The notes under the pieces are model-generated. The model was not told the origin of the DNA, did not search any database, and was given only the letters and a program-made list of their open reading frames with translations. A stretch of 64,000 nucleotides of DNA, from NCBI GenBank assembly GCA_903813345.2, contig CAIIXF020000004.1, positions 18,339,513 to 18,403,512 of the forward strand. Reading direction: 5' to 3'. The stretch comes from Owenia fusiformis. Its lineage: Eukaryota > Annelida > Polychaeta > Sabellida > Oweniidae. Shown piece by piece: positions 1 to 64,000 of the stretch; positions within the stretch are counted from its first letter, which is position 1; each line of letters opens with the position of its first letter. Position numbers and translations under genes: made by a program.

Positions 1-1120
1 TTTTTAAATTTTCAAAAACTAAGCTTGGCAATGCTGCGTAAGTGTAAGGTTGAAAAGTTCATTGTGTAGAAATAACCGCTGGACAAAATAACGATACATT
101 GATATAGGAGCGTTTTACTCCCTGCAAAAGTTATGTGGATTTTGATATAATAGCTTTCCCACAGCATACTGGACAACTGAATAATAGTGACCTTTGAGAC
201 ATAACAAGTCTTGATCGAAAAGAAAGTACTTCAGCACTCCAATACTTGCACGGAAGGATGATAACGATGTATGATATAGTTAGAGAACAAAAGTAAGCCG
301 CTGATCAACTTAGTTCGTGTTTCAAAGATCACTATTATTCAGCTGTCTATTTCTCCGTTGGAAAGCAATAAGTTTCAAAATCGAACATGGCTCTCGAAGT
401 GAGTAAGGAGCATTATCATTATGGCACACATGCAAAAACTCACAAAAAGCAACAAAAGGATCCCGATAACAAAATTCTAACAATATGAAAATATGATATT
501 ACAAGCAGAGTCACAGTTTACTTTATGAAACAATATTTTTGTAAAGCTTATAAAGTGTGTGTTTTCCATAAAATACTGTAGTTTTGGAATCTAGGCAAGC
601 AATCAAAGTTTTTCACTTTTTGTCGTCAAAAGTTTTGACACTTCGGAAGCATGATTCACATTTCTTTATGAGAATCTCAAGAACTTCGACTTCAAATTTC
701 ATGAAAATTACGCCATTGTGTAGATAACATATTGCTCTTTAATCTGCCTTAGAATGCTCTCAATGATGTTTGTAATAGCACGGTAATTACCTTATAGTAG
801 ACGCCGTTTCGGCCGCAAACTTCGACTTGTAAATCCTCCATCTTGAATAATCGTGACGTAACTGGGAAATCCGAGCGATTTTATGTCACTTTTCTGTAAA
901 TGCCATACTTCTGATATCTAAAAATATTGCTTAGATTTCAAATAATTGTAATAGAATGTTTATTAGAACTTATGTGGTGTTTAAACGTATGTGTGTACTT
1001 TAAATTCAGCGAGATTTGACGAGAGTTTATTTTTACAGACCGGAAGTAGGCCTTACATCGAAAATAAATTTTTCAGACTTTCTAGAGTGATACGTTTGTA
1101 ACAGTTAGACACTTGAGAAG
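1..1120. other. upstream region of WDR44, no gene seen
   Basis: AT-rich DNA upstream of the first coding exon. It presumably holds the promoter and 5' UTR. A CRE/ATF-like TGACGTAA occurs near 852-859, but with no supporting context. No reading frame resembles a protein and no TATA box can be assigned. Confidence 0.4.
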
Positions 1121-1194
1121 ATGGCACTGTCGTCAGATAGTGAGAGTGAATGCTTCTTTGATGCCGAGGACGCATCTCCAGCTCGAATAACCAG
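1121..1194 (+). CDS. WDR44: WDR44 exon 1 (start codon, FFAT-like motif)
   Basis: The ATG at 1121 opens an acidic N-terminus containing [11 protein letters not shown], an FFAT-like core (FFDA with acidic flank) at the same place as EFYDAPED in vertebrate WDR44. That motif is the VAP-binding site in the family. Donor ccag|gtaaat, phase 2. Confidence 0.85.
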
Positions 1195-4100
1195 GTAAAT
1201 AAAGAGAAAATATAAAAATAAATGTATCTTTGGTCAAATAAAATTTTGCTGCAGTCTGAGTCTCACAGACTGAGCACAATAGAAGAAGTCAATAGAAAGG
1301 CTTGACTCAATAAGCATATAAAGTAAACCTTGTGAGACTGAGTCTGAGTGTTGTGATATCACCCGGGGATTTCCCAAAGTACTCTATATTTCGAACAGTG
1401 CAAGAAGTCAAATAATATCTCCTTTCTCGTACAAAGGCGGCATTTTCGGCCACAGGCGTTCCCAGACAAACCCTTGGCACCAGGGGAAATTCTTGGGCAC
1501 TTTTAGATCCAATACAATTTACATCACCATATCGATAAAACGATGTGTCTAATCATGGGCTTTCAATTAGAAGGGTAAGCAACTCTGTGTAATAACATGA
1601 GACGTTCAAAATGAGCAATGCCAGCTACCCTTTTATGGTAATATATCAAAAAGAATTAGATAAATATATATGTTTTAGTATTATTTTGAATAAAAATCAA
1701 TTTTCAATATGATTAAGCATAAGAAAGATATATTCAATATCATGTAAAAGTAAACAAAAAAGACCAATAAGGATAAGAGTATTCGAGTATTGCCTTGTGG
1801 GTAATTATTCAAGAACACATTCCAATAAAAACATAATTTGTGAGAGAATGTTCATTTTCTGCATTGTCATAATTATGATGAATTCCATTTTTTATTAATT
1901 ATCAACATGTATTTAGATAATCATGTTTTTGTTTTTGAATTATTCCTGGTAGAGCCCATGGTAATTTGAAGTTTCAATAAAGGAATCATATAAAACAAAG
2001 ATTTGTTGAAGATGGTCCGACTTAATGCCCCTGTCCGGGATTCCCCTCTGAACTAAATCACCTCTAGAACACTCCTTGGACCTACACAGTGCCCCTAGAG
2101 GGGAGAGTGTCAGAATGTCAGAAAACATATTTGTAAATGATGTCACTGTTGTCAGTTTGTTGTACTTTTTAAACCACACACACCAGAACAGAACCGAAAA
2201 GAAACCCCTCGTCCTACAATCAGAAAAGTTTTTTCTGACTACTTTGATCATTGAAAATAAGACTTAACCAAAGAGTGTCTATCATTTACATTCTAGAAGT
2301 AAGTAAACATTCATTATTGTTAGTACCTCAGTGTAAATACTCGCATCTGATTGGTCAATTAGCGGTCAACATTTTTGCCTGTACCTCACTTGTGCATTAT
2401 GGGATATCATATTATTGACCGCGTATGTTACTGTACTACACTTGTGAATTATGGGAAATATGACGTCACAATGTTTACAGAAAAAAACATGGTAGTCGGA
2501 CATTTTGTACACGTTGGTGAAAGTGATATTTTGACTTTTCTACACGGCGAGTATAGCAACAATACAAATAGAATCGCAAAATTAACATTAATTTTCTGGT
2601 GAGTACGCAGTTATGTGCCGAAAACAGGGAGTTTAGCTTCCACTGTCTTCAGATTTTCTTAAAAATTATTGCTGGCGTGGTTCATAGAAAAGATTGTGAA
2701 ATGAAGCCATGATTGATGACTGTCGTATATATGAGTATTATTAGTTTCTTCTGACTAACAAAACAATTGTAGACCTCTCCATTCGGTTAACCGTCAAAAT
2801 CATATACCTCGACTGTAAACCTTGAAACACTGTTGACCTCGACCTTCGGTCTCTGTCAACAGTAGCTTCTCGGTTTACAGTCTCGGTATACAATTTTGCC
2901 GGTTGACCTCTGGAGAGGTCAACAATTGTATAATGTAACTCTATCAGTGTTATTTTGTCAAACATGAAGCATAAGCACAATGTTTAATAGAAATAAATAT
3001 TATATTAATCGTTTTTCAATTTTCCATTTATCGAGTAGAGGCAATCTGCGTAAGGTTTTGCTCAAAGCACAAATAAAAAAGACTTCATTCAGAAATCGTA
3101 CTGTATCTAAATGTTCAAATATAGTTAAAAGTGACTAACGTGTGTGCAATGTTGTGCATGCATGCTCAAAATAAAGTGAACCAAAAATCCATTTCACATT
3201 GTGTATCAAAACTTGTGGAATTCATGAAGAATCAAGTCCATTTTACATTTCATTTTATATCAGTTGGACATTGTACTTATGCTCAATGGGTAATGCAACA
3301 ACGTCTATATACAGATGGATGTTTACTTACTTCTGGAAGGTTAGTGACAGTCTCATTCTTAAAGCTTTGAAAGCTTTAAAATATCGATTCTTGTATTCTT
3401 GTATCATTGATTCTCATTTGTCATTGAGGTAATACTGCCAAAGTGACCTCTTTCTTAACATTGATAGAAATTATCATTCAAATTGGCCTTGCACTCAGAG
3501 CTAGACAAAGAAAGCTCACATAAATAGCCATTTGCTGAGTCTACTCAACTGAACATATAAGTTACCCAACTGAAATAAGATAACCTCAGGTCAGGAGAGC
3601 ATTAAGCTGCATGCATGACTTCCTCCCTTCATAAAAAGAATATTATCACAATTTTCTGGACTCAAACATTTACTTAGCAAAATAATTTATTGAAATAAAA
3701 GTAGCTGAAAAAGATTGTAAAACACTTTCAATCCTCAGTCTAAACATAGCTTTTAAAGGTTTCAACAGCCAACATTTAGCAGATGTAGCATCAACTAACA
3801 TATAGATCTATGTCTTCATTCCACAAGATAAAGTAAGAATCACTTTTTCCATGTGTCAAAGCAATCAAAGTACCACATTGCAATAGTACAAGGGGTGATC
3901 AACAAATAACGCAAATAGAGCCCTATCTCAGAAACTAATCGGAGTTAGAGCACTAAACTTGATACATAGTATCACCAAACATTCATTAATATTTCCCAAA
4001 AATTTCAGGCAAAAACATTGGTATATGTCAAAGTAACAGTTACTATAGTAACCAATGGTATGGATACCTGAAGCAGGTTTTATATATTAAGTAACAATAT

Positions 4101-7100
4101 TGATTTAGCATATGGCAACCTATGTCATGGGCATCTGGAGTACCTCAAATATAAGATGTCACAATCTTTTTAATAATCATTTTTCATGCTCATAACTACT
4201 GCCCAGTTCTTAGCAGTTATGTCCCTATCATTGAATATATGCCTAAGGTCTGTCACCAATATAGCCCGAGCTTGCATATATTCAATGATACGGACATAAC
4301 TGTTGTATTACATACTTTTATATCATGGCTACGTTATATCAATGACGCCACGTGTCTGTGTGCGAGTGAAATTAGGAAGAAATGAAACATGACGTCCCGA
4401 TGACATCATAAGATTGTCATGGTAAAAGGTTTGGCGGCTATACAGGAATATATAGCCAACCTTCAGCTCCATTGACTTCAATACAAATGCTTCGCTGGGT
4501 ATGTAATACATTTAAATAGTGACAGTTTCATCAACCATAACCAGTTGCTCTACTTCTTTAATCTCTGCTGTGTATGTTGTTTTTGGAGCACCTATACGCG
4601 AAGCATCCTCAGCGGATCTTCTTGGCTTTTCAGTAATCGTTCTGTAATGTACCATCTGTAGACATTGCTTTGTCCGTTTTTATCACCAAATGACTTTGAA
4701 TTCTTTAGTATCTCTTAAGTTTTTTGCGATGACATTTCATTCAAATAACAGCATTATATCAGTTCTTTCTGTCTTCTATGGAGATCTGAAGTTCTTAATT
4801 CAACCATTTTCAGTATGGCTGACTTGACTTTGATTTCCTCAATATGCCTGTGTTTTCTGTCATCCAATCGTTGGATATCGACAAGTCACATGTATGGTGA
4901 AAACTTATTGTTGTGTAGGTATAATGACATCATGATTAAAAGTAGATCACATTAATTGAGAGAAACTTTTCAGAATTGATTTACACCCAAATAACATCAA
5001 ATCTGTATGACTTAATGGTGTTTTTCAAACTCATTTTGGTGAAGCGTTCTTATTGTTATGATTCACGACCTGCTTCAGGTGCCCATACCACAGGTTGCTA
5101 TGGCAACCGTTACTCCGACATAAAGTTATATACGTGCCTAAAATTTTGCCTAAATAATAATGAATGTTTGGTGATACGATGTATCAAATTTGGTGTTGTA
5201 ACTCTATTTAGTTTCTGAGATAGGGCTCTATTTGCGTTATTTGTTGATCACCCCTTGTAACTTGTATATTTCAGATAAATTATTGGCCATAGTTTCATTT
5301 GCGGTAAACTTGTGGCCTTTTATAATTTAGGGAGTTTCAACCATGACATATTTTTCGTAAATATGCTGTATCAGGGCCCAGGCTAGGCTAAAACTTTTTG
5401 GAGATTAGATCTTGACAACGAGGAGTATGCTGCATTTTCATTTGGTAATCTTAACAACTCAGTTTATTCAATGTCATGATCCCCCAGTAAATATCATATT
5501 GACCCTGGTTATGAAACCAATATTCAATCCACTCCAGTATATAACCTCTATTAAACTGGTTTACAATAGTTATACCATGTTTCTTGTACTTTTAGTGAGG
5601 ATGCTGCTGAAATAAGAGCAAGGCTGGTAAGTAAATGTAGTTAAAGATTACAATTAATACAACGTGTTATATACTTTACTCTGTTGTCAAGTAATTTAGT
5701 ATCACTATTGCTACATCACTCAATCATTTATCTCAAGTCAGATATCCCTTTTGAGACAGGGGTTTAGCATCACTATTGCTATGTTATCTCAAATTTAACA
5801 TCAGTATTTCTGAAATACTGATGTCAGATAGAGCTTGCAGAAGGCCTTCTAAACCTCAGCAGTGCACAATAACTTTTAATTTCAATGACAAACATGTGTT
5901 GCGTCTGTCCTCTAGGCCAGCTCTCCTACTACTATGCTGGAGGAGGCAGAGAAGAAGCTGCTTGAAGCCAAACGTATTGCAGATGAACGCAGAAGAAAAG
6001 AAGATGAGGAGATTGAAAAACAACTTGAAGAATTAGAGAAAAAGAAAGAAGAAGCGAAACAAAAGAAAATAGAAAAGCAACAGAAACTAGTAAGTTGTGG
6101 TAGCAAGCCAATTCGGTAAAACCTAAAAAGACCTGAATACAACTATCAGACATGTATGTAAAAATGTTCAAGCTTACATGCATATAAGCTATAAGTTAGG
6201 CATAAGCTATTAAACTCCCATCACAAATGTAAACTGAATTTATAAAAGTAGTTGTAATTCAGAAAGGTTATATAAAGGATCCAAACGTTGGTCTTCAATG
6301 AAAGACTTGTCAAACCAAAGTGAATATGTGTGCAATGGAAAGAATACAAAATGAATTTTTTTACAAAACAGTTTTGTATGCTTAGACTGAGGGTCCTAGC
6401 TTTTCTCATAATATTTCAACTCTACGACATAATTTTCAGGCGGCTGAAAAAAGAGCAACAGAAAATGAAAAAAGGCGGAAAAAATTAGATGACATGCGAC
6501 GTATGATGTCAGACAATCCTTCACCCGAGACATCAAGTGATAGGCCTCCTCCTAAACCTCCAAGGCTAGATACTGGTCAAGGTGAAGGTGAAACATCAAC
6601 CCAGGTTAACAATATATCTGAAACTGACCCAGATCAAACTTGTGTTATGGAACTTGTCAATGATAATAATAGCAATAGTGTAAAAATCGACAACACAACT
6701 GAGAGCCAAGGTCAATGTGAAGGCCATGAGGTCATGGTGACCAACATTTCGCCTGAATCTAGCAAAGATAACACAATAAGAAGAAACTTAAATATATCCC
6801 TGGAGGAGAATGAACATGAAAAATCACTATCCAATAGTAAAAACTTTGCTGATTTGACAAACAGTGAATCAAAAGTTATTGAGAATAAACTCAGTGAGTC
6901 AGAGCCAGATTTAGTGCAGTGTGTAAACCCTCCAAGAGTAGCAGACGGCCCCACAGGACCAGTGGCTCCACCTAGGAGGAAAAAGAAACCAAATGATAGA
7001 AATTCAGCTGAGGTAATATTTCTGAATATAATATACGAGGGTGGGCCTATTCAAATGTAATATGATGCACCTTCTGAGCACCTCTGTCTATTCAGAACTG

Positions 7101-10100
7101 ATTTTCAAAATGACTGTTGGTACCATATTAACCCCTATCCCCTTCCCACCCCTTTTTGACTAAATCCCTTCCCATCCCCTAGTCCTTTCCTAATCCCTTC
7201 CCACACCTAACCCCATCCCCTAGGCAACCACTTACCCTTCCATTGCCCGACTCCATTGTCCATCCTGTGACCATCCCTTTGCTTTGCCCACCCCTTGTTT
7301 AAATACCATCCCTGGCAATACAATTACAAAAAGCACAACTTTTAAAGTTGGAATTTCACCATACTAAAAGTAGTAATATGTAATGGGATTTATAAATTAA
7401 TATCATTTATTGCTTATTCCATATAAAGTCAAAATGGATTCAGCATTCAATCAATCATACTTATTTCTTGAACATGTATGATGAGGTGAAAAATAATGCA
7501 AATAAACTTGTATAAAAAGGCCAATTAAGAGGATTGAAGGTGCCGAAAATATCCAAAACCGGGTAGATGTATTAAGCAGATTTAATCTGTCTTAAATGTA
7601 TCTAAAGAAGTCTTTAGCATTTGGATTTAATCACTCCTGACTATTAGAAGAGTTAGAAGAATTGTAATCCTGGCCAAGTCTAGATTGGAGGTTGATGTAT
7701 ATTGAAGCAGTAGATGTGTCACTGTATTCATATTGCTACACATTTTTGCAAGGGAATTGTTGACTGATATAATACTTAATGAAAGACTTAATTGTATTAG
7801 TAACTGCTATACCAATGAAGGAACTCTCACCAGGTTAACTTTTAATACCATGTGAATTGGAAAGGGGGCATATTATTGACAAGATAACCTTATAAATCAA
7901 GGGAATGTCCTTATATCAAGTCAGAAATGTTGTCACTTTTTAGGAGATAGACACAACATAGACCCTGTGCCCTGAAAACTGTTCTCTGTACTCTCATATC
8001 GTCTATATCCCTTCTTGTTTCTATGTTAAGCCTTTTCAACTATGTGCATATATATACATACATATTTTGTTTATAGGGGGTATCCCTGACTTCAGAGAGT
8101 GAACCTAGTCAACCACTCGCTACCCCTACCACCACAGTGTTCAGTCTAACCAAAGAGCTAGAACACTCCTTGGACCTACACAGTGCCACTAGAGGGGAGA
8201 GTGTCATTAGTACAGAGGTGAGTCTAACCAAAGAGCTAGAACACTCCTTGGACCTACACAGTGCCACTAGAGGGGAGAGTGTCATTAGTACAGAGGTGAG
8301 TCTTAAACCAAAGAGCTAGAACACTCCTTGGACCTGCACAGTGCCACTAGATGGGAGAGTGTCATTAGTACGGAGGTGAGTCTAACCAAAGAGCTAGAAC
8401 ACTCCTTGGACCTACACAGTGCCACTAGAGGGGAGAGTGTCATTAGTACAGAGGTGAGTCTAACCAAAGAGCTAGAACACTCCTTGGACCTACACAGTGC
8501 CACTAGAGGGGAGAGTGTCATTAGTACGGAGGTGAGTCTAACCAAAGAGCTAGAACACTCCTTGGACCTACACAGTGCCACTAGAGGGGAGAGTGTCATT
8601 AGTACAGAGGTGAGTCTAACCAAAGAGCTAGAACACTCCTTGGACCTACACAGTGCCACTAGAGGGGAGAGTGTCATTAGTACGGAGGTGAGTCTAACCA
8701 AAGAGCTAGAACACTCCTTGGACCTACACAGTGCCACTAGAGGGGAGAGTGTCATTAGTACGGAGGTGAGTCTAACCAAAGAGCTAGAACACTCCTTGGA
8801 CCTACATAGTGCCACTAGAGGGGAGAGTGTCATTAGTACAGAGGTGAGTCTAACCAAAGAGCTAGGACACTCCTTCGACCTACACAGTGCCACTAGAGGG
8901 GAGAGTGTCATTAGTACAGAGGTGAGTCTAACCAAAGAGCTAGAACACTCCTTGGACCTACACAGTACCACTAGAGGGGAGAGTGTCATTAGTACAGAGG
9001 TGAGTCTAACCAAAGAGCTAGAACACTCCTTGGACCTACATAGTGCCACTAGAGGGGAGAGTGTCATTAGTACGGAGGTGAGTCTAACCAAAGAGCTAGA
9101 ACACTCCTTGGACCTACACAGTGCCACTAGAGGGGAGAGTGTCATTAGTACGGAGGTGAGTCTAACCAAAGAGCTAGAACACTCCTTGGACCTACACAGT
9201 GCCACTAGAGGGGAGAGTGTCATTAGTACGGAGGTGAGTCTAACCAAAGAGCTAGAACACTCCTTGGACCTACACAGTGCCACTAGAGGGGAGAGTGTCA
9301 TTAGTACGGAGGTGAGTCTAACCAAAGAGCTAGAACACTCCTTGGACCTACACAGTGCCACTAGAGGGGAGAGTGTCATTAGTACGGAGGTGAGTCTAAC
9401 CAAAGAGCTAGAACACTCCTTGGACCTACACAGTGCCACTAGAGGGGAGAGTGTCATTAGTACGGAGGTGAGTCTAACCAAAGAGCTAGAACACTCCTTG
9501 GACCTACATAGTGCCACTAGAAGGGAGAGTGTCATTAGTACGGAGGTGAGTCTAACCAAAGAGCTAGAACACTCCTTGGACCTACACAGTGCCACTAGAG
9601 GGGAGAGTGTCATTAGTACAGAGGTGAGTCTAACCAAAGAGCTAGAACACTCCTTGGACCTACATAGTGCCACTAGAGGGGAGAGTGTCATTAGTACAGA
9701 GGTGAGTCTAACCAAAGAGCTAGAACTTATTTGACACTCAGTGCCATTAAAGGAGAAAATGTTGTTACGTACAAAGGAAAGTCTGACCAAGGATCAAGAC
9801 CTATTAATACTCCCAAATTTAAAGCTTTTAAGTGTTTTAATGGTAAATAGTGTGGAGATAATGTTATTGTGTTTCAATTTGTTTAGACAAAATATCAATA
9901 ATTATTATATCACTATCTAGCTAGCGACAGTATGATTGGTCAAAACCGGGTCACATGTCGTGGGATATCTGGCGATATTCAATGGCAATGCTAATCAGAT
10001 AAGACAACCGTGAGATATCTAGCGATATCCCATGCTCCCGGGAATTTTCAAAGAATTTGTTTTCGTTCAGTGTAAACAATTTAGTTCAGTGTAAGTCAAA

Positions 10101-13100
10101 ATGGCAGACGAACCGAGTAGATTCGTAAAAATATATATATTTCAATGTTAACCTATGACTTAATAATATTAGGGATGTTTAGCTAGACAGTGATATAAAA
10201 AAACAAATATTTCACTCTATTTTCGGTGAATACCTGTAGCACTTTCACAAGGTGATATTCCACTTGCCCTTCGGGCTTCGTGGAATATCACTTGTGAAAG
10301 ATGTACAGGTATTCACCTCAATAGAGTGAAATATTTGTTCAATATGCTTAACTCCTATGTTTACAAGTTGTTGTTCAATTTCCAAATAGGTAGAGCTACA
10401 CTTACATGTAATGTTGTTAATGGTTGCTATGATGACATGGTTGCTATGGTTTTTAAGGTTGCGGATGCTGCAGCTCCCGAAGCCAATACATCGGAGGATC
10501 ACCATGGTGATCAGGGTGAGAAGGATAGATCAGATGAATTCCAACTAGTTGTACGTAATTTAGACACGGGTGAGATGATGCCAGTAGATGTAATAGAAGA
10601 GACACTTGCCAGGCAGGCCCAGGCAAAAGCAAAACCAGGTAGACTTACCGTATATCCATCTAAAATCTGGGATGATGGTCATTGCTCTCAGATCTATGTG
10701 TGGTTTGTATTTTTCACAAGCTGGTATTATATTTACAGTATATGTTAAGATCCAGTTCATGCAGAACTGAGACACTCAATAACTCTGTTTAAGTCAAAAA
10801 TGCAAAATTCACAATTTCTGGTGCTGTTTTCAGTACCACAATACAATTTTCAAAACATTCTTCCATTGGTAGCTTTCCATCATTTGTAGACTGCATTAAC
10901 CAAAGTATTGTATATTACAGGCTCTTTAGATGGTAATCTGACACTAGAAGCAGCAACAAACATCCATTCACCAAACTCAAAGTCAAATTCTCTTCCAAGA
11001 CCACGCTCAAATTCTGGCAGGTTTTTATCAGATAAGGTAATTTTATGTGTTATTTAATCTAATAGATCAAAACCTGATCATATTAGGGCATCTAAATTTT
11101 CAAAGAAGAGTGAGTTTTTCCATCATACACACAGAGGCTCACTTTAAATGTGTTTGCACTGTAGGGGGGGGGGGTTATGTGGTAATAATGCATAACAACC
11201 CTTTATCTCTATATACATGTTGACATTTACACTTCGATCATGAGTTCCATGATTCAATTATACATGGTGTTTATGTAGGAAATCTTGGAGGCAATCACTG
11301 TGTTAAATCTTGACACTGGAGAGATCATTCCATTGAGTGTAGCAGAGGAGAAACTGCCCCAATGTGTCAACCCCATGGCTTTACATATTATGAGGCGTAC
11401 CAAAGAGTACTCAAGGTAAGCAGAATCGATTCACCTGATAGACACAATATTGTAAAAGCTTGTAAAATTTTTCATGTTTGGAGTATGTATTGCGATTAGA
11501 GTACAGTACATGTATTGATAGACATTTATAGCTTTAATATACTATTTTGGCAACAGAGGATGTGATTATAACCCTTATGATTGTTTAAATTTTGTAATTT
11601 GCAATAACTTAATAAGAAGTATACTTTATTGTGAACACATTGACAACATGTTTCCATGGCAATGAATAGTAGAATAGTGATTACTCTTAAAACTGGTTGT
11701 AATATAGCAACAATAAATTGAGAAAAATCTTGAGCATAGTAAACCATTGTATTTGTTTAATATGTTCCAGTGGGTCAAGTTTGCACCGTGAGCGCCAAAG
11801 TGACGATGATGATGATGAGGATCATGGGAAATTACATGCAGCTGCAATGAAAACTGGAAAGGAAGTGAAGAAAAAAACGTAAGATTCAAGTCTTCCAAAA
11901 TACTATTCAAGGGGCTATAAAGTAATCTTTGTTGGAGCATTCTCGTTAAAATATAATCATAAACAGTTACTATTTCATGGCTGTAATATTATTAACTTGC
12001 ATTAAAATACGTTATTTTTATAATCTGAATGAATGATTCTTATTCCAGGATAAAAATCAAGAAATTCTTGGGGAAAACTGTCAGTAAGATCAAGTCTAAA
12101 GCTGATGAAGGTAAACTTTCTTACTTTATTATATTTATGTACCGAATATATTAATTGAGATAAAATAGACAGTAGGTACCTGTAGGCTTCTCTTATTAAG
12201 ATATACTAGACTCTACACATTGAGATGAAGTAGACAATAAATATTGAGGCACAGTAGACTTGACACATCAATTGAGATAAAGTAGACGATACAGTCTACA
12301 CATTAATAAGACAAGATAAACTAAATTGTTTCCTTAAAATTGTGTGACTGGTCTCAACCAATGGGTAGGCTCAGCCATGACCATATGGTTCACTCCAAAA
12401 ATATATCTGAAAGAACAGGTTTGTTGTTTTTAGTTCTCCATGACGACAGCTCATCTGATGAAGAAGTGATAGATGGCAAACTTGCATTCTATAAGGTAAC
12501 AAAATACGCATACACATTCCTAGCAGGCATTTAATCAATTACAGCTTTTCTTGTTTTCAAACCTTTTATTTACTGTGTGTGTCATACTGGGTGAATTAAC
12601 TGCTTACATTCTGCTGGAATCATTTAACATGTTACTAATAATACTTACAGAATTGTGATAGAACTACAAGTTGATGCATGAACACGAATCTCATGATGCT
12701 TGATACTATATTTATTTAACATGATCATTTTAACACTAACATTTCAAGTCAAAGTGCATGTACATTTAAACCATCATGCCTTTTGGACCTTAAACATTTT
12801 CCTTTTTTGAATCTTAAACATTTTCCTTTTTGAATCTTCTGGAGCTTTTTGAGTTTCTCTATTTTTCAATACTTGAGCTGTCCAGAATATTTAATTTCTA
12901 GTCTGCCACTGGTAGTACAAGTAGTTTGAAATCCACCAAGAGTTTGAAACATGGTGTCTCGAAAGCCACTCTCTCCCGGAGACAGTCCAAATATTATGGG
13001 AGCTCTAATGAGCTGATATTTGAGGTATTTCTCTCTAGATTAGGAGTGGTATGGAATGGAGAAAATATAACTGGTACTTTGAGAGTTCACAATATAGAGA

Positions 13101-16100
13101 AATCTTTGCAATTTGTTTCTCCCCAATTCTGTTCCATTCCATGCCAGCTCTAATGCTGTAGGAATATGAACACAACCCACTCATTTACTATGCACTATGC
13201 CGCATAGAATATTCCCAGTAAGGCCATTCTTCTATTCTAGTTAGGTAGTTTATCTCAAAGGTGGATCTTTGCATGACACTGACCTGACCACAAAGCTTTC
13301 CTAAGTCAATTTATCTATATAACCCTTGTGTTCATTGAGATATGATCTTTATACTTTCTGCATAGATACTCACAAATCTTCACACTCTGCATGATATTCC
13401 CAAAGCTTGACACTTTTTGCATAGATGCTCATATTTTATGACACTTTCTGCATAGATGCTCATATATTATGACACTTTCTGCATAGATGCTCATATTTTA
13501 TGACACTTTCTGCATAGATGCTCAAATATTTTGACACTTTCTGCATAGATGCTCATATATTATGACACTTTCTGCATAGATGCTCATATACTTTGACACT
13601 TTCTGCATAGATGCTCATATTTCATGACACTTTCTGCAAAGATGCTCATATACATGTATTATGACACTTTCTGCATAGATGCTCATATTTTATGACACTT
13701 TCTGCATAGATACTCATATATTATGACACTTTCTGCATAGATGCTCATATTTTATGACACTTTCTGCATAGATGCTCATATTTTATGACACTTTCTGCAT
13801 AGATACTCATATATTTTGACACTTTCTGATTTAATGCTTAATATTTTGATACTTTCTGCATAGATGCTCATATATTTTGACACTTTCTGATTTAATGCTT
13901 ATATATTTTGACACTTTCTGCATGGATACTCATATATTTTGACACTTTGTGCATTAGATGCTCATATATTTTGGTACTTTCTGCATAGATGCTCATTGCT
14001 CATATATTTTGACACTTTCTGATTTGATGCTTATATATTTTGACACTTGGCATGGATGCTCATATTTTTTGACACTTTCTGAATTGATGCTCATATATTT
14101 TGACACTTTCTGCATAGATTCTCATATACTTTGACACTTTCTGCATGGATGCTCATATATTTTAACAATTTCTGAATTGATGCTGATATACTTTGACACT
14201 TTCTGAATTGATGCTCATATATTTTGACACTTTCTGAATTGATGCTCATATATTTTGACACTTTCTGAATTGATGCTGATATACTTTGAATTTTTCTGAA
14301 TTGATGCTCATATATTTTGACACTTTCTGAATTGATGCTCATATATTTTGACACTTTCTGAATTGATGGTCATATATTTTTACACTTTTCGAATTGATGC
14401 TCATATAATTTGACACTTTCTGAATTGATGGTCATATATATTTACACTTTTCGAATTGATGCTCATATAATTTGACTCTTTCTGAATTGATGCTGGGCTT
14501 TCCCTTTTGCAAAGATTCTCCAAAGAATCAGATTTTCGTGAATTTATATTGCTCTGTAAATGTATCATTTTGGTTTCATATTTTTCTCCTTGAAATTAAC
14601 CAATTAGACATTGGTAGGGCTACAATTGCCAAAATACCACACCTCATGAATTTGTAAATACCCTTGAATAATCTGCATACCAAGTGATATCAATTTTATT
14701 TGCATTGTTAAAACTTGTATTTCATTACTTTCAGATCAAAGCTTCCAGGAACAACAAAGGACCATATGACTTCTTTGGTATAAAACCTGTCCAGGATCTT
14801 GGAACTAATAATGTAAGTATGGAACAAGAGGGTTGGTTTGGAAATGAAATGAGACATTTATTCCATTCTGTGCCAGCCCTATGTAAAATGAATGGGTAAA
14901 ACACAAGTTCATGTCACAACCAAGAAGTGACAATTATTGTAATGATCCTTTGAACCCACTGGGCTCAAGACATCATCCATACATTTAACCCTTTAATATA
15001 TATGTCCAGCATCTGTATTAGAATTGTTACATTTTTGCAACTATTTGCAATAACTAAAAAAGGTTATGTTGAGAAACTTTATATGAAGCATCCTTTTATG
15101 TAACGGTATGTAGAGCCACTTGTGACATCACTGGTCTATAAACATCAACAACATGGCAATGGAAACACCCTTGCTATGAGTATCCATGCTCACTCTACAA
15201 AACTAAGCCGTGACGTCATAACAATGGAGTTTTATTGTCGTGTGTATCTAATAGTATGTATTTTCTACAATATTGTTATGACGTCATAACAATTGAAAGA
15301 TGAAGTTCCATTAATCTGAAGCTATTTTCACCCAGTTTTGTCATGAAATCTTGAAATTATGGCATAATACAGAGTCATGAGAAAAACTTTCTTGTACTCA
15401 TACCTGCGCAATATCTTTCATCCTTGACTCGCTTTGATAATGTTTCTTTATCTTGTCTGCGACTCGATAAAGAAGAATTTTCAAAGCTCATCAAGAATGG
15501 AAGATCTTGCACAGGTATTCACATAAGAACCTTTATATTATGTTTCAAGTATGAGCTTCAGATCAAATACATGTAGGTGTGCATGTGCATGCATAAATCT
15601 ATAAGATACAATAGATATTTGATGATTTTCAGGGTGCTGTATGGACTATGAAGTTCTCACACTGTGGCAGGTTGTTGGTAAGTAAAAGTTGTTATAAAAA
15701 CAAAATTGCCCGGTGACTTGTTTTCCTTGTATACAAATTGAGATGCCAAAAATTAGTTTCAGCAAGTAACGTTATTTAGCTTTGAAAGTTGTGAATAATT
15801 CATAAAGTTAAACTCCAAATATGGATTTTTTTGTGAATTATTTAGAAAATAGTAATGTATTATTTTAGGCCACAGGAGGACAAGATAGTGTTATAAGAAT
15901 ATGGGTGCTCAAAGATGCGTATGCCTACTTTGATGATATGAGGCAGAAATACAGTGAAAGTAAGCTATTTTGATCTCTTCATCATTGCGAATATTTCAAA
16001 AGCATGAAATTGATTTATTAGGGAAAGGGTGAAGAACTGTTGTCTGTTGGGGTTTAGTTATGTTAAGTCAGGTTATTTTAAAGTGAGTACAAGTAATAGT

Positions 16101-19100
16101 TATATTATACCAGGTAAGCCATAGAACCCTTTAATATAATCATCCTCTGAAGTCACTGGGCTCAAGACATCATCCACACATTTAACCCTTTATATAATCA
16201 TCCTCTGAAGGCACTGGGCTCAAGACATCATCCACACATTTAACCCTTTAATACAATCATCCTCTGAAGGCACTGGGCTCAAGACATCATCCACACATTT
16301 AACCCTTTAATATAATCATTCTCTGAATGCACTGGGCTCAAGACATCATCCACACATTTAACCCTTTAATATAATCATCCTCTGAAGGCACTGGGCTCAA
16401 GACATCATCCACACATTTAACCCTTTAATATAATCATTCTCTGAACGCACTGGGCTCAAGACATCATCCACACATTTAACCCTTTAATATAATCAATCTC
16501 TGAACGCACTGGGCTCAAGACATCATCCACACATTTAACCCTTTAATATAATCATTCTCTGAACGCACTGGGCTCAAGACATCATCCACACATTTAACCC
16601 TTTAATACAATCATCCTCTGAAGGCACTGGGCTCAAGACATCATCCACACATTTAACCCTTTATATAATCATCCTCTGAAGGCACTGGGCTCAAGACATC
16701 ATCCACACATTTAACCCTTTAATATAATCATCCTCTGAACGCAGTGGGCTCAAGACATCATCCACACATTTAACCCTTTAATATAATGATCCTCTGAACG
16801 CACTGGGCTCAAGACAATATCCACACATTCTTTCATTCTACCAGAAGAAAGAGGTTGTTCTGGAGGCCTGTGTTTGGAGGATAATTGTAATATAATATTC
16901 ATTTGTTTGTTTCACTGTAACTGATGCTCACTTCTTTGTAATATTATCTAGGTAAAGTGTCCCCTGCACCTTCTCAGGAAAGTCTAGGCTCAATGTCAGA
17001 AACTCACTCAGAAACAGCCTCATTATCAGATATTGGGGTAAGTTGATATTAATTTGTAAAATAAATTCTTGTAATATAGTTTATTTATTTGAATATCAAT
17101 ACAGGACAAAACATTATTGGTCATGTAATGAAAATATTTTGTTATAAGTACTGATGCTGAATCTTCAACAGATGGAGAACAATGCCACTGTTTTCAGTAC
17201 CACTGCCCTGTGGAACTGGAATATATGAAAAGATTGAAGCATGGACTAAGATTTTATATTACTGCTTCTCTTGGCAAGTTCTTTCATTATATACTTGACC
17301 ATGCTTCAATCTGATTCATAGATACACCTGTAAATGTTGATTTAGAGATCAGTTTCACAGTGCATGCATGTGCATGTCATAGCATTCAGTTTTGCCTGTT
17401 TCCTCACAATGGACCGAAGCTGTAAATTGATTCATGGTTTACCTTGATTTTATTTTGCATTTAGTCTTTCAGTTTCTTATCATACTACAATAATAATACA
17501 TAATGATCAGGTCGGTAGGTACCCTGCTACATAATATAGTACAATATAATTAATTGTCAAATTGACAATAATTTGATTCGATGAACATATGCATGATTTA
17601 GGATGGAGATTCCGAGAGTAAGGCAAAAGAGACGAGCGTAGAAGAGGAAGAGGAGGTACTATATTGTATATGTATATTCAAGGAGAACTCTGGCATTTCT
17701 CTAATTTCATCACTAATATACACTGCATTTTCTCTAATCTTACAATCTTACATCACACTTTCAAGGATGGGGTCATACTGTATTTGCATTTTGGAAAATC
17801 TGTCCAGTGTGAACCCTAGCTTCATAATGGAACAGAATGTCCATTCAAGAATATATGGCCATACTGTGTAAGAATATCATACTGTGCTGTGTACAATTTA
17901 TGCTCCAGACTTGTCACTGTATATGTGCCTATTGAAATCTAAAAAGTAAACTTCTGAAGACACAGATATGTTAACAAATCACTCAGTTAGGCAACATTCT
18001 GAGAAATGCCTTACACTCTTTTACAGTAGACACAAACAGCACCGCATCACAGATTCATGGATCTGGTTGCATGGGAAAGGGAAATCATGTGTGACTATCT
18101 TCCAAATCACTTTTTGGGGCTATTGGTATTTAACATTATTATGCACCTCATTAAAATACTCAAATCTGATTGGTTCTTAGTTGCTTGTAATTTGGCAATA
18201 CTCTGCTCTTTTCTGAAAACTGCCGGATATTTTTTTAATATCTGACCCTTTCGAGAAAAAGGGTCGGATATTTTTTTCAATGTTTTTACAACATTCCCAC
18301 TTCAGAGTTTTATTTCTTAATAACTAGAGTACTACTTAAAGCTTACATCTGAAACTGGCGGAAAATAGGAGAAAAAAATGCACTTAATCAATCACAATTA
18401 CCCTTATAATTCAAAAGTTACATATAATTATGCAAGAACGTCTCGAATAAATAAAAATTAAATTCCCGGGGCAAATATTTTTGTCCAGTGTAGCGAATAA
18501 ACTGGCCGGAAGTCGTCTGAGTTTTGAAAGAAAAAATAAATAAATGTCAAAATAATATCAACTAAACGACAGTTTAAGCCTGTACTCCAGTAAGTAGGGC
18601 TACTCCACTTAACTTTGATTGGGAGGTGCCGCCTCGCCCAATATTTTTTCTCGAATAGGTATTCTGCCATATCCAGCTCCTGATCATCCAGTATTTGTTT
18701 AGTATACATGTACTCTTTGACAGTATACACCTATGATTACCAGTTGCATTTGCTGCAATTGTAACTGTCGTGACATTTGGCATTGTTGGGCCTGAACTTT
18801 TTCTCTTCTTGATTTAATTGATTTTAACTTGTAGACCTATATTTCAAATAATTTCATTTAATATTTCAGGCTACTGGCTTTGGGGATTATGTAGAATTAC
18901 ATTAATATGTTTATTCTTAAGTGCACTTGAGCTAACTTTTGTAATGTCATTTTAATATTGGTTTTCATCTTCCCTTTTTCTTCTCTACTCAGATCTAAAT
19001 CTAAACTATGTTGGTAACATCTACAACTGATTTTGTAAATAAATAACAGCTCCTAATTTACAAGTTATTACTTTTATGTTTGATATAATATCTCTGTGAT

Positions 19101-22100
19101 TGTATTTGGGTAAGTTAGGAAAAACTGCCACAAGAGGCCTAGTGGTTTGTCAATTTTAGATTTTGAATAACTAGTTTAATTTCTGATTGTGGAAGAGGCT
19201 CAGAATAACGTAGATCAATTTCTGTTTTGTAGTAGTGACTCAAAATCAGAATGCATATTGTCTCAATTATATCACAAGGCTAATTGAATATTTGTTAATG
19301 CTAATATTTCTTTGGAAGTTTTGAAGCAGACAGACTGGCCACTTATGACTCTTATGTTAAAACAATTATTGTGACACCATGTATTTATAAAAATTCTTTT
19401 TATGTTTCAGGCTGTTGGTGGTGAGGAAGATGAAGATCGTCACGCACCATTTGTTAGAAAGCCATTTTGTATTTACCGTGGCCATACAGCGGATGTACTG
19501 GATATATCTTGGTCTAAGGTACTTTCAATTTCAGCTGTTGATCATAAAGAATTATTGTCTTACTTTAAATTGTCAATCATAAATAACACTGTCCTTTGAG
19601 GTCCATATGTCAAACAACATCATTTACACCATTTATACAATACAAAGCAATTACTTACTATCCTATATCTGATTATTATCCCATCGAACGAAATTCGGAG
19701 GGATATAGGGAACGCCTCCGTCCGTCTGTCTGAATTTATCTTTGTGGAAAGATTGTATGCTTCAGTTGCTCTTTAACAAAACATGTGGGACAGTGTATCT
19801 ATATATTACAAGATGTCCGTACGTACGTCTGTCCGTCCGGGCAACAACTCAAATACTGTTGCCCGATTTTGTTCATATTTTGTACACATATACCCTATGG
19901 GGGTAGAAGTTCTGCTCGAAAGCTGATTTTCAAAATAGCCGCTCATTTAAAAATGGCGGCCATTTTAGTGCTGATTTTACAGTAGTTTAGGTGCAATATG
20001 TAAAACTGTAATAGCAATATGTTTTAAATGTAAAAAAATTATATAGGACATTAATAAAGCTAGAAATGTAGATATTAAAGAAGCACATGGCAGCCATCTT
20101 GAAAAATGGTGGCATTTACTCGTTATTTTACGATTTTTGCTGTAACTTTAAAAGTAGTGGAGTGATTTTGTTCATATTTGGTATGTGAATGCTATAAGCA
20201 TGGCACACTGGTTAATGACAATTTTGGTAGAAGGTGGCCATTTTAACATAATTTACTATAACTCAAAAATTAGTGGAGCGATTTTGATCATATTTGGTAT
20301 GTGAATACTATAAGCATGGCACACTGTCTAATGACAATTTTGGTAGAAGGTGGCCATTTTGCTGTTGTGTAGTTTAGAATTACTTTACAATATAGCCCAT
20401 TCATATCCTAATTTTATCTAACTCCATCCGATCTTGGATGGATTTCTCATCCTAGATCGATTAGGTATCAGAATTAAAGTGCCTTTTCTGTTTTTCAGAA
20501 TTACTTTGTCTTATCTTCCTCCATGGATAAGACTGTTAGACTGTGGCATGTGTCCAGAAAGGAATGCTTATGTTGTTTCCAACATATTGACTTTGTTACT
20601 GCCATAGCGTTCCACCCAAGGGTGAGCATACTCATTATATACTACATTCTCCCAACATATTGACTTTGTTACTGCCATAGCGTTCCACCCAAGGGTGAGC
20701 ATACTCATTATATACTACATTATCCCAACATATTGACTTTGTTACTGCCATAGCGTTCCACCCAAGGGTGAGCATACTCATTATATACTACATTCTCCCA
20801 ACATATTGACTTTGTTACTGCCATAGCGTTCCACCCAAGGGTGAGCATACTCATTATATACTACATTATCCCAACATATTGACTTTGTTACTGCCATAGC
20901 GTTCCACCCAAGGGTGAGCATACTCATTATATACTACATTATCCCAACATATTGACTTTGTTACTGCCATAGCGTTCCACCCAAGGGTGAGCATACTCAT
21001 TATATACTACATTATCCCAACATATTGACTTTGTTACTGCCATAGCGTTCCACCCAAGGGTGAGCATACTCATTATATACTACATTCTCCCAACATATTG
21101 ACTTTGTTACTGCCATAGCGTTCCACCCAAGGGTGAGCATACTCATTATATACTACATTATCCCAACATATTGACTTTGTTACTGCCATAGCGTTCCACC
21201 CAAGGGTGAGCATAACTTGTCTTTACATTCTTAATCTCAGGTCTATTGTATTGTAAGAACAAGTTATAGGTTATATTAATTCTTTTAACCTTGGTGTCAT
21301 CCAGAAGTCACCAGAAGTGGTGACATATGGTGATAGTTTCCAACTGTGGATGGTGTTCGATGTTTGGCGGTCGATGTTCTGAGTTTGGTGTGACATTTTG
21401 CATGTTAATGCCTAGTTTTAATTTTGGCACTGAGCTCCTTGCTTATGAACATGTTCTTTAGACAAAATGTTTTGTTTTAAGCTGTACAAAATCATGTTCC
21501 TTTAGCATTAAATCACACCTAAATCATTGAGACTTGTGCTTGCTTAAAGTCCTTTAATATAGCTCAAAATTAGTGGTAAACAAGTCTTTATTCATGCAGG
21601 CCCATAGCAGAAAATTGAAAATTGTCAAATTCTATTGGACTTTTTTGAAAACTGAACCCCCTTGGCAAAAACTGGCTACTGGCCTTAGAACTGACACTAT
21701 TGATGTGCTTTCTATCACAATACTGAAGATTCCTTTCTCACTTCAGGATGACAGGTATTTCCTGAGTGGATCCCTAGATGGTAAGCTAAGACTCTGGAAC
21801 ATTCCCGACAAGAAGGTGGCGCTGTGGAATGAAGTGCGTGATGGCTCAACGCGGCTCATTACAGCCGCAAACTTTTGTCAAAATGGAAAATTTGCAGTAG
21901 TAGGCACTTATGATGGGAGGTGTATATTCTTTATAACTGAGGTGAGTTTACTAGAATTATCAGTCTAGCCTTGCTTCGTGACTCTGGACCCCCTTCCCCT
22001 TGTAGTGGTGGTGTTGTGTAATGTTGGGGGTTCCCAAAGGTGTGTAGCGAGACAACTGTCAGTTATTTATTGGTTCACTTTGATTCATTATAAGCTGTAT

Positions 22101-25100
22101 TCAAAAATTGCCACTTGTGACCATATTCAATACCTCATTACTCCTACTCAAATTTTAATATTTCAAAATGTGATGCAATATTCGATGGAGAATATTTCAG
22201 AATGAATTTGCAGGCCCCCTTAAAGAATCTGAATCTACCTTTTCCAGTAATTATCCGAACTTCCCTCATTTTGAGTTATTTTTTGCATTATTTCAATAAT
22301 TTATCGTTTTTTTGATTACCTAAGATATTTCAGGTACATGTAAAGATAGAAATATATGAGATCTATAACTTTATCTTGATTAATAAAGACTAAGAATATA
22401 AAAAAACGATCTATTAGATGGGCGATAATGTTTGCACTTTGCAAACAAAAGATGACCATTAAATTGACGATGTGTAAAATTTACAGAACTTTTTGATGAC
22501 TGGTTTAAGAGAAACGTGTGTTCAAAAAGTTCACCATATCGATACCCATCCTTTGGAAATTTTCATCAAATTCATTGTTAAGTGGCACCAAAATCGGGAA
22601 ACCCCTTCATGATAAAGCACTTCTATGGATACATATAGAACTAATAGAAACCTAATCTTAAAATCTTAAAATGCCGAACACTTTTTCAGTACACCAAACT
22701 ACATATGGCAGGATATTTTTATTATAACAGGTTCATTTTGTGTTTCTGTGTGATACCTTAAATAGTCTTCTGACAGGCCAGCCATGAGCTTCTTAATTAT
22801 TGAATTGATAAAACAATCGACTGGCAATATTTGCACAGGGAGGTCAGGAAGTGCTTTGAAATATCAATAAGTACTGCAGATAAGTGATGCCCTTACAAAG
22901 GATTCATCTGGATTGGAACAAAACAACACATACATGTATGGAAACATTTACACAGTTTATTGCATACATGTATTTAGAAATCTCACATTTGATTTCAATT
23001 AAGGATATAATAATTATACTATTTCTGAAATGGTTTTCCTCCCTCTCTATGATGTTTGATAAGTTTGTACACATGCAAACAAGCAGTGAGTAAATATACC
23101 ATTTGCAAGGTTAGATCAATATCTGATGTGATAAATTAAATATTCAAATGAAAAACAAACACTTCAGCATCATGTATTAATTTATCTGAGCAGTGTGTAA
23201 GGTAGGAGATATAGCTCAGTGGTAGAGCATTCGACTGCAGATCGAGAGGTCCCTGGTTCAAATCCGGGTGTCTCCTTCAGTTTTTTCAGATCAGATATTT
23301 TAGAATTTGTATTTCAAGGGCTATAATTTTATTATTTTCATAATATGTATTGGTGTTGTCAATTTTTTCAAATTGAATCTGCTCGATTTGATATATGATG
23401 CAATACCTTCCGTGTTTATATTGCTAAGGTTAAGACCCTTTTTAATGCAAATAATATAATGAATATTTCAGAAAAATGCGCAAATGGCGTAACTAAGAAT
23501 TACCAGTATATAAAAAATGCCAAATATCATAGTGTTATGATTTTTCAAGAGATCCTAGAATGATTGAATCAATTATGCAGAAATTATGACAGATGTAATG
23601 TTTTTATCGTACCTAACAAGAGGTACGATATTGTAGTCAGCTTGACGGGCGGCGGGCGGGCAGGCGGCGTCTCGCTTTTCAGCTTGTCTACAGGTTTCCA
23701 GCCAAACCATTTGAGGGATTCATCTGAAATTTTCAGGGATGTTTCTACATATCAAAGTCAAGAACTGATTAGTTTTTGGGCATTCTGGGTAAATTTTAAG
23801 GTGGCCATTTTGGATTTTCCGTCCTAAAATCTTCACTTTCAAGACTTGTCTACAGGTTTTCAGCCAAACCATTTGAGGGATTCATCTGAAATTTTCAGGG
23901 ATGTTTCTACATATCAACGTCAAGAACTGATTAGTTTTTGGGCATTCTGGGTAAATTTTAAGGTGGCCATTTTGGATTTTCCGTCCTAAAATCTTTACTT
24001 TCAAGACTTGTCTACAGGTTTCCAGCCAAACCTTTTGAGGGATTCATCTGAAATTTTCAGGGATGTTTCTACATATCAACGTCAAGAACTAATTAGTTTT
24101 TGGGCATTCTGGTTAAATTTTAAGGTGGCCATTTTGGATTTTCTGTCCTAAAATCTTCACTTTCAAGACTTGTCTACAGATTTTCAGCCAAACCATTTGA
24201 GGGATTCATCTGAAATTTTCAGGGATGTTTCTACATATCAACGTCAAGAACTGATTGGTTTTTGGGCATTCTGGGTAAAGTTTAAGGTGGCCATTTTGGA
24301 TTTTCCATCCTAAAATCTTCACTTTCAAGACTTGTCTACAGGTTTCCAGCCAAACCATTTGAGGGATTCATCTGAAATTTTCAGGGATGTTTCTACATAT
24401 CAACGTCAAGAACTGATTAGTTTTTGGGCATTCTGGGTAAATGTTAAGGCTGCCATTTTAGATTTTCCGTCCTAAAATCTTGTCTCGAGGCTTGTCTACA
24501 GGTTTCCAGCCAAACCGTTCAAATTTTTATTACATATGTTACACAGTGATAAGTTCTAGAGCTGATTAACTTTTTCTGCGGCCATCTTGCTTTCTTGGTC
24601 AACAAGACCACAATGCTGTGTTTTAGGTACGATATTGTTCACGTCTGTGCCTTGTTCTCCTATTTTGGCAATGTTAAATAGTGTTATTGTGACAGCCATT
24701 GATTTCGAAAATCATAGCAAACTCAACTTTATAACTGTGTTACCCATGTTGTTTAAAAGTATTGTTCATTTGTTGTTGATATTATTAATTTTTACGAAAG
24801 TTTGTTAAATGTATGTAGCCTGATTTTAACCTATTACATATCTTGTGTCTTTTAGCAACTGAAATATTTCACACAGATCCATGTGAGATCAACCAGGGGC
24901 AAGAATGCTAAAGGACGCAAGATCAGTGGAATAGAGCCACTACCAGGGGAGGATAAGGTTTGTCAATCAGTTGTATGATCCTTCCTAATAAAACACTTCA
25001 TAAATGGTCATTTGCATTATAGTAAACACAGCCTCATGTATGATTCAGAGGATAACAAGAAACACATAATATAAATTCAAGGCAATGCTTCTGTGCTGCT

Positions 25101-27834
25101 GATGTCATTGTTTAGTTGGATTGTCAATAAACTGTATTTCAAATGGTTTATTTTATGATGCTATCATTGTTTTACTAATACTGTATGTCTGTATTCTAGA
25201 TGGTGTTAGTAATCGTTTTACTCATTAACATAAATTCTATACCTCAGTGATGTCATTGTTTTACTGATCTGTCTATATTGTCATTGTTTTACTGATTTGT
25301 CTATACTCCAGGTCTTGGTGATGTCATTGTTTTACTGATTTGTCTTTATTCCAGGTCTTGGCGATGTCATTGATTGACTGATTTGTCTATATTGTCATTG
25401 TTTCACTGATTTGTCTATATTCCAGGTCTTGGTGATGTCATTGTTTGACTGATTTGTCTATATTCCAGGTCTTGGTGATGTCATTGTTTGACTGATTTGT
25501 CTATATTCCAAATCTTGATGATGTCATTGTTTTACTGATTTGTCTATATTCCAGGTCTTGGTGATGTCATTGTTTGACTGATTTGTCTATATTCCAGGTC
25601 TTGGTGATGTCATTGTTTGACTGATTTGTCTATATTCCAGGTCTTGGTGATGTCATTGTTTGACTGATTTGTCTATATTCCAAATCTTGATGATGTCATT
25701 GTTTTACTGATTTGTCTATATTCCAGGTCTTGGCGATGTCATTGATTGACTGATTTGTCTATATTCCAGGTCTTGGTGATGTCATTGTTTTACTGATTTG
25801 TCTTTATTCCAGGTCTTGACGATGTCATTGATTGACTGATTTGTCTATATTGTCATTGTTTCACTGATTTGTCTATATTCCAGGTCTTGGTGATGTCATT
25901 GTTTGACTGATTTGTCTATATTCCAGGTCTTGGTGATGTCATTGTTTGACTGATTTGTCTATATTCCAAATCTTGATGATGTCATTGTTTTACTGATTTG
26001 TCTATATTCCAGGTCTTGGTGATGTCATTGTTTGTCATTGATTTGTCTATATTCCAGATCTTGGTGATGTCATTGTTTGACTGATTTGTCTATATTCCAA
26101 ATCTTGATGATGTCATTGTTTTACTGATTTGTCTATATTCCAGGTCTTGGTGATGTCATTGTTTGTCATTGATTTGTCTATATTCCAGGTCTTGGTGATG
26201 TCATTGTTTGACTGATTTGTCTATATTCCAAATCTTGGTGATGTCATTGTTTGACTGATTTGTCTATATTCCAGGTCTTGGTGATGTCATTTTTTGACTG
26301 ATTTGTCTGTATTCCAGGTCTTGGTGATGTCATTGTTTGACTGATTTGTCTATATTCCAGGTCTTGGATCAAATTGACTGATTTGTCTATATTGACATTG
26401 TTTGACTGATTTGTCTATATTCCAGATCATCTTGGTGATGTCATTGATTGACTGATTTGTCTGTATTCCAGATCTTGGTGATGTCAATGTTTGACTGATT
26501 TGTCTATATTCCAGGTCTTGGTGATGTCATTGTTTGACTGATTTGTCTATATTCCAGATCCTAGTGACATCCAATGACTCCAGGATTCGACTCTATGACC
26601 TGAGAGACCTGAGTCTGACTTCCAAATACAAAGGTTGTGCCAATAATAGCAGTCAAATAAAATCCAGTTTTAGGTAAGTTGTTGTATACATTGTACCAGA
26701 TCACTTATTTTTCTATATGGTTGAAATTTGCAAAATAAAGAATGTCATCCTAAAAACTGTGATATTCTGATGACAAAAAGCAGAATATTTCAAAAGTTAG
26801 TGATGTAAATTACCAGTATTGACTCCCCATAGTTGAGACAATAAACAGTTTTCATTTGTCTGAAAATGATTGACAGACAGATGGATGGGCGAGTGGGTCA
26901 TGGCACAGCTCACTCTGTGATATGTGAGCCGAAAACTGTTGTAAAAATGGAAAATTGAGTTTTCAAAAAAAAATTCTTTCTTAATTTTTGTTTTGGTTGT
27001 ATTCAACGTACAGTGTACATGTACATTAAATGTATCAGTTCACAAAACCTGTTAGAGATCAGTCTTTCCATGTGGGTCTAAGGACAATTGCTGAAAACTT
27101 ATCACATACAAAATTATAAACATGTTGGGTATTTTTTCCAGTTCCAATGGTAAATACATCATCTGTGGCAGTGAAGACCACTTTGTGTACATCTGGAAGA
27201 CGAATCATGATAATCATAAGTTCACCTCAGCCAGGAGAGACAGGAATGCATACTGGGAGGGCATCAAAGGTTAGTTTCATATGTCTGCTTCAGTGTGACA
27301 ATAAATCACTGACTTGTCACCAATCACTATATTTCGAATATAAACATTATCTACAGGGAATAAAACTTGTTGCATTGTCATTTACTTGATATATTTATGG
27401 TTATCCTGTTAGTTTTCTCTTTCAACTGTTAATGGAATATGAAAGTGGTAGTTCCTGATGTAACTACTTTTTATTAACTTGTTAAACCGTTCAATTTGAA
27501 CACCTCAAGGCTCTTAATACTATAAAATGAACACCTATAAACTATAGTTTTACTACACATGAGTGCTCACAGTTTTACCATATCATCATTCTGTTTTACA
27601 TCAGCGCACACAGCAGTTGTCACGGCAGCCATCTTTGCACCAAACCCTGCTCTCATTATCAAACCTAAAGAGGGCACCACTGAACAGGTTGATAATGAGC
27701 GCAAGCGCAAGAATGATAAGCAAGAAGGACCAGGAGAGGTGCTAGTATCAGCTGATTTCACTGGACTTGTTAAAGTGTTTGTTAATAAAGTGAAGAGTAA
27801 AGAGACAGTGGCAACCTCCAAACATAAACACTGA
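1121..27834 (+). CDS. WDR44: WD repeat-containing protein 44 orthologue (24 coding exons)
   Basis: WDR44/rabphilin-11 is a Rab11-binding adaptor of endosomes and export tubules; in vertebrates it also binds VAP proteins at the ER. Exons with GT-AG borders join in frame: 1121-1194, 5596-5626, 5916-6089, 6440-7012, 8077-8217 (or 8295), 10458-10638, 10921-11036, 11279-11415, 11771-11878, 12049-12110, 12434-12495, 12902-13024, 14735-14812, 15633-15677, 15869-15959, 16952-17037, 17602-17655, 19411-19518, 20499-20621, 21747-21941, 24856-24957, 26558-26673, 27142-27269, 27605-27834. They total 3,138 nt (1,045 aa; 1,071 with the longer exon 5) against about 910 aa in vertebrates. Layout: FFAT-like motif near residues 9-17, Lys/Glu-rich coiled coil about 40-120, proline-rich motifs about 125-284, NLDTGE blocks about 355-450, a basic KKFLGK segment near 515, and WD40 repeats about 600-1040. 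Homology, especially in the WD region, is recognised from family knowledge. No transcript evidence was available, so small cassette exons could differ. Confidence 0.95.
2064..2111 (+). repeat. orphan copy of the 78-bp exon-5 repeat unit in intron 1
   Basis: 48 bases nearly identical (one clear mismatch) to the exon-5 unit, from ctagaacactcc to gagagtgtca, six kilobases upstream of the array and outside any exon. Confidence 0.85.
2763..2929. mobile_element. hairpin MITE-like element
   Basis: Arms beginning acaattgtagacctctcc and ending ggagaggtcaacaattgt are inverted copies, with a second inner hairpin around ttgacctcgaccttcggtc. Non-coding; flanking duplication not resolved. Confidence 0.6.
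3889..5257. mobile_element. non-autonomous Tc1/mariner-like element with TA duplication
   Basis: Terminal inverted repeats of about 190 bp (caaggggtgatcaac... and its complement) bound 1,369 bp. TA dinucleotides flank both ends (3887-3888, 5258-5259), as expected for Tc1/mariner integration. No transposase is readable. A smaller hairpin (4205-4304, cagttatgtccctatcattg and its complement) is nested inside. Confidence 0.8.
5263..5362 (-). mobile_element. fragment of the 33.8-kb MITE family
   Basis: The stretch with ggccttttataatttaggga is the reverse complement of the centre of the elements at 33798-34186 and 34366-34759. Confidence 0.65.
5596..5626 (+). CDS. WDR44: WDR44 exon 2
   Basis: A 31-nt microexon ([11 protein letters not shown]) between tttag and ctg|gtaagt. 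It accepts phase 2 from exon 1 and ends in phase 0. Confidence 0.8.
5916..6089 (+). CDS. WDR44: WDR44 exon 3 (coiled coil)
   Basis: 58 codons, phase 0-0, very rich in Glu/Lys/Arg with heptad-like spacing ([14 protein letters not shown]...), predicted as a charged coiled coil. Acceptor ctctag, donor cta|gtaagt. Confidence 0.85.
6440..7012 (+). CDS. WDR44: WDR44 exon 4 (end of coiled coil, proline-rich region)
   Basis: 191 codons, phase 0-0. It completes the charged helix, then carries the proline motif RPPPKPPR and near its end APPRRKKKP, separated by a low-complexity Ser/Asn/Glu-rich linker. In vertebrate WDR44 the proline-rich region binds SH3 partners such as GRAF proteins. Confidence 0.88.
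8077..8217 (+). CDS. WDR44: WDR44 exon 5 (source of the 78-bp array)
   Basis: 47 codons, phase 0-0, after acceptor tttatag. Its end, [17 protein letters not shown], resembles the SLDLASATSGDK segment of vertebrate WDR44. The donor gag|gtgagt at 8218 is the first of about 20 identical donors. An alternative in-frame exon reaches 8295 and adds 26 residues. Beyond that a 2-bp insertion in copy 3 brings a stop at 8317-8319, so later donors cannot give a full protein. Confidence 0.75.
8140..9729 (+). repeat. 78-bp exon-derived minisatellite with a splice donor in every unit
   Basis: About 20.4 copies of a 78-bp (26-codon) unit. Each unit ends in gag and is followed by gtgagt, a perfect 5' splice site. 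Copies 1-2 can be read in frame with exon 5. Copy 3 has a 2-bp insertion near 8303-8308, after which the remaining 18 copies form a 468-codon open frame that is out of phase with the exon. Copies differ by only a few substitutions, so the array is young or homogenised. Confidence 0.95.
10203..10339. mobile_element. palindromic hairpin element
   Basis: Near-perfect inverted repeat: arms run from aacaaatatttcactctat to its complement, with the centre near cttgcccttcgggcttc. A MITE-like element in intron 5, immediately upstream of exon 6. Confidence 0.75.
10458..10638 (+). CDS. WDR44: WDR44 exon 6 (first NLDTGE block)
   Basis: 60 codons plus 1 nt, phase 0 to 1. It encodes [18 protein letters not shown], a copy of the motif repeated in exon 8. 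Acceptor ttttaag fits phase; a better-looking ccaaatag at 10388 does not. Donor cag|gtagac. Confidence 0.7.
10921..11036 (+). CDS. WDR44: WDR44 exon 7
   Basis: 116 nt, phase 1 to 0. It contains [10 protein letters not shown], which matches the [11 protein letters not shown] segment of vertebrate WDR44 just before the NLDTGE block. Acceptor attacag, donor aag|gtaatt. Confidence 0.88.
11279..11415 (+). CDS. WDR44: WDR44 exon 8 (main NLDTGE block)
   Basis: It encodes [19 protein letters not shown] followed by [11 protein letters not shown], near-identical to the conserved core of vertebrate WDR44 within the Rab11-binding part. Phase 0 to 2. Confidence 0.92.
11771..11878 (+). CDS. WDR44: WDR44 exon 9
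   Basis: 108 nt, phase 2 to 2. It encodes an Asp-rich tract ([10 protein letters not shown]) then a Lys-rich end. Acceptor gttccag, donor aac|gtaaga. Confidence 0.85.
12049..12110 (+). CDS. WDR44: WDR44 exon 10 (KKFLGK segment)
   Basis: 62 nt, phase 2 to 1. It encodes [17 protein letters not shown], matching the basic LKKFLGKSVKRAK stretch of the vertebrate protein. Confidence 0.9.
12434..12495 (+). CDS. WDR44: WDR44 exon 11
   Basis: 62 nt, phase 1 to 0, encoding [11 protein letters not shown], comparable with the DDPSSSDDEG acidic stretch ahead of the WD domain in vertebrates. Acceptor gtttttag. Confidence 0.85.
12902..13024 (+). CDS. WDR44: WDR44 exon 12 (possible cassette)
   Basis: 41 codons, phase 0-0, Ser/Lys/Arg-rich, with good borders (tttctag; gag|gtattt). 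I see no vertebrate counterpart. Because it is symmetric it could be skipped without changing the frame. Confidence 0.65.
13407..14494. repeat. intronic minisatellite, about 30-31 bp unit
   Basis: Around 35 copies of a unit like gacactttctgcatagatg + ctcatatttt in intron 12. The 5' half mostly has 'gcatagatgctcatat' and the 3' half shifts to 'gaattgatgctcatat', showing two subfamilies. Confidence 0.92.
14735..14812 (+). CDS. WDR44: WDR44 exon 13 (entry to the WD40 domain)
   Basis: 26 codons, phase 0-0, with [17 protein letters not shown] matching the KGPYDFDQIKVVQDL lead-in to the first WD repeat. Acceptor ctttcag, donor aat|gtaagt. Confidence 0.92.
14940..15000. repeat. single diverged copy of the 60-bp repeat
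   Basis: Contains gggctcaagacatcatcc and atttaaccctttaatata, the same sequence that is tandemly amplified at 16124-16830. It lies in intron 13. Confidence 0.8.
15633..15677 (+). CDS. WDR44: WDR44 exon 14 (WD repeat 1)
   Basis: 15 codons, [15 protein letters not shown], nearly identical to the vertebrate sequence. Acceptor tttcag, donor ttg|gtaagt. Confidence 0.93.
15869..15959 (+). CDS. WDR44: WDR44 exon 15 (WD repeat 1)
   Basis: It encodes [19 protein letters not shown] and ends in phase 1. It closes the first WD40 blade (the IRIW position corresponds to the usual WD dipeptide). Confidence 0.93.
16124..16830. repeat. intronic minisatellite, about 60-bp unit
   Basis: About 12 copies in intron 15 of a unit that includes cactgggctcaagacatcat and ccacacatttaaccctttaa. 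Variants have atcctctgaaggc or attctctgaacgc. There is no spacer variation. Confidence 0.92.
16952..17037 (+). CDS. WDR44: WDR44 exon 16 (phospho-rich loop)
   Basis: 86 nt, phase 1 to 0, with [20 protein letters not shown], matching RVSPSPSQESLSSS in vertebrates. A Ser-rich inter-blade loop. Confidence 0.9.
17602..17655 (+). CDS. WDR44: WDR44 exon 17 (acidic cassette)
   Basis: 18 codons, phase 0-0, [18 protein letters not shown]. Acceptor atttag, donor gag|gtacta. Short and symmetric, so it may be alternatively spliced. Confidence 0.65.
19411..19518 (+). CDS. WDR44: WDR44 exon 18 (WD repeat 2)
   Basis: 36 codons, including [20 protein letters not shown], with the conserved GH dipeptide of a WD blade. 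Acceptor gtttcag, donor aag|gtactt. Confidence 0.93.
19690..20345. repeat. degenerate 'TCCGTCCG' type interspersed repeat
   Basis: Intron 18 contains a gtccgtccgggcaacaactc region followed by two about 119-bp tandem copies around ggtatgtgaatgctataagc / ggtagaaggtggccatttt. It looks like a decayed interspersed element. No coding. Confidence 0.5.
20499..20621 (+). CDS. WDR44: WDR44 exon 19 (WD repeats 2-3; source of the 73-bp array)
   Basis: 41 codons with [19 protein letters not shown] and [14 protein letters not shown], near-identical to vertebrates. The last 44 nt plus the donor agg|gtgagc and 24 nt of intron are repeated eight more times downstream. Confidence 0.94.
20578..21213 (+). repeat. 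73-bp minisatellite made from the exon 19 end plus its donor
   Basis: Nine copies (first one being the exon itself) starting at 20578, 20651, 20724, 20797, 20870, 20943, 21016, 21089 and 21162. Each carries 44 nt of exon 19, the donor agg|gtgagc and intronic catactcattatatactac. Copies are almost identical, alternating only 'attct'/'attat'. Confidence 0.96.
21596..21686. mobile_element. copy of the GCAGGCCC(G/A)TAGCC family
   Basis: Inverted ends gcaggcccatagc and ggctactggcctta enclose a short non-coding stretch. Related copies lie at 45681-45767 and about 56215-56370. Confidence 0.5.
21747..21941 (+). CDS. WDR44: WDR44 exon 20 (WD repeats 3-4)
   Basis: 65 codons, including [20 protein letters not shown] and [18 protein letters not shown], the most conserved part of the family. 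Acceptor cttcag, donor gag|gtgagt. Confidence 0.95.
23205..23276 (+). tRNA. tRNA-Cys (GCA)
   Basis: 72 nt forming a full cloverleaf: acceptor GGAGATA/TGTCTCC, D arm GCTC-AGTGGTA-GAGC, anticodon loop CTGCAGA with GCA at 23237-23239, T arm CCTGG-TTCAAAT-CCGGG (one wobble pair) and discriminator T as usual for cysteine. It delivers cysteine to UGC/UGU codons. It lies in intron 20 of WDR44 on the same strand, with internal A and B boxes and a T6 terminator five bases downstream. It looks intact and functional. A tRNA-derived SINE is less likely, since no tail is evident. Confidence 0.95.
23281..23286 (+). terminator. RNA polymerase III terminator of tRNA-Cys
   Basis: A run of six T directly downstream of the tRNA, the usual Pol III stop. 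Confidence 0.75.
23693..24520. repeat. 162-bp tandem repeat, five copies plus a partial
   Basis: Units begin cttgtctacaggtttccagc at about 23693, 23845, 24007, 24169, 24331 and 24491. A GC-rich gacgggcggcgggcgggcag stretch precedes them, and ggtacgatattgt occurs on both sides (about 23620 and 24626), suggesting one mobile unit. Confidence 0.88.
24856..24957 (+). CDS. WDR44: WDR44 exon 21
   Basis: 34 codons with [20 protein letters not shown] and [10 protein letters not shown], matching the vertebrate linker to blade 5. Acceptor ttttag, donor aag|gtttgt. Confidence 0.93.
25243..26557 (+). repeat. 43-bp minisatellite made from the exon 22 acceptor
   Basis: About 30 degenerate copies of ctgatttgtctatattccag followed by gtcttggtgatgtcattg. 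The second part is a diverged copy of the exon 22 start (atcctagtgacatccaatga). The array runs right up to the true acceptor. Several units have 'ccaaat' in place of 'ccaggt', losing the AG. Confidence 0.92.
26558..26673 (+). CDS. WDR44: WDR44 exon 22 (WD repeat 5; source of the 43-bp array)
   Basis: It encodes [20 protein letters not shown] and ends in phase 2. Its acceptor attccag and first codons are the template of about 30 degenerate copies lying just upstream. Confidence 0.94.
27142..27269 (+). CDS. WDR44: WDR44 exon 23 (WD repeat 6)
   Basis: 128 nt, phase 2 to 1, encoding [18 protein letters not shown] and [14 protein letters not shown], matching the SGSEDKYVYIW and RDRNDFWEGIKA stretches of vertebrate WDR44. 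Confidence 0.94.
27605..27834 (+). CDS. WDR44: WDR44 exon 24 (terminal coding exon)
   Basis: 76 codons including the TGA at 27832-27834. [17 protein letters not shown] and [17 protein letters not shown] close the propeller, as in the family C-terminus. Acceptor catcag. Confidence 0.94.
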
Positions 27835-29196
27835 CATTCAGAACATAGTTGAATATGTCATGTCATTGATCATGCTTGAAGCATGGAATGAAGTGGAAAT
27901 AGAGAGGACGTTTTAGAAAACAAAATGGATTCTACATGCCATGTAAAGTTTTACATTCTCTATTCATTCTAGTTCATTTAGGTGAAATAGAACTTCTTTT
28001 AATTAATCACATCTAGTTCACTCTATTTGGACCAAGATACTTCAAATAAGTTCTATTTCCATCTATTGGTTTAGATCACATATTAAAACCTCCATGTGTC
28101 AGAGCTTTTAGAATTTTTATGCAATAGAAATTTTTGAATACAGTGAATTGCCAGCTGCCCGATAACTCATTATATTGTTGGTTCCACCTTCCACTCACTA
28201 TAGCTCATGCTTCAAACAATCTTTGACAGTTTCTTTTATGTGAACTGTCACATATTCTAGTGAAATACACAACATTCCCATCGAGACCTAACTCACTATG
28301 AGAATTTGATTTTAGACATACTTGTAGCAGTAGCACTTAGAACAGCTTTTATAATTCACCATGGGCTTTCTAGTCATAGAAGGGTTGTTAATAAAAAGAA
28401 CCAGGAAATAGCTCTATACTGTATAAAACCATTTAAGAGTAGTTGTACAAGCATTAAGCAGAAGTAGTTTGGTTGTTTGCCCGGGTTGTTTTTTTCACAC
28501 ATTGTGATGTGTTTTAGACTAGTTACCAGGGCACAAATTTGTTATGGCCAGTGTTCAGTTCTTTCCAGAGACCTCCTCCATTTGCATTTACATTTGATGT
28601 CACTGAAATGTGGTACATCAAGTTTTAAGCATGTCCATAAAAAACGTCAAATTGAAAAAAAAGTTTTTCCTTAGCAATAAGAACTCAAATGGTGAACCTA
28701 TTATTTGTAAACAATGCTAGACTTATCATCTTGCTCATAAAAACAAGCTCTATCCTTATAAAACAGTATACCTGACATGTGTATGTAAATGACTAAAGCT
28801 GTCTCCTGTTGTATACTTTCATTTTGGCCTGTACATTTACATGCTATGGCATATAGTGTAAATCTTTGCCAAATATCATTGATATTATTTGTGTATTGTG
28901 TAAACGTAACCTACTAGCCAGAAATTCAGTTGGTCAAGGCTGATTTATTCAATGTAGAGTCATTCTGAAGAATTGACAAAAGTGCCTTATATTCAGCATT
29001 ATTGTATTGTTTAAAATAATAAGGATGTTAATTTGATAATGATTTTAATGATATACAATGATCCCATCTTCCAAGCTGAATTTATGGGTGTTAGATAGAG
29101 AATGGAAATGAAGTCTGATTGCATGAGCAAGTAACTCATGGGTGTTAGACCATTAGATATTGTATATTAGCATGAGAAAGGAAATATCAGTACTGA

Positions 29197-29202
29197 AATA
29201 AA
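29197..29202 (+). promoter_or_regulatory. candidate poly(A) signal AATAAA
   Basis: Canonical hexamer 1.36 kb past the WDR44 stop. The doubled hexamer at 29464-29473 is an alternative. Confidence 0.4.
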
Positions 29203-29463
29203 ATGTGCAGACTTGACAGTTATATTCAAAACTTCAAATGTGTCCAAATGACTTGAAATGGATAATTATATGATAAGCTTTTGTGATGGAATTATGATTG
29301 AATGATTAAGTTTTGATATTTGTACATTTGTTAAAATATGCTCTATTGAAATTAATTAAAGTGAATTTAGAATTTTAGCCTGGAATGAAGATGACATATT
29401 TTCTTATCAGTTCGACTTCATCATGAAAATTGTTGTTTGATTTGATATACTGTATGTGTAAGC

Positions 29464-29473
29464 AATAAATAAA
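29464..29473 (+). promoter_or_regulatory. candidate poly(A) signal, overlapping AATAAATAAA
   Basis: Two overlapping canonical hexamers about 1.63 kb past the WDR44 stop, just before the tandem array begins. Confidence 0.45.
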
Positions 29474-29559
29474 CCATTTAAAATATAACTTATTATATGA
29501 AATGTTTTGTTAATTATATTAAATATAGTAAGAGTATAAGGGAGTTCATTGGATAATGA

Positions 29560-30530
29560 CATAAGGGATCATGATAGTAAAGATCATGGCGTTAAAGATC
29601 ATAGCAATAGAGAGTGTGACAGTAAATATTATGACATTAGGGATAGGCCTAGTTGCATTAAGGGTTTTGGTATTTGGGGTCATGGCAGTAAAGATTATGG
29701 CATGGCATTAACGATTATGACATAAGAGATGGTGGCATTAAGAGTATAGCATTAGAGATTGTGACAGTAAATATTATGACATTAGGGATAGTCGCATTAA
29801 GGGTTTTGGTCATAACAGTAAAGATTATGGCATTAACGATTATGACATAAGAGATGGTGGCATTAAAAGTATAGCATTGGGATTGTGACACTAAATATTA
29901 TGACATTAGGGATAGTGGCATTAAGGGTTTTGGTATTTGGGGTCATGGCAGTAAAGATTTTGGCATGACGTTAACGATTATGACATAAGTGATGGTGGCA
30001 TTAAAAGTATAGCATTGGGATTATGACAGTAAATATTATGACATTAGGAAATGTGGCATTAAGGGTTTTGGTATTTGGGGTCATGGCAGTAAAGATTTTG
30101 GCATGACGTTAACGATTATGACATAAGTGATGGTGGCATTAAAAGTATAGCATTTGGGATTATGACAGTAAATATTATGACATTAGGAAATGTGGCATTA
30201 AGGGTTTTGGTATTTGGGGTCATGGCAGTAAAGATTTTGGCATGACGTTAACGATTATGACGTAAGTGATGGTGGCATTAAAAGTATAGCATTGGGATTA
30301 TGACAGTAAATATTATGACATTAGGAAATGTGGCATTAAGGGTTTTGGTACCACGGGTCATAACAGTAAAGATTATGGCATGGCATTAACGATTATGACA
30401 TAAGAGATGTTGGCATTAAGAGTATAGCATTAGAGATTGTGACAGTAAATATTATGACATTAGGGATAGTGGCATTAAAGGGGTCATGGCAGTAAAGATT
30501 ATGGCATGGCATTGACGATTATGACATACG
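29560..30530. repeat. higher-order tandem array (short GATTATGACATTA-like units)
   Basis: Short units such as gattatgacataagagatg and agcattagagattgtgacag are arranged in a longer period of about 140 bp (aacgattatgacataag recurs near 29711, 29835, 30110, 30248, 30387 and 30512). No coding frame. Confidence 0.88.
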
Positions 30531-30837
30531 TATACATATATTTTTATGTTAAACTTTTGCAATGGTCAATTTGTCACTTCTGTTTGTGTCAGTCGGTATC
30601 ACGGATTATCACCATGACAACAATACACCATTGACCTGCATAAGCACGTAGGTTGTTATTCCCTATGATACTATTATAGAATCTAATTAGCTTATCGGTT
30701 TCATTAGTTTCAATCGAATCTAAAATGAGTGACCTTGGGTGAATTGCTGGTTATATAACAGCATGCTGTTCAAATAGCGTGTTTGGATTGGCTAGAATGG
30801 GACATACCTTGCCTAGCTATGTGTGATATTGCAATAG

Positions 30838-30990
30838 GGAGCATGGCAGTAATGATTTTGGCATTAAAGATTATTGCATTAGTGATTATGACAGTAAAGG
30901 CGCATTATGGATAGTGGCATTAGAAATCAGGGTGTTAAAGATCTTATTAAAGATTAAAGATGAAGATATGGTATTAGGGATGATGCGGTT
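30838..30990. repeat. outlying fragment of the same array
   Basis: Resumes with gcatggcagtaatgattttg and gcattagtgattatgacag after about 300 bp of unrelated sequence, suggesting an insertion split the array. Confidence 0.75.
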
Positions 30991-33068
30991 AAAGAAAAAT
31001 GAATTTTAGTTGAAAGTGTACGACGTGAAAGGCGTACGGCGTGCTGGACATTCAACAACTCTATTGAAATATGTTTTGATTGCTTTTATTAACAACCCTT
31101 TCCTCTCTTAGCTATAACAAAACACCTATCCCATTGGAAAAATGTTTTGCCTCTTAATAAAGGCCCATGGGCGTTTATTCTGAGTACTTTCAAATAAATG
31201 CCCTGTGCAAATTAAACGCCAAGTGGACCTACTCGCTAGAAATTCCGGTTATGCGTATTTTAAGAGTTTTACTTCGTCCAAAAATCTATAAAAATTAGAT
31301 GAGCTTCCAAACATTTTAAGATGTCATATGTTTAAACGTGACATGAAAAATTGCACGAAGCACCGCATTGGTCACGCTGTTGAACATGGTAGGATCCATT
31401 ATCCGTAGGTTGCACGTACACAAAGGTTGGGTATTGTTTTATTCCGAACTTACTTGAGATATTGCCAATATCAAGTTTTACAAAGAGAAAAAAGACTTTA
31501 CTTTGTGGCCATTGAGACCAACGTATTGTACAACTTCACACGCCACGACGAGAATCACCTTATATGCATTTGAGCGCCGTCGGAGATTACTTTGAATGAA
31601 GTCATTAATTACTTGAACGCCGTCAAGACGTAATTTAATTATTGATGGTATTCAAAGAAGTTTTTGATGGAGTTTTACTTTGTGACATCCTTCGAGAGTG
31701 GGCTTTGCTGCTATGGGTAAGAAGTGAAATATCCTTAGACTAAGGTTACTTTGTAATTTTGACGGTAATCTTGGTTTGACGATATATTGGTATAGATGAC
31801 CATCCATCTTGACAAGAGCTACAACGTGTTGTCAAATCATAACACAAAATGTTTCCCAAGAATCATAATTATTTTCGCACTAAAAATCAATAACAATTTC
31901 TTGTATAAGATGGTCCAATGGTTTATTCCATTAGATTTCTTTCCCGTGGATAATCTTAAGCCATTTCAGCCATACCTTGTACTAATCCCGATGACTTAAC
32001 TAAAAGTATTTACATATTCATATCTTCATGCTTTAATATAGGAAATTCATGTAGATCTTATTAAATACGCGTTTTGTAACTTAAGAACAAAGACAGATGA
32101 GCAACAATATCACGATGCTCTTCGTAAACACCCTTCACGTCGTACAATTTCCAGCTGAAGATGTCGTGCTTTCGAGAAGATTTGAAAAACTCTAGATCGT
32201 CTTCAGATAAAATATTGAGACGTCGATATGATACTTGAGGCATCTCTGCGTAGCATGGGCGATGTTTGTCTATGAGGAAGAAAGGCCCATATTCTGTCAA
32301 AACGTAGTTCAACGTCGTTAAACTCAATAACGGCGTTATTTATTATTAAGAATTTTCTTGGGGCCATTATTGAGTTTAACCTCTTTACTATTCTTTCCAT
32401 TGATGCAAGTTTTGGATCCACCGAAACCATTTTTCCGCGATAACATGCAACTGATACTTGACAACAATATAAAAACACATAACATCAAGCGATTCAACAC
32501 AATATTATTGTATTAAATGGTCATTTATACAAGTAAAATGAGGTTAAACTTACCAATCTCTAAAATGACATTTCCGCATGTCCTTCATTGTGTCTGTTCG
32601 TCCCGGGTTAAAATTTAAACTATTGAAACGAAATTGTTGTCAAATAGATTGATAATTATCACGCGATTACTCGGGATAAAATAGCCATTTTTGAGGATAG
32701 CAGGTATCTTTGATTGATTTATATAGCGCTTGTATACACACAAAATCGTTATTAATTGCAAACCTACTGTTCGTTGATGCAGTGTCGCAATGACGGTTAA
32801 TTCCTGATACGATTTGCAATTTCGATGTTACCGGAGCTGACCGATATTTTCGTAAAATTCCAAACCTGTCTCCAATATTTTCGTAATTATGCATCAATAT
32901 GGTCTAAGGGGGGTACGGGATGGTGTGTATGTATTTATAAGGTATGTATGCATGCTTGAATCACATTCTTTATGTAATATTACCACGTTTTCGGAGTTTA
33001 ATTAGTTCCGCACGTCGAAACCTGCTGAACGATTAAATGATCGCAACAAGGGCAAAATCATCATGGAA
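30991..33068. other. intergenic, one weak unassigned ORF
   Basis: No repeat structure recognised. Overlapping minus-strand frames at 32061-32327 and 32203-32478 are the only protein-like stretches; see the separate entry. Confidence 0.4.
32061..32327 (-). CDS. unassigned small ORF, possible exon or pseudogene fragment
   Basis: 88 codons with protein-like composition (for example LNILSEDDLEFFKSSRKHD and FSWKLYDVKGVYEEHRD). I do not recognise the family. No promoter context. An overlapping frame at 32203-32478 could represent a shifted upstream part. It may be chance or a decayed fragment. Confidence 0.2.
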   Translation of the reverse strand: MSLTTLNYVLTEYGPFFLIDKHRPCYAEMPQVSYRRLNILSEDDLEFFKSSRKHDIFSWKLYDVKGVYEEHRDIVAHLSLFLSYKTRI

Positions 33069-33069
33069 G

Positions 33070-33130
33070 TTAGACCTAGCCGGGGCCATAAGACATGTCA
33101 GATAAGAAACGAGGCCCAGGCTAGGTCTAA
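33070..33130. repeat. short hairpin
   Basis: Arms ttagacctagccggggcc and ggcccaggctaggtctaa with a 25-base loop. Confidence 0.6.
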
Positions 33131-33303
33131 TGTTGTTGGACTAGTCAAAACGTTGAAATAAATGACTACATACACACTTGGCGCCAAAAGCACGTCGTCC
33201 ACTTATTTGTACATGTTGAGAATGGGGCATGAAAATCAAACACAATCAGGAATAGTCATGTACGGATAAATATTTCCTCGAAATATTTTCGCTTTCCCCA
33301 GTA

Positions 33304-33445
33304 ATGCCTGAGTCACATTTGCTCCGATTCATCGGCCGGCGCCCGGCCGATTGAGTATCCTGTTCACAAATGTATTCAGTTTTGAACAGAATACTCAATC
33401 GGCCGGGCGCCGGCCGATGAATCGCAGCAAATGTGACCCAGGCAT
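33304..33445. mobile_element. GC-rich long palindrome
   Basis: Two arms of about 65 bp (atgcctgagtcacatttgct ... cggccggcgcccggccg) are near-perfect inverted copies with a 10-20 base centre. Its GC content is far above the surrounding DNA. Probably a MITE-like foldback. Confidence 0.8.
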
Positions 33446-33797
33446 AAAACGAAAACTTCCTAAAATCGAACGCAATCGTGACTGCACGCAATCAATGCAA
33501 CGCGAGGCCTGATTGGTCAACTTAACGGAACATATCGTGTGCAAGAAGCGTGTCTGTCGTAACCACTCTCATTTTGTAGTAATTTTTGGAACGTGTACAT
33601 AAGTTGGTTGGATATTCGCGACACGTGGTGTTGGATTTTTATTTCTAAATATGAGGTAAATTTTTTTATGAGAAAATATAAGAGATATGATATTCAATTG
33701 TAGTAAATGATAAGAGTCCCACATTATATATTGGACACTAATATATTGGGCACATTTTCAGAAAAATTCAAAAGATCCTGTTCAGTGACCTTTCTTA

Positions 33798-34186
33798 TAG
33801 TAAAATTTTAAATATTTGGAACTACTTTGAATTTTAAAAATAAGCAATCAAATGACCATATTGAAACGGTATATGTAAATATACAAACATTTATACATGT
33901 CCTAACTTTTGAATATTTTAGTTTGTTTTGTAGTTTAGCTATCATATCGTTGGCCTCTTATGTTTTGATGCTTCTCTGCCATGTTATTTTCGGAAAAAAT
34001 AACATGGCTGAAACTCCCTAAATTACAAAAGGCCACAGCTTTGCTGCACATTATACATAACTATCTGAAATATACAAAAGTTAGGACAAGTACAAATGTT
34101 TCTAATTTTAATATACTGTTGCAATGTAGTCATTTGATTGCTTATTTTTAAATCCAAAGTAGTTCCAAACATTTAAAATTTTACTG
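33798..34186. mobile_element. MITE copy 1, TA-flanked
   Basis: 389 bp with long inverted arms (start tagtaaaattttaaatattt, end complementary and finishing in actg) flanked by TA. The element is almost a single fold-back. The centre tcggaaaaaataacatgg is shared with copy 2. Confidence 0.75.
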
Positions 34187-34365
34187 TAGGCTCCTACTTT
34201 TAGCTATTTTCCAGTCACATTTTCAGAGGGCTGAAAAGGTTATTTCATCATGTTTAGGGTCATTCTGACCATGTACATTGTGATCCTTGTCCTGTAAATG
34301 ATATGTGAGACTATAAATTACACTGTCTACTTTTAGTTAGTAAACCTGGAAACAGGTCAATAGTA

Positions 34366-34759
34366 TAGTCAAAACAGTAATGTTTGTGAGTACTGTGAAT
34401 TTAAAAAATAAGCAATCGAATAACCAAATTCAAACAATTTATGTAAAAATAGAAGCATTTATATTTATCCTAACTTTTGTATATTTTATATTAGTTGTTT
34501 TCTAGTTTAGCTATCATATATGTGTCCTCTTATATTTTAATACTTCTCTGCTATGTTATTTTCGGAAAAAATAATATGACTGAAACTCCCTAAATTACAA
34601 AAGGCCACAGATTTGCTGCACATTATACATTACTATCTGAAATATACAAAAGTTAGGATAAATATAAATGTTTCTATTTTTACATATACTGTTTCAATAT
34701 GGTCATTTGATTGCTTATTTTTAAATTCAAAGTACTCACAAACATTACTTTTTTGACTG
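34366..34759. mobile_element. MITE copy 2, TA-flanked
   Basis: 394 bp, the same interior as copy 1 but different outermost about 30 bp (tagtcaaaacagtaatgttt), with complementary right arm and TA on both sides. The pair lies in direct orientation 180 bp apart. Confidence 0.75.
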
Positions 34760-36079
34760 TAGCTCCTGTGTTGTCTGGAAACTTTGAAAGAAAAGGATGT
34801 GTCTGGGTATATGCCCTTTTGGTCCCTCAGTCAAATGTTTGTGAAATATGGTTTTTATTACTGTCCTGGTTATATTTAATAAGTATATTTACTTTTTCAC
34901 GAATTTTGATGCATAATTAACCCCCTGCTGAGAGTCCGAATAAGTATCTTAACAAACAAAAAAAATAGCCATTATCATAGAAAAAAAAACCCAATGGCAA
35001 CATGTATGACATACAAAGAAGAAATAACTTAAGACCGATGAAGAATTAAAAAGAAAATCATATTTTTGAAATATATTTAAGGATTAAAATTTTTTTTCAA
35101 ATTTTTGAATTTCCCGCCAGTTTAATTCGAAGGGGGAAAAACAAGATGGCTGCCATTTTATGTAAGAAATATCAGGAAAAAAGTTGCTTCACTTTTAGTT
35201 TTCACAATGAGCACAGTTTTCCGGTTTAGGTTTTTTGACTGATTCTGACTCTTCGTCACCAGGGTCATGTATAGAGACTATAAAATTGAAACCAAAATGT
35301 TGTGCTCAGCATGAATTTGACTGAAATAAGGGTAACATCACCAACACAATTGAAGTCTCAAAACTGGATGCTCAGTAACTTTGAGTGACTATAATCCCTT
35401 GATTACCCAGATAAACACCAATTCACTTATCCAGAAATACCATTCAATGTCTATTCAAAGAAAGTAACCAATGTTTTGGAAGATATGTTTCAAACTTTTT
35501 GCATAAATAATTCATTTAATATTTGTCATTGATTTTTTTTCAATTCTGACAAAGTGATATGCACTTTCTTTGATGCCAATATTCTTCATCAATTGTGATA
35601 CAAATTGATATTTTTGTAATCTCAGAAGAAGGGTAAGATATTGAAGTTTAATAATATGTGTGATTGAGTTGGTTTTTCAGACATTACAATTTTCAATATT
35701 TTCTAAGTCGATACCCAGACTCATTCCCAGACTCATCCTTTGGAAAAATAGAAAGTGTGAAATATCAGAATTTCCTGGAGTTCCCATTACACTCCTACCA
35801 GATATTCCAAAGAAGACAATGTAATGATACTTTCCTGAAAAAAGCAAGGAAATTGACACATGCCTTCATACTTTATTTTGTACCAGAAAATAACATTTGC
35901 AGGTATAGCAATTTTACCAAAATGTTATTTTCCAGCTGTACCTTAACCCTGTGAACTTATGGGCATACATTTGTGATTTTAGTCAAGTCTCCTTCCAGAG
36001 GTCTCCTTTTATTAAGGATGATTTCTTGACATCAATCAAGATAAGATCAAAGTAGAAATTGGTGAAGTTTTGTTTTTAT
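34760..36079. other. intergenic, nothing recognised
   Basis: AT-rich. The frame at 35664-35954 has no recognisable domain and no splice context I can defend. Confidence 0.4.
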
Positions 36080-36762
36080 TAGAGGTGTAACTCGCCAGAA
36101 AAATCCAACTCTAGTTCAACTTGCCAAATATTTCCAAAATTCGAGTAAAACTCGAGTTCATTCATTTCGTCCAGTACATATTGTAAACCCGGGTATAAAA
36201 AAATAACTTCAAGCGGCAAGTTTCTCTGGTTAAGTCTCATCTAAAAGGTGTTTAACACGTTGGGGCCATAAGAAAGTGTGGTATTCATTGCAGTTATCTC
36301 ATATTTCAATCAAAAACGATCTGGTATAGACGTCACCACATACGGAAACAGAGCTGTCAAATGTCCCGCGAATGGCGGGATTATCCCGCGAATTTGATCA
36401 AAATTAGGCTAATTCGCGTGTCCCGCATTGTCCCGCGAAGTCCCGCAAAATGTGGCTTTGACCTTCGCGAATTTCCGAAATTGTTGCAATCCCCTATATT
36501 TTGATTATCTTATCTTATATAAGAAGCTAAGTTTTTGCACTTTTGAGGAGTAAAGTTTACCTAATTTTAAGTACCTAGCATGCTGTTGTTTGGTATCAAA
36601 ATAAAGGGGAAGGGTTCAACTTTCATTTTAATTACGAAAATAGGGATGTAGGTCACAACGGTTCCAACGTTGGCCTTTTTACTACCCGTGTGGCCTTCAT
36701 CTCAGAACTGAGCAAATGTTAGCAAACGCGAGTTACAATAAATGTACGCTGATATCTAGAAA

Positions 36763-37537
36763 GGGTTTGTATAAAAAACCGGGTAACGGGTAGTAAATCC
36801 TCCATGCTGGGTACAAACTTGGTACCCGGTCAAAAAAAACGGGTACCCAAAAAACGAAAAATACGAATATATAACATAATTAGATTATGAGAAAACGTGT
36901 AAGATTTGTTTTGAATTTGCAAAAATGTATGTAACATGATTCAAAATTGAGCTAGAAGCTTCAAATAAAAAGCATATTTTAAGGCACTTTTCTTCCTCTA
37001 TCGTTATGGCCATATTTTCATCGCACCATCGCACCCTCTCCTGGCTACGCCTATGACATTGTAAGACATAACAATTTACAATTCAGTGGACATTTTGTCA
37101 TAAATTGGGATAACTAAAATTATGATTAATAATCAAAATCTTACACGTTGCATCATGCAAATTAACACACGTCACCTCTCTGCTAAAGCAACGATAGCTA
37201 TTTACAGATTCAAATCATAATCAAAACAATTCACGTACCAACATACGAACCATTGAAAATAGAGCACCCCCCCCCCCCTTCATTACCAATGGAAATATGA
37301 CCAAGATGATAGAGGAAGAAAAGAGCCTTAAAATGCTTTTTATTTGAAGCTTCTAGCTCAATTTTGAAGGAAGTTACATACATTTTTGTAAATTCAAAAC
37401 AAATCTTACACGTTTTCTAATGATCTAATTATGTTGTGTATTCGTATATTTCGTTTTTTGGTTTTTTTCGACCGGGTACCAAGTTTGAACCCAGCATGGA
37501 GGATTACTACCCGGTACCCGGTTTTTTATACAAACCC
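36763..37537. mobile_element. foldback element with 10-bp target duplication
   Basis: 775 bp with inverted arms of about 260 bp starting gggtttgtataaaaaaccgg and flanked by TATCTAGAAA on both sides (36753-36762 and 37538-37547). The 10-bp duplication suggests Mutator-type mobilisation. It sits inside the CCCGC element, which sits inside the hAT-like element. Confidence 0.82.
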
Positions 37538-37596
37538 TATCTAGAAAATTAACCTCATTCCCTATAATTTGATGTAGATTAATCGAACCCCCATAT

Positions 37597-37622
37597 CATG
37601 GGCTTTCAATTGAAAGCCCATG
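37597..37622. repeat. 26-bp perfect palindrome
   Basis: catgggctttcaa and its complement. Related half or diverged copies occur at 1554-1569 and 63335-63360, so this is probably the edge of a dispersed repeat family. Confidence 0.6.
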
Positions 37623-39342
37623 CCTACAGTATATGAATAGGTACATTTTAATATATAACATTATGGGGGTAAGCGTTTCATAGTTGGTCACGACGCCAGA
37701 AGTGCAAAGTATTGTTCCGAATTTTTGAATTTCGTGTTAGATTACGGTAATCACACCTGAAGCATGGTTTTTGTTTTTGATAAATTACAATAAAGTTTAA
37801 TAATATTCCTATGCGTATTTTGTGAAATTGTGTTGACGTTTATTTAAGTTACAATGTAACGGTGCATTATATTTGATTAATCAGTATCTGAAAGTTTGAT
37901 TTAAGTATACACGCTTTTACATTAGTCCCAATCACGCAAATCCCTTGAATGTCCCGGGACATCCTGCAAATTTAGGTGGATGTCCCGCGAAATCCCGCAA
38001 ATTTAGGGCACTTTGTCTAAAAAATCTGTCCCTCTATGAAGTTTTTGGTGGTACACCTGTTAACTGTCCCGCAATTAGGGTCTTTGTCCCTCGAATGGTC
38101 CCGCGAAATCCCGCGAATTTGATAAAAAAATCTCCTATTAGCGCAATCACGCAAATCCCTTAAATGTCCCGCAAAATCCCGCGAATTTAGTAGATGTCCC
38201 GCAAAATCCCGCGAATTTTGGGCACTGGGTCTAAAAAATCTGTCCCGCGAGAAAATCTTTAGGGGTTGACAGTACTGCGGTAAGGACGAGAGATCGCTAG
38301 AATCTAACCAAACAATATTTTAGAAAACCCAGAAGGGCCCCTCAAATTATGAATGGTACGAAAAATTTCGAACGGAATGCGTGACATATACGTAATTCGC
38401 GTGAAAAGTCCAAACAAAATGCGTACATTTTTTCCGGCGTTCGTATTTTTGCTGTGTAGACGATCTTTTTTAGAAATTTTTCAAGGAGGATTGGCTCCCA
38501 GGATCGAAACTCGATATTTTCCAACAATGAAATCGTCGAAATGTCGTTATTTTCTGAAATTATAACCAACTATAAATTCAAAATAAACAGTCCAAAAGAT
38601 TCGAACCAATATCTCGATCATTTCTCCTGAGTTTTGGAATTTTTCGTTCGGAAACAAGACCAAAATTCACGATTCAAATGCTGAAGTGAACAAAATGGTG
38701 GCTGTTTGAATTCAAATTTTGTATCACGACATGCCCATATATGGGACAGAATATCGATGTTGCACTCTGGGAGCCAATCCTCCTTGGAAATTTTTCTACA
38801 GAAATATTTTTGCTTGACAATTACCAGGTAAAATGCGTATTTGCGTGACATTTTCTGTCACGCAAAAATAACTGGCGTGACTTCAAATTCCTCAGCAAAT
38901 GCGTGACAAATACGCAAATTGCGGGACAGTTGACAGGCCTGCATTTTTATTCAATTTTAGTGACTACTCTATTATCGCCCGTTGAGTTCCTTCGATAGTC
39001 GATCTTTTTTGGTGTAACTCTTCATTCCACGATATTTGTTGAACTTTGTGAAGCTTTGAGAGTGTTTTTAGGTGACGGGCGCTAAATATGGCGATCATTG
39101 GTATATTTATTCCACTAATGAAGTAATGTTGCACGATCTCTGGGACCCGAATTCATTTTATATGCTTGCAAGATAGGCAAAACTCGCGAGTTGACTCGAG
39201 TTATAGCTAGCTCGCGAGTTGAAATAGATTGCGAGTTTCTAGAGGACAACTCGAGCCAATGTATAGGCACGAGCTGTACTCGAGTTACTGACTCGGGAGT
39301 TACACCTCTAGTTTTTATCATTCATATCCTATTTGAATCAAG

Positions 39343-39368
39343 ATGAGTTCAGTTAGATCACTTGTTCC
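39343..39368 (+). CDS. VWA gene exon 1 (predicted start, signal peptide)
   Basis: The exon at 39552 has no in-frame ATG and needs 2 nt from upstream. The ATG at 39343 (A at -3) followed by 26 nt and a GT at 39369 fits that phase and gives a classic signal peptide n-region (MSSVRSLVP). The donor cc|gtaaag is imperfect. An undetected exon farther upstream is the alternative. Confidence 0.5.
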
Positions 39369-42300
39369 GTAAAGTACTTTGAATTTGAAAAGTAAGCAAT
39401 CAAAGGACCACGTTGCAAAATTATATGAAAAATAGAAATATGTGTACCAGACTGACCCTAAAGTTTGCAATTTCAAAAGAGCAGTACGTAAGGCTGACAG
39501 ACTGATTTCTGGCCAGTTTTTGAATATCTGGGTTTTGCCTTTTAATTTCAGTTCGTGGGTGTTGTGTTTTCTGTTTGTGGGGTGCAGTGTAGTCTGGGCG
39601 CAGCAGGATGCGTGTGGGCCTGCGGAGATCGTCTTTATGCTTGACGCATCTGGATCCATGAGCGAATTAAACTTCATGACCATATTGGAATTCACCAATG
39701 CAGTTATTGATGTAAGAAACAACAATATAAAAACATTGCATTACTACAATGTTTTGAATAGATTGTATTGGATCATTCTACTGTCAAAATTGATTTTGCA
39801 TGTCAAGCAAACCAGTTAAAGCAACCAAGTCACCACAGCGTAGTTGAAAATGCAAGAATGTATTTGTGAAAAGATGCCTAACTTCTGTATCTTTCAGATA
39901 ATTAGCTTTAGATATGGGATGAAGGTGTGTCATCGGATTTAATGGGTATTTCAGCCTTGTTAATTAGGGGTCCATGCTTACACCAAGACTCTACTTTATA
40001 TATTCTAAACTGCAGAAAACATCTAGATTTGTTTCGACTTCAAATTCTTGTCTGCATTCAACTGGTAATCGATCAACTCTTATTCTTTTATTTTTGATTT
40101 ATTCTCAATAGGATATTGATTCGAAAATGACTAACGGATTCACTGGCTCCGTACACATAGGCGTCTTAGTGTTTGAAAACGACGCCATCATGAAAATACC
40201 TCTTTGGAACGAGTTGACCAAGAACGAGTTGAAATCCAGAATAAATAACATCCAGTTTGTCCCTGGGAAATCGTCTGCAACTCGAGACGCCATTTTTCTT
40301 ATGCGACAAATGCATACAGATCGGGGTGAAACTAATGCGACAAAGATCGGTAGGTGTAGTAAAGATGAATTGCTTATAGTACTTGTCCGTTTCCGCATCT
40401 GACAAGTAATATCAGATTTGAAAGACCTTCGTTTTAATAATAAAGTATAACTAAATTTTGATTGTATCAAAACTTGAAAAAATAAGTTACCACCAATGCT
40501 GAAAATACATCTAAAAATCCAAAGTTCTTAAAGGGTTCCGATAAGCTTCCCGTATAAAAACAATATGGCGGCTCCAGGCGAATCAACTGGATCAGTCCAT
40601 TTTTAAGAAATAAGGGGAGTTCTGTAAAATCCAGTTTATTGAAATTGTCTTTGAGATAAAGTAATCCGTTTATAATGATTTTGAAAATATTATCCAAAGA
40701 GTGATTGTGTTCAAAGAATACATGTTCAACAGCCAATATAAATCCTTGTATTAGAACTGCTTTGTTTCATTGGTAGGGTATTTCATATATGCCAAGCTGT
40801 GTGCTATTACGTTATGGGGAAATTTAGATGCCAATTTTTCCTTATTATACACAAATAGAAGATCCTGAAACTACACCCATAAATGTGGAATTGATTTGTC
40901 AAAATAAAAATCACCCTTTTATAAATGTGTGACGATCTATAATATATTTATGCTATATAACAGTTAGAGGTGTTGACACAACGACCTCGAGCCTGTGAAC
41001 CCTTGAGTATTATTCCGGGATCGGGCCTTTTATACTAAACGGTGAGCAACACCAGAAACGAGCGTTCGATTTGCTAAACGATATGCGTCACCCTTTAAAA
41101 TGTGTCCACTAACCGCGATATGGAGAACCACATAGACGTCATTATTCTGTTTTGTGCTTTTAGTGTTTTTGGGGGTCATGTGCAGTATTGCAAGTGATTT
41201 TAGACCGTCATATATTTCAACATGAGTACTTTCGGGCCATAAATACAGTGGTTTTTATGAAAGCAATAAGTTTTCTTTCAAGTGAAGTCCTCATGATGAT
41301 AAAAATATCAATCGAAAAAATGAATAGGGACCCCATGTCGACAATATTTTCAAAATATTGAACCTATTTACTCAAAAGGGTATCTTCTTTTTCTGATTTT
41401 TATTCCATGAAAAGATTATTTCAAAAGGGTCTTACACTTCTTCAAACGTAGGATCTAGGATGGTTTGAAAGTCTAATTATGAAGATATCAATTTTTGATG
41501 ACCAAACACCAAAATTATGCTGGAAAATAAAATGGGATATGTGGATTTTAACTTCAGCGCATTTCAAATGCCACATCCTTTCAGAAATTGTTAATAATAT
41601 AGTGTAGAAGAAATTTCTAAGATGTTTAAATTGAGAAAAACAAGATCCTCATTTAGAAAAAAAGCTTAACATATTTTAAGAAAGTGCAAAGGTGTGGTCC
41701 TAAATCCATAATTTTTTAGAGAGTTGGATTGATATTTTACTATCATGGGGACTTCACTTGAAAGAAAACATATTGTTTCAATAAAAAACACTATTTATTA
41801 TGGCCAGAAAGTACTCCTGGTGAAAGATATGACTGTCTAAAATCACTTGCAATACTACACATGGTCCTTTTCGGTTTTTATTTCGGTGTGTGATAGACAA
41901 CCAATATGAAAGTCAATCCTCTCCAAAAGTGAATTTATGAATTCTAATTATAGTTTAGTACTACTTTAGAATTCCCATTTATAACAACATGTACTGCTTT
42001 CAGCCATTCTAGTAACAGATGGCAACCCAAAGACCGGCGACCCTCAACCAGAGGCACGGGCTGCTGCAGAACAAGGCATCTTCATGTTCGTGTTGGCCAT
42101 TACGGGCGGGCAGATAGATATATCTCTTCTATCATCTATCGCAACTGAGGACACAAGTGGCGAGAGCACTTACTTCATGACTGTAGATGGCTTTGGCAAA
42201 TTGTTGAATAAGGTCGGATGGTTGAACACTGGAATTTGTGACCTCACGAGAAAAGTTGAAATACTGGCATTGGATCCGAAAGATGAAACAACATCAGCTT

Positions 42301-45300
42301 CTTCCACAACATCAACAAGTGGTTCTCCCGTGACATCAACTTCTTCCAGTACGTCAACAACTGCTTCTCCCGTGACATCAACTTCTTCCAGTACGTCAAC
42401 AACTGCTTCTCCCGTGACATCAACATCTTCCAGTACGCCAACAACTGCTTCTCCCGTGACATCAACTTCTTCCAGTACGTCAACAACTGCTTCTCCCGTG
42501 ACATCAACTTCTTCCAGTACGCCAACAACTGCTTCTCCCGTGACATCAACTTCTTCCAGGACGTCAACAACTGCTTCTCCCGTGACATCAACATCTTCCA
42601 GCACGCCAACAACTGCTTCTCCCGTGACATCAACTTCTTCCAGTACGTCAACAACTGCTTCTCCCGTGACATCAACTTCTTCCAGTACGTCAACAACTGC
42701 TTCTCCCGTGACATCAACTTCTTCCAGTACGTCAACAACTGCTTCTCCCGTGACATCAACTTCTTCCAGTACGTCAACAACTGCTTCTCCTGTGACATCA
42801 ACTTCTTCCACTACGTCAACAATTGGCTCTACTGTGACACCAGCTTCTTCCACCACGTCAACAAGTGGTCCTACTGAGAAACCACAGAGTGCCACTACGA
42901 CAATACCACAGAACCCCACGGTGTTGCCAAATGCAATAAACTGTAAGTGTCTTGCAATGAACATTCGTCATTCGTGCACATGGAAAGCAGGATATCATAA
43001 ATTGTACAAATTAAACTGAATTAGATTCACTATTTAGAAATATGAGTATATAATATTAACGAATTTAATTCCAGCTGAATTTGGTGCATGTCCAGGCACA
43101 CAGGTTGATGTGATATTTCTCCTTCATGCTGACCCCTCTATAGACCCCAACGTATTTCAAGACACGAAAATTTTAATTTCAAATATTGCCGACCAACTAG
43201 TGTTCGGTCCCACTAACGTCCGCGTGGGTGTCATCACATACAGTGCCTACTCTTTATTTGGTATGTTTTATTTGTATTATCATTATTATTTTTGAGATAA
43301 GTAACAGAAAAGCGGTCACAAAAGAATTATGCTTACAATTTATTTTTCCCTTTTACAGTTTAAATCGTCTCTAAAAGACCAGTATAATTTTGCACTAATG
43401 GAATGATAAAAAATGTCGCCACTTTGGTGAATACTTTCGAAAATGGACTTTGATGGCTGGGATAGTGACGTAAGAGATAATCCATCCAATCAACTTTATT
43501 ACCTTCTATGATCTTTTATTGAAGACTACACATTGGCCTAACAGACCCATTTGTTTTTTGTGGTCATATAATTCAAACAACTAAAGTTACAGCTGTCTGG
43601 AAAAATTGCAATCTACGTATCTATTTGCATTCTTTCTTTTTACTTTTAGATATCAAGTACCAAATGAATCCTGATTCCTTTGACGGAGCTGAATTCAACT
43701 CTGCGTTAAGTCAAATAGATACTCAAAGTCATGTTTTGAATGGCAATAGACCGGATGTTGCATTTGCACATGTACTCGATGCAGCCCAATTTCGACCTGG
43801 CGTTCCAATCGTAGCAATCGTACTGACAACAGATACGAATTACACAGATTCTACCAAGGAGTTAATCATTGAAAGTGATATTTTTAATGTTGGTATACAA
43901 TTGTATGCTGTGGGTGTGAATAGCGACAGTCTTCACATTGATGGCCTTGAACTCCTCACCCGTGAACCGAACTCTATGTTCATTTACAATTCATCGGTCA
44001 TTGCTGATGTGAACACTGCTAGTGAATTGGTGAACATCATAATCTGCAATGATCCAGGTGAACAAGCTTGAGAATAGTCCTCGTCATAAATGAAAAAGAT
44101 TCAATATGTGCTAAAAGATTGTTCAATAAGTATAACCTATTTTTTGTTTCATGCGAGTACACATTTCAATTTTCATATAGTTAAACGAGAACACAGTAGA
44201 ACAAATATGACATAAACTGACTTTACAGAGGTGGACCATTTCGGTAACAATTGTTTATCCTGTGTATCTTCTAGTTTGCAAGGATAGAAAGGTGGACGTT
44301 ATATTTGTGGTTGATACAACGGGTGACGACGCTTATATTGCAAACATGAAGAACTTGGTCAAATCTATCGTCAACCGCCTTGACATTAATGCTGACGCTG
44401 CCCAAGTTGGCTTGCTGCAGTACGATGCTACAACGTCACAAATCTTCCAGCTAAACAGAGTACGCAGTCGCAAAAGGATCACAGATGCAGTGAACGCATT
44501 AACAAGAACGGGTATGAATGTGCCTTTTGCGTTCCAATAATACGTTATATATTCACATCTTAAATGTTCGCAGTAACAGACTTTATCTTGATCCAGCAAG
44601 AATTAGACAATCAAAATAGACAAATATCTGACTGTCAAATCCAGTCTTTTGTAGTATTTGAAAATAATCCAAGAACTTTTATTTTATGTTTTAGTTACTG
44701 AGACGCACACAGCCGTTCCTCTTCGTATAGCTCGACAATCTATGTTCACTAAAGCTAATGGGGATCGTAATGATGCTGCGGACATCATCATTCTTGTAAC
44801 TGACGTCATATCGGGAAATCCAGAACATGAGGCATTGCTTTTGCGCAATAAAGGAATTCTTACTCACGTGGTTGGAATTGGACCTGAAGTGATGAAGACC
44901 GACCTTCTGCCAGTGGTGCTGTCTAAGGAGATGATTTATGAGATAAGACACCCAGATAATGTTTCGCTTGTGGCTGATATGTTGTCAAAGACCACGTGTT
45001 TTGCTGATGGTAAGATTACTGCATATATCTCCATGTATTATGGTTCAAGACACAGTGAGTCATATTCATATTTTCCTGATTGTGTCATAAAGTAGTAAGG
45101 ACAGGATACACTGACGACTTAGAGAGTATTATTTAACGAAGTGTCTGGAGTACCTTAAAATTTAAGGCTCTTTAGCCATAATGCTAAAGAGCCTTAAAAT
45201 TTAAGGCTATTTAGCTGTGAAGATAGTGTTTTGGCTAGAGAGCCTTTGTGTATATAATCCGTGTTTATATTGTTTTTATTGAAGTTTTCGTCATCTGAAC

Positions 45301-48300
45301 AATAAAACAACACTCTCGAAAGTTTTTCGACCCAGAATGCCACTTAAAAATTTCACACATGTATATCACTATAGAGTTGCAAAAAATTTAGTCCAATCAT
45401 GGAAAAACACTCTGGTATAGTGGTTAGGGTGGTCGGTTACTGCTTCTGCGGCGTGGGTTCGATTCCCGGACGGAGCACTTTTTATTTTGAATAACAGGCC
45501 GGAAGTTTCTTCTCTGAGGTCCGGAAATTATGTACACAATTTTTTCTAGAATTCTTGGGCTTGCTCCATCGCTCAATCATCAATGTTTAATGAAATTAAT
45601 CACTTGTAGTGGCTTTGCTATAGTCACGAGAATATACAGGGAATCCCATTTTATGATGGCAAAAAGTATGATGAAGACCTGCAGGCCCGTAGCCAGGGGG
45701 GGGGGGGGGTCGCAGGTTTTTTTTTGAAAATTGAACCCCCCATTGGCAAATCCTGGCTACGGGCCTGACCTGGGGATGAAAAAGGATCTTGTTTCTTCTA
45801 GATCACCACATCTTGACGCAGTTTATCGTGAATGCAGGGACATCAGCCCAGGGACATCACAGAATTCACTTCCAAATCTATTGCCCATTAGATTTCAATG
45901 CTGATTTTAGAATTTTTCACGTGACGAGATATTTTTGCATAATATTTTCCTCACAAGTGAGAATTTAAGCACATCGATGAGAGAGCACAAAGAAAATTTA
46001 CAGTACAAGAGGTGAACTGTCGAGGAAACACCGGGAGGAAACAGCGGCTTATGCAACACAACAACAACATTTTATCATAGCCTCCAATCCATCAATAAAT
46101 GTCTATACATCAAAATCGATGTTTGAACCTTTAAAAAGCCAAATTTAGACTGAGGATTGAAAAGGTTCTTTTATTTCTCTCGGTAGACCGGAAGTAAATT
46201 TATGAATCGAGCAAAAAGTGATAATGCTGATTTCAATGCTGATTTTAGAATTTTTCACGTGACGAGATATTTTTGCATAATATTTTCCTCACAAGTGAGA
46301 ATTTAAGCACATCGATGAGAGAGCACAAAGAAAATTTACAGTACAAGAGGTGAACTGTCGAGGAAACACCGGGAGGAAACAGCGGCTTATGCAACACAAC
46401 AACAACATTTTATCATAGCCTCCAATCCATCAATAAATGTCTATACATCAAAATCGATGTTTGAACCTTTAAAAAGCCAAATTTAGACTGAGGATTGAAA
46501 AGGTTCTTTTATTTCTCTCGGTAGACCGGAAGTAAATTTATGAATCGAGCAAAAAGTGATAATGCTGATTTCAATGCTGTTTTTAGGATTTTCCATCTGA
46601 CAAGATATTTTTTCGAAACTTTTTGCAAAAACTTCCGCTCAAAAGTCTGTTAGGTATCAACGATTTTAGGCTAGCATCAAAGTCATCAATAAATGTGACT
46701 CTCGGACATTTTTACGTGATTGCCTAGTCTTACACCTTCTCTGGTGAACCTTTTTTCGATATATGCATAAAGGTCCATTCAAAGTCAACGTTTGAACCTT
46801 TAAAAAGCCAAATTTAGACTGAGGATTGAAAAGGATTTAGAACGTTTATTTTTCCCGGTAGACCGGAAGTAAATTTATGAGTCGAGTAAAAAGTGATAAT
46901 GTTCTGTTTATGAAGTGGGGAAGTCAAAGCAGTACTAATAGAAGTCATAGTTAGCATTCAAAGATTATTTAAAAGCATTTAAAATTAAATCGACGGCAAA
47001 ATTGAATTGACTGAAATCTTTATGTTTTCTTCTTCATCTTCTTTGCGGACCTCAGAGAAGACACTTCCGGTTTAATAATCAGTGATTTTATCGATCAAAA
47101 ATATTTCTTTTTGAATGTGTCCGATATCTGCTAGTATGGTATGTATATTTGTGCTGATTTCTTAAATTACAAAATAGGTTGGGTATAGATTATGTCAAAG
47201 TCGTTTGATCTTGTCCCAGAAGCAATATTTCGTCATTTCTGTCGCCTGGAATTCCTTTAAGGCTCTCTAGCAGAATTGGCTATCAAAATGCTAAAGAGCC
47301 TTAAAATTTAAGGCTCTTTAGCCTAAATGCTAAAGAACCTTAAAATTTAAGGCTCTTTAGCATTTTGGCTAGAGAGCCTTAAATTTTAAGGCTCTCCAGG
47401 CGCGGCCATTATTTAAAGATTTAAGCCACGGACACGATCAGTGCATTGTGGACTTATCATTCCACTAATATAAGTGTTGTTTTAAAAATCTACATCTACA
47501 TCAATAATCCGCAAAAGGCTAATAAGCCCATTTAAAGCAGATATATAGTTTAACAGTGATATAATTTGAATGGAATACAATTTGAACCTTAACATTTAAA
47601 AAATAGATCTATGGTTTACAACTCATATTAAAATGTACACTGAAATCATGCAACACTTCCCCACTTAAGGAGGCATCTTCCCCAAGGTCGATGCTCCCGT
47701 TCGTAGAAAAGTTGGGCATAAACTTTTATTAAACCTTATTAAAACTTTGCACAAATGCGTATCGTGAGTGCTAACAACGCCTTGGTGGAATTAATCCGAC
47801 ACAATGCATTCATAGCATTGAGTCTTGTGTTTGAATTACTTTCAATCATTGCAAAACAAAAAGATTTATACGATGCAATTCACTTAAAGAATATATTTTC
47901 AAGAATACATTTTGCAAGTCCCAAGTTTTCAACACATCAGTTCCACTTTCTAGATGGGTGTTCCGGATCGTGTGCATTCTCCCTCTAAATCTAATTTTAA
48001 TTTCATTTGCTCGTGGTTTATATATTCAGATGTTCCTTCTATTTCAGCCATTTCTCTTAAATAGAACTTCATTTCCCTGAATTGCAACTTCTTCATTTTA
48101 ATGTGAGTCGGTCTGCTTTTTGGTTGAAAATACAAGAGTTCAGGGAGTGAATAGAACAGCCAACTTGACAGCCAACTTCAAATAAGGATGTTATCTGAAA
48201 ATGACACTGTGTGCATTAGACTAGAATAATGCAATGCAATTATATGACACACTGTACTTCAACTCATCCAAATTAAACGTCAATTCATAATATCTATGAA

Positions 48301-51300
48301 GCTTATAAATGTATCTTCATATTATTTGTTGAAAAGTTTGTATCTATATCTAAGATGACACTCTGGTAAACATTTGTTTCTCTTTAGTATTAATTGAATC
48401 ATAACAAATGGAATATCAACAAACCATAAATCTTGAGTATATTTTCCCATTTATCAAAACACGTGTCTACGAAAATGAGTTTCGTTATCACAAAATACCT
48501 CATCAGTACAACCAAAAATGCATCATGGATATGTCTTTCAGCATGTCGTGGTATAAAATATGATATTGCTGTCCTGTTGGATCGATCCAGTAATATCAAC
48601 GATGCAAACTTCAAGCTGATAATAGAATTCCTCTCTAGCGTTGCTAATGAACTCGATATTGGTCCAAACAACACCCAAGTTGCGATGGTAACATTTGCTG
48701 ATCATCCAACAATAGAATGGGACTTACAAAGGTGAGTAAAAATAGACTTTGTCACGATGAACAAAAAATGTGTATGACATAACTTATCTAAGAAAATGTA
48801 TGATCATTGAATGCCATAGACTGTACTTATGTGTAGGTAGCATATTCATTTCAGGTTTATAAATCGGTTTGACTTGGTGAGAGCTATTCAGAATCTGTCT
48901 TCTGTTGTGACAAGTGGTGTTACAAATCATACTCGTGCACTTGCTACTACGACTGATAACGTGTTCAAGCTTGACAAAGGTGACAGGTAAGGCGCTTCAT
49001 TGTTACTTGCCATATTATTGGTGCTAGTAAAAATAACTGCTATAACCTATATGACAACCTGACAACATATCAACAACAAAGAGGACAAAAATGGTGATAT
49101 TTTTGGTAAAATTACATCAATTGGTGATATTGTGTAACTGTCAAGAGACCTAAATCATATTTCAAGTCTCACATGGCCTCATTTAACCCGATATGTGTGA
49201 TTTAACAGGCCGGGTGTGATCAATTTGATCCTTATGTTCTCTGATGGACGATCTGTAGCAGACGATTCTGGTGAATGCGAGAACGAGGCCACACGTGCCA
49301 AAGAGAATGCTGTCTTGGTTGTCATTGGAGTTGGTTCATATGAAGATATTGCCAACCTGAGAAAGATATCATCTCAGCCTAGCGAACAATATGCGTTCAC
49401 TGTTGAAACATACGACTCTTTGGTTAAAATGAGGAAGTCTCTATTCAAGGTCGCCTGCACGCCACCAGGTAGGAGTACTATAAATGACGGTGCTGGTCAT
49501 TTACTAGAATATTGCGTCATATTCATATATGAGATGACGTTTTATAGCCTGCCTTACCCATGTTTTATGTATATTCATAGTTTGCCCTGACACTCAGGCA
49601 GAGGTTGCGTTTATACTTGAAAACAGTCTGGATCCTGACAACGATCAGTTTGCAAATGCTACACGCCTCATCATGGGTACAGTGGCCAACATGCACTTTG
49701 GAAAATCATTCATGCGTGCTGGAGTGTTGACGTTTAATTCTACAGCCCATATAGAAATAGGTAAAACAATTTCATTATTAATTGTTTATTTACTAGTATT
49801 TTTAAAGAATTCTCATGAAAGATTCAATGCCCCTTTACATGGCAACCATTTCTCTACATACAGAGATTGGCTCGTCTCTCCTTGTCACGAATACCTCTTT
49901 GAATCATCTGTGGGTTCTGGTGGAGAGCAGCAACCTCATTGGTGATTCTCTGTTAACTGTTTTAATGTCTAAAACTTTTAAAATTTCATAAGAATCTCGC
50001 CAATGAAATTCTGATTTCATAAGCGAGATAAACTCATAATTTATTCAAATGCCTTGGCGCGAATATCAGTTTTTTCAAAAGGAAACTGTCACGTGTTCGC
50101 GTTGCGCGGTCATGCAATGCACGGTGACCCGTGTAAACCAATAATCGGCCTATTTTCCAAACTCTAGGAGTTAAAGAAAAGTACGTATGAAATTTTAAAT
50201 GCGTCATGGAATGCACATTTCTGTACAATTCCAAAAAGTGCTTTAACCAAATGTTGAGTGAGGTAACTAACTTACTCTGTCTTTAACTTGTTATCATCTT
50301 AATGGATCTGTTAATGTCCAAGTAACTTTCTTGGTCCTAAATAGTATCCGAGTGTCTTCCTCGTACAAATAGCTTCCAGGTTCCTTTCCTGGGCATCAGG
50401 AGTACTATTTACATTCTATGTACACGTCACATTGTGTTCAAGCTTTAACCATCGCCCCTGAAAGAACATGAAGCATGTTAATTTATTCAGTGGGAGGGTG
50501 AGGTGGGACATGAATAAATTATGAGTTTATCTCGCTTATGAAATCAGAATTTCATTGGCGAGATTCTTATGAAATTTTAAAATTTCATTACGCTAATAAA
50601 CTCATAATTTATCCAAATGCCAGTTTAAAGCATGTATATGATTAAAGTCTTACTTGAACACAAATTCTCCAAAGTTGGTTTTATAGTGCGATGGTAGAAT
50701 TTCTCAAATGTTTTACTATTTGACCAGTTCGCTGTTTCAATAATTTGACAGGTAGTCATGCCTGCGGCAAATGCCTTACTTGTTGAAGCGGAACGGGTGG
50801 AATGAGGTTTGAATATGTCCGTATCCGCCCCAGATAATTCCATTATTTTTTTGATCCATCCAGCTATGGTGCTGGTGACTACTGGTTGATATGGCTTCAC
50901 ACAGCTTATAAAGAGGTGTGATTTTTGAGTTTCAGATATTCTGAGATGTTCTGTTTGTTTCAAATATGCTCGGAGAGCAAGAGTAACATCTAGTTTGGGG
51001 TTATCCGGATATTCCTTGAATACTTATGTGGTAATATGTTTACTGGGGTTAGCTGTTTTTGTTAATCCGTCAATATTTATGATGATTTCTGACACTTTAT
51101 CAATGAAGAACCTTGGGTTAAGTTTGTGAAGTTCAGATCACCGACAAGCACTGGTTAATGCCATAAGAATAGCTAATTTTTGGGCTAGCAATTTTTGCGA
51201 TAGTGTATTATTTTCCCCTATAGATTTTATGTGGTTCTACATCCCAATTTTCAGTATATCTTGGTTTGGGGGGGGGGGGTTGTATTAAAAAATCCCCTCA

Positions 51301-54300
51301 TTAAAGCAGTTATAAGTGTGTGTTGGCCAATTTTAATTCCGTCTATTGGGTCACAGAATGCAGAGATAGCGAATCTATATCCATTCAAGGTGGAATATGA
51401 CTTACCTTTTTCAAACATGCAGTTGAGGAAGTTTACTATATCGGCCAGAGGGGCATGAGAGGGATTAATTTGTTGTCTGTCACACCAGCGATCCCATTTA
51501 TTCCAGGCGCTGCTATAAGGATTTTGTGTACCTGGTCTCCTGGCATTGACGAGCATGTTGATAGCTCCTTCAGAAATACCTTCTGTTTTGTAATGTTGTT
51601 TGAGATTCTCCAGGCTGCTAGAGTTAGTGAGTTGTTTAGTACTAGTGGATGGCATTCCCCTAATGGGCTCATTAAAAGGTTGTTTTGGTGAGGAATCAGT
51701 AATGGTTTTTGAATGAGCATGTTCAATAGAATGGGGTACCAAGGCTGTGGCTGCCATGTTGGAGCAATCAGAACTAAGTCTGTTTCCTCCATTCTTACCT
51801 TTGCCAGAACTCTGTTCATCAGGAAGAATGGAGGAAAGGCATATGACAGTATTGGTTTCCATGTCTGACAGAATGCGTCTATTTTTAGAGCCATCGGGCC
51901 TGCTTTCCAACTGTAAAAAGTTTTTACCTGATGATTTGTCCTGTCTGCAAATAAGTCCAGAAGGAACGGGCCCCAGACTTTTTCTATTTGTAGGAATACT
52001 TGCCTATTTAGCATCCTTGAATACCCTGGACGCTTTGTCCGCTATCTCGTTCTGACAGCCTGGGATGAATTCTGCCGTAATTGTGATCCCCTTGTTGAGG
52101 CAATACTGGTAAATTATTTGTGTTACCTGTAATAATTCCTTGGAGCGAGTTCCCCCCAGTTTGTTGATTTGAGACATTGCTGTCATATTGTCTGTTATTA
52201 TATGGACTCTGCAATTGTTCATTTCTTTGGTCAGAGTTTTCATGGCCAGATAGATCGCCATTAATTCTAGATGATTTATATGTTTCTCCCTTTCTATTTT
52301 CGACCATAGTCCCTGGATTACCTGACCCTGGCACTCCGCCCCACCAACCGGATAGGCTGGAGTCTGTTGTTATGATCAATGATGGTTCCTCCATTTTGAT
52401 TGGCTTGCCATTCCAGAAGTCCACTTCTGAGATCCACTATAACAAATCGTTTCTTACCTCTTGTGTCAGCTTGACTATCGTTAAGTAAGATTGGTTGTTT
52501 CTCTTCACACCCTGAGTCTTTAACATCTGAAGGTGTCTGTAGTACAGGGGAGCTGGTAGGACTGCCATTGCACAGGCTGACAATCTGCCTACTATTGTTG
52601 CTATGTCCTGTACTGACACTGACTTTTTGTGTAAAAGATTTTCGCAACCTATAATATGAGTTTGTCTGAGGGCACTTTCAGAACCATTGCTTGGGAGTTT
52701 ACCTGGAACCTTAGATATCCTATTATTTGGGTTGGGTTCGAAATTGATTTCTCCCAGTTTATCAGAAACCTCAGATTTTCTAACAGGAATACAGTTGTGT
52801 AGAGCTGATTTAATAGGGTCGTTTGACATTGATGGAAGAGGATCAAATCGTCCAAGTAACAGATTAGTTTGATTCCGATTTTTCTTAGAATCGCTATTGG
52901 AACTTTCATTAGTTTTGTGAAGGTTCTGGGAGCGGATGCCAGTCCGAATGGTAGTACTTTCATTTGGTACAGTTTTTGATTCACTTGAAATCTCAGATAT
53001 TTCCGGTGGGTTGGATCGATTGGAATACTCATATAAGCATCCGCTAAATCAAGCTTCATCATGTAGTCGTTTTTTGAGATCATTTGACTTAACATTGGCA
53101 TCCCTTCCATTTTGAAGTGATGATACTGAACATATTGATTTAACGCCTTTAGGTTCAGAATGGGATGCATTTTTTTCTCTCGAAGAAAGAAATGTGATAT
53201 CATTTGATTTTCTGAAGGACTTGCAACTTCTGCCGCATTTTTGTCTAGAAGTTTTTAAACTTCTTCGGTCAACAATTTTGAATTTTTTGTTTTCACAATT
53301 TCGAAGTTTATGTTCTTGTTTTGTGAGGGTGTATTCAAGAATTGAATTTTGTAGCCTCTTACAATGTTTAGAATAATTTGATCTGATGTTTTTCTCTTCC
53401 AGTTTTGGATGAACTCTGTCAAACGACAGAGTTTGTTACAATTTTTGTGAATTTCAGTACCAAGATATTTTGATTTATGGAAGGTTTTTGTTTGAAAGAG
53501 TTCTCCTGCACGGAAGGTAAATTCAACATACCTCTTTCCTCCTTTGTTGGAGGTGGCGTTTCCGGTACTGGTACTGAAGAGGGGCCCCCACGAAAGGGCT
53601 TTTTCTTGTCATTTGAGCCAGATAGGGCCTTTTTCAAATTGGCTAGGTCTTTTCGTTCTTTAGGTACCTTGATAATTGAGCAGTTTAGACTTAACTTTGG
53701 CTGAAAATAGCTCTTTGTTATTCTGTTTGACGGTATATTTTTAACCTTTGTCATGAAGTCTTTTACGCCTGCTTTATTGTATTTAATTTATTGTATTTAT
53801 TTCTGTGAGCATGAAAGCTTGTCCTCCCAGAATTATTGCTTGTTTTGCTAAGTTTTTAAGTAGTTTTACGTCTATGTTTTTGTTGTCAACATTTGTCATC
53901 AGGTTCCACATGGTACTTAATGGCCCCATGGTGTCAGAAATTTTCCTTTGTACAGTGGCTAGTTTTTTATCAGATTCCACTATGGGCTTGATGGAAATTT
54001 CTTTGATAAATTCGTCCATTTTTGGAACATGTAGCCCTTGACGGTCTGGTTTTGGGTTTTTTGAAGCATTTCAGTAATGGTGTCAATGGACAGCATGTCC
54101 TGTTTCCAGTATTTCTTGACAAATGAGTCATGTTTTGGTTTTAGAGTCCAGGTTTTGGACTTTTTTGATCTCTCTGGATCAAAAAATCTGAGTCAGAGTT
54201 ACTTTGGTTTGGTCTTTTTGTTGGATTTGTGATGTTCCGGTCACTCGAATCGCTTGATTCATCAGAGCTTGAGCTTGACTGGCTGTCATCTGAAATAGAG

Positions 54301-57300
54301 TCAGAGTCATTATTGAAAGAGGGGTATTTATCTCTCTTTTTCTTTTTCTTGTGAACCTTTTGATTTGGTTTTGTTTACATGTGCCTATTGCACTATTGTC
54401 TCCAGCATTGGAGTGTTTTGTCGACAGCATGTCGTTTGTTGACCGCATGGTCTTTTTTGTTATGTCTTTCGACACACCTGCACCTTAAGTGCTCAAAGTT
54501 TTATCAATCATTTGCCTACCTGATTGAAAGGAATGAATAGATTTCACTTCCTCTTCCTTATTGTCATCAGATTGTGAATCTGACTCTGAAAGTCTCCTAG
54601 ACCTGGTGGACGTGGCGTCGGCCATCTTGAAACTTTGAAAGTTTTTTTGGAGCCTGAATACGTCCTTCTCCTTTGGGAGTTTGGAAAAAATAGGCCGATT
54701 ATTGGTTTACACGGGTCACCGCGCATTGCATGACCGCGCAACGCGAACACGTGACCGTTTACTTTTGAAAAAACTGATATTCGCGCCAAGGCATTTGAAT
54801 AAATTATGAGTTTATTAGCGTAATGAAATTGGTCCAGGGCAGATTTTGGCCCGTTGTGCAAAAGGTAATGATTATTCAGTGGTCTGTGGCCATATATGAA
54901 TAAATGGCATACTATTGGAAAGAGGAGACCGGTGGCTTCATGATAAAATAAAATGCAATTGATGTAATCATCACTGTTTTTTGGGTTTTTGCTTGTTGCG
55001 TTTCTTTGGGACGCACTGTGCATGCTTTTATTATGCGTGGTCATATTCTTGCATTATTGATTATACTGTATTTACCTAGATTCACACTCGGTGGCTCCGT
55101 TATACGATTGGGTATTAAGATAAAAATTTTAATCTTGTGTCAAACTATTCATTGATTTGAAGTCACTCTTACCAGAGGCATTTTTAGAAAGTAGAATCTT
55201 CGCAATTGATTGCATCTCTTCATTAACTTTTTCTAGCTTTGGGCGATTACGACACCACATTTAATTTCACTAAAGGACTACAATTGCTCAATAACGGTGG
55301 ACAGGGAAATGATCTCACTGCGGCGCTTAAAAAATTGCCAGAGTTCTTTCAAAATGCAAGGGCTGGTGTTCCACGAGTTGCCATTCTCCTTTTAAGTCGA
55401 CCATATATCCCAATAGAGGGCAACGCAGACCTTGTACAGGCTAGCATCGAGGCATTAAAACAAGGAATGAGTATCTACGCTCTCGGCCTCCCTGGATCTT
55501 TGAGATCGGATTTAGAGAAAATTGTGCCCGGATCAGAGTTCGTCCACATGGTTAACGACGATGCAACTAAAGCTGTGGAATATATGGCCCAATACACATG
55601 TGTGGAACCAGGTTAGTTTAAGTCCAATCATCCGTGGTAACTCAAGACCTGCAGGTCTACATGTACATATAGGTACATTATTACCACTTCGGCCCTTGTT
55701 TCACTATATTGCCCTTTGAAATGACGTTATTGTACTATTAATATAAAATGTCAACGTAACCAACACCCCTCCCCCCTTTGTTTCAGTGTGCCGAAATAGA
55801 CGTGCAGATATCATTTTCCTAATAGAGACTGCCATTGTTCATCCATCTAAATTAGATGGCTTGAAAACATTTGTGAAAGCAGTTGTCAATCGATTAGATA
55901 TCTCTAGCACCTCTGCCCGTGTTGGTTTGATGACCTACGGCTCTACTCCTCGTGTCTTACTGCAGTTACACGACTGTATGACAAAGACATGTATCCTTGC
56001 AACTGCTGGAAACATCACCTATCATCAAGGTGACTATTATTAATGATTTTATTTCACTTGTTGAAAACAGTAGAATACACGAATAAAAGCATACGAATCG
56101 CCATGTGGCATTACAGGTTGCTTTAACTAAATTAAACATAGTTTTCATGTAAAGATTTGTTCTTGGTGTTGCCAAACAGTTTTATCTTCTTTTGGTAATT
56201 TTAAAATCACACACGCAGGCCAGTAGCCAGGGGGTTCAAAAATCTTTCAAAATCATGCAGTTTTCACCATTCTGAACACTTTTAAGTGACTTGGCCATTT
56301 TTGGACTAAAATTGTCACAAGTGAACCCCCTGGAATTTTTCAAAAAGTGACCCCGCCCCTTGACAAATCCTTTTCTATTGTTTTCTATTGTTTCTGTTGA
56401 ACTCCTGTGTGAAGCAAGGGTTACGGGTTTTCATTACTGTTGATATTTTCTAGCTGGCTCTCCAAATATCACAGCTGCCCTAGACCTTGCCAAACGGGAG
56501 ATGTTTACACCAACAAAGGGGGATCGAAGTGGAGTTCCAAACATCATTGTCATTGTGACATCAGAGGAGGCTCTATTTGATAACCTATCGGAAAACGCCG
56601 ACACATCCGGGCTTTTGATCCACACGGTCAACATCGGAACGAGTTCACAACCAGACAGATTTACAAATAACCTAGGTGTTGCATTCCATTCAGAGAGTTA
56701 TTCAGAGCTGATGAAACTTAGTATAAATGTAACAAAGATGGCCTGCTATGCTGATGGTATGTGTTTTAACGTCCTCATGTAGAAAGGCAACAATTTGTTC
56801 AAATAAATCCATGCAATAGTGTGAATAAAACAAGTTTCTCCTGCTTAGGAGATATTGTTATCTGTTTCACTGTTTTCCCCGTTTTGTTTTGCAGTGTGTA
56901 AAAACAAAAAGTATGACATAAACGTTGTGATAGATCGCTCTGGCAGTATAACACAGGATGATTACATTCTCATGCTTGGCTTCCTCTACAACACCGTTAA
57001 CGAGTTGAACATCAATAGGAACAAGATTCAGGTTGCCGTGGAAACGTTTGCAGATGATGTCAAAGTCGAATGGTATTTGAACAGGTGTGGATTATCTCAT
57101 CAACGCTTTCCTCCATATTCACAATATTTAAATTTTTAGAAAAATATATTTCCCCACTTTTTCACTAAAATGTAATGCGTAAGACTGTACAATCATTCAT
57201 AATTCATGAAAAGTGTATTGTTTCTCTTAAAGACATTCACTCATCTGCTCATTTTGTTCAACAAGCCGCATAGTAGTCTTACATGTTGTTATAGCTACCG

Positions 57301-60300
57301 TGTATTGTGACTTGCGTCGTCGTAGTCTGTAACAAATGGTACACTTTATTGATTTTCTTGTGTAACTGTCTTGTTTTTCAGATACAACGATCGAATTGAG
57401 ATTGGTGATGCAATATACGGGTTGAGTCCATATATCAATCCATCTGGCTCTACAAACCTGAACCTTGCAATAAATAAATCAACGCATGAAGTCTTCACCG
57501 TTAAAAGGTAAGAGACGGTGCAGTAAATCTAGAGAAATTACCCTATTGTCACAATCCAAACAAATAATGAACGCCCAATATACGTACCGCCGACCTTGTT
57601 TCATTAAACTATACATATTAAAGTGATTGTTAGGATGTTCATCCAATGGACGTTTTAATGAATGCCTATGAAAACATTTCACACGCAGCCTCAGTGCGAC
57701 ATCTGTATCCACTATCGGCTTAATTCGAAGATACCCTACCACTACTCCTTATGTCATTGTTTTAGGGGAGATCGTAGTGATGTACAGAACCTGCTCTTTA
57801 CCATAACCGATGGCATGGCCAAGGACGGCGACCCCAAGGTCAGTGCAGATAGGGCCAGAGAAATTAGTAAAGCTATTATCATCGCTATTGGTTTTGGACC
57901 AGAGATGAGTGAGCAAGAGCTGAACAAGATTGGATCTGACCCCGACAGCAAATATGTGCACAAAGTGGAGACCGTGCAAGACTTGGAGAGCATTCGGTAT
58001 GTGCATATGTAGTAAATGATTTACAGTAGCATTTAGTAGTTAGCTCACAAAAATGAAGACGTTATTAGAACTTTGTTATCTTATAAATAATACTCTAATG
58101 TTTTGCCTTTTTATATCTACAGGTACAATCTGCTTGATATGGCATGTGGGAAATGTAATGGTGTCACAGATATCGCCATTGCCATAGATTGTTCTGGTAG
58201 TATTGGTGTCGCAAACTTCAACCTAATGTTGGAGTTTATCCTCATTCTTATTGACAATCTAGATATTAATACTAACCGGGACAGAGTTGGTGTAATTGCA
58301 TTTAGTGATGATGCAAAGGTTTTGATTCAACTTGTAGACTTCACAGAAAAGGAGTCACTGAAATCGGAAATTAGAAATATTCCCTATACGCTAGGGGCTA
58401 CTAATACACAACACGCGCTGAAGCTAGCTAGAGAAAGTTTGTTTACTGAACAGCATGGGGACCGACTAGATGTGCCCAATGTAATATTACTCCTCACCGA
58501 TGGCGTATCCACTGTGAAGAAACACTTCACCATACCCGAGGCTCTAGCGCTGAAACAACATGGCGTCTCTGTAGTAACATTAGCTGTGGGAAACCAAACC
58601 GATGAACGTGAACTTTCAAAAATTGCATCTACACCAGAACTGATGTTCGAAGTGAACCGGTTTAGTTCTCTACCTTCTATCGTTGATCTTGTAATGAATG
58701 CGATATGCAATGGTATGTGATTTTACAGGCAATAATGTGCTACTCCTGAGTTTATTATAGTCCTGAATAGCTTATACGTTGGCATTGCCGAGAGATTTCG
58801 TAACTCACGTATAGCATGTCTATTATTCCCATACAACGTGTAACTGATGAAGCGTTTGATTACGTCATCATTTGTTGCGCAGCTCTATACGACGATTCAT
58901 AAAGATTTCAAATATATATTTATTAAAGTCTCACGCCATAAAATAATACAATAATATTTAAAAACTTTATGTATGGACGTGTAGAGTTGGGCAACAAATG
59001 ATGACGTAATGAAACGCTTCATAAGTTATGTTATACGGGTATAATAAGCATGCTATAAGTGAGTTGCGAAATCTCTCTATTGAGTTTAAATTGACTATAA
59101 TGTTATCATTTGTTATTACAATATGATGTAATTCAGCAAGTAAAAGATTATACATGTTGAATATTTCCTTTTTTAGATGAGAACGAGTGTCTAGACACGC
59201 CATGCATGAACAATGGCACCTGCATAGATCTTGTCCACGGCTACATGTGCGAGTGCAAATCTGGGTTTTCGGGTATCCAGTGTGAACGGGAATGTGACAT
59301 CAACGTTGACCTCATTTTCGCTATCGATCGATCAGGATCCATCTTTGAAGAGAACTTCGACCAATTAAAGCAGTTCATCATTGGAACCCTAGTTGATTTC
59401 CCGATCTCCCAGCAGAACACACGCGTGGGTGTGATCACATTTGCATCAAATGCTTTTATAGAAATATATTTAGATCAGTCGACCGACCTGAAAAATCTTA
59501 CGCATAGAGTGGAGTCAATAAGTTACACCGGTAAGCAAACGTTTTGGCTATAGTAGTGATATATTTCTTCTAATTATTTTCAAGTTACTATATCTGCTAT
59601 TTGAAACGAGCGATCAGACCAAAAATGGCAAAACAATACCCTGTTAAACTACAAAGAAGACGAAGCTCTCTTTTAAGAAGTGAAGTCAAACGAATGCAAA
59701 GGGTAGCAAAACAAAATTATTATGTCTCTATAATTCATGATTATCTTTCACATGGTAATTTGCTGTTCGTTCGAAAATCACATTACATTGAAGTTGCAAA
59801 CCAAATCAAAGGTGGAACACCATGCAAAACTGAACGTTGCTACCATTTTGTATGTAATTCCAAATCTGTAAATGTCTGATTCTTTTGAAAACTGTTAATA
59901 TAAAAAAAATAGTTCTGATATTGGTCCAAAAAGGTCAGGACATACGTTTCCATACATTTCATGTCATTTTATAAATAACAAGTTGGTATCTTAAATCTTC
60001 TTTCTTATCTCTAGGGGGTGCAACTAACATTGCCAGTGCTCTCCAACTTATCCGCTTCTCCATGTTCAGGGAATCACGTGGCGATAGACTAAATGTTCCA
60101 AATGTCCTGGTTATCATCACAGACGGCGCCTCTAGCGTTAACACCAGGGATACTCTTCCACAAGCTAGAATTCTCCAGAACGAAGGCGTCCACATTACGG
60201 TTGTGGGAATTGGACATGAATTGAAGAAGTCGGAACTTCGCGGGTTGGCCACAGACCCGGATCGTTGTAATGTCATGGTCGTAGATGATTTCAAGAATTT

Positions 60301-61749
60301 GGCAATGATAAGACCAAATATTACTAAACCATTTTGTTATGGTAAGTAAATTATCACGACATGATTTGCCTTTTTTGTTAGGGTACTTATTTTGACTCCC
60401 ATTCAGCGATTAATTATACATTAAAACTAAAAAGTCCATATAAAAGAGCAAGCCTCCAGACTCATCCCTTGTACAAAGTAGTCTACATAACATTACTATA
60501 TGAAAATTGATGGGGAGTAGATACTGTATGCTATACGTTTACGCTTGCATTGGGTTCTTGAATGCAAGATCACCAACGATGAGTTTCGTATGTCTTCGTG
60601 TATAGTGTATTGCTGGTTGTTCTTTCTCATCTATTATTTTCTTATAGACCAGCACCACTGTGAGCCAAACCACTGCAGAAATGGTGCAGTTTGTTCGGAC
60701 AAACTAACACATTACGTATGTGACTGTGTCTCCGGCTTTACGGGGCAGAATTGTTCTGCTGAATGTCCCTCTAAGCGAGATATAGTCTTCATACTAGACG
60801 CTTCGGGTAGTATGGGATCCGAGACATTCGATAAAATCCTGACGTTCGTCAAAAAGGTGACTGATAACTTCGACATAGAAAGCGGTACTCAGAGAGTCGG
60901 CCTGGTAGCGTTTGCGAGTGAGGGTGTGATACATTTTGAACTGGACAAGTTCTCGAGCAGCTTTGACCTGCTGAATGCCATTGGATCGGTGGAATATACT
61001 GGAGGTGAGTGGTCGTCTATTTTTACCGTAATTTGACGCCGAACACAAAGCATTTTGAATATTGTGTTTAGAAAGCTTTGTTTTGTTTGCATTCAATATT
61101 TATGTTGTTCACATAGTCTTTGCGTAGAAATGCTTGAAATCAACATGATCCTCGATTTCTTTAGTCTCTTATATAGCTCAAATCTCTTTTGTGAGACCCA
61201 TACATAGTAGACAATAACCATTTCTCCACTCAATGATATCCTTACCTTTATCTTCTTCTTGGAATCTTTCTTTCATAAACAAAAATTTCATCAGAAAAAT
61301 GTTTATCCTCGACGAACATGTTTTTGCAGTTCTACCTGATGACGAACCATTATTGTGGGCTTAGTTTCCAATAAACAACTCAAAAACGCCATTTTATTTC
61401 AGGTTCAACGAACACAGCTGATGGAATTGCTCATATGATGACCATGTTTAGCACCGTGAAGAAGATCGGTCGCAGTGATGTGGATAATCTCGCAATACTT
61501 ATAACAGACGGTGTAGCAACTGTCCAACAAGGTGTCGAGTTCGAAGAGGCGTTGAAGGCAAGGGACAGAAATATACACATCAAGGCTATAGGCATAGGGT
61601 CTATTATTTATGAAAAATACCTAGAAAAGCTAGCCTCTAAAACGACATCTGAAACCGGAATTCCCGATCAAGTTATCATTCGAAATGTCAATGACTTGGA
61701 CAATGTATTATTAAGGAAGCTTATTGACGAGATATGTGATCGACCATAG
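39343..61749 (+). CDS. secreted multi-VWA, EGF-containing matrix-type protein (23 exons)
   Basis: Predicted extracellular protein of about 2,237 residues: signal peptide (MSSVRSLVP then hydrophobic WVLCFLFVGCSVVWA), ten VWA domains, a Thr/Ser/Pro-rich repeat after VWA1, and EGF domains before VWA9 and VWA10. VWA domains bind protein ligands, often through a metal in the DxSxS (MIDAS) site; related architectures are collagen VI, matrilins and invertebrate shell or cuticle matrix proteins. Exons: 39343-39368, 39552-39711, 40112-40349, 42004-42942, 43075-43260, 43650-44057, 44275-44511, 44695-45009, 48542-48731, 48855-48986, 49209-49468, 49581-49760, 55237-55611, 55787-56029, 56454-56756, 56895-57084, 57382-57507, 57766-57996, 58123-58712, 59177-59530, 60015-60341, 60648-61004, 61403-61749. 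Phases agree throughout (6,714 nt), with domain borders in phase 1. No collagen helix or transmembrane segment is seen, and no chitin-binding domain. The first exon is the least certain; the exact orthologue is not recognised. Confidence 0.88.
39371..39445. mobile_element. MITE end fragment (33.8-kb family) in intron 1
   Basis: agtactttgaatttgaaaag and taagcaatcaaaggacca match the left arm of the 33798 and 34366 elements. It starts two or three bases inside the predicted 183-bp first intron. Confidence 0.65.
39552..39711 (+). CDS. VWA gene exon 2 (signal peptide, start of VWA1)
   Basis: Hydrophobic LCFLFVGCSVVWAQQ then CGPAEIVFMLDASGSMSE, an intact MIDAS. Acceptor atttcag, donor gat|gtaaga. 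Confidence 0.88.
40112..40349 (+). CDS. VWA gene exon 3 (VWA1 middle)
   Basis: Phase 0 to 1, encodes VHIGVLVFENDAIMKIPL and the helix with the MIDAS threonine region GKSSATRDAI. Acceptor caatag, donor tcg|gtaggt. Confidence 0.88.
41172..41866. mobile_element. non-autonomous element with about 140-bp inverted arms
   Basis: The left arm gtattgcaagtgattttaga ... aagttttctttcaagtgaag is inverted at the right end. The middle (about 400 bp) has no coding. It lies in intron 3 of the VWA gene. Exact ends and duplication unclear. Confidence 0.7.
42004..42942 (+). CDS. VWA gene exon 4 (VWA1 end and mucin-like repeat)
   Basis: Starts AILVTDGNPKTG, completing VWA1 up to GICDL, then about 220 residues of Thr/Ser/Pro. 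The core is about 12 copies of the 14-residue PVTSTSSSTSTTAS (42-bp unit), a likely O-glycosylated spacer. Acceptor ctttcag, donor act|gtaagt. Confidence 0.9.
42327..42836 (+). repeat. coding 42-bp minisatellite
   Basis: About 12 tandem copies of ccgtgacatcaacttcttcc + agtacgtcaacaactgcttctc, with synonymous and Ser/Pro or Ser/Arg changes between copies. Because the unit is a multiple of three, long antisense frames are also open here; they are not genes. Confidence 0.92.
43075..43260 (+). CDS. VWA gene exon 5 (VWA2 first half)
   Basis: Encodes CPGTQVDVIFLLHADPSID; the MIDAS is lost (ADPSI in place of DxSxS). Phase 1-1. Confidence 0.88.
43650..44057 (+). CDS. VWA gene exon 6 (VWA2 second half)
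   Basis: 136 codons, with PIVAIVLTTDTNYTDS and IQLYAVGVNSDSLHIDGLEL, the usual strands of a VWA fold, ending in IICNDP. Phase 1-1. Confidence 0.88.
44275..44511 (+). CDS. VWA gene exon 7 (VWA3 first half)
   Basis: Encodes VCKDRKVDVIFVVDTTGDD, a degenerate MIDAS, then VNRLDINADAAQVGLLQYD. Acceptor cttctag, donor acgg|gtatga. Confidence 0.88.
44695..45009 (+). CDS. VWA gene exon 8 (VWA3 second half)
   Basis: Includes DIIILVTDVISGNPEHEA and GILTHVVGIGPEV, closing with TTCFADG. Phase 1-1. Confidence 0.88.
45409..45476 (+). other. tRNA-like sequence (SINE head or tRNA pseudogene)
   Basis: It has an A box (tggtatagtggttagg, 45413-45428) and a B box (ggttcgattcc, 45456-45466) with a short acceptor pairing ctctg/cggag, but the anticodon stem does not pair well. 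A Pol III terminator-like tttttatttt follows. Confidence 0.6.
45681..45767. mobile_element. GCAGGCCCGTAGCC hairpin element
   Basis: Inverted ends gcaggcccgtagccagg and cctggctacgggcctg around a poly-G and a poly-T run. Confidence 0.65.
45891..46902. repeat. 338-bp tandem repeat, two near-identical copies and one diverged
   Basis: gatttcaatgctgattttag recurs at 45891 and 46229, with a third, diverged start at 46566. All three contain gccaaatttagactgaggat and gtagaccggaagtaaattta. Confidence 0.88.
48542..48731 (+). CDS. VWA gene exon 9 (VWA4, part 1 of 3)
   Basis: Encodes ACRGIKYDIAVLLDRSSNIN; MIDAS altered (DRSSN). The same length, 190 nt, as exon 16. Acceptor ctttcag, donor aag|gtgagt. Confidence 0.88.
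48855..48986 (+). CDS. VWA gene exon 10 (VWA4, part 2 of 3)
   Basis: 132 nt, phase 2-2, with SSVVTSGVTNHTRALATTTD, the helix carrying the MIDAS threonine region. Acceptor atttcag, donor cag|gtaagg. Confidence 0.85.
49209..49468 (+). CDS. VWA gene exon 11 (VWA4, part 3 of 3)
   Basis: Includes VINLILMFSDGRSVADD and AVLVVIGVGSYEDIANLRK. Acceptor ttaacag, donor ccag|gtagga, phase 1 end. Confidence 0.88.
49581..49760 (+). CDS. VWA gene exon 12 (VWA5 first half)
   Basis: Encodes CPDTQAEVAFILENSLDPD; MIDAS lost. It aligns with exon 5. It precedes the 5.5-kb intron that holds the DIRS element. Confidence 0.85.
50625..50963 (-). pseudogene. tyrosine recombinase, C-terminal catalytic part (DIRS)
   Basis: It contains FKPHSTRSASTSKAFAAG (the HxxR motif) and WSNSKTFEKFYHR with the tyrosine expected as nucleophile. 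It is separated from the N-terminal part by about 290 bp of frame-disrupted sequence. Confidence 0.8.
51251..51910 (-). pseudogene. tyrosine recombinase, N-terminal part (DIRS)
   Basis: Its second half (NPYSSAWNKWDRWCDRQ, VNFLNCMFEKGKSYSTLNGY) resembles the SAM-like DNA-binding core of DIRS/phage integrases. Confidence 0.75.
52004..52424 (-). pseudogene. RNase H-like region of the DIRS element, frameshifted
   Basis: One frame starts IITTDSSLSGWWGG (catalytic Asp region). A second frame continues with VHIITDNMTAMSQINKLGG and ending NEIADKASR, the last acidic motif. The shift lies between them. Confidence 0.75.
52649..53203 (-). pseudogene. reverse transcriptase of the DIRS element, fragment
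   Basis: 184 open codons with RT landmarks: PILNLKALNQYV, MKLDLADAYMSIPI, VLPFGLASAPRTFTKLMK and the catalytic LICYLDDLILF. The thumb region and the link to RNase H continue in other frames, showing frameshifts. Confidence 0.88.
53419..54475 (-). pseudogene. gag-like region of the DIRS element, broken
   Basis: Three open segments (54475-54179, 54019-53783, 53754-53419) lie in different frames, rich in Lys, Ser and Thr, at the 5' end of the element where DIRS elements carry a gag-like gene. Assigned by position; no domain is recognised. Confidence 0.55.
55237..55611 (+). CDS. VWA gene exon 13 (VWA5 second half)
   Basis: Includes AGVPRVAILLLSRPYIPIEG and MSIYALGLPGSLRSDLEKI, ending TCVEP. Acceptor ttctag, phase 1-1. 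The usual LVTDG strand reads LLSRP here. Confidence 0.88.
55787..56029 (+). CDS. VWA gene exon 14 (VWA6 first half)
   Basis: Encodes VCRNRRADIIFLIETAIVHP; MIDAS lost. It aligns with exon 7, sharing VNRLDI and VGLMTY. Confidence 0.88.
56215..56370. mobile_element. diverged copy of the GCAGGCC(N)TAGCC family
   Basis: Begins gcaggccagtagccaggggg and contains gtgaaccccctgg; related to 45681-45767. In intron 14 of the VWA gene. Confidence 0.45.
56454..56756 (+). CDS. VWA gene exon 15 (VWA6 second half)
   Basis: Includes VPNIIVIVTSEEALFD and LLIHTVNIGTSSQPDRF, ending MACYADG like exon 8. Acceptor ttctag. Confidence 0.88.
56895..57084 (+). CDS. VWA gene exon 16 (VWA7, part 1 of 3)
   Basis: 190 nt encoding VCKNKKYDINVVIDRSGSIT, an intact MIDAS. 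It aligns with exon 9. Acceptor ttttgcag, donor cag|gtgtgg. Confidence 0.88.
57382..57507 (+). CDS. VWA gene exon 17 (VWA7, part 2 of 3)
   Basis: 126 nt, phase 2-2, with NPSGSTNLNLAINKS, the MIDAS threonine helix. Acceptor tttttcag, donor aag|gtaaga. Confidence 0.86.
57766..57996 (+). CDS. VWA gene exon 18 (VWA7, part 3 of 3)
   Basis: Encodes DVQNLLFTITDGMAKDGDP and IIIAIGFGPEMSEQELNKIG. Acceptor gttttag, donor tcg|gtatgt, ending phase 2. Confidence 0.88.
58123..58712 (+). CDS. VWA gene exon 19 (complete VWA8 in one exon)
   Basis: 590 nt with all VWA elements in a single exon: IAIAIDCSGSIGVANF (intact MIDAS), GATNTQHAL, VILLLTDGVSTV, VVTLAVGNQTDERELS. Phase 2 to 1. Confidence 0.92.
58754..59101. 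mobile_element. 348-bp MITE in intron 19 of the VWA gene
   Basis: Outer ends attatagtc/gactataat and long inner arms (gagagatttcgtaactcacg ... ttgattacgtcatcatttgt) are inverted around an AT-rich centre. Confidence 0.75.
59177..59530 (+). CDS. VWA gene exon 20 (EGF 1, VWA9 first half)
   Basis: A six-cysteine EGF domain starting DENECLDTPC, with CIDLVHGYMCEC fitting the Asp beta-hydroxylation pattern of calcium-binding EGFs. Then VDLIFAIDRSGSIFEE, an intact MIDAS. Phase 1-1. Confidence 0.92.
60015..60341 (+). CDS. VWA gene exon 21 (VWA9 second half)
   Basis: GGATNIASALQLIRFSMF, VLVIITDGASSVN and VHITVVGIGHELKKSELR complete the domain. Acceptor ctctag, donor atg|gtaagt. Confidence 0.92.
60648..61004 (+). 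CDS. VWA gene exon 22 (EGF 2, VWA10 first half)
   Basis: An EGF domain with CEPNHCRNGAVC and CSDKLTHYVCDC, then DIVFILDASGSMGSETFDKI, an intact MIDAS. Donor gag|gtgagt is the one that keeps phase 1 with exon 23. Confidence 0.92.
61403..61749 (+). CDS. VWA gene exon 23 (VWA10 end, stop)
   Basis: GSTNTADGIAHMMTMF, LAILITDGVATVQQG and IHIKAIGIGS finish VWA10. The stop is TAG at 61747-61749, 11 codons after the last recognisable strand, so no extra C-terminal domain follows. Confidence 0.92.
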
Positions 61750-64000
61750 CATGATTTGATTTATTCTTACTGAATGGACATGCACTGTTGTTGACTGTTG
61801 TTCAGGTTGTTACTCGATGTGTTAGAGCTCGAACTGATTATTTATGATATTAATGTTTAACTTAATGTATATATTGTACATAGTTTGTTTTAATTTTTGT
61901 AATCATAATTTATTCATATTAGAATGAGTGCAATTAGAATATGTAAAATATGTTCAGGTAAGTCACACGAACAGAAACAAAAATTTAAAAAAAACTATAC
62001 AAAAATGCGTTTTTACATTTTCATGTTATTTATTTATTTACTTTTTAAAATTACATAACTTATGCCGTACAAAATATATATAATTTGACATCTGGTTGTA
62101 AAACTTTAAATTACAGTGTCGTCGAAAACATCCATATTTTGAATTCATGTTTCATGATTTTTTATAATAACCCATATAGTTTAGAATATTGTTGGAATTG
62201 CAGGAATCACCCGCGTTTGCTCCAGAAATGAATGAATAACTCGTCAGGGGTTACTGAATGAAAATATACAGTTGTCGTAATAATATTCGAAGAAACAATT
62301 AAAGACTGATGACAGTGCCATATTATTCACCCTGCCTGAGACACGGAATGGGTTGTTAAAGTATATTCGGAAATTAGATTTGCCATTTTATTGCTGCATT
62401 CCATGCGAATTTTGTTTGAAGAACATGAATTATGAAAAATATGGACGTTTCTTAGCATACTTATATATTTATTCAGAGTCTAACAGTTTGCCTTCGGGAA
62501 GTCTAATTAGTACAATTATATGATAATTTAATTAGCCTAATTAAAGGGATGGTTTTCACTACTAACTGAGGAGCATCCCTTAATTAGTCTTTAGAATAGG
62601 CCAAATATATTTATTGATTCATATTGAATTAAGGTGGGGCATACGGCATTGGCCCTGATGAAATCTAGTGTTGGACTAAACTTATCATAGTTTACGTATT
62701 ATCTACTTTAACTTTCATTTCTTTGTTTAAAAGTTGGTTGTTCAGTTCGTCCTCCAAGGTAAAACTTTGGTGATGAATGACCCGGATGTTACCTCTTTAA
62801 CCTCTGACAGCATAGATAGCTATAGTCATGTAATGTCCGTATAGGAACTGGTCATTCTGACCAGCTTTGCTTCTACATATTTTATGTACCAATATCCAAC
62901 TCCCCTTGACACTGTTAGTTTTACACAAAGCTACATATTTGTTATATATATTGTATGTTTATTTTGTATTAAAAATATTTATCGTTTATCTTAATATTTA
63001 CATGCTGTTTTTTAGAAATGAAAATATATTTTTATTAAACTGTATTACTGTGTTTTTTGTGATCTAGACATACAAGTAGCATGCTTAGAACACTGGACGG
63101 TCCAATGAGATGCAAACTTGAAATAAGAATTTGGATTTCCAAAAGGGCATGTAATTCTAAGCATTTCCACCTAAGCATACTTTCAATAGATTCTCACGGG
63201 GACTTATTTCCATTTACGTGTCTCAATCAAATTAAAATTAGCCCATCGTTGTAATTTTTGTAATACTTTCTAGAAATTGTTCAAATTCGTCCTTTCTCTA
63301 CATCATTAAACCTTACGAGGCCTAAGTTTATTATCATGGGCTTCCAAGAGAAACCCCATGTTATTACTGTATCAACAAGGTTTTGATGCAATTTTAAATT
63401 AACAAAATTCACCTCCAATGATATTGGTCATTTTTGTTACCAAACCTCTTACGCCATTTCCTATTAGAATAATGGTGGTAGCTAAATACCAAAGTCTTTT
63501 TCACCATATCAAAATGACTAGAAATCATCAATAGCCCAGTCAAACTAATGAAAAAAATAGCTTAACCCAAAACAAATTGCAATAGAAATCAAATTAGGTT
63601 AGTTATTTACATTTATTAACCTTGAAATACATACTAAAAATCTACCAAAATCGAAGTAGTGGAACAATGTTAAAATTTGAATCGAAGATACCCCCTACCC
63701 CACCCCCTTCAATTTATGAGTGCAGGACTAAAAAACATATTTCTTAAAGTTGAGGTCTTATTTTTACATAATTTAGTTTGACCACGATTGGATATTGTTT
63801 TTCCTAGATAATAATATTAATTTAACAAAGAAAAAGTTCATTTGTCTTCTTTTTAACCCTTACAAACCCAGAAAAAATAGAAAAAAATATCTCGAATTTC
63901 GCATATACTAATTTGAATATGTGTTTTTATATTAATGGGACCTTCTAGAAAATGTCCTATAATTTATAACGATGGACCAACATAACACTCATTATTTCTT
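61750..64000. other. 3' UTR of the VWA gene and intergenic DNA
   Basis: AT-rich, no further gene seen. A weak poly(A)-like ATTAAA occurs at 62298-62303; the true 3' end is not determined. The palindrome-related catgggcttcc near 63335-63360 belongs to the repeat also seen at 37597. The 63-kb open frames are AT-rich noise. Confidence 0.45.

What the first reader, a model, noticed from the sequence alone, without database searches (positions are those of the whole stretch)
8140..26557. Three exon borders of one gene each turned into a minisatellite that carries splice sites
Within WDR44, the donor edge of exon 5 (78 bp), the donor edge of exon 19 (73 bp) and the acceptor edge of exon 22 (43 bp) have each been tandemly amplified, always spanning the exon-intron junction and always expanding into the intron. 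One such event could be chance slippage; three in one gene, beside true consensus splice sites, suggests a common process such as junction-targeted duplication, or selection for splice-site redundancy. I know of no described class of 'splice-junction minisatellites'.
Basis: partly seen in the sequence, partly recalled or inferred. Interest (0 to 1): 0.85.

Follow-up and report, generated by a model that had tools for sequence, protein, structure and literature searches.

The report
Minisatellites grown across splice junctions ("mirages")
Three edges of coding exons in one gene have each been copied many times in tandem together with their splice sites; the arrays are real, but this kind of repeat was already described in amphioxus as "mirages", and similar arrays turn up at other genes of the same, probably non-chordate, genome.

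Summary
Observation confirmed: three arrays (78 bp x20, 73 bp x9, 43 bp x about 30) each span an exon-intron junction of a WD40 gene, with a splice site in nearly every unit, and lie on the intron side of the site that keeps the coding frame. Within this gene alone, three junction hits among seven arrays is marginal (0.94 expected, P=0.053). The claim of an undescribed class is wrong: such arrays were named "mirages" in amphioxus, and human CBS has one. What is added here is breadth. The 13 strong-donor arrays sampled elsewhere in this 498-Mb genome look like coding-exon ends: 7 of 13 have Pfam support, 11 of 13 pass one of two tests, two rest on my reading. Of 40 isolated copies of the same word, 4 have Pfam support. 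Per word, however, arrays are not commoner than for control words. Splice cores are not better conserved than the rest of the unit (0.050 vs 0.039 changes per site), which speaks against selection for redundancy. Best reading: ordinary minisatellite growth, tolerated because splicing discards the extra copies; junction-biased birth is possible but unproven. New member of a known kind.

The parts
8077..8217 (+). coding exon whose 3' part (from about 8143) and donor GAG|GTGAGT are repeated
   Evidence: exon score p=0.016
8143..9726 (+). array 1: 78-bp unit x20.3, one strong donor per unit
   Evidence: 22 genome matches listed, all in this window: 20 in the array, one decayed copy beside it, one stray copy (that search scores only the best candidates)
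9730..9813 (+). decayed copy or copies of the 78-bp unit on the intron side
   Evidence: local alignment score 62, maximum 34 in 300 shuffles
20499..20618 (+). coding exon (WD40-like by reading) whose 3' part and donor are repeated
   Evidence: the exon classifier does not support it (p=0.492)
20579..21214 (+). array 2: 73-bp unit x8.7, donor AAGG|GTGAGC; a spacer of about 21 bp lies between units and is absent from the right flank
21747..21940 (+). next exon, joins in frame to the first donor of array 2
25097..25250 (+). decayed copies of the 43-bp unit on the far (intron) side of array 3
   Evidence: alignment score 88, maximum 77 in 300 shuffles
25249..26557 (+). array 3: 43-bp unit, 30 copies aligned, most with TGACTGAT (branch-point-like, by recall of the consensus) and TATTCCAG acceptor; some copies have lost the AG
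26558..26672 (+). coding exon that follows the last acceptor of array 3
   Evidence: p=0.082
2064..2112 (+). stray 49-bp piece of the array-1 unit, 98% identical, about 6 kb upstream

Best explanation
These are 'mirage' minisatellites. A short tandem duplication happened to straddle an exon-intron junction; it was tolerated because the spliceosome, using the outermost copy of the site (first donor or last acceptor), still makes the same mRNA; the surplus copies are then intron and grow, shrink and homogenise like any other minisatellite. Shown: the anatomy, the frame argument, decayed copies at the intron-side edges of arrays 1 and 3, similar arrays at coding exons elsewhere in this genome, and splice cores that are not better conserved than the rest of the unit. 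Inferred: which copy is spliced in the cell, the neutral growth, and the slippage or unequal-exchange mechanism.
For: Arrays and frames. Decayed outer copies, as expected when edges escape homogenisation. 13 donor-word arrays elsewhere: 7 of 13 exons with Pfam hits at E<=0.05 (Tetraspanin 0.027, Muted 1e-14, Rieske_4 2e-7, Neur_chan_LBD 2e-15, ECH_1 4e-5, AAA_2 2e-27, Pkinase 2e-4), 10 of 13 with exon-classifier p<0.05, 11 of 13 with one or the other. Acceptor word: 11 arrays, 3 with a fitting Pfam hit (C2 9e-12, MoCoBD_2 0.011, TPR_28/GBF1-like 0.04). Over 13 arrays, used copies included: 141 changes at 2823 core sites vs 363 at 9429 other sites. In amphioxus, RT-PCR suggests that mirages do not disturb splicing (passage of PMC3087553).
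Against: No RNA data, so use of the outermost site is not shown. Three of seven arrays in one gene is somewhat above the uniform expectation (P=0.053). The share of real exon ends among donor-word arrays is higher than among isolated words (see rival 1). In 5 of 13 arrays the core is less variable than the rest.
Confidence: 0.7

Rival explanations
1. Junction-biased birth: tandem duplication starts more often at splice junctions than elsewhere, for instance through transcription- or splicing-coupled DNA damage or template switching in the germ line.
For: Donor-word arrays have Pfam-supported exon ends in 7 of 13 vs 4 of 40 isolated words (Fisher p=0.002); classifier p<0.1 in 10 of 13 vs 9 of 40 (p=0.0007), p<0.05 in 10 of 13 vs 4 of 40 (p=1e-5). 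Acceptor word TTTTNCAGG: 78 triple matches against 5 for the reversed word, though 49 of the 78 come from one array.
Against: Per word, arrays are not commoner: period 65-67 bp, 8 arrays per 33163 donor words vs 12 loci per 69271 words of two control words (p=0.48); runs (pairs minus triples, chance pairs not subtracted) 1.58% of donor words vs 1.66, 0.95 and 0.68% of three control words. Gene-body bias is not excluded: in gene-bearing loci 4 of 11 isolated words score as exon ends, a fifth is a real donor that scored 0.131, and 10/13 vs 4/11 is not significant (p=0.095). Donor words also occur in arrays not shown to be junctions: L034 (period 46, word tested p=0.525, an inner copy) and L084.
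Confidence: 0.3
2. Selection for splice-site redundancy: the extra sites are kept because they make splicing robust or recruit U1 or U2 snRNP.
For: Many consensus donors, or branch-point-like plus acceptor modules, in each array. The core is less variable than the rest in 5 of 13 arrays.
Against: Over all 13 arrays splice cores are no better conserved (0.050 vs 0.039 changes per site), although 9 of the 13 were picked by intact donor words. The core sits at the end of the aligned unit, which may add some changes. In array 3 the core changes at 0.118 per site vs 0.043, and several copies have lost the AG.
Confidence: 0.05
3. Coding repeat expansion: in array 1 the 26-codon unit is sometimes translated, giving 26-residue repeats.
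For: The unit is 78 bp and open; donor 2 is in frame.
Against: Two extra bases in copy 3 close the frame; read-through of arrays 2 and 3 meets stops.
Confidence: 0.08
4. Assembly artefact.
For: Long near-identical arrays are prone to wrong copy numbers.
Against: Copies differ by substitutions, decayed edge copies exist beside two arrays, and similar arrays sit at other loci on several chromosome-size contigs.
Confidence: 0.03

Closest known systems
[quoted passage not shown] passages of PMC3087553; two look-ups by recalled ids for the original Adh report found nothing held)
   Same: Tandem units spanning 5' or 3' exon borders, many with AG/GT signals, edges excluded from homogenisation, units of 10-160 bp; those authors already suggest a possibly general phenomenon in cephalochordates and a route to intron gain.
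   Different: Another genome, with 12 chromosome-size contigs as suggested by the order of contig lengths, three arrays in one gene, and more than a dozen other genes sampled. Length polymorphism and RNA were not testable here.
Human CBS 31-bp VNTR c.1444_1467+7(16_21) and 844ins68 (passages of PMC2630376)
   Same: The unit runs from the exon end to intron +7, 16-21 copies; the same gene also carries a duplicated intron 7/exon 8 junction.
   Different: Human polymorphisms in one gene.
Internal tandem repeats at exon-intron boundaries of human duplicated genes (De Grassi and Ciccarelli 2009; passages of PMC2812944)
   Same: Tandem repeats at exon-intron boundaries, searched for systematically; 27 intron modifications after inspection.
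   Different: There they were linked to new introns and alternative transcripts in recent paralogs; here an existing intron keeps its other end outside the array.
Intron gain by tandem duplication of AGGT (passages of PMC3443670, and PMC2891723)
   Same: Tandem duplication plus splicing that hides it.
   Different: There the duplicated exon segment supplies both ends of a new intron; here an existing intron is lengthened.

Membership tests
Mirage (exon-intron boundary minisatellite) | tandem units that span an exon-intron boundary | tested here: met
   three arrays
Mirage (exon-intron boundary minisatellite) | both donor and acceptor borders can be affected | tested here: met
   arrays 1 and 2 donor, array 3 acceptor
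Mirage (exon-intron boundary minisatellite) | edge copies escape homogenisation | tested here: met
   decayed copies beside arrays 1 and 3; array 2 was not tested for this
Mirage (exon-intron boundary minisatellite) | normal mRNA is still made | not testable with these tools
   no RNA data; the frame argument only
Mirage (exon-intron boundary minisatellite) | copy number differs between alleles | not testable with these tools
   one assembly only
Intron gain by AGGT tandem duplication | both intron ends come from copies of one repeated AGGT | tested here: not met
   the other end of the affected introns lies outside the arrays (acceptor before 21747 for array 2, donor after 24957 for array 3; for array 1 the next mapped exon is about 10459)
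Selected splice-site redundancy | inner splice cores conserved above the rest of the unit | tested here: not met
   0.050 vs 0.039 changes per site over 13 arrays, used copies included

The most novel reading that the evidence does not exclude
In this animal, probably not a chordate, splice junctions are preferred birthplaces of minisatellites. A splicing- or transcription-coupled duplication process has seeded very many mirages, making arrays several times more likely at a real junction than at a random site of the same sequence.
Probability: 0.25. Interest if true: 0.75.

Novelty: new member of a known kind. Interest (0 to 1): 0.45.

Why it matters
The amphioxus authors treat mirages as possibly general in cephalochordates and as a model for intron gain. 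A genome with many of them outside that group would let one test directly whether minisatellite birth is tied to splicing, how the spliceosome picks one site among dozens of near-identical neighbours, and how introns lengthen and new exons or introns arise. They are also a trap for gene annotation.

Tried and rejected
Per-word enrichment of donor arrays: rejected (not distinguishable from controls). The raw excess of triple matches for the donor word (1293 vs 591 for its reverse) vanished once runs were counted as pairs minus triples (525 vs 792) and shrank once arrays were counted in a complete bin. The fourth word, TGGRTAGA, had 7 matches in that bin whose places were not listed, so it is not in the array count. 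Redundancy selection: rejected. Coding-repeat reading of arrays 2 and 3: rejected (stops, frame). Random sample: 10 stretches of 10 kb held 6 arrays of at least 2.5 copies and 90 bp; the junction test gave no call at 5 of 6, and at the sixth (L073, 297 bp) calls within what reads as a coding ankyrin repeat. Control-word arrays: of 13 loci, one gave a donor call with p<=0.1, at a T|GTGAGT site (L063); in at least 4 of the 13 (L013, L014, L066, L069) the array runs to the edge of the piece, so one flank was not seen.

Limits of the 13-array sample. L003-L008 are the arrays of the first 100 listed matches, from the start of contig C1; L006 and L055-L061 are the complete period 65-67 bp list, in which L006 and L058 enter by multiples of shorter periods. 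L008 and L055 (p=0.166 and 0.392, no Pfam) rest on my reading only. In some searches I had placed the donors of L003-L008 (in one search also of L009) one base early, and that of L060 wrongly; one search repeats the test at the right places with 300 shuffles for the 13 arrays and the 40 isolated loci, and its numbers are the ones used. For L005 and L007 the classifier's best frame is not the one that I take for the real one. The Pfam scan of the 40 isolated loci covered 37 open stretches from 28 loci; 12 loci had none of 20 codons or more. There the reverse-transcriptase hit (L018) and an HTH_12 hit at 0.048 were not counted, and L023, L034 and L038, which turned out to be a stray array copy, part of a period-46 array and a two-copy ELO junction, were kept in the denominator. 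In the acceptor set Pfam was run on 8 of the 11 loci; a ZapB hit (L085, 0.0032) was judged a coiled-coil chance match and not counted; only the 3' flanks were fetched.

Papers: searches; two searches found nothing. The prior art came from passages (and one outline), not whole texts, of PMC3087553, PMC2630376, PMC2812944, PMC3443670, PMC2891723, PMC11830802, PMC12783039 and PMC9977687. Lievers 2001, Zhuo 2007, Gao and Lynch 2009 and Hellsten 2011 were seen only as reference entries.

Full report
Observation. Array 1 (8143-9726, 78 bp x20.3) repeats the last part of exon 8077-8217 with its donor GAG|GTGAGT; array 2 (20579-21214, 73 bp x8.7) repeats the end of exon 20499-20618 with its donor; array 3 (25249-26557, 43-bp units) repeats the acceptor TATTCCAG and the first bases of exon 26558-26672. 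The coding frame is kept only by the outermost site, with one exception: donor 2 of array 1 is also in frame. The copies beyond that site are therefore intron by definition. Decayed copies sit on the intron side of arrays 1 and 3.

Chance within the gene. With a 21-exon map (40 junctions, partly by eye) and seven arrays in the gene, uniform placement gives 0.94 junction-spanning arrays; P(3 or more)=0.053, or 0.026 if the 1.9-copy array is left out. That is suggestive at most, and the finding was picked because it looked striking.

Genome-wide word test. In the 498-Mb genome G000 I counted the donor word AGGTRAGT and three control words of the same composition. Single words: 33163 (donor), 47644 (its reverse), 21627 (AGATRGGT), 23451 (its reverse). 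Runs (pairs minus triples, spacing 50-80 bp, chance pairs not subtracted): 525, 792, 206 and 160, i.e. 1.58, 1.66, 0.95 and 0.68%. In the complete list for periods 65-67 bp there are 8 donor-word arrays, 9 loci (7 sequence families) for TGARTGGA and 3 for AGATRGGT; 8/33163 vs 12/69271 gives p=0.48. So per word there is no clear excess.

What the donor-word arrays are. Six arrays from the start of contig C1 and the eight of the complete bin (one shared) make 13. By reading, all 13 look like ends of coding exons. Pfam supports 7 of 13 (tetraspanin at a weak 0.027, Muted, Rieske_4, Neur_chan_LBD, ECH_1, AAA_2, Pkinase). A home-made exon classifier gives p<0.05 for 10 of 13. Eleven of 13 pass one or the other; L008 and L055 rest on my reading. 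Of 40 isolated copies of the word at the start of C1, 4 have Pfam support, 9 have classifier p<0.1 and 4 have p<0.05; Fisher p=0.002 for Pfam, 0.0007 and 1e-5 for the classifier. A further array from a control-word list (L009) also ends a BRCT exon. Of 13 control-word array loci one gave a donor call. Arrays on a strong donor word are thus mostly true junctions, more than isolated words are. The excess depends on the unknown share of real donors among the words; in gene-bearing loci the contrast (10/13 vs 4/11) is not significant (p=0.095), so concentration of arrays in gene bodies remains a sufficient alternative. Two other arrays that hold donor words were not shown to be junctions (L034, L084).

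Acceptors. TTTTNCAGG triples (periods 63-69 bp) number 78 against 5 for the reversed word, but 49 of the 78 are one array. Of 11 arrays, several run into clear exons by reading, while L080 and L090 do not; Pfam, run on 8 of them, supports three (C2 9e-12, MoCoBD_2 0.011, GBF1-like TPR_28 0.04).

Selection. Over 13 arrays (three of the window, ten elsewhere; used copies included) the splice core changes at 141 of 2823 sites (0.050), the rest of the unit at 363 of 9429 (0.039); the core is the less variable in 5 of 13. Inner splice sites are not specially preserved, although 9 of the 13 arrays were picked by intact donor words; the place of the core at the end of the aligned unit may add some changes.

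Prior art. [quoted passage not shown] Human CBS has the VNTR c.1444_1467+7(16_21), exon end to intron +7, and the 68-bp duplicated intron 7/exon 8 junction. Tandem repeats at exon-intron boundaries were catalogued in human paralogs. The class is therefore known.

Which animal. Lengths of contigs C1-C11 fall in the order of chromosome names 1, 10, 11, 12, 2, 3 ... 8, which suggests 12 chromosomes; the length of C12 was not seen. The annelid Owenia fusiformis is reported with 505.8 Mb in 12 chromosome-scale scaffolds (passage of PMC9977687); this fits but is not proof. That cephalochordates have more chromosomes is recall.

Verdict. A real and well-seen pattern, of a known kind, found at other genes of this genome too; junction-biased birth is open, redundancy selection unlikely.

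Noticed in passing
window 2064-2112: A stray 49-bp piece of the array-1 unit, 98% identical, lies about 6 kb upstream of the array in the same orientation. A stray unit of the tetraspanin array (L003/L023) likewise lies about 0.9 kb beyond that array.
   Followed up: partly
window 42291-42864: A 42-bp (14-codon) tandem repeat inside an open frame (TSTSSSTSTTASPV-type, mucin-like) in a large von Willebrand A-like gene on the + strand (label by eye, about 39.4-61.7 kb).
   Followed up: no
L003 1982-2223: The same tetraspanin exon whose donor edge is an array also has its acceptor edge and 5' part duplicated (120 bp x2): both borders of one exon affected.
   Followed up: partly
L038 (C1:821164): A two-copy duplication of the donor edge of an ELO-family exon, perhaps an early stage of such an array.
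   Followed up: partly
L055 (C1:13516457-13519193): A 67-bp array carrying strong donor words on both strands, AGGTAAGT on one and AGGTGAGT on the other.
   Followed up: no
window 23683-24516 and 20136-20360: Tandem copies (162-bp and 116-bp units, both with a GTGGCCATTTT motif) in introns of the same gene; they look like dispersed repeats, which was not tested.
   Followed up: no
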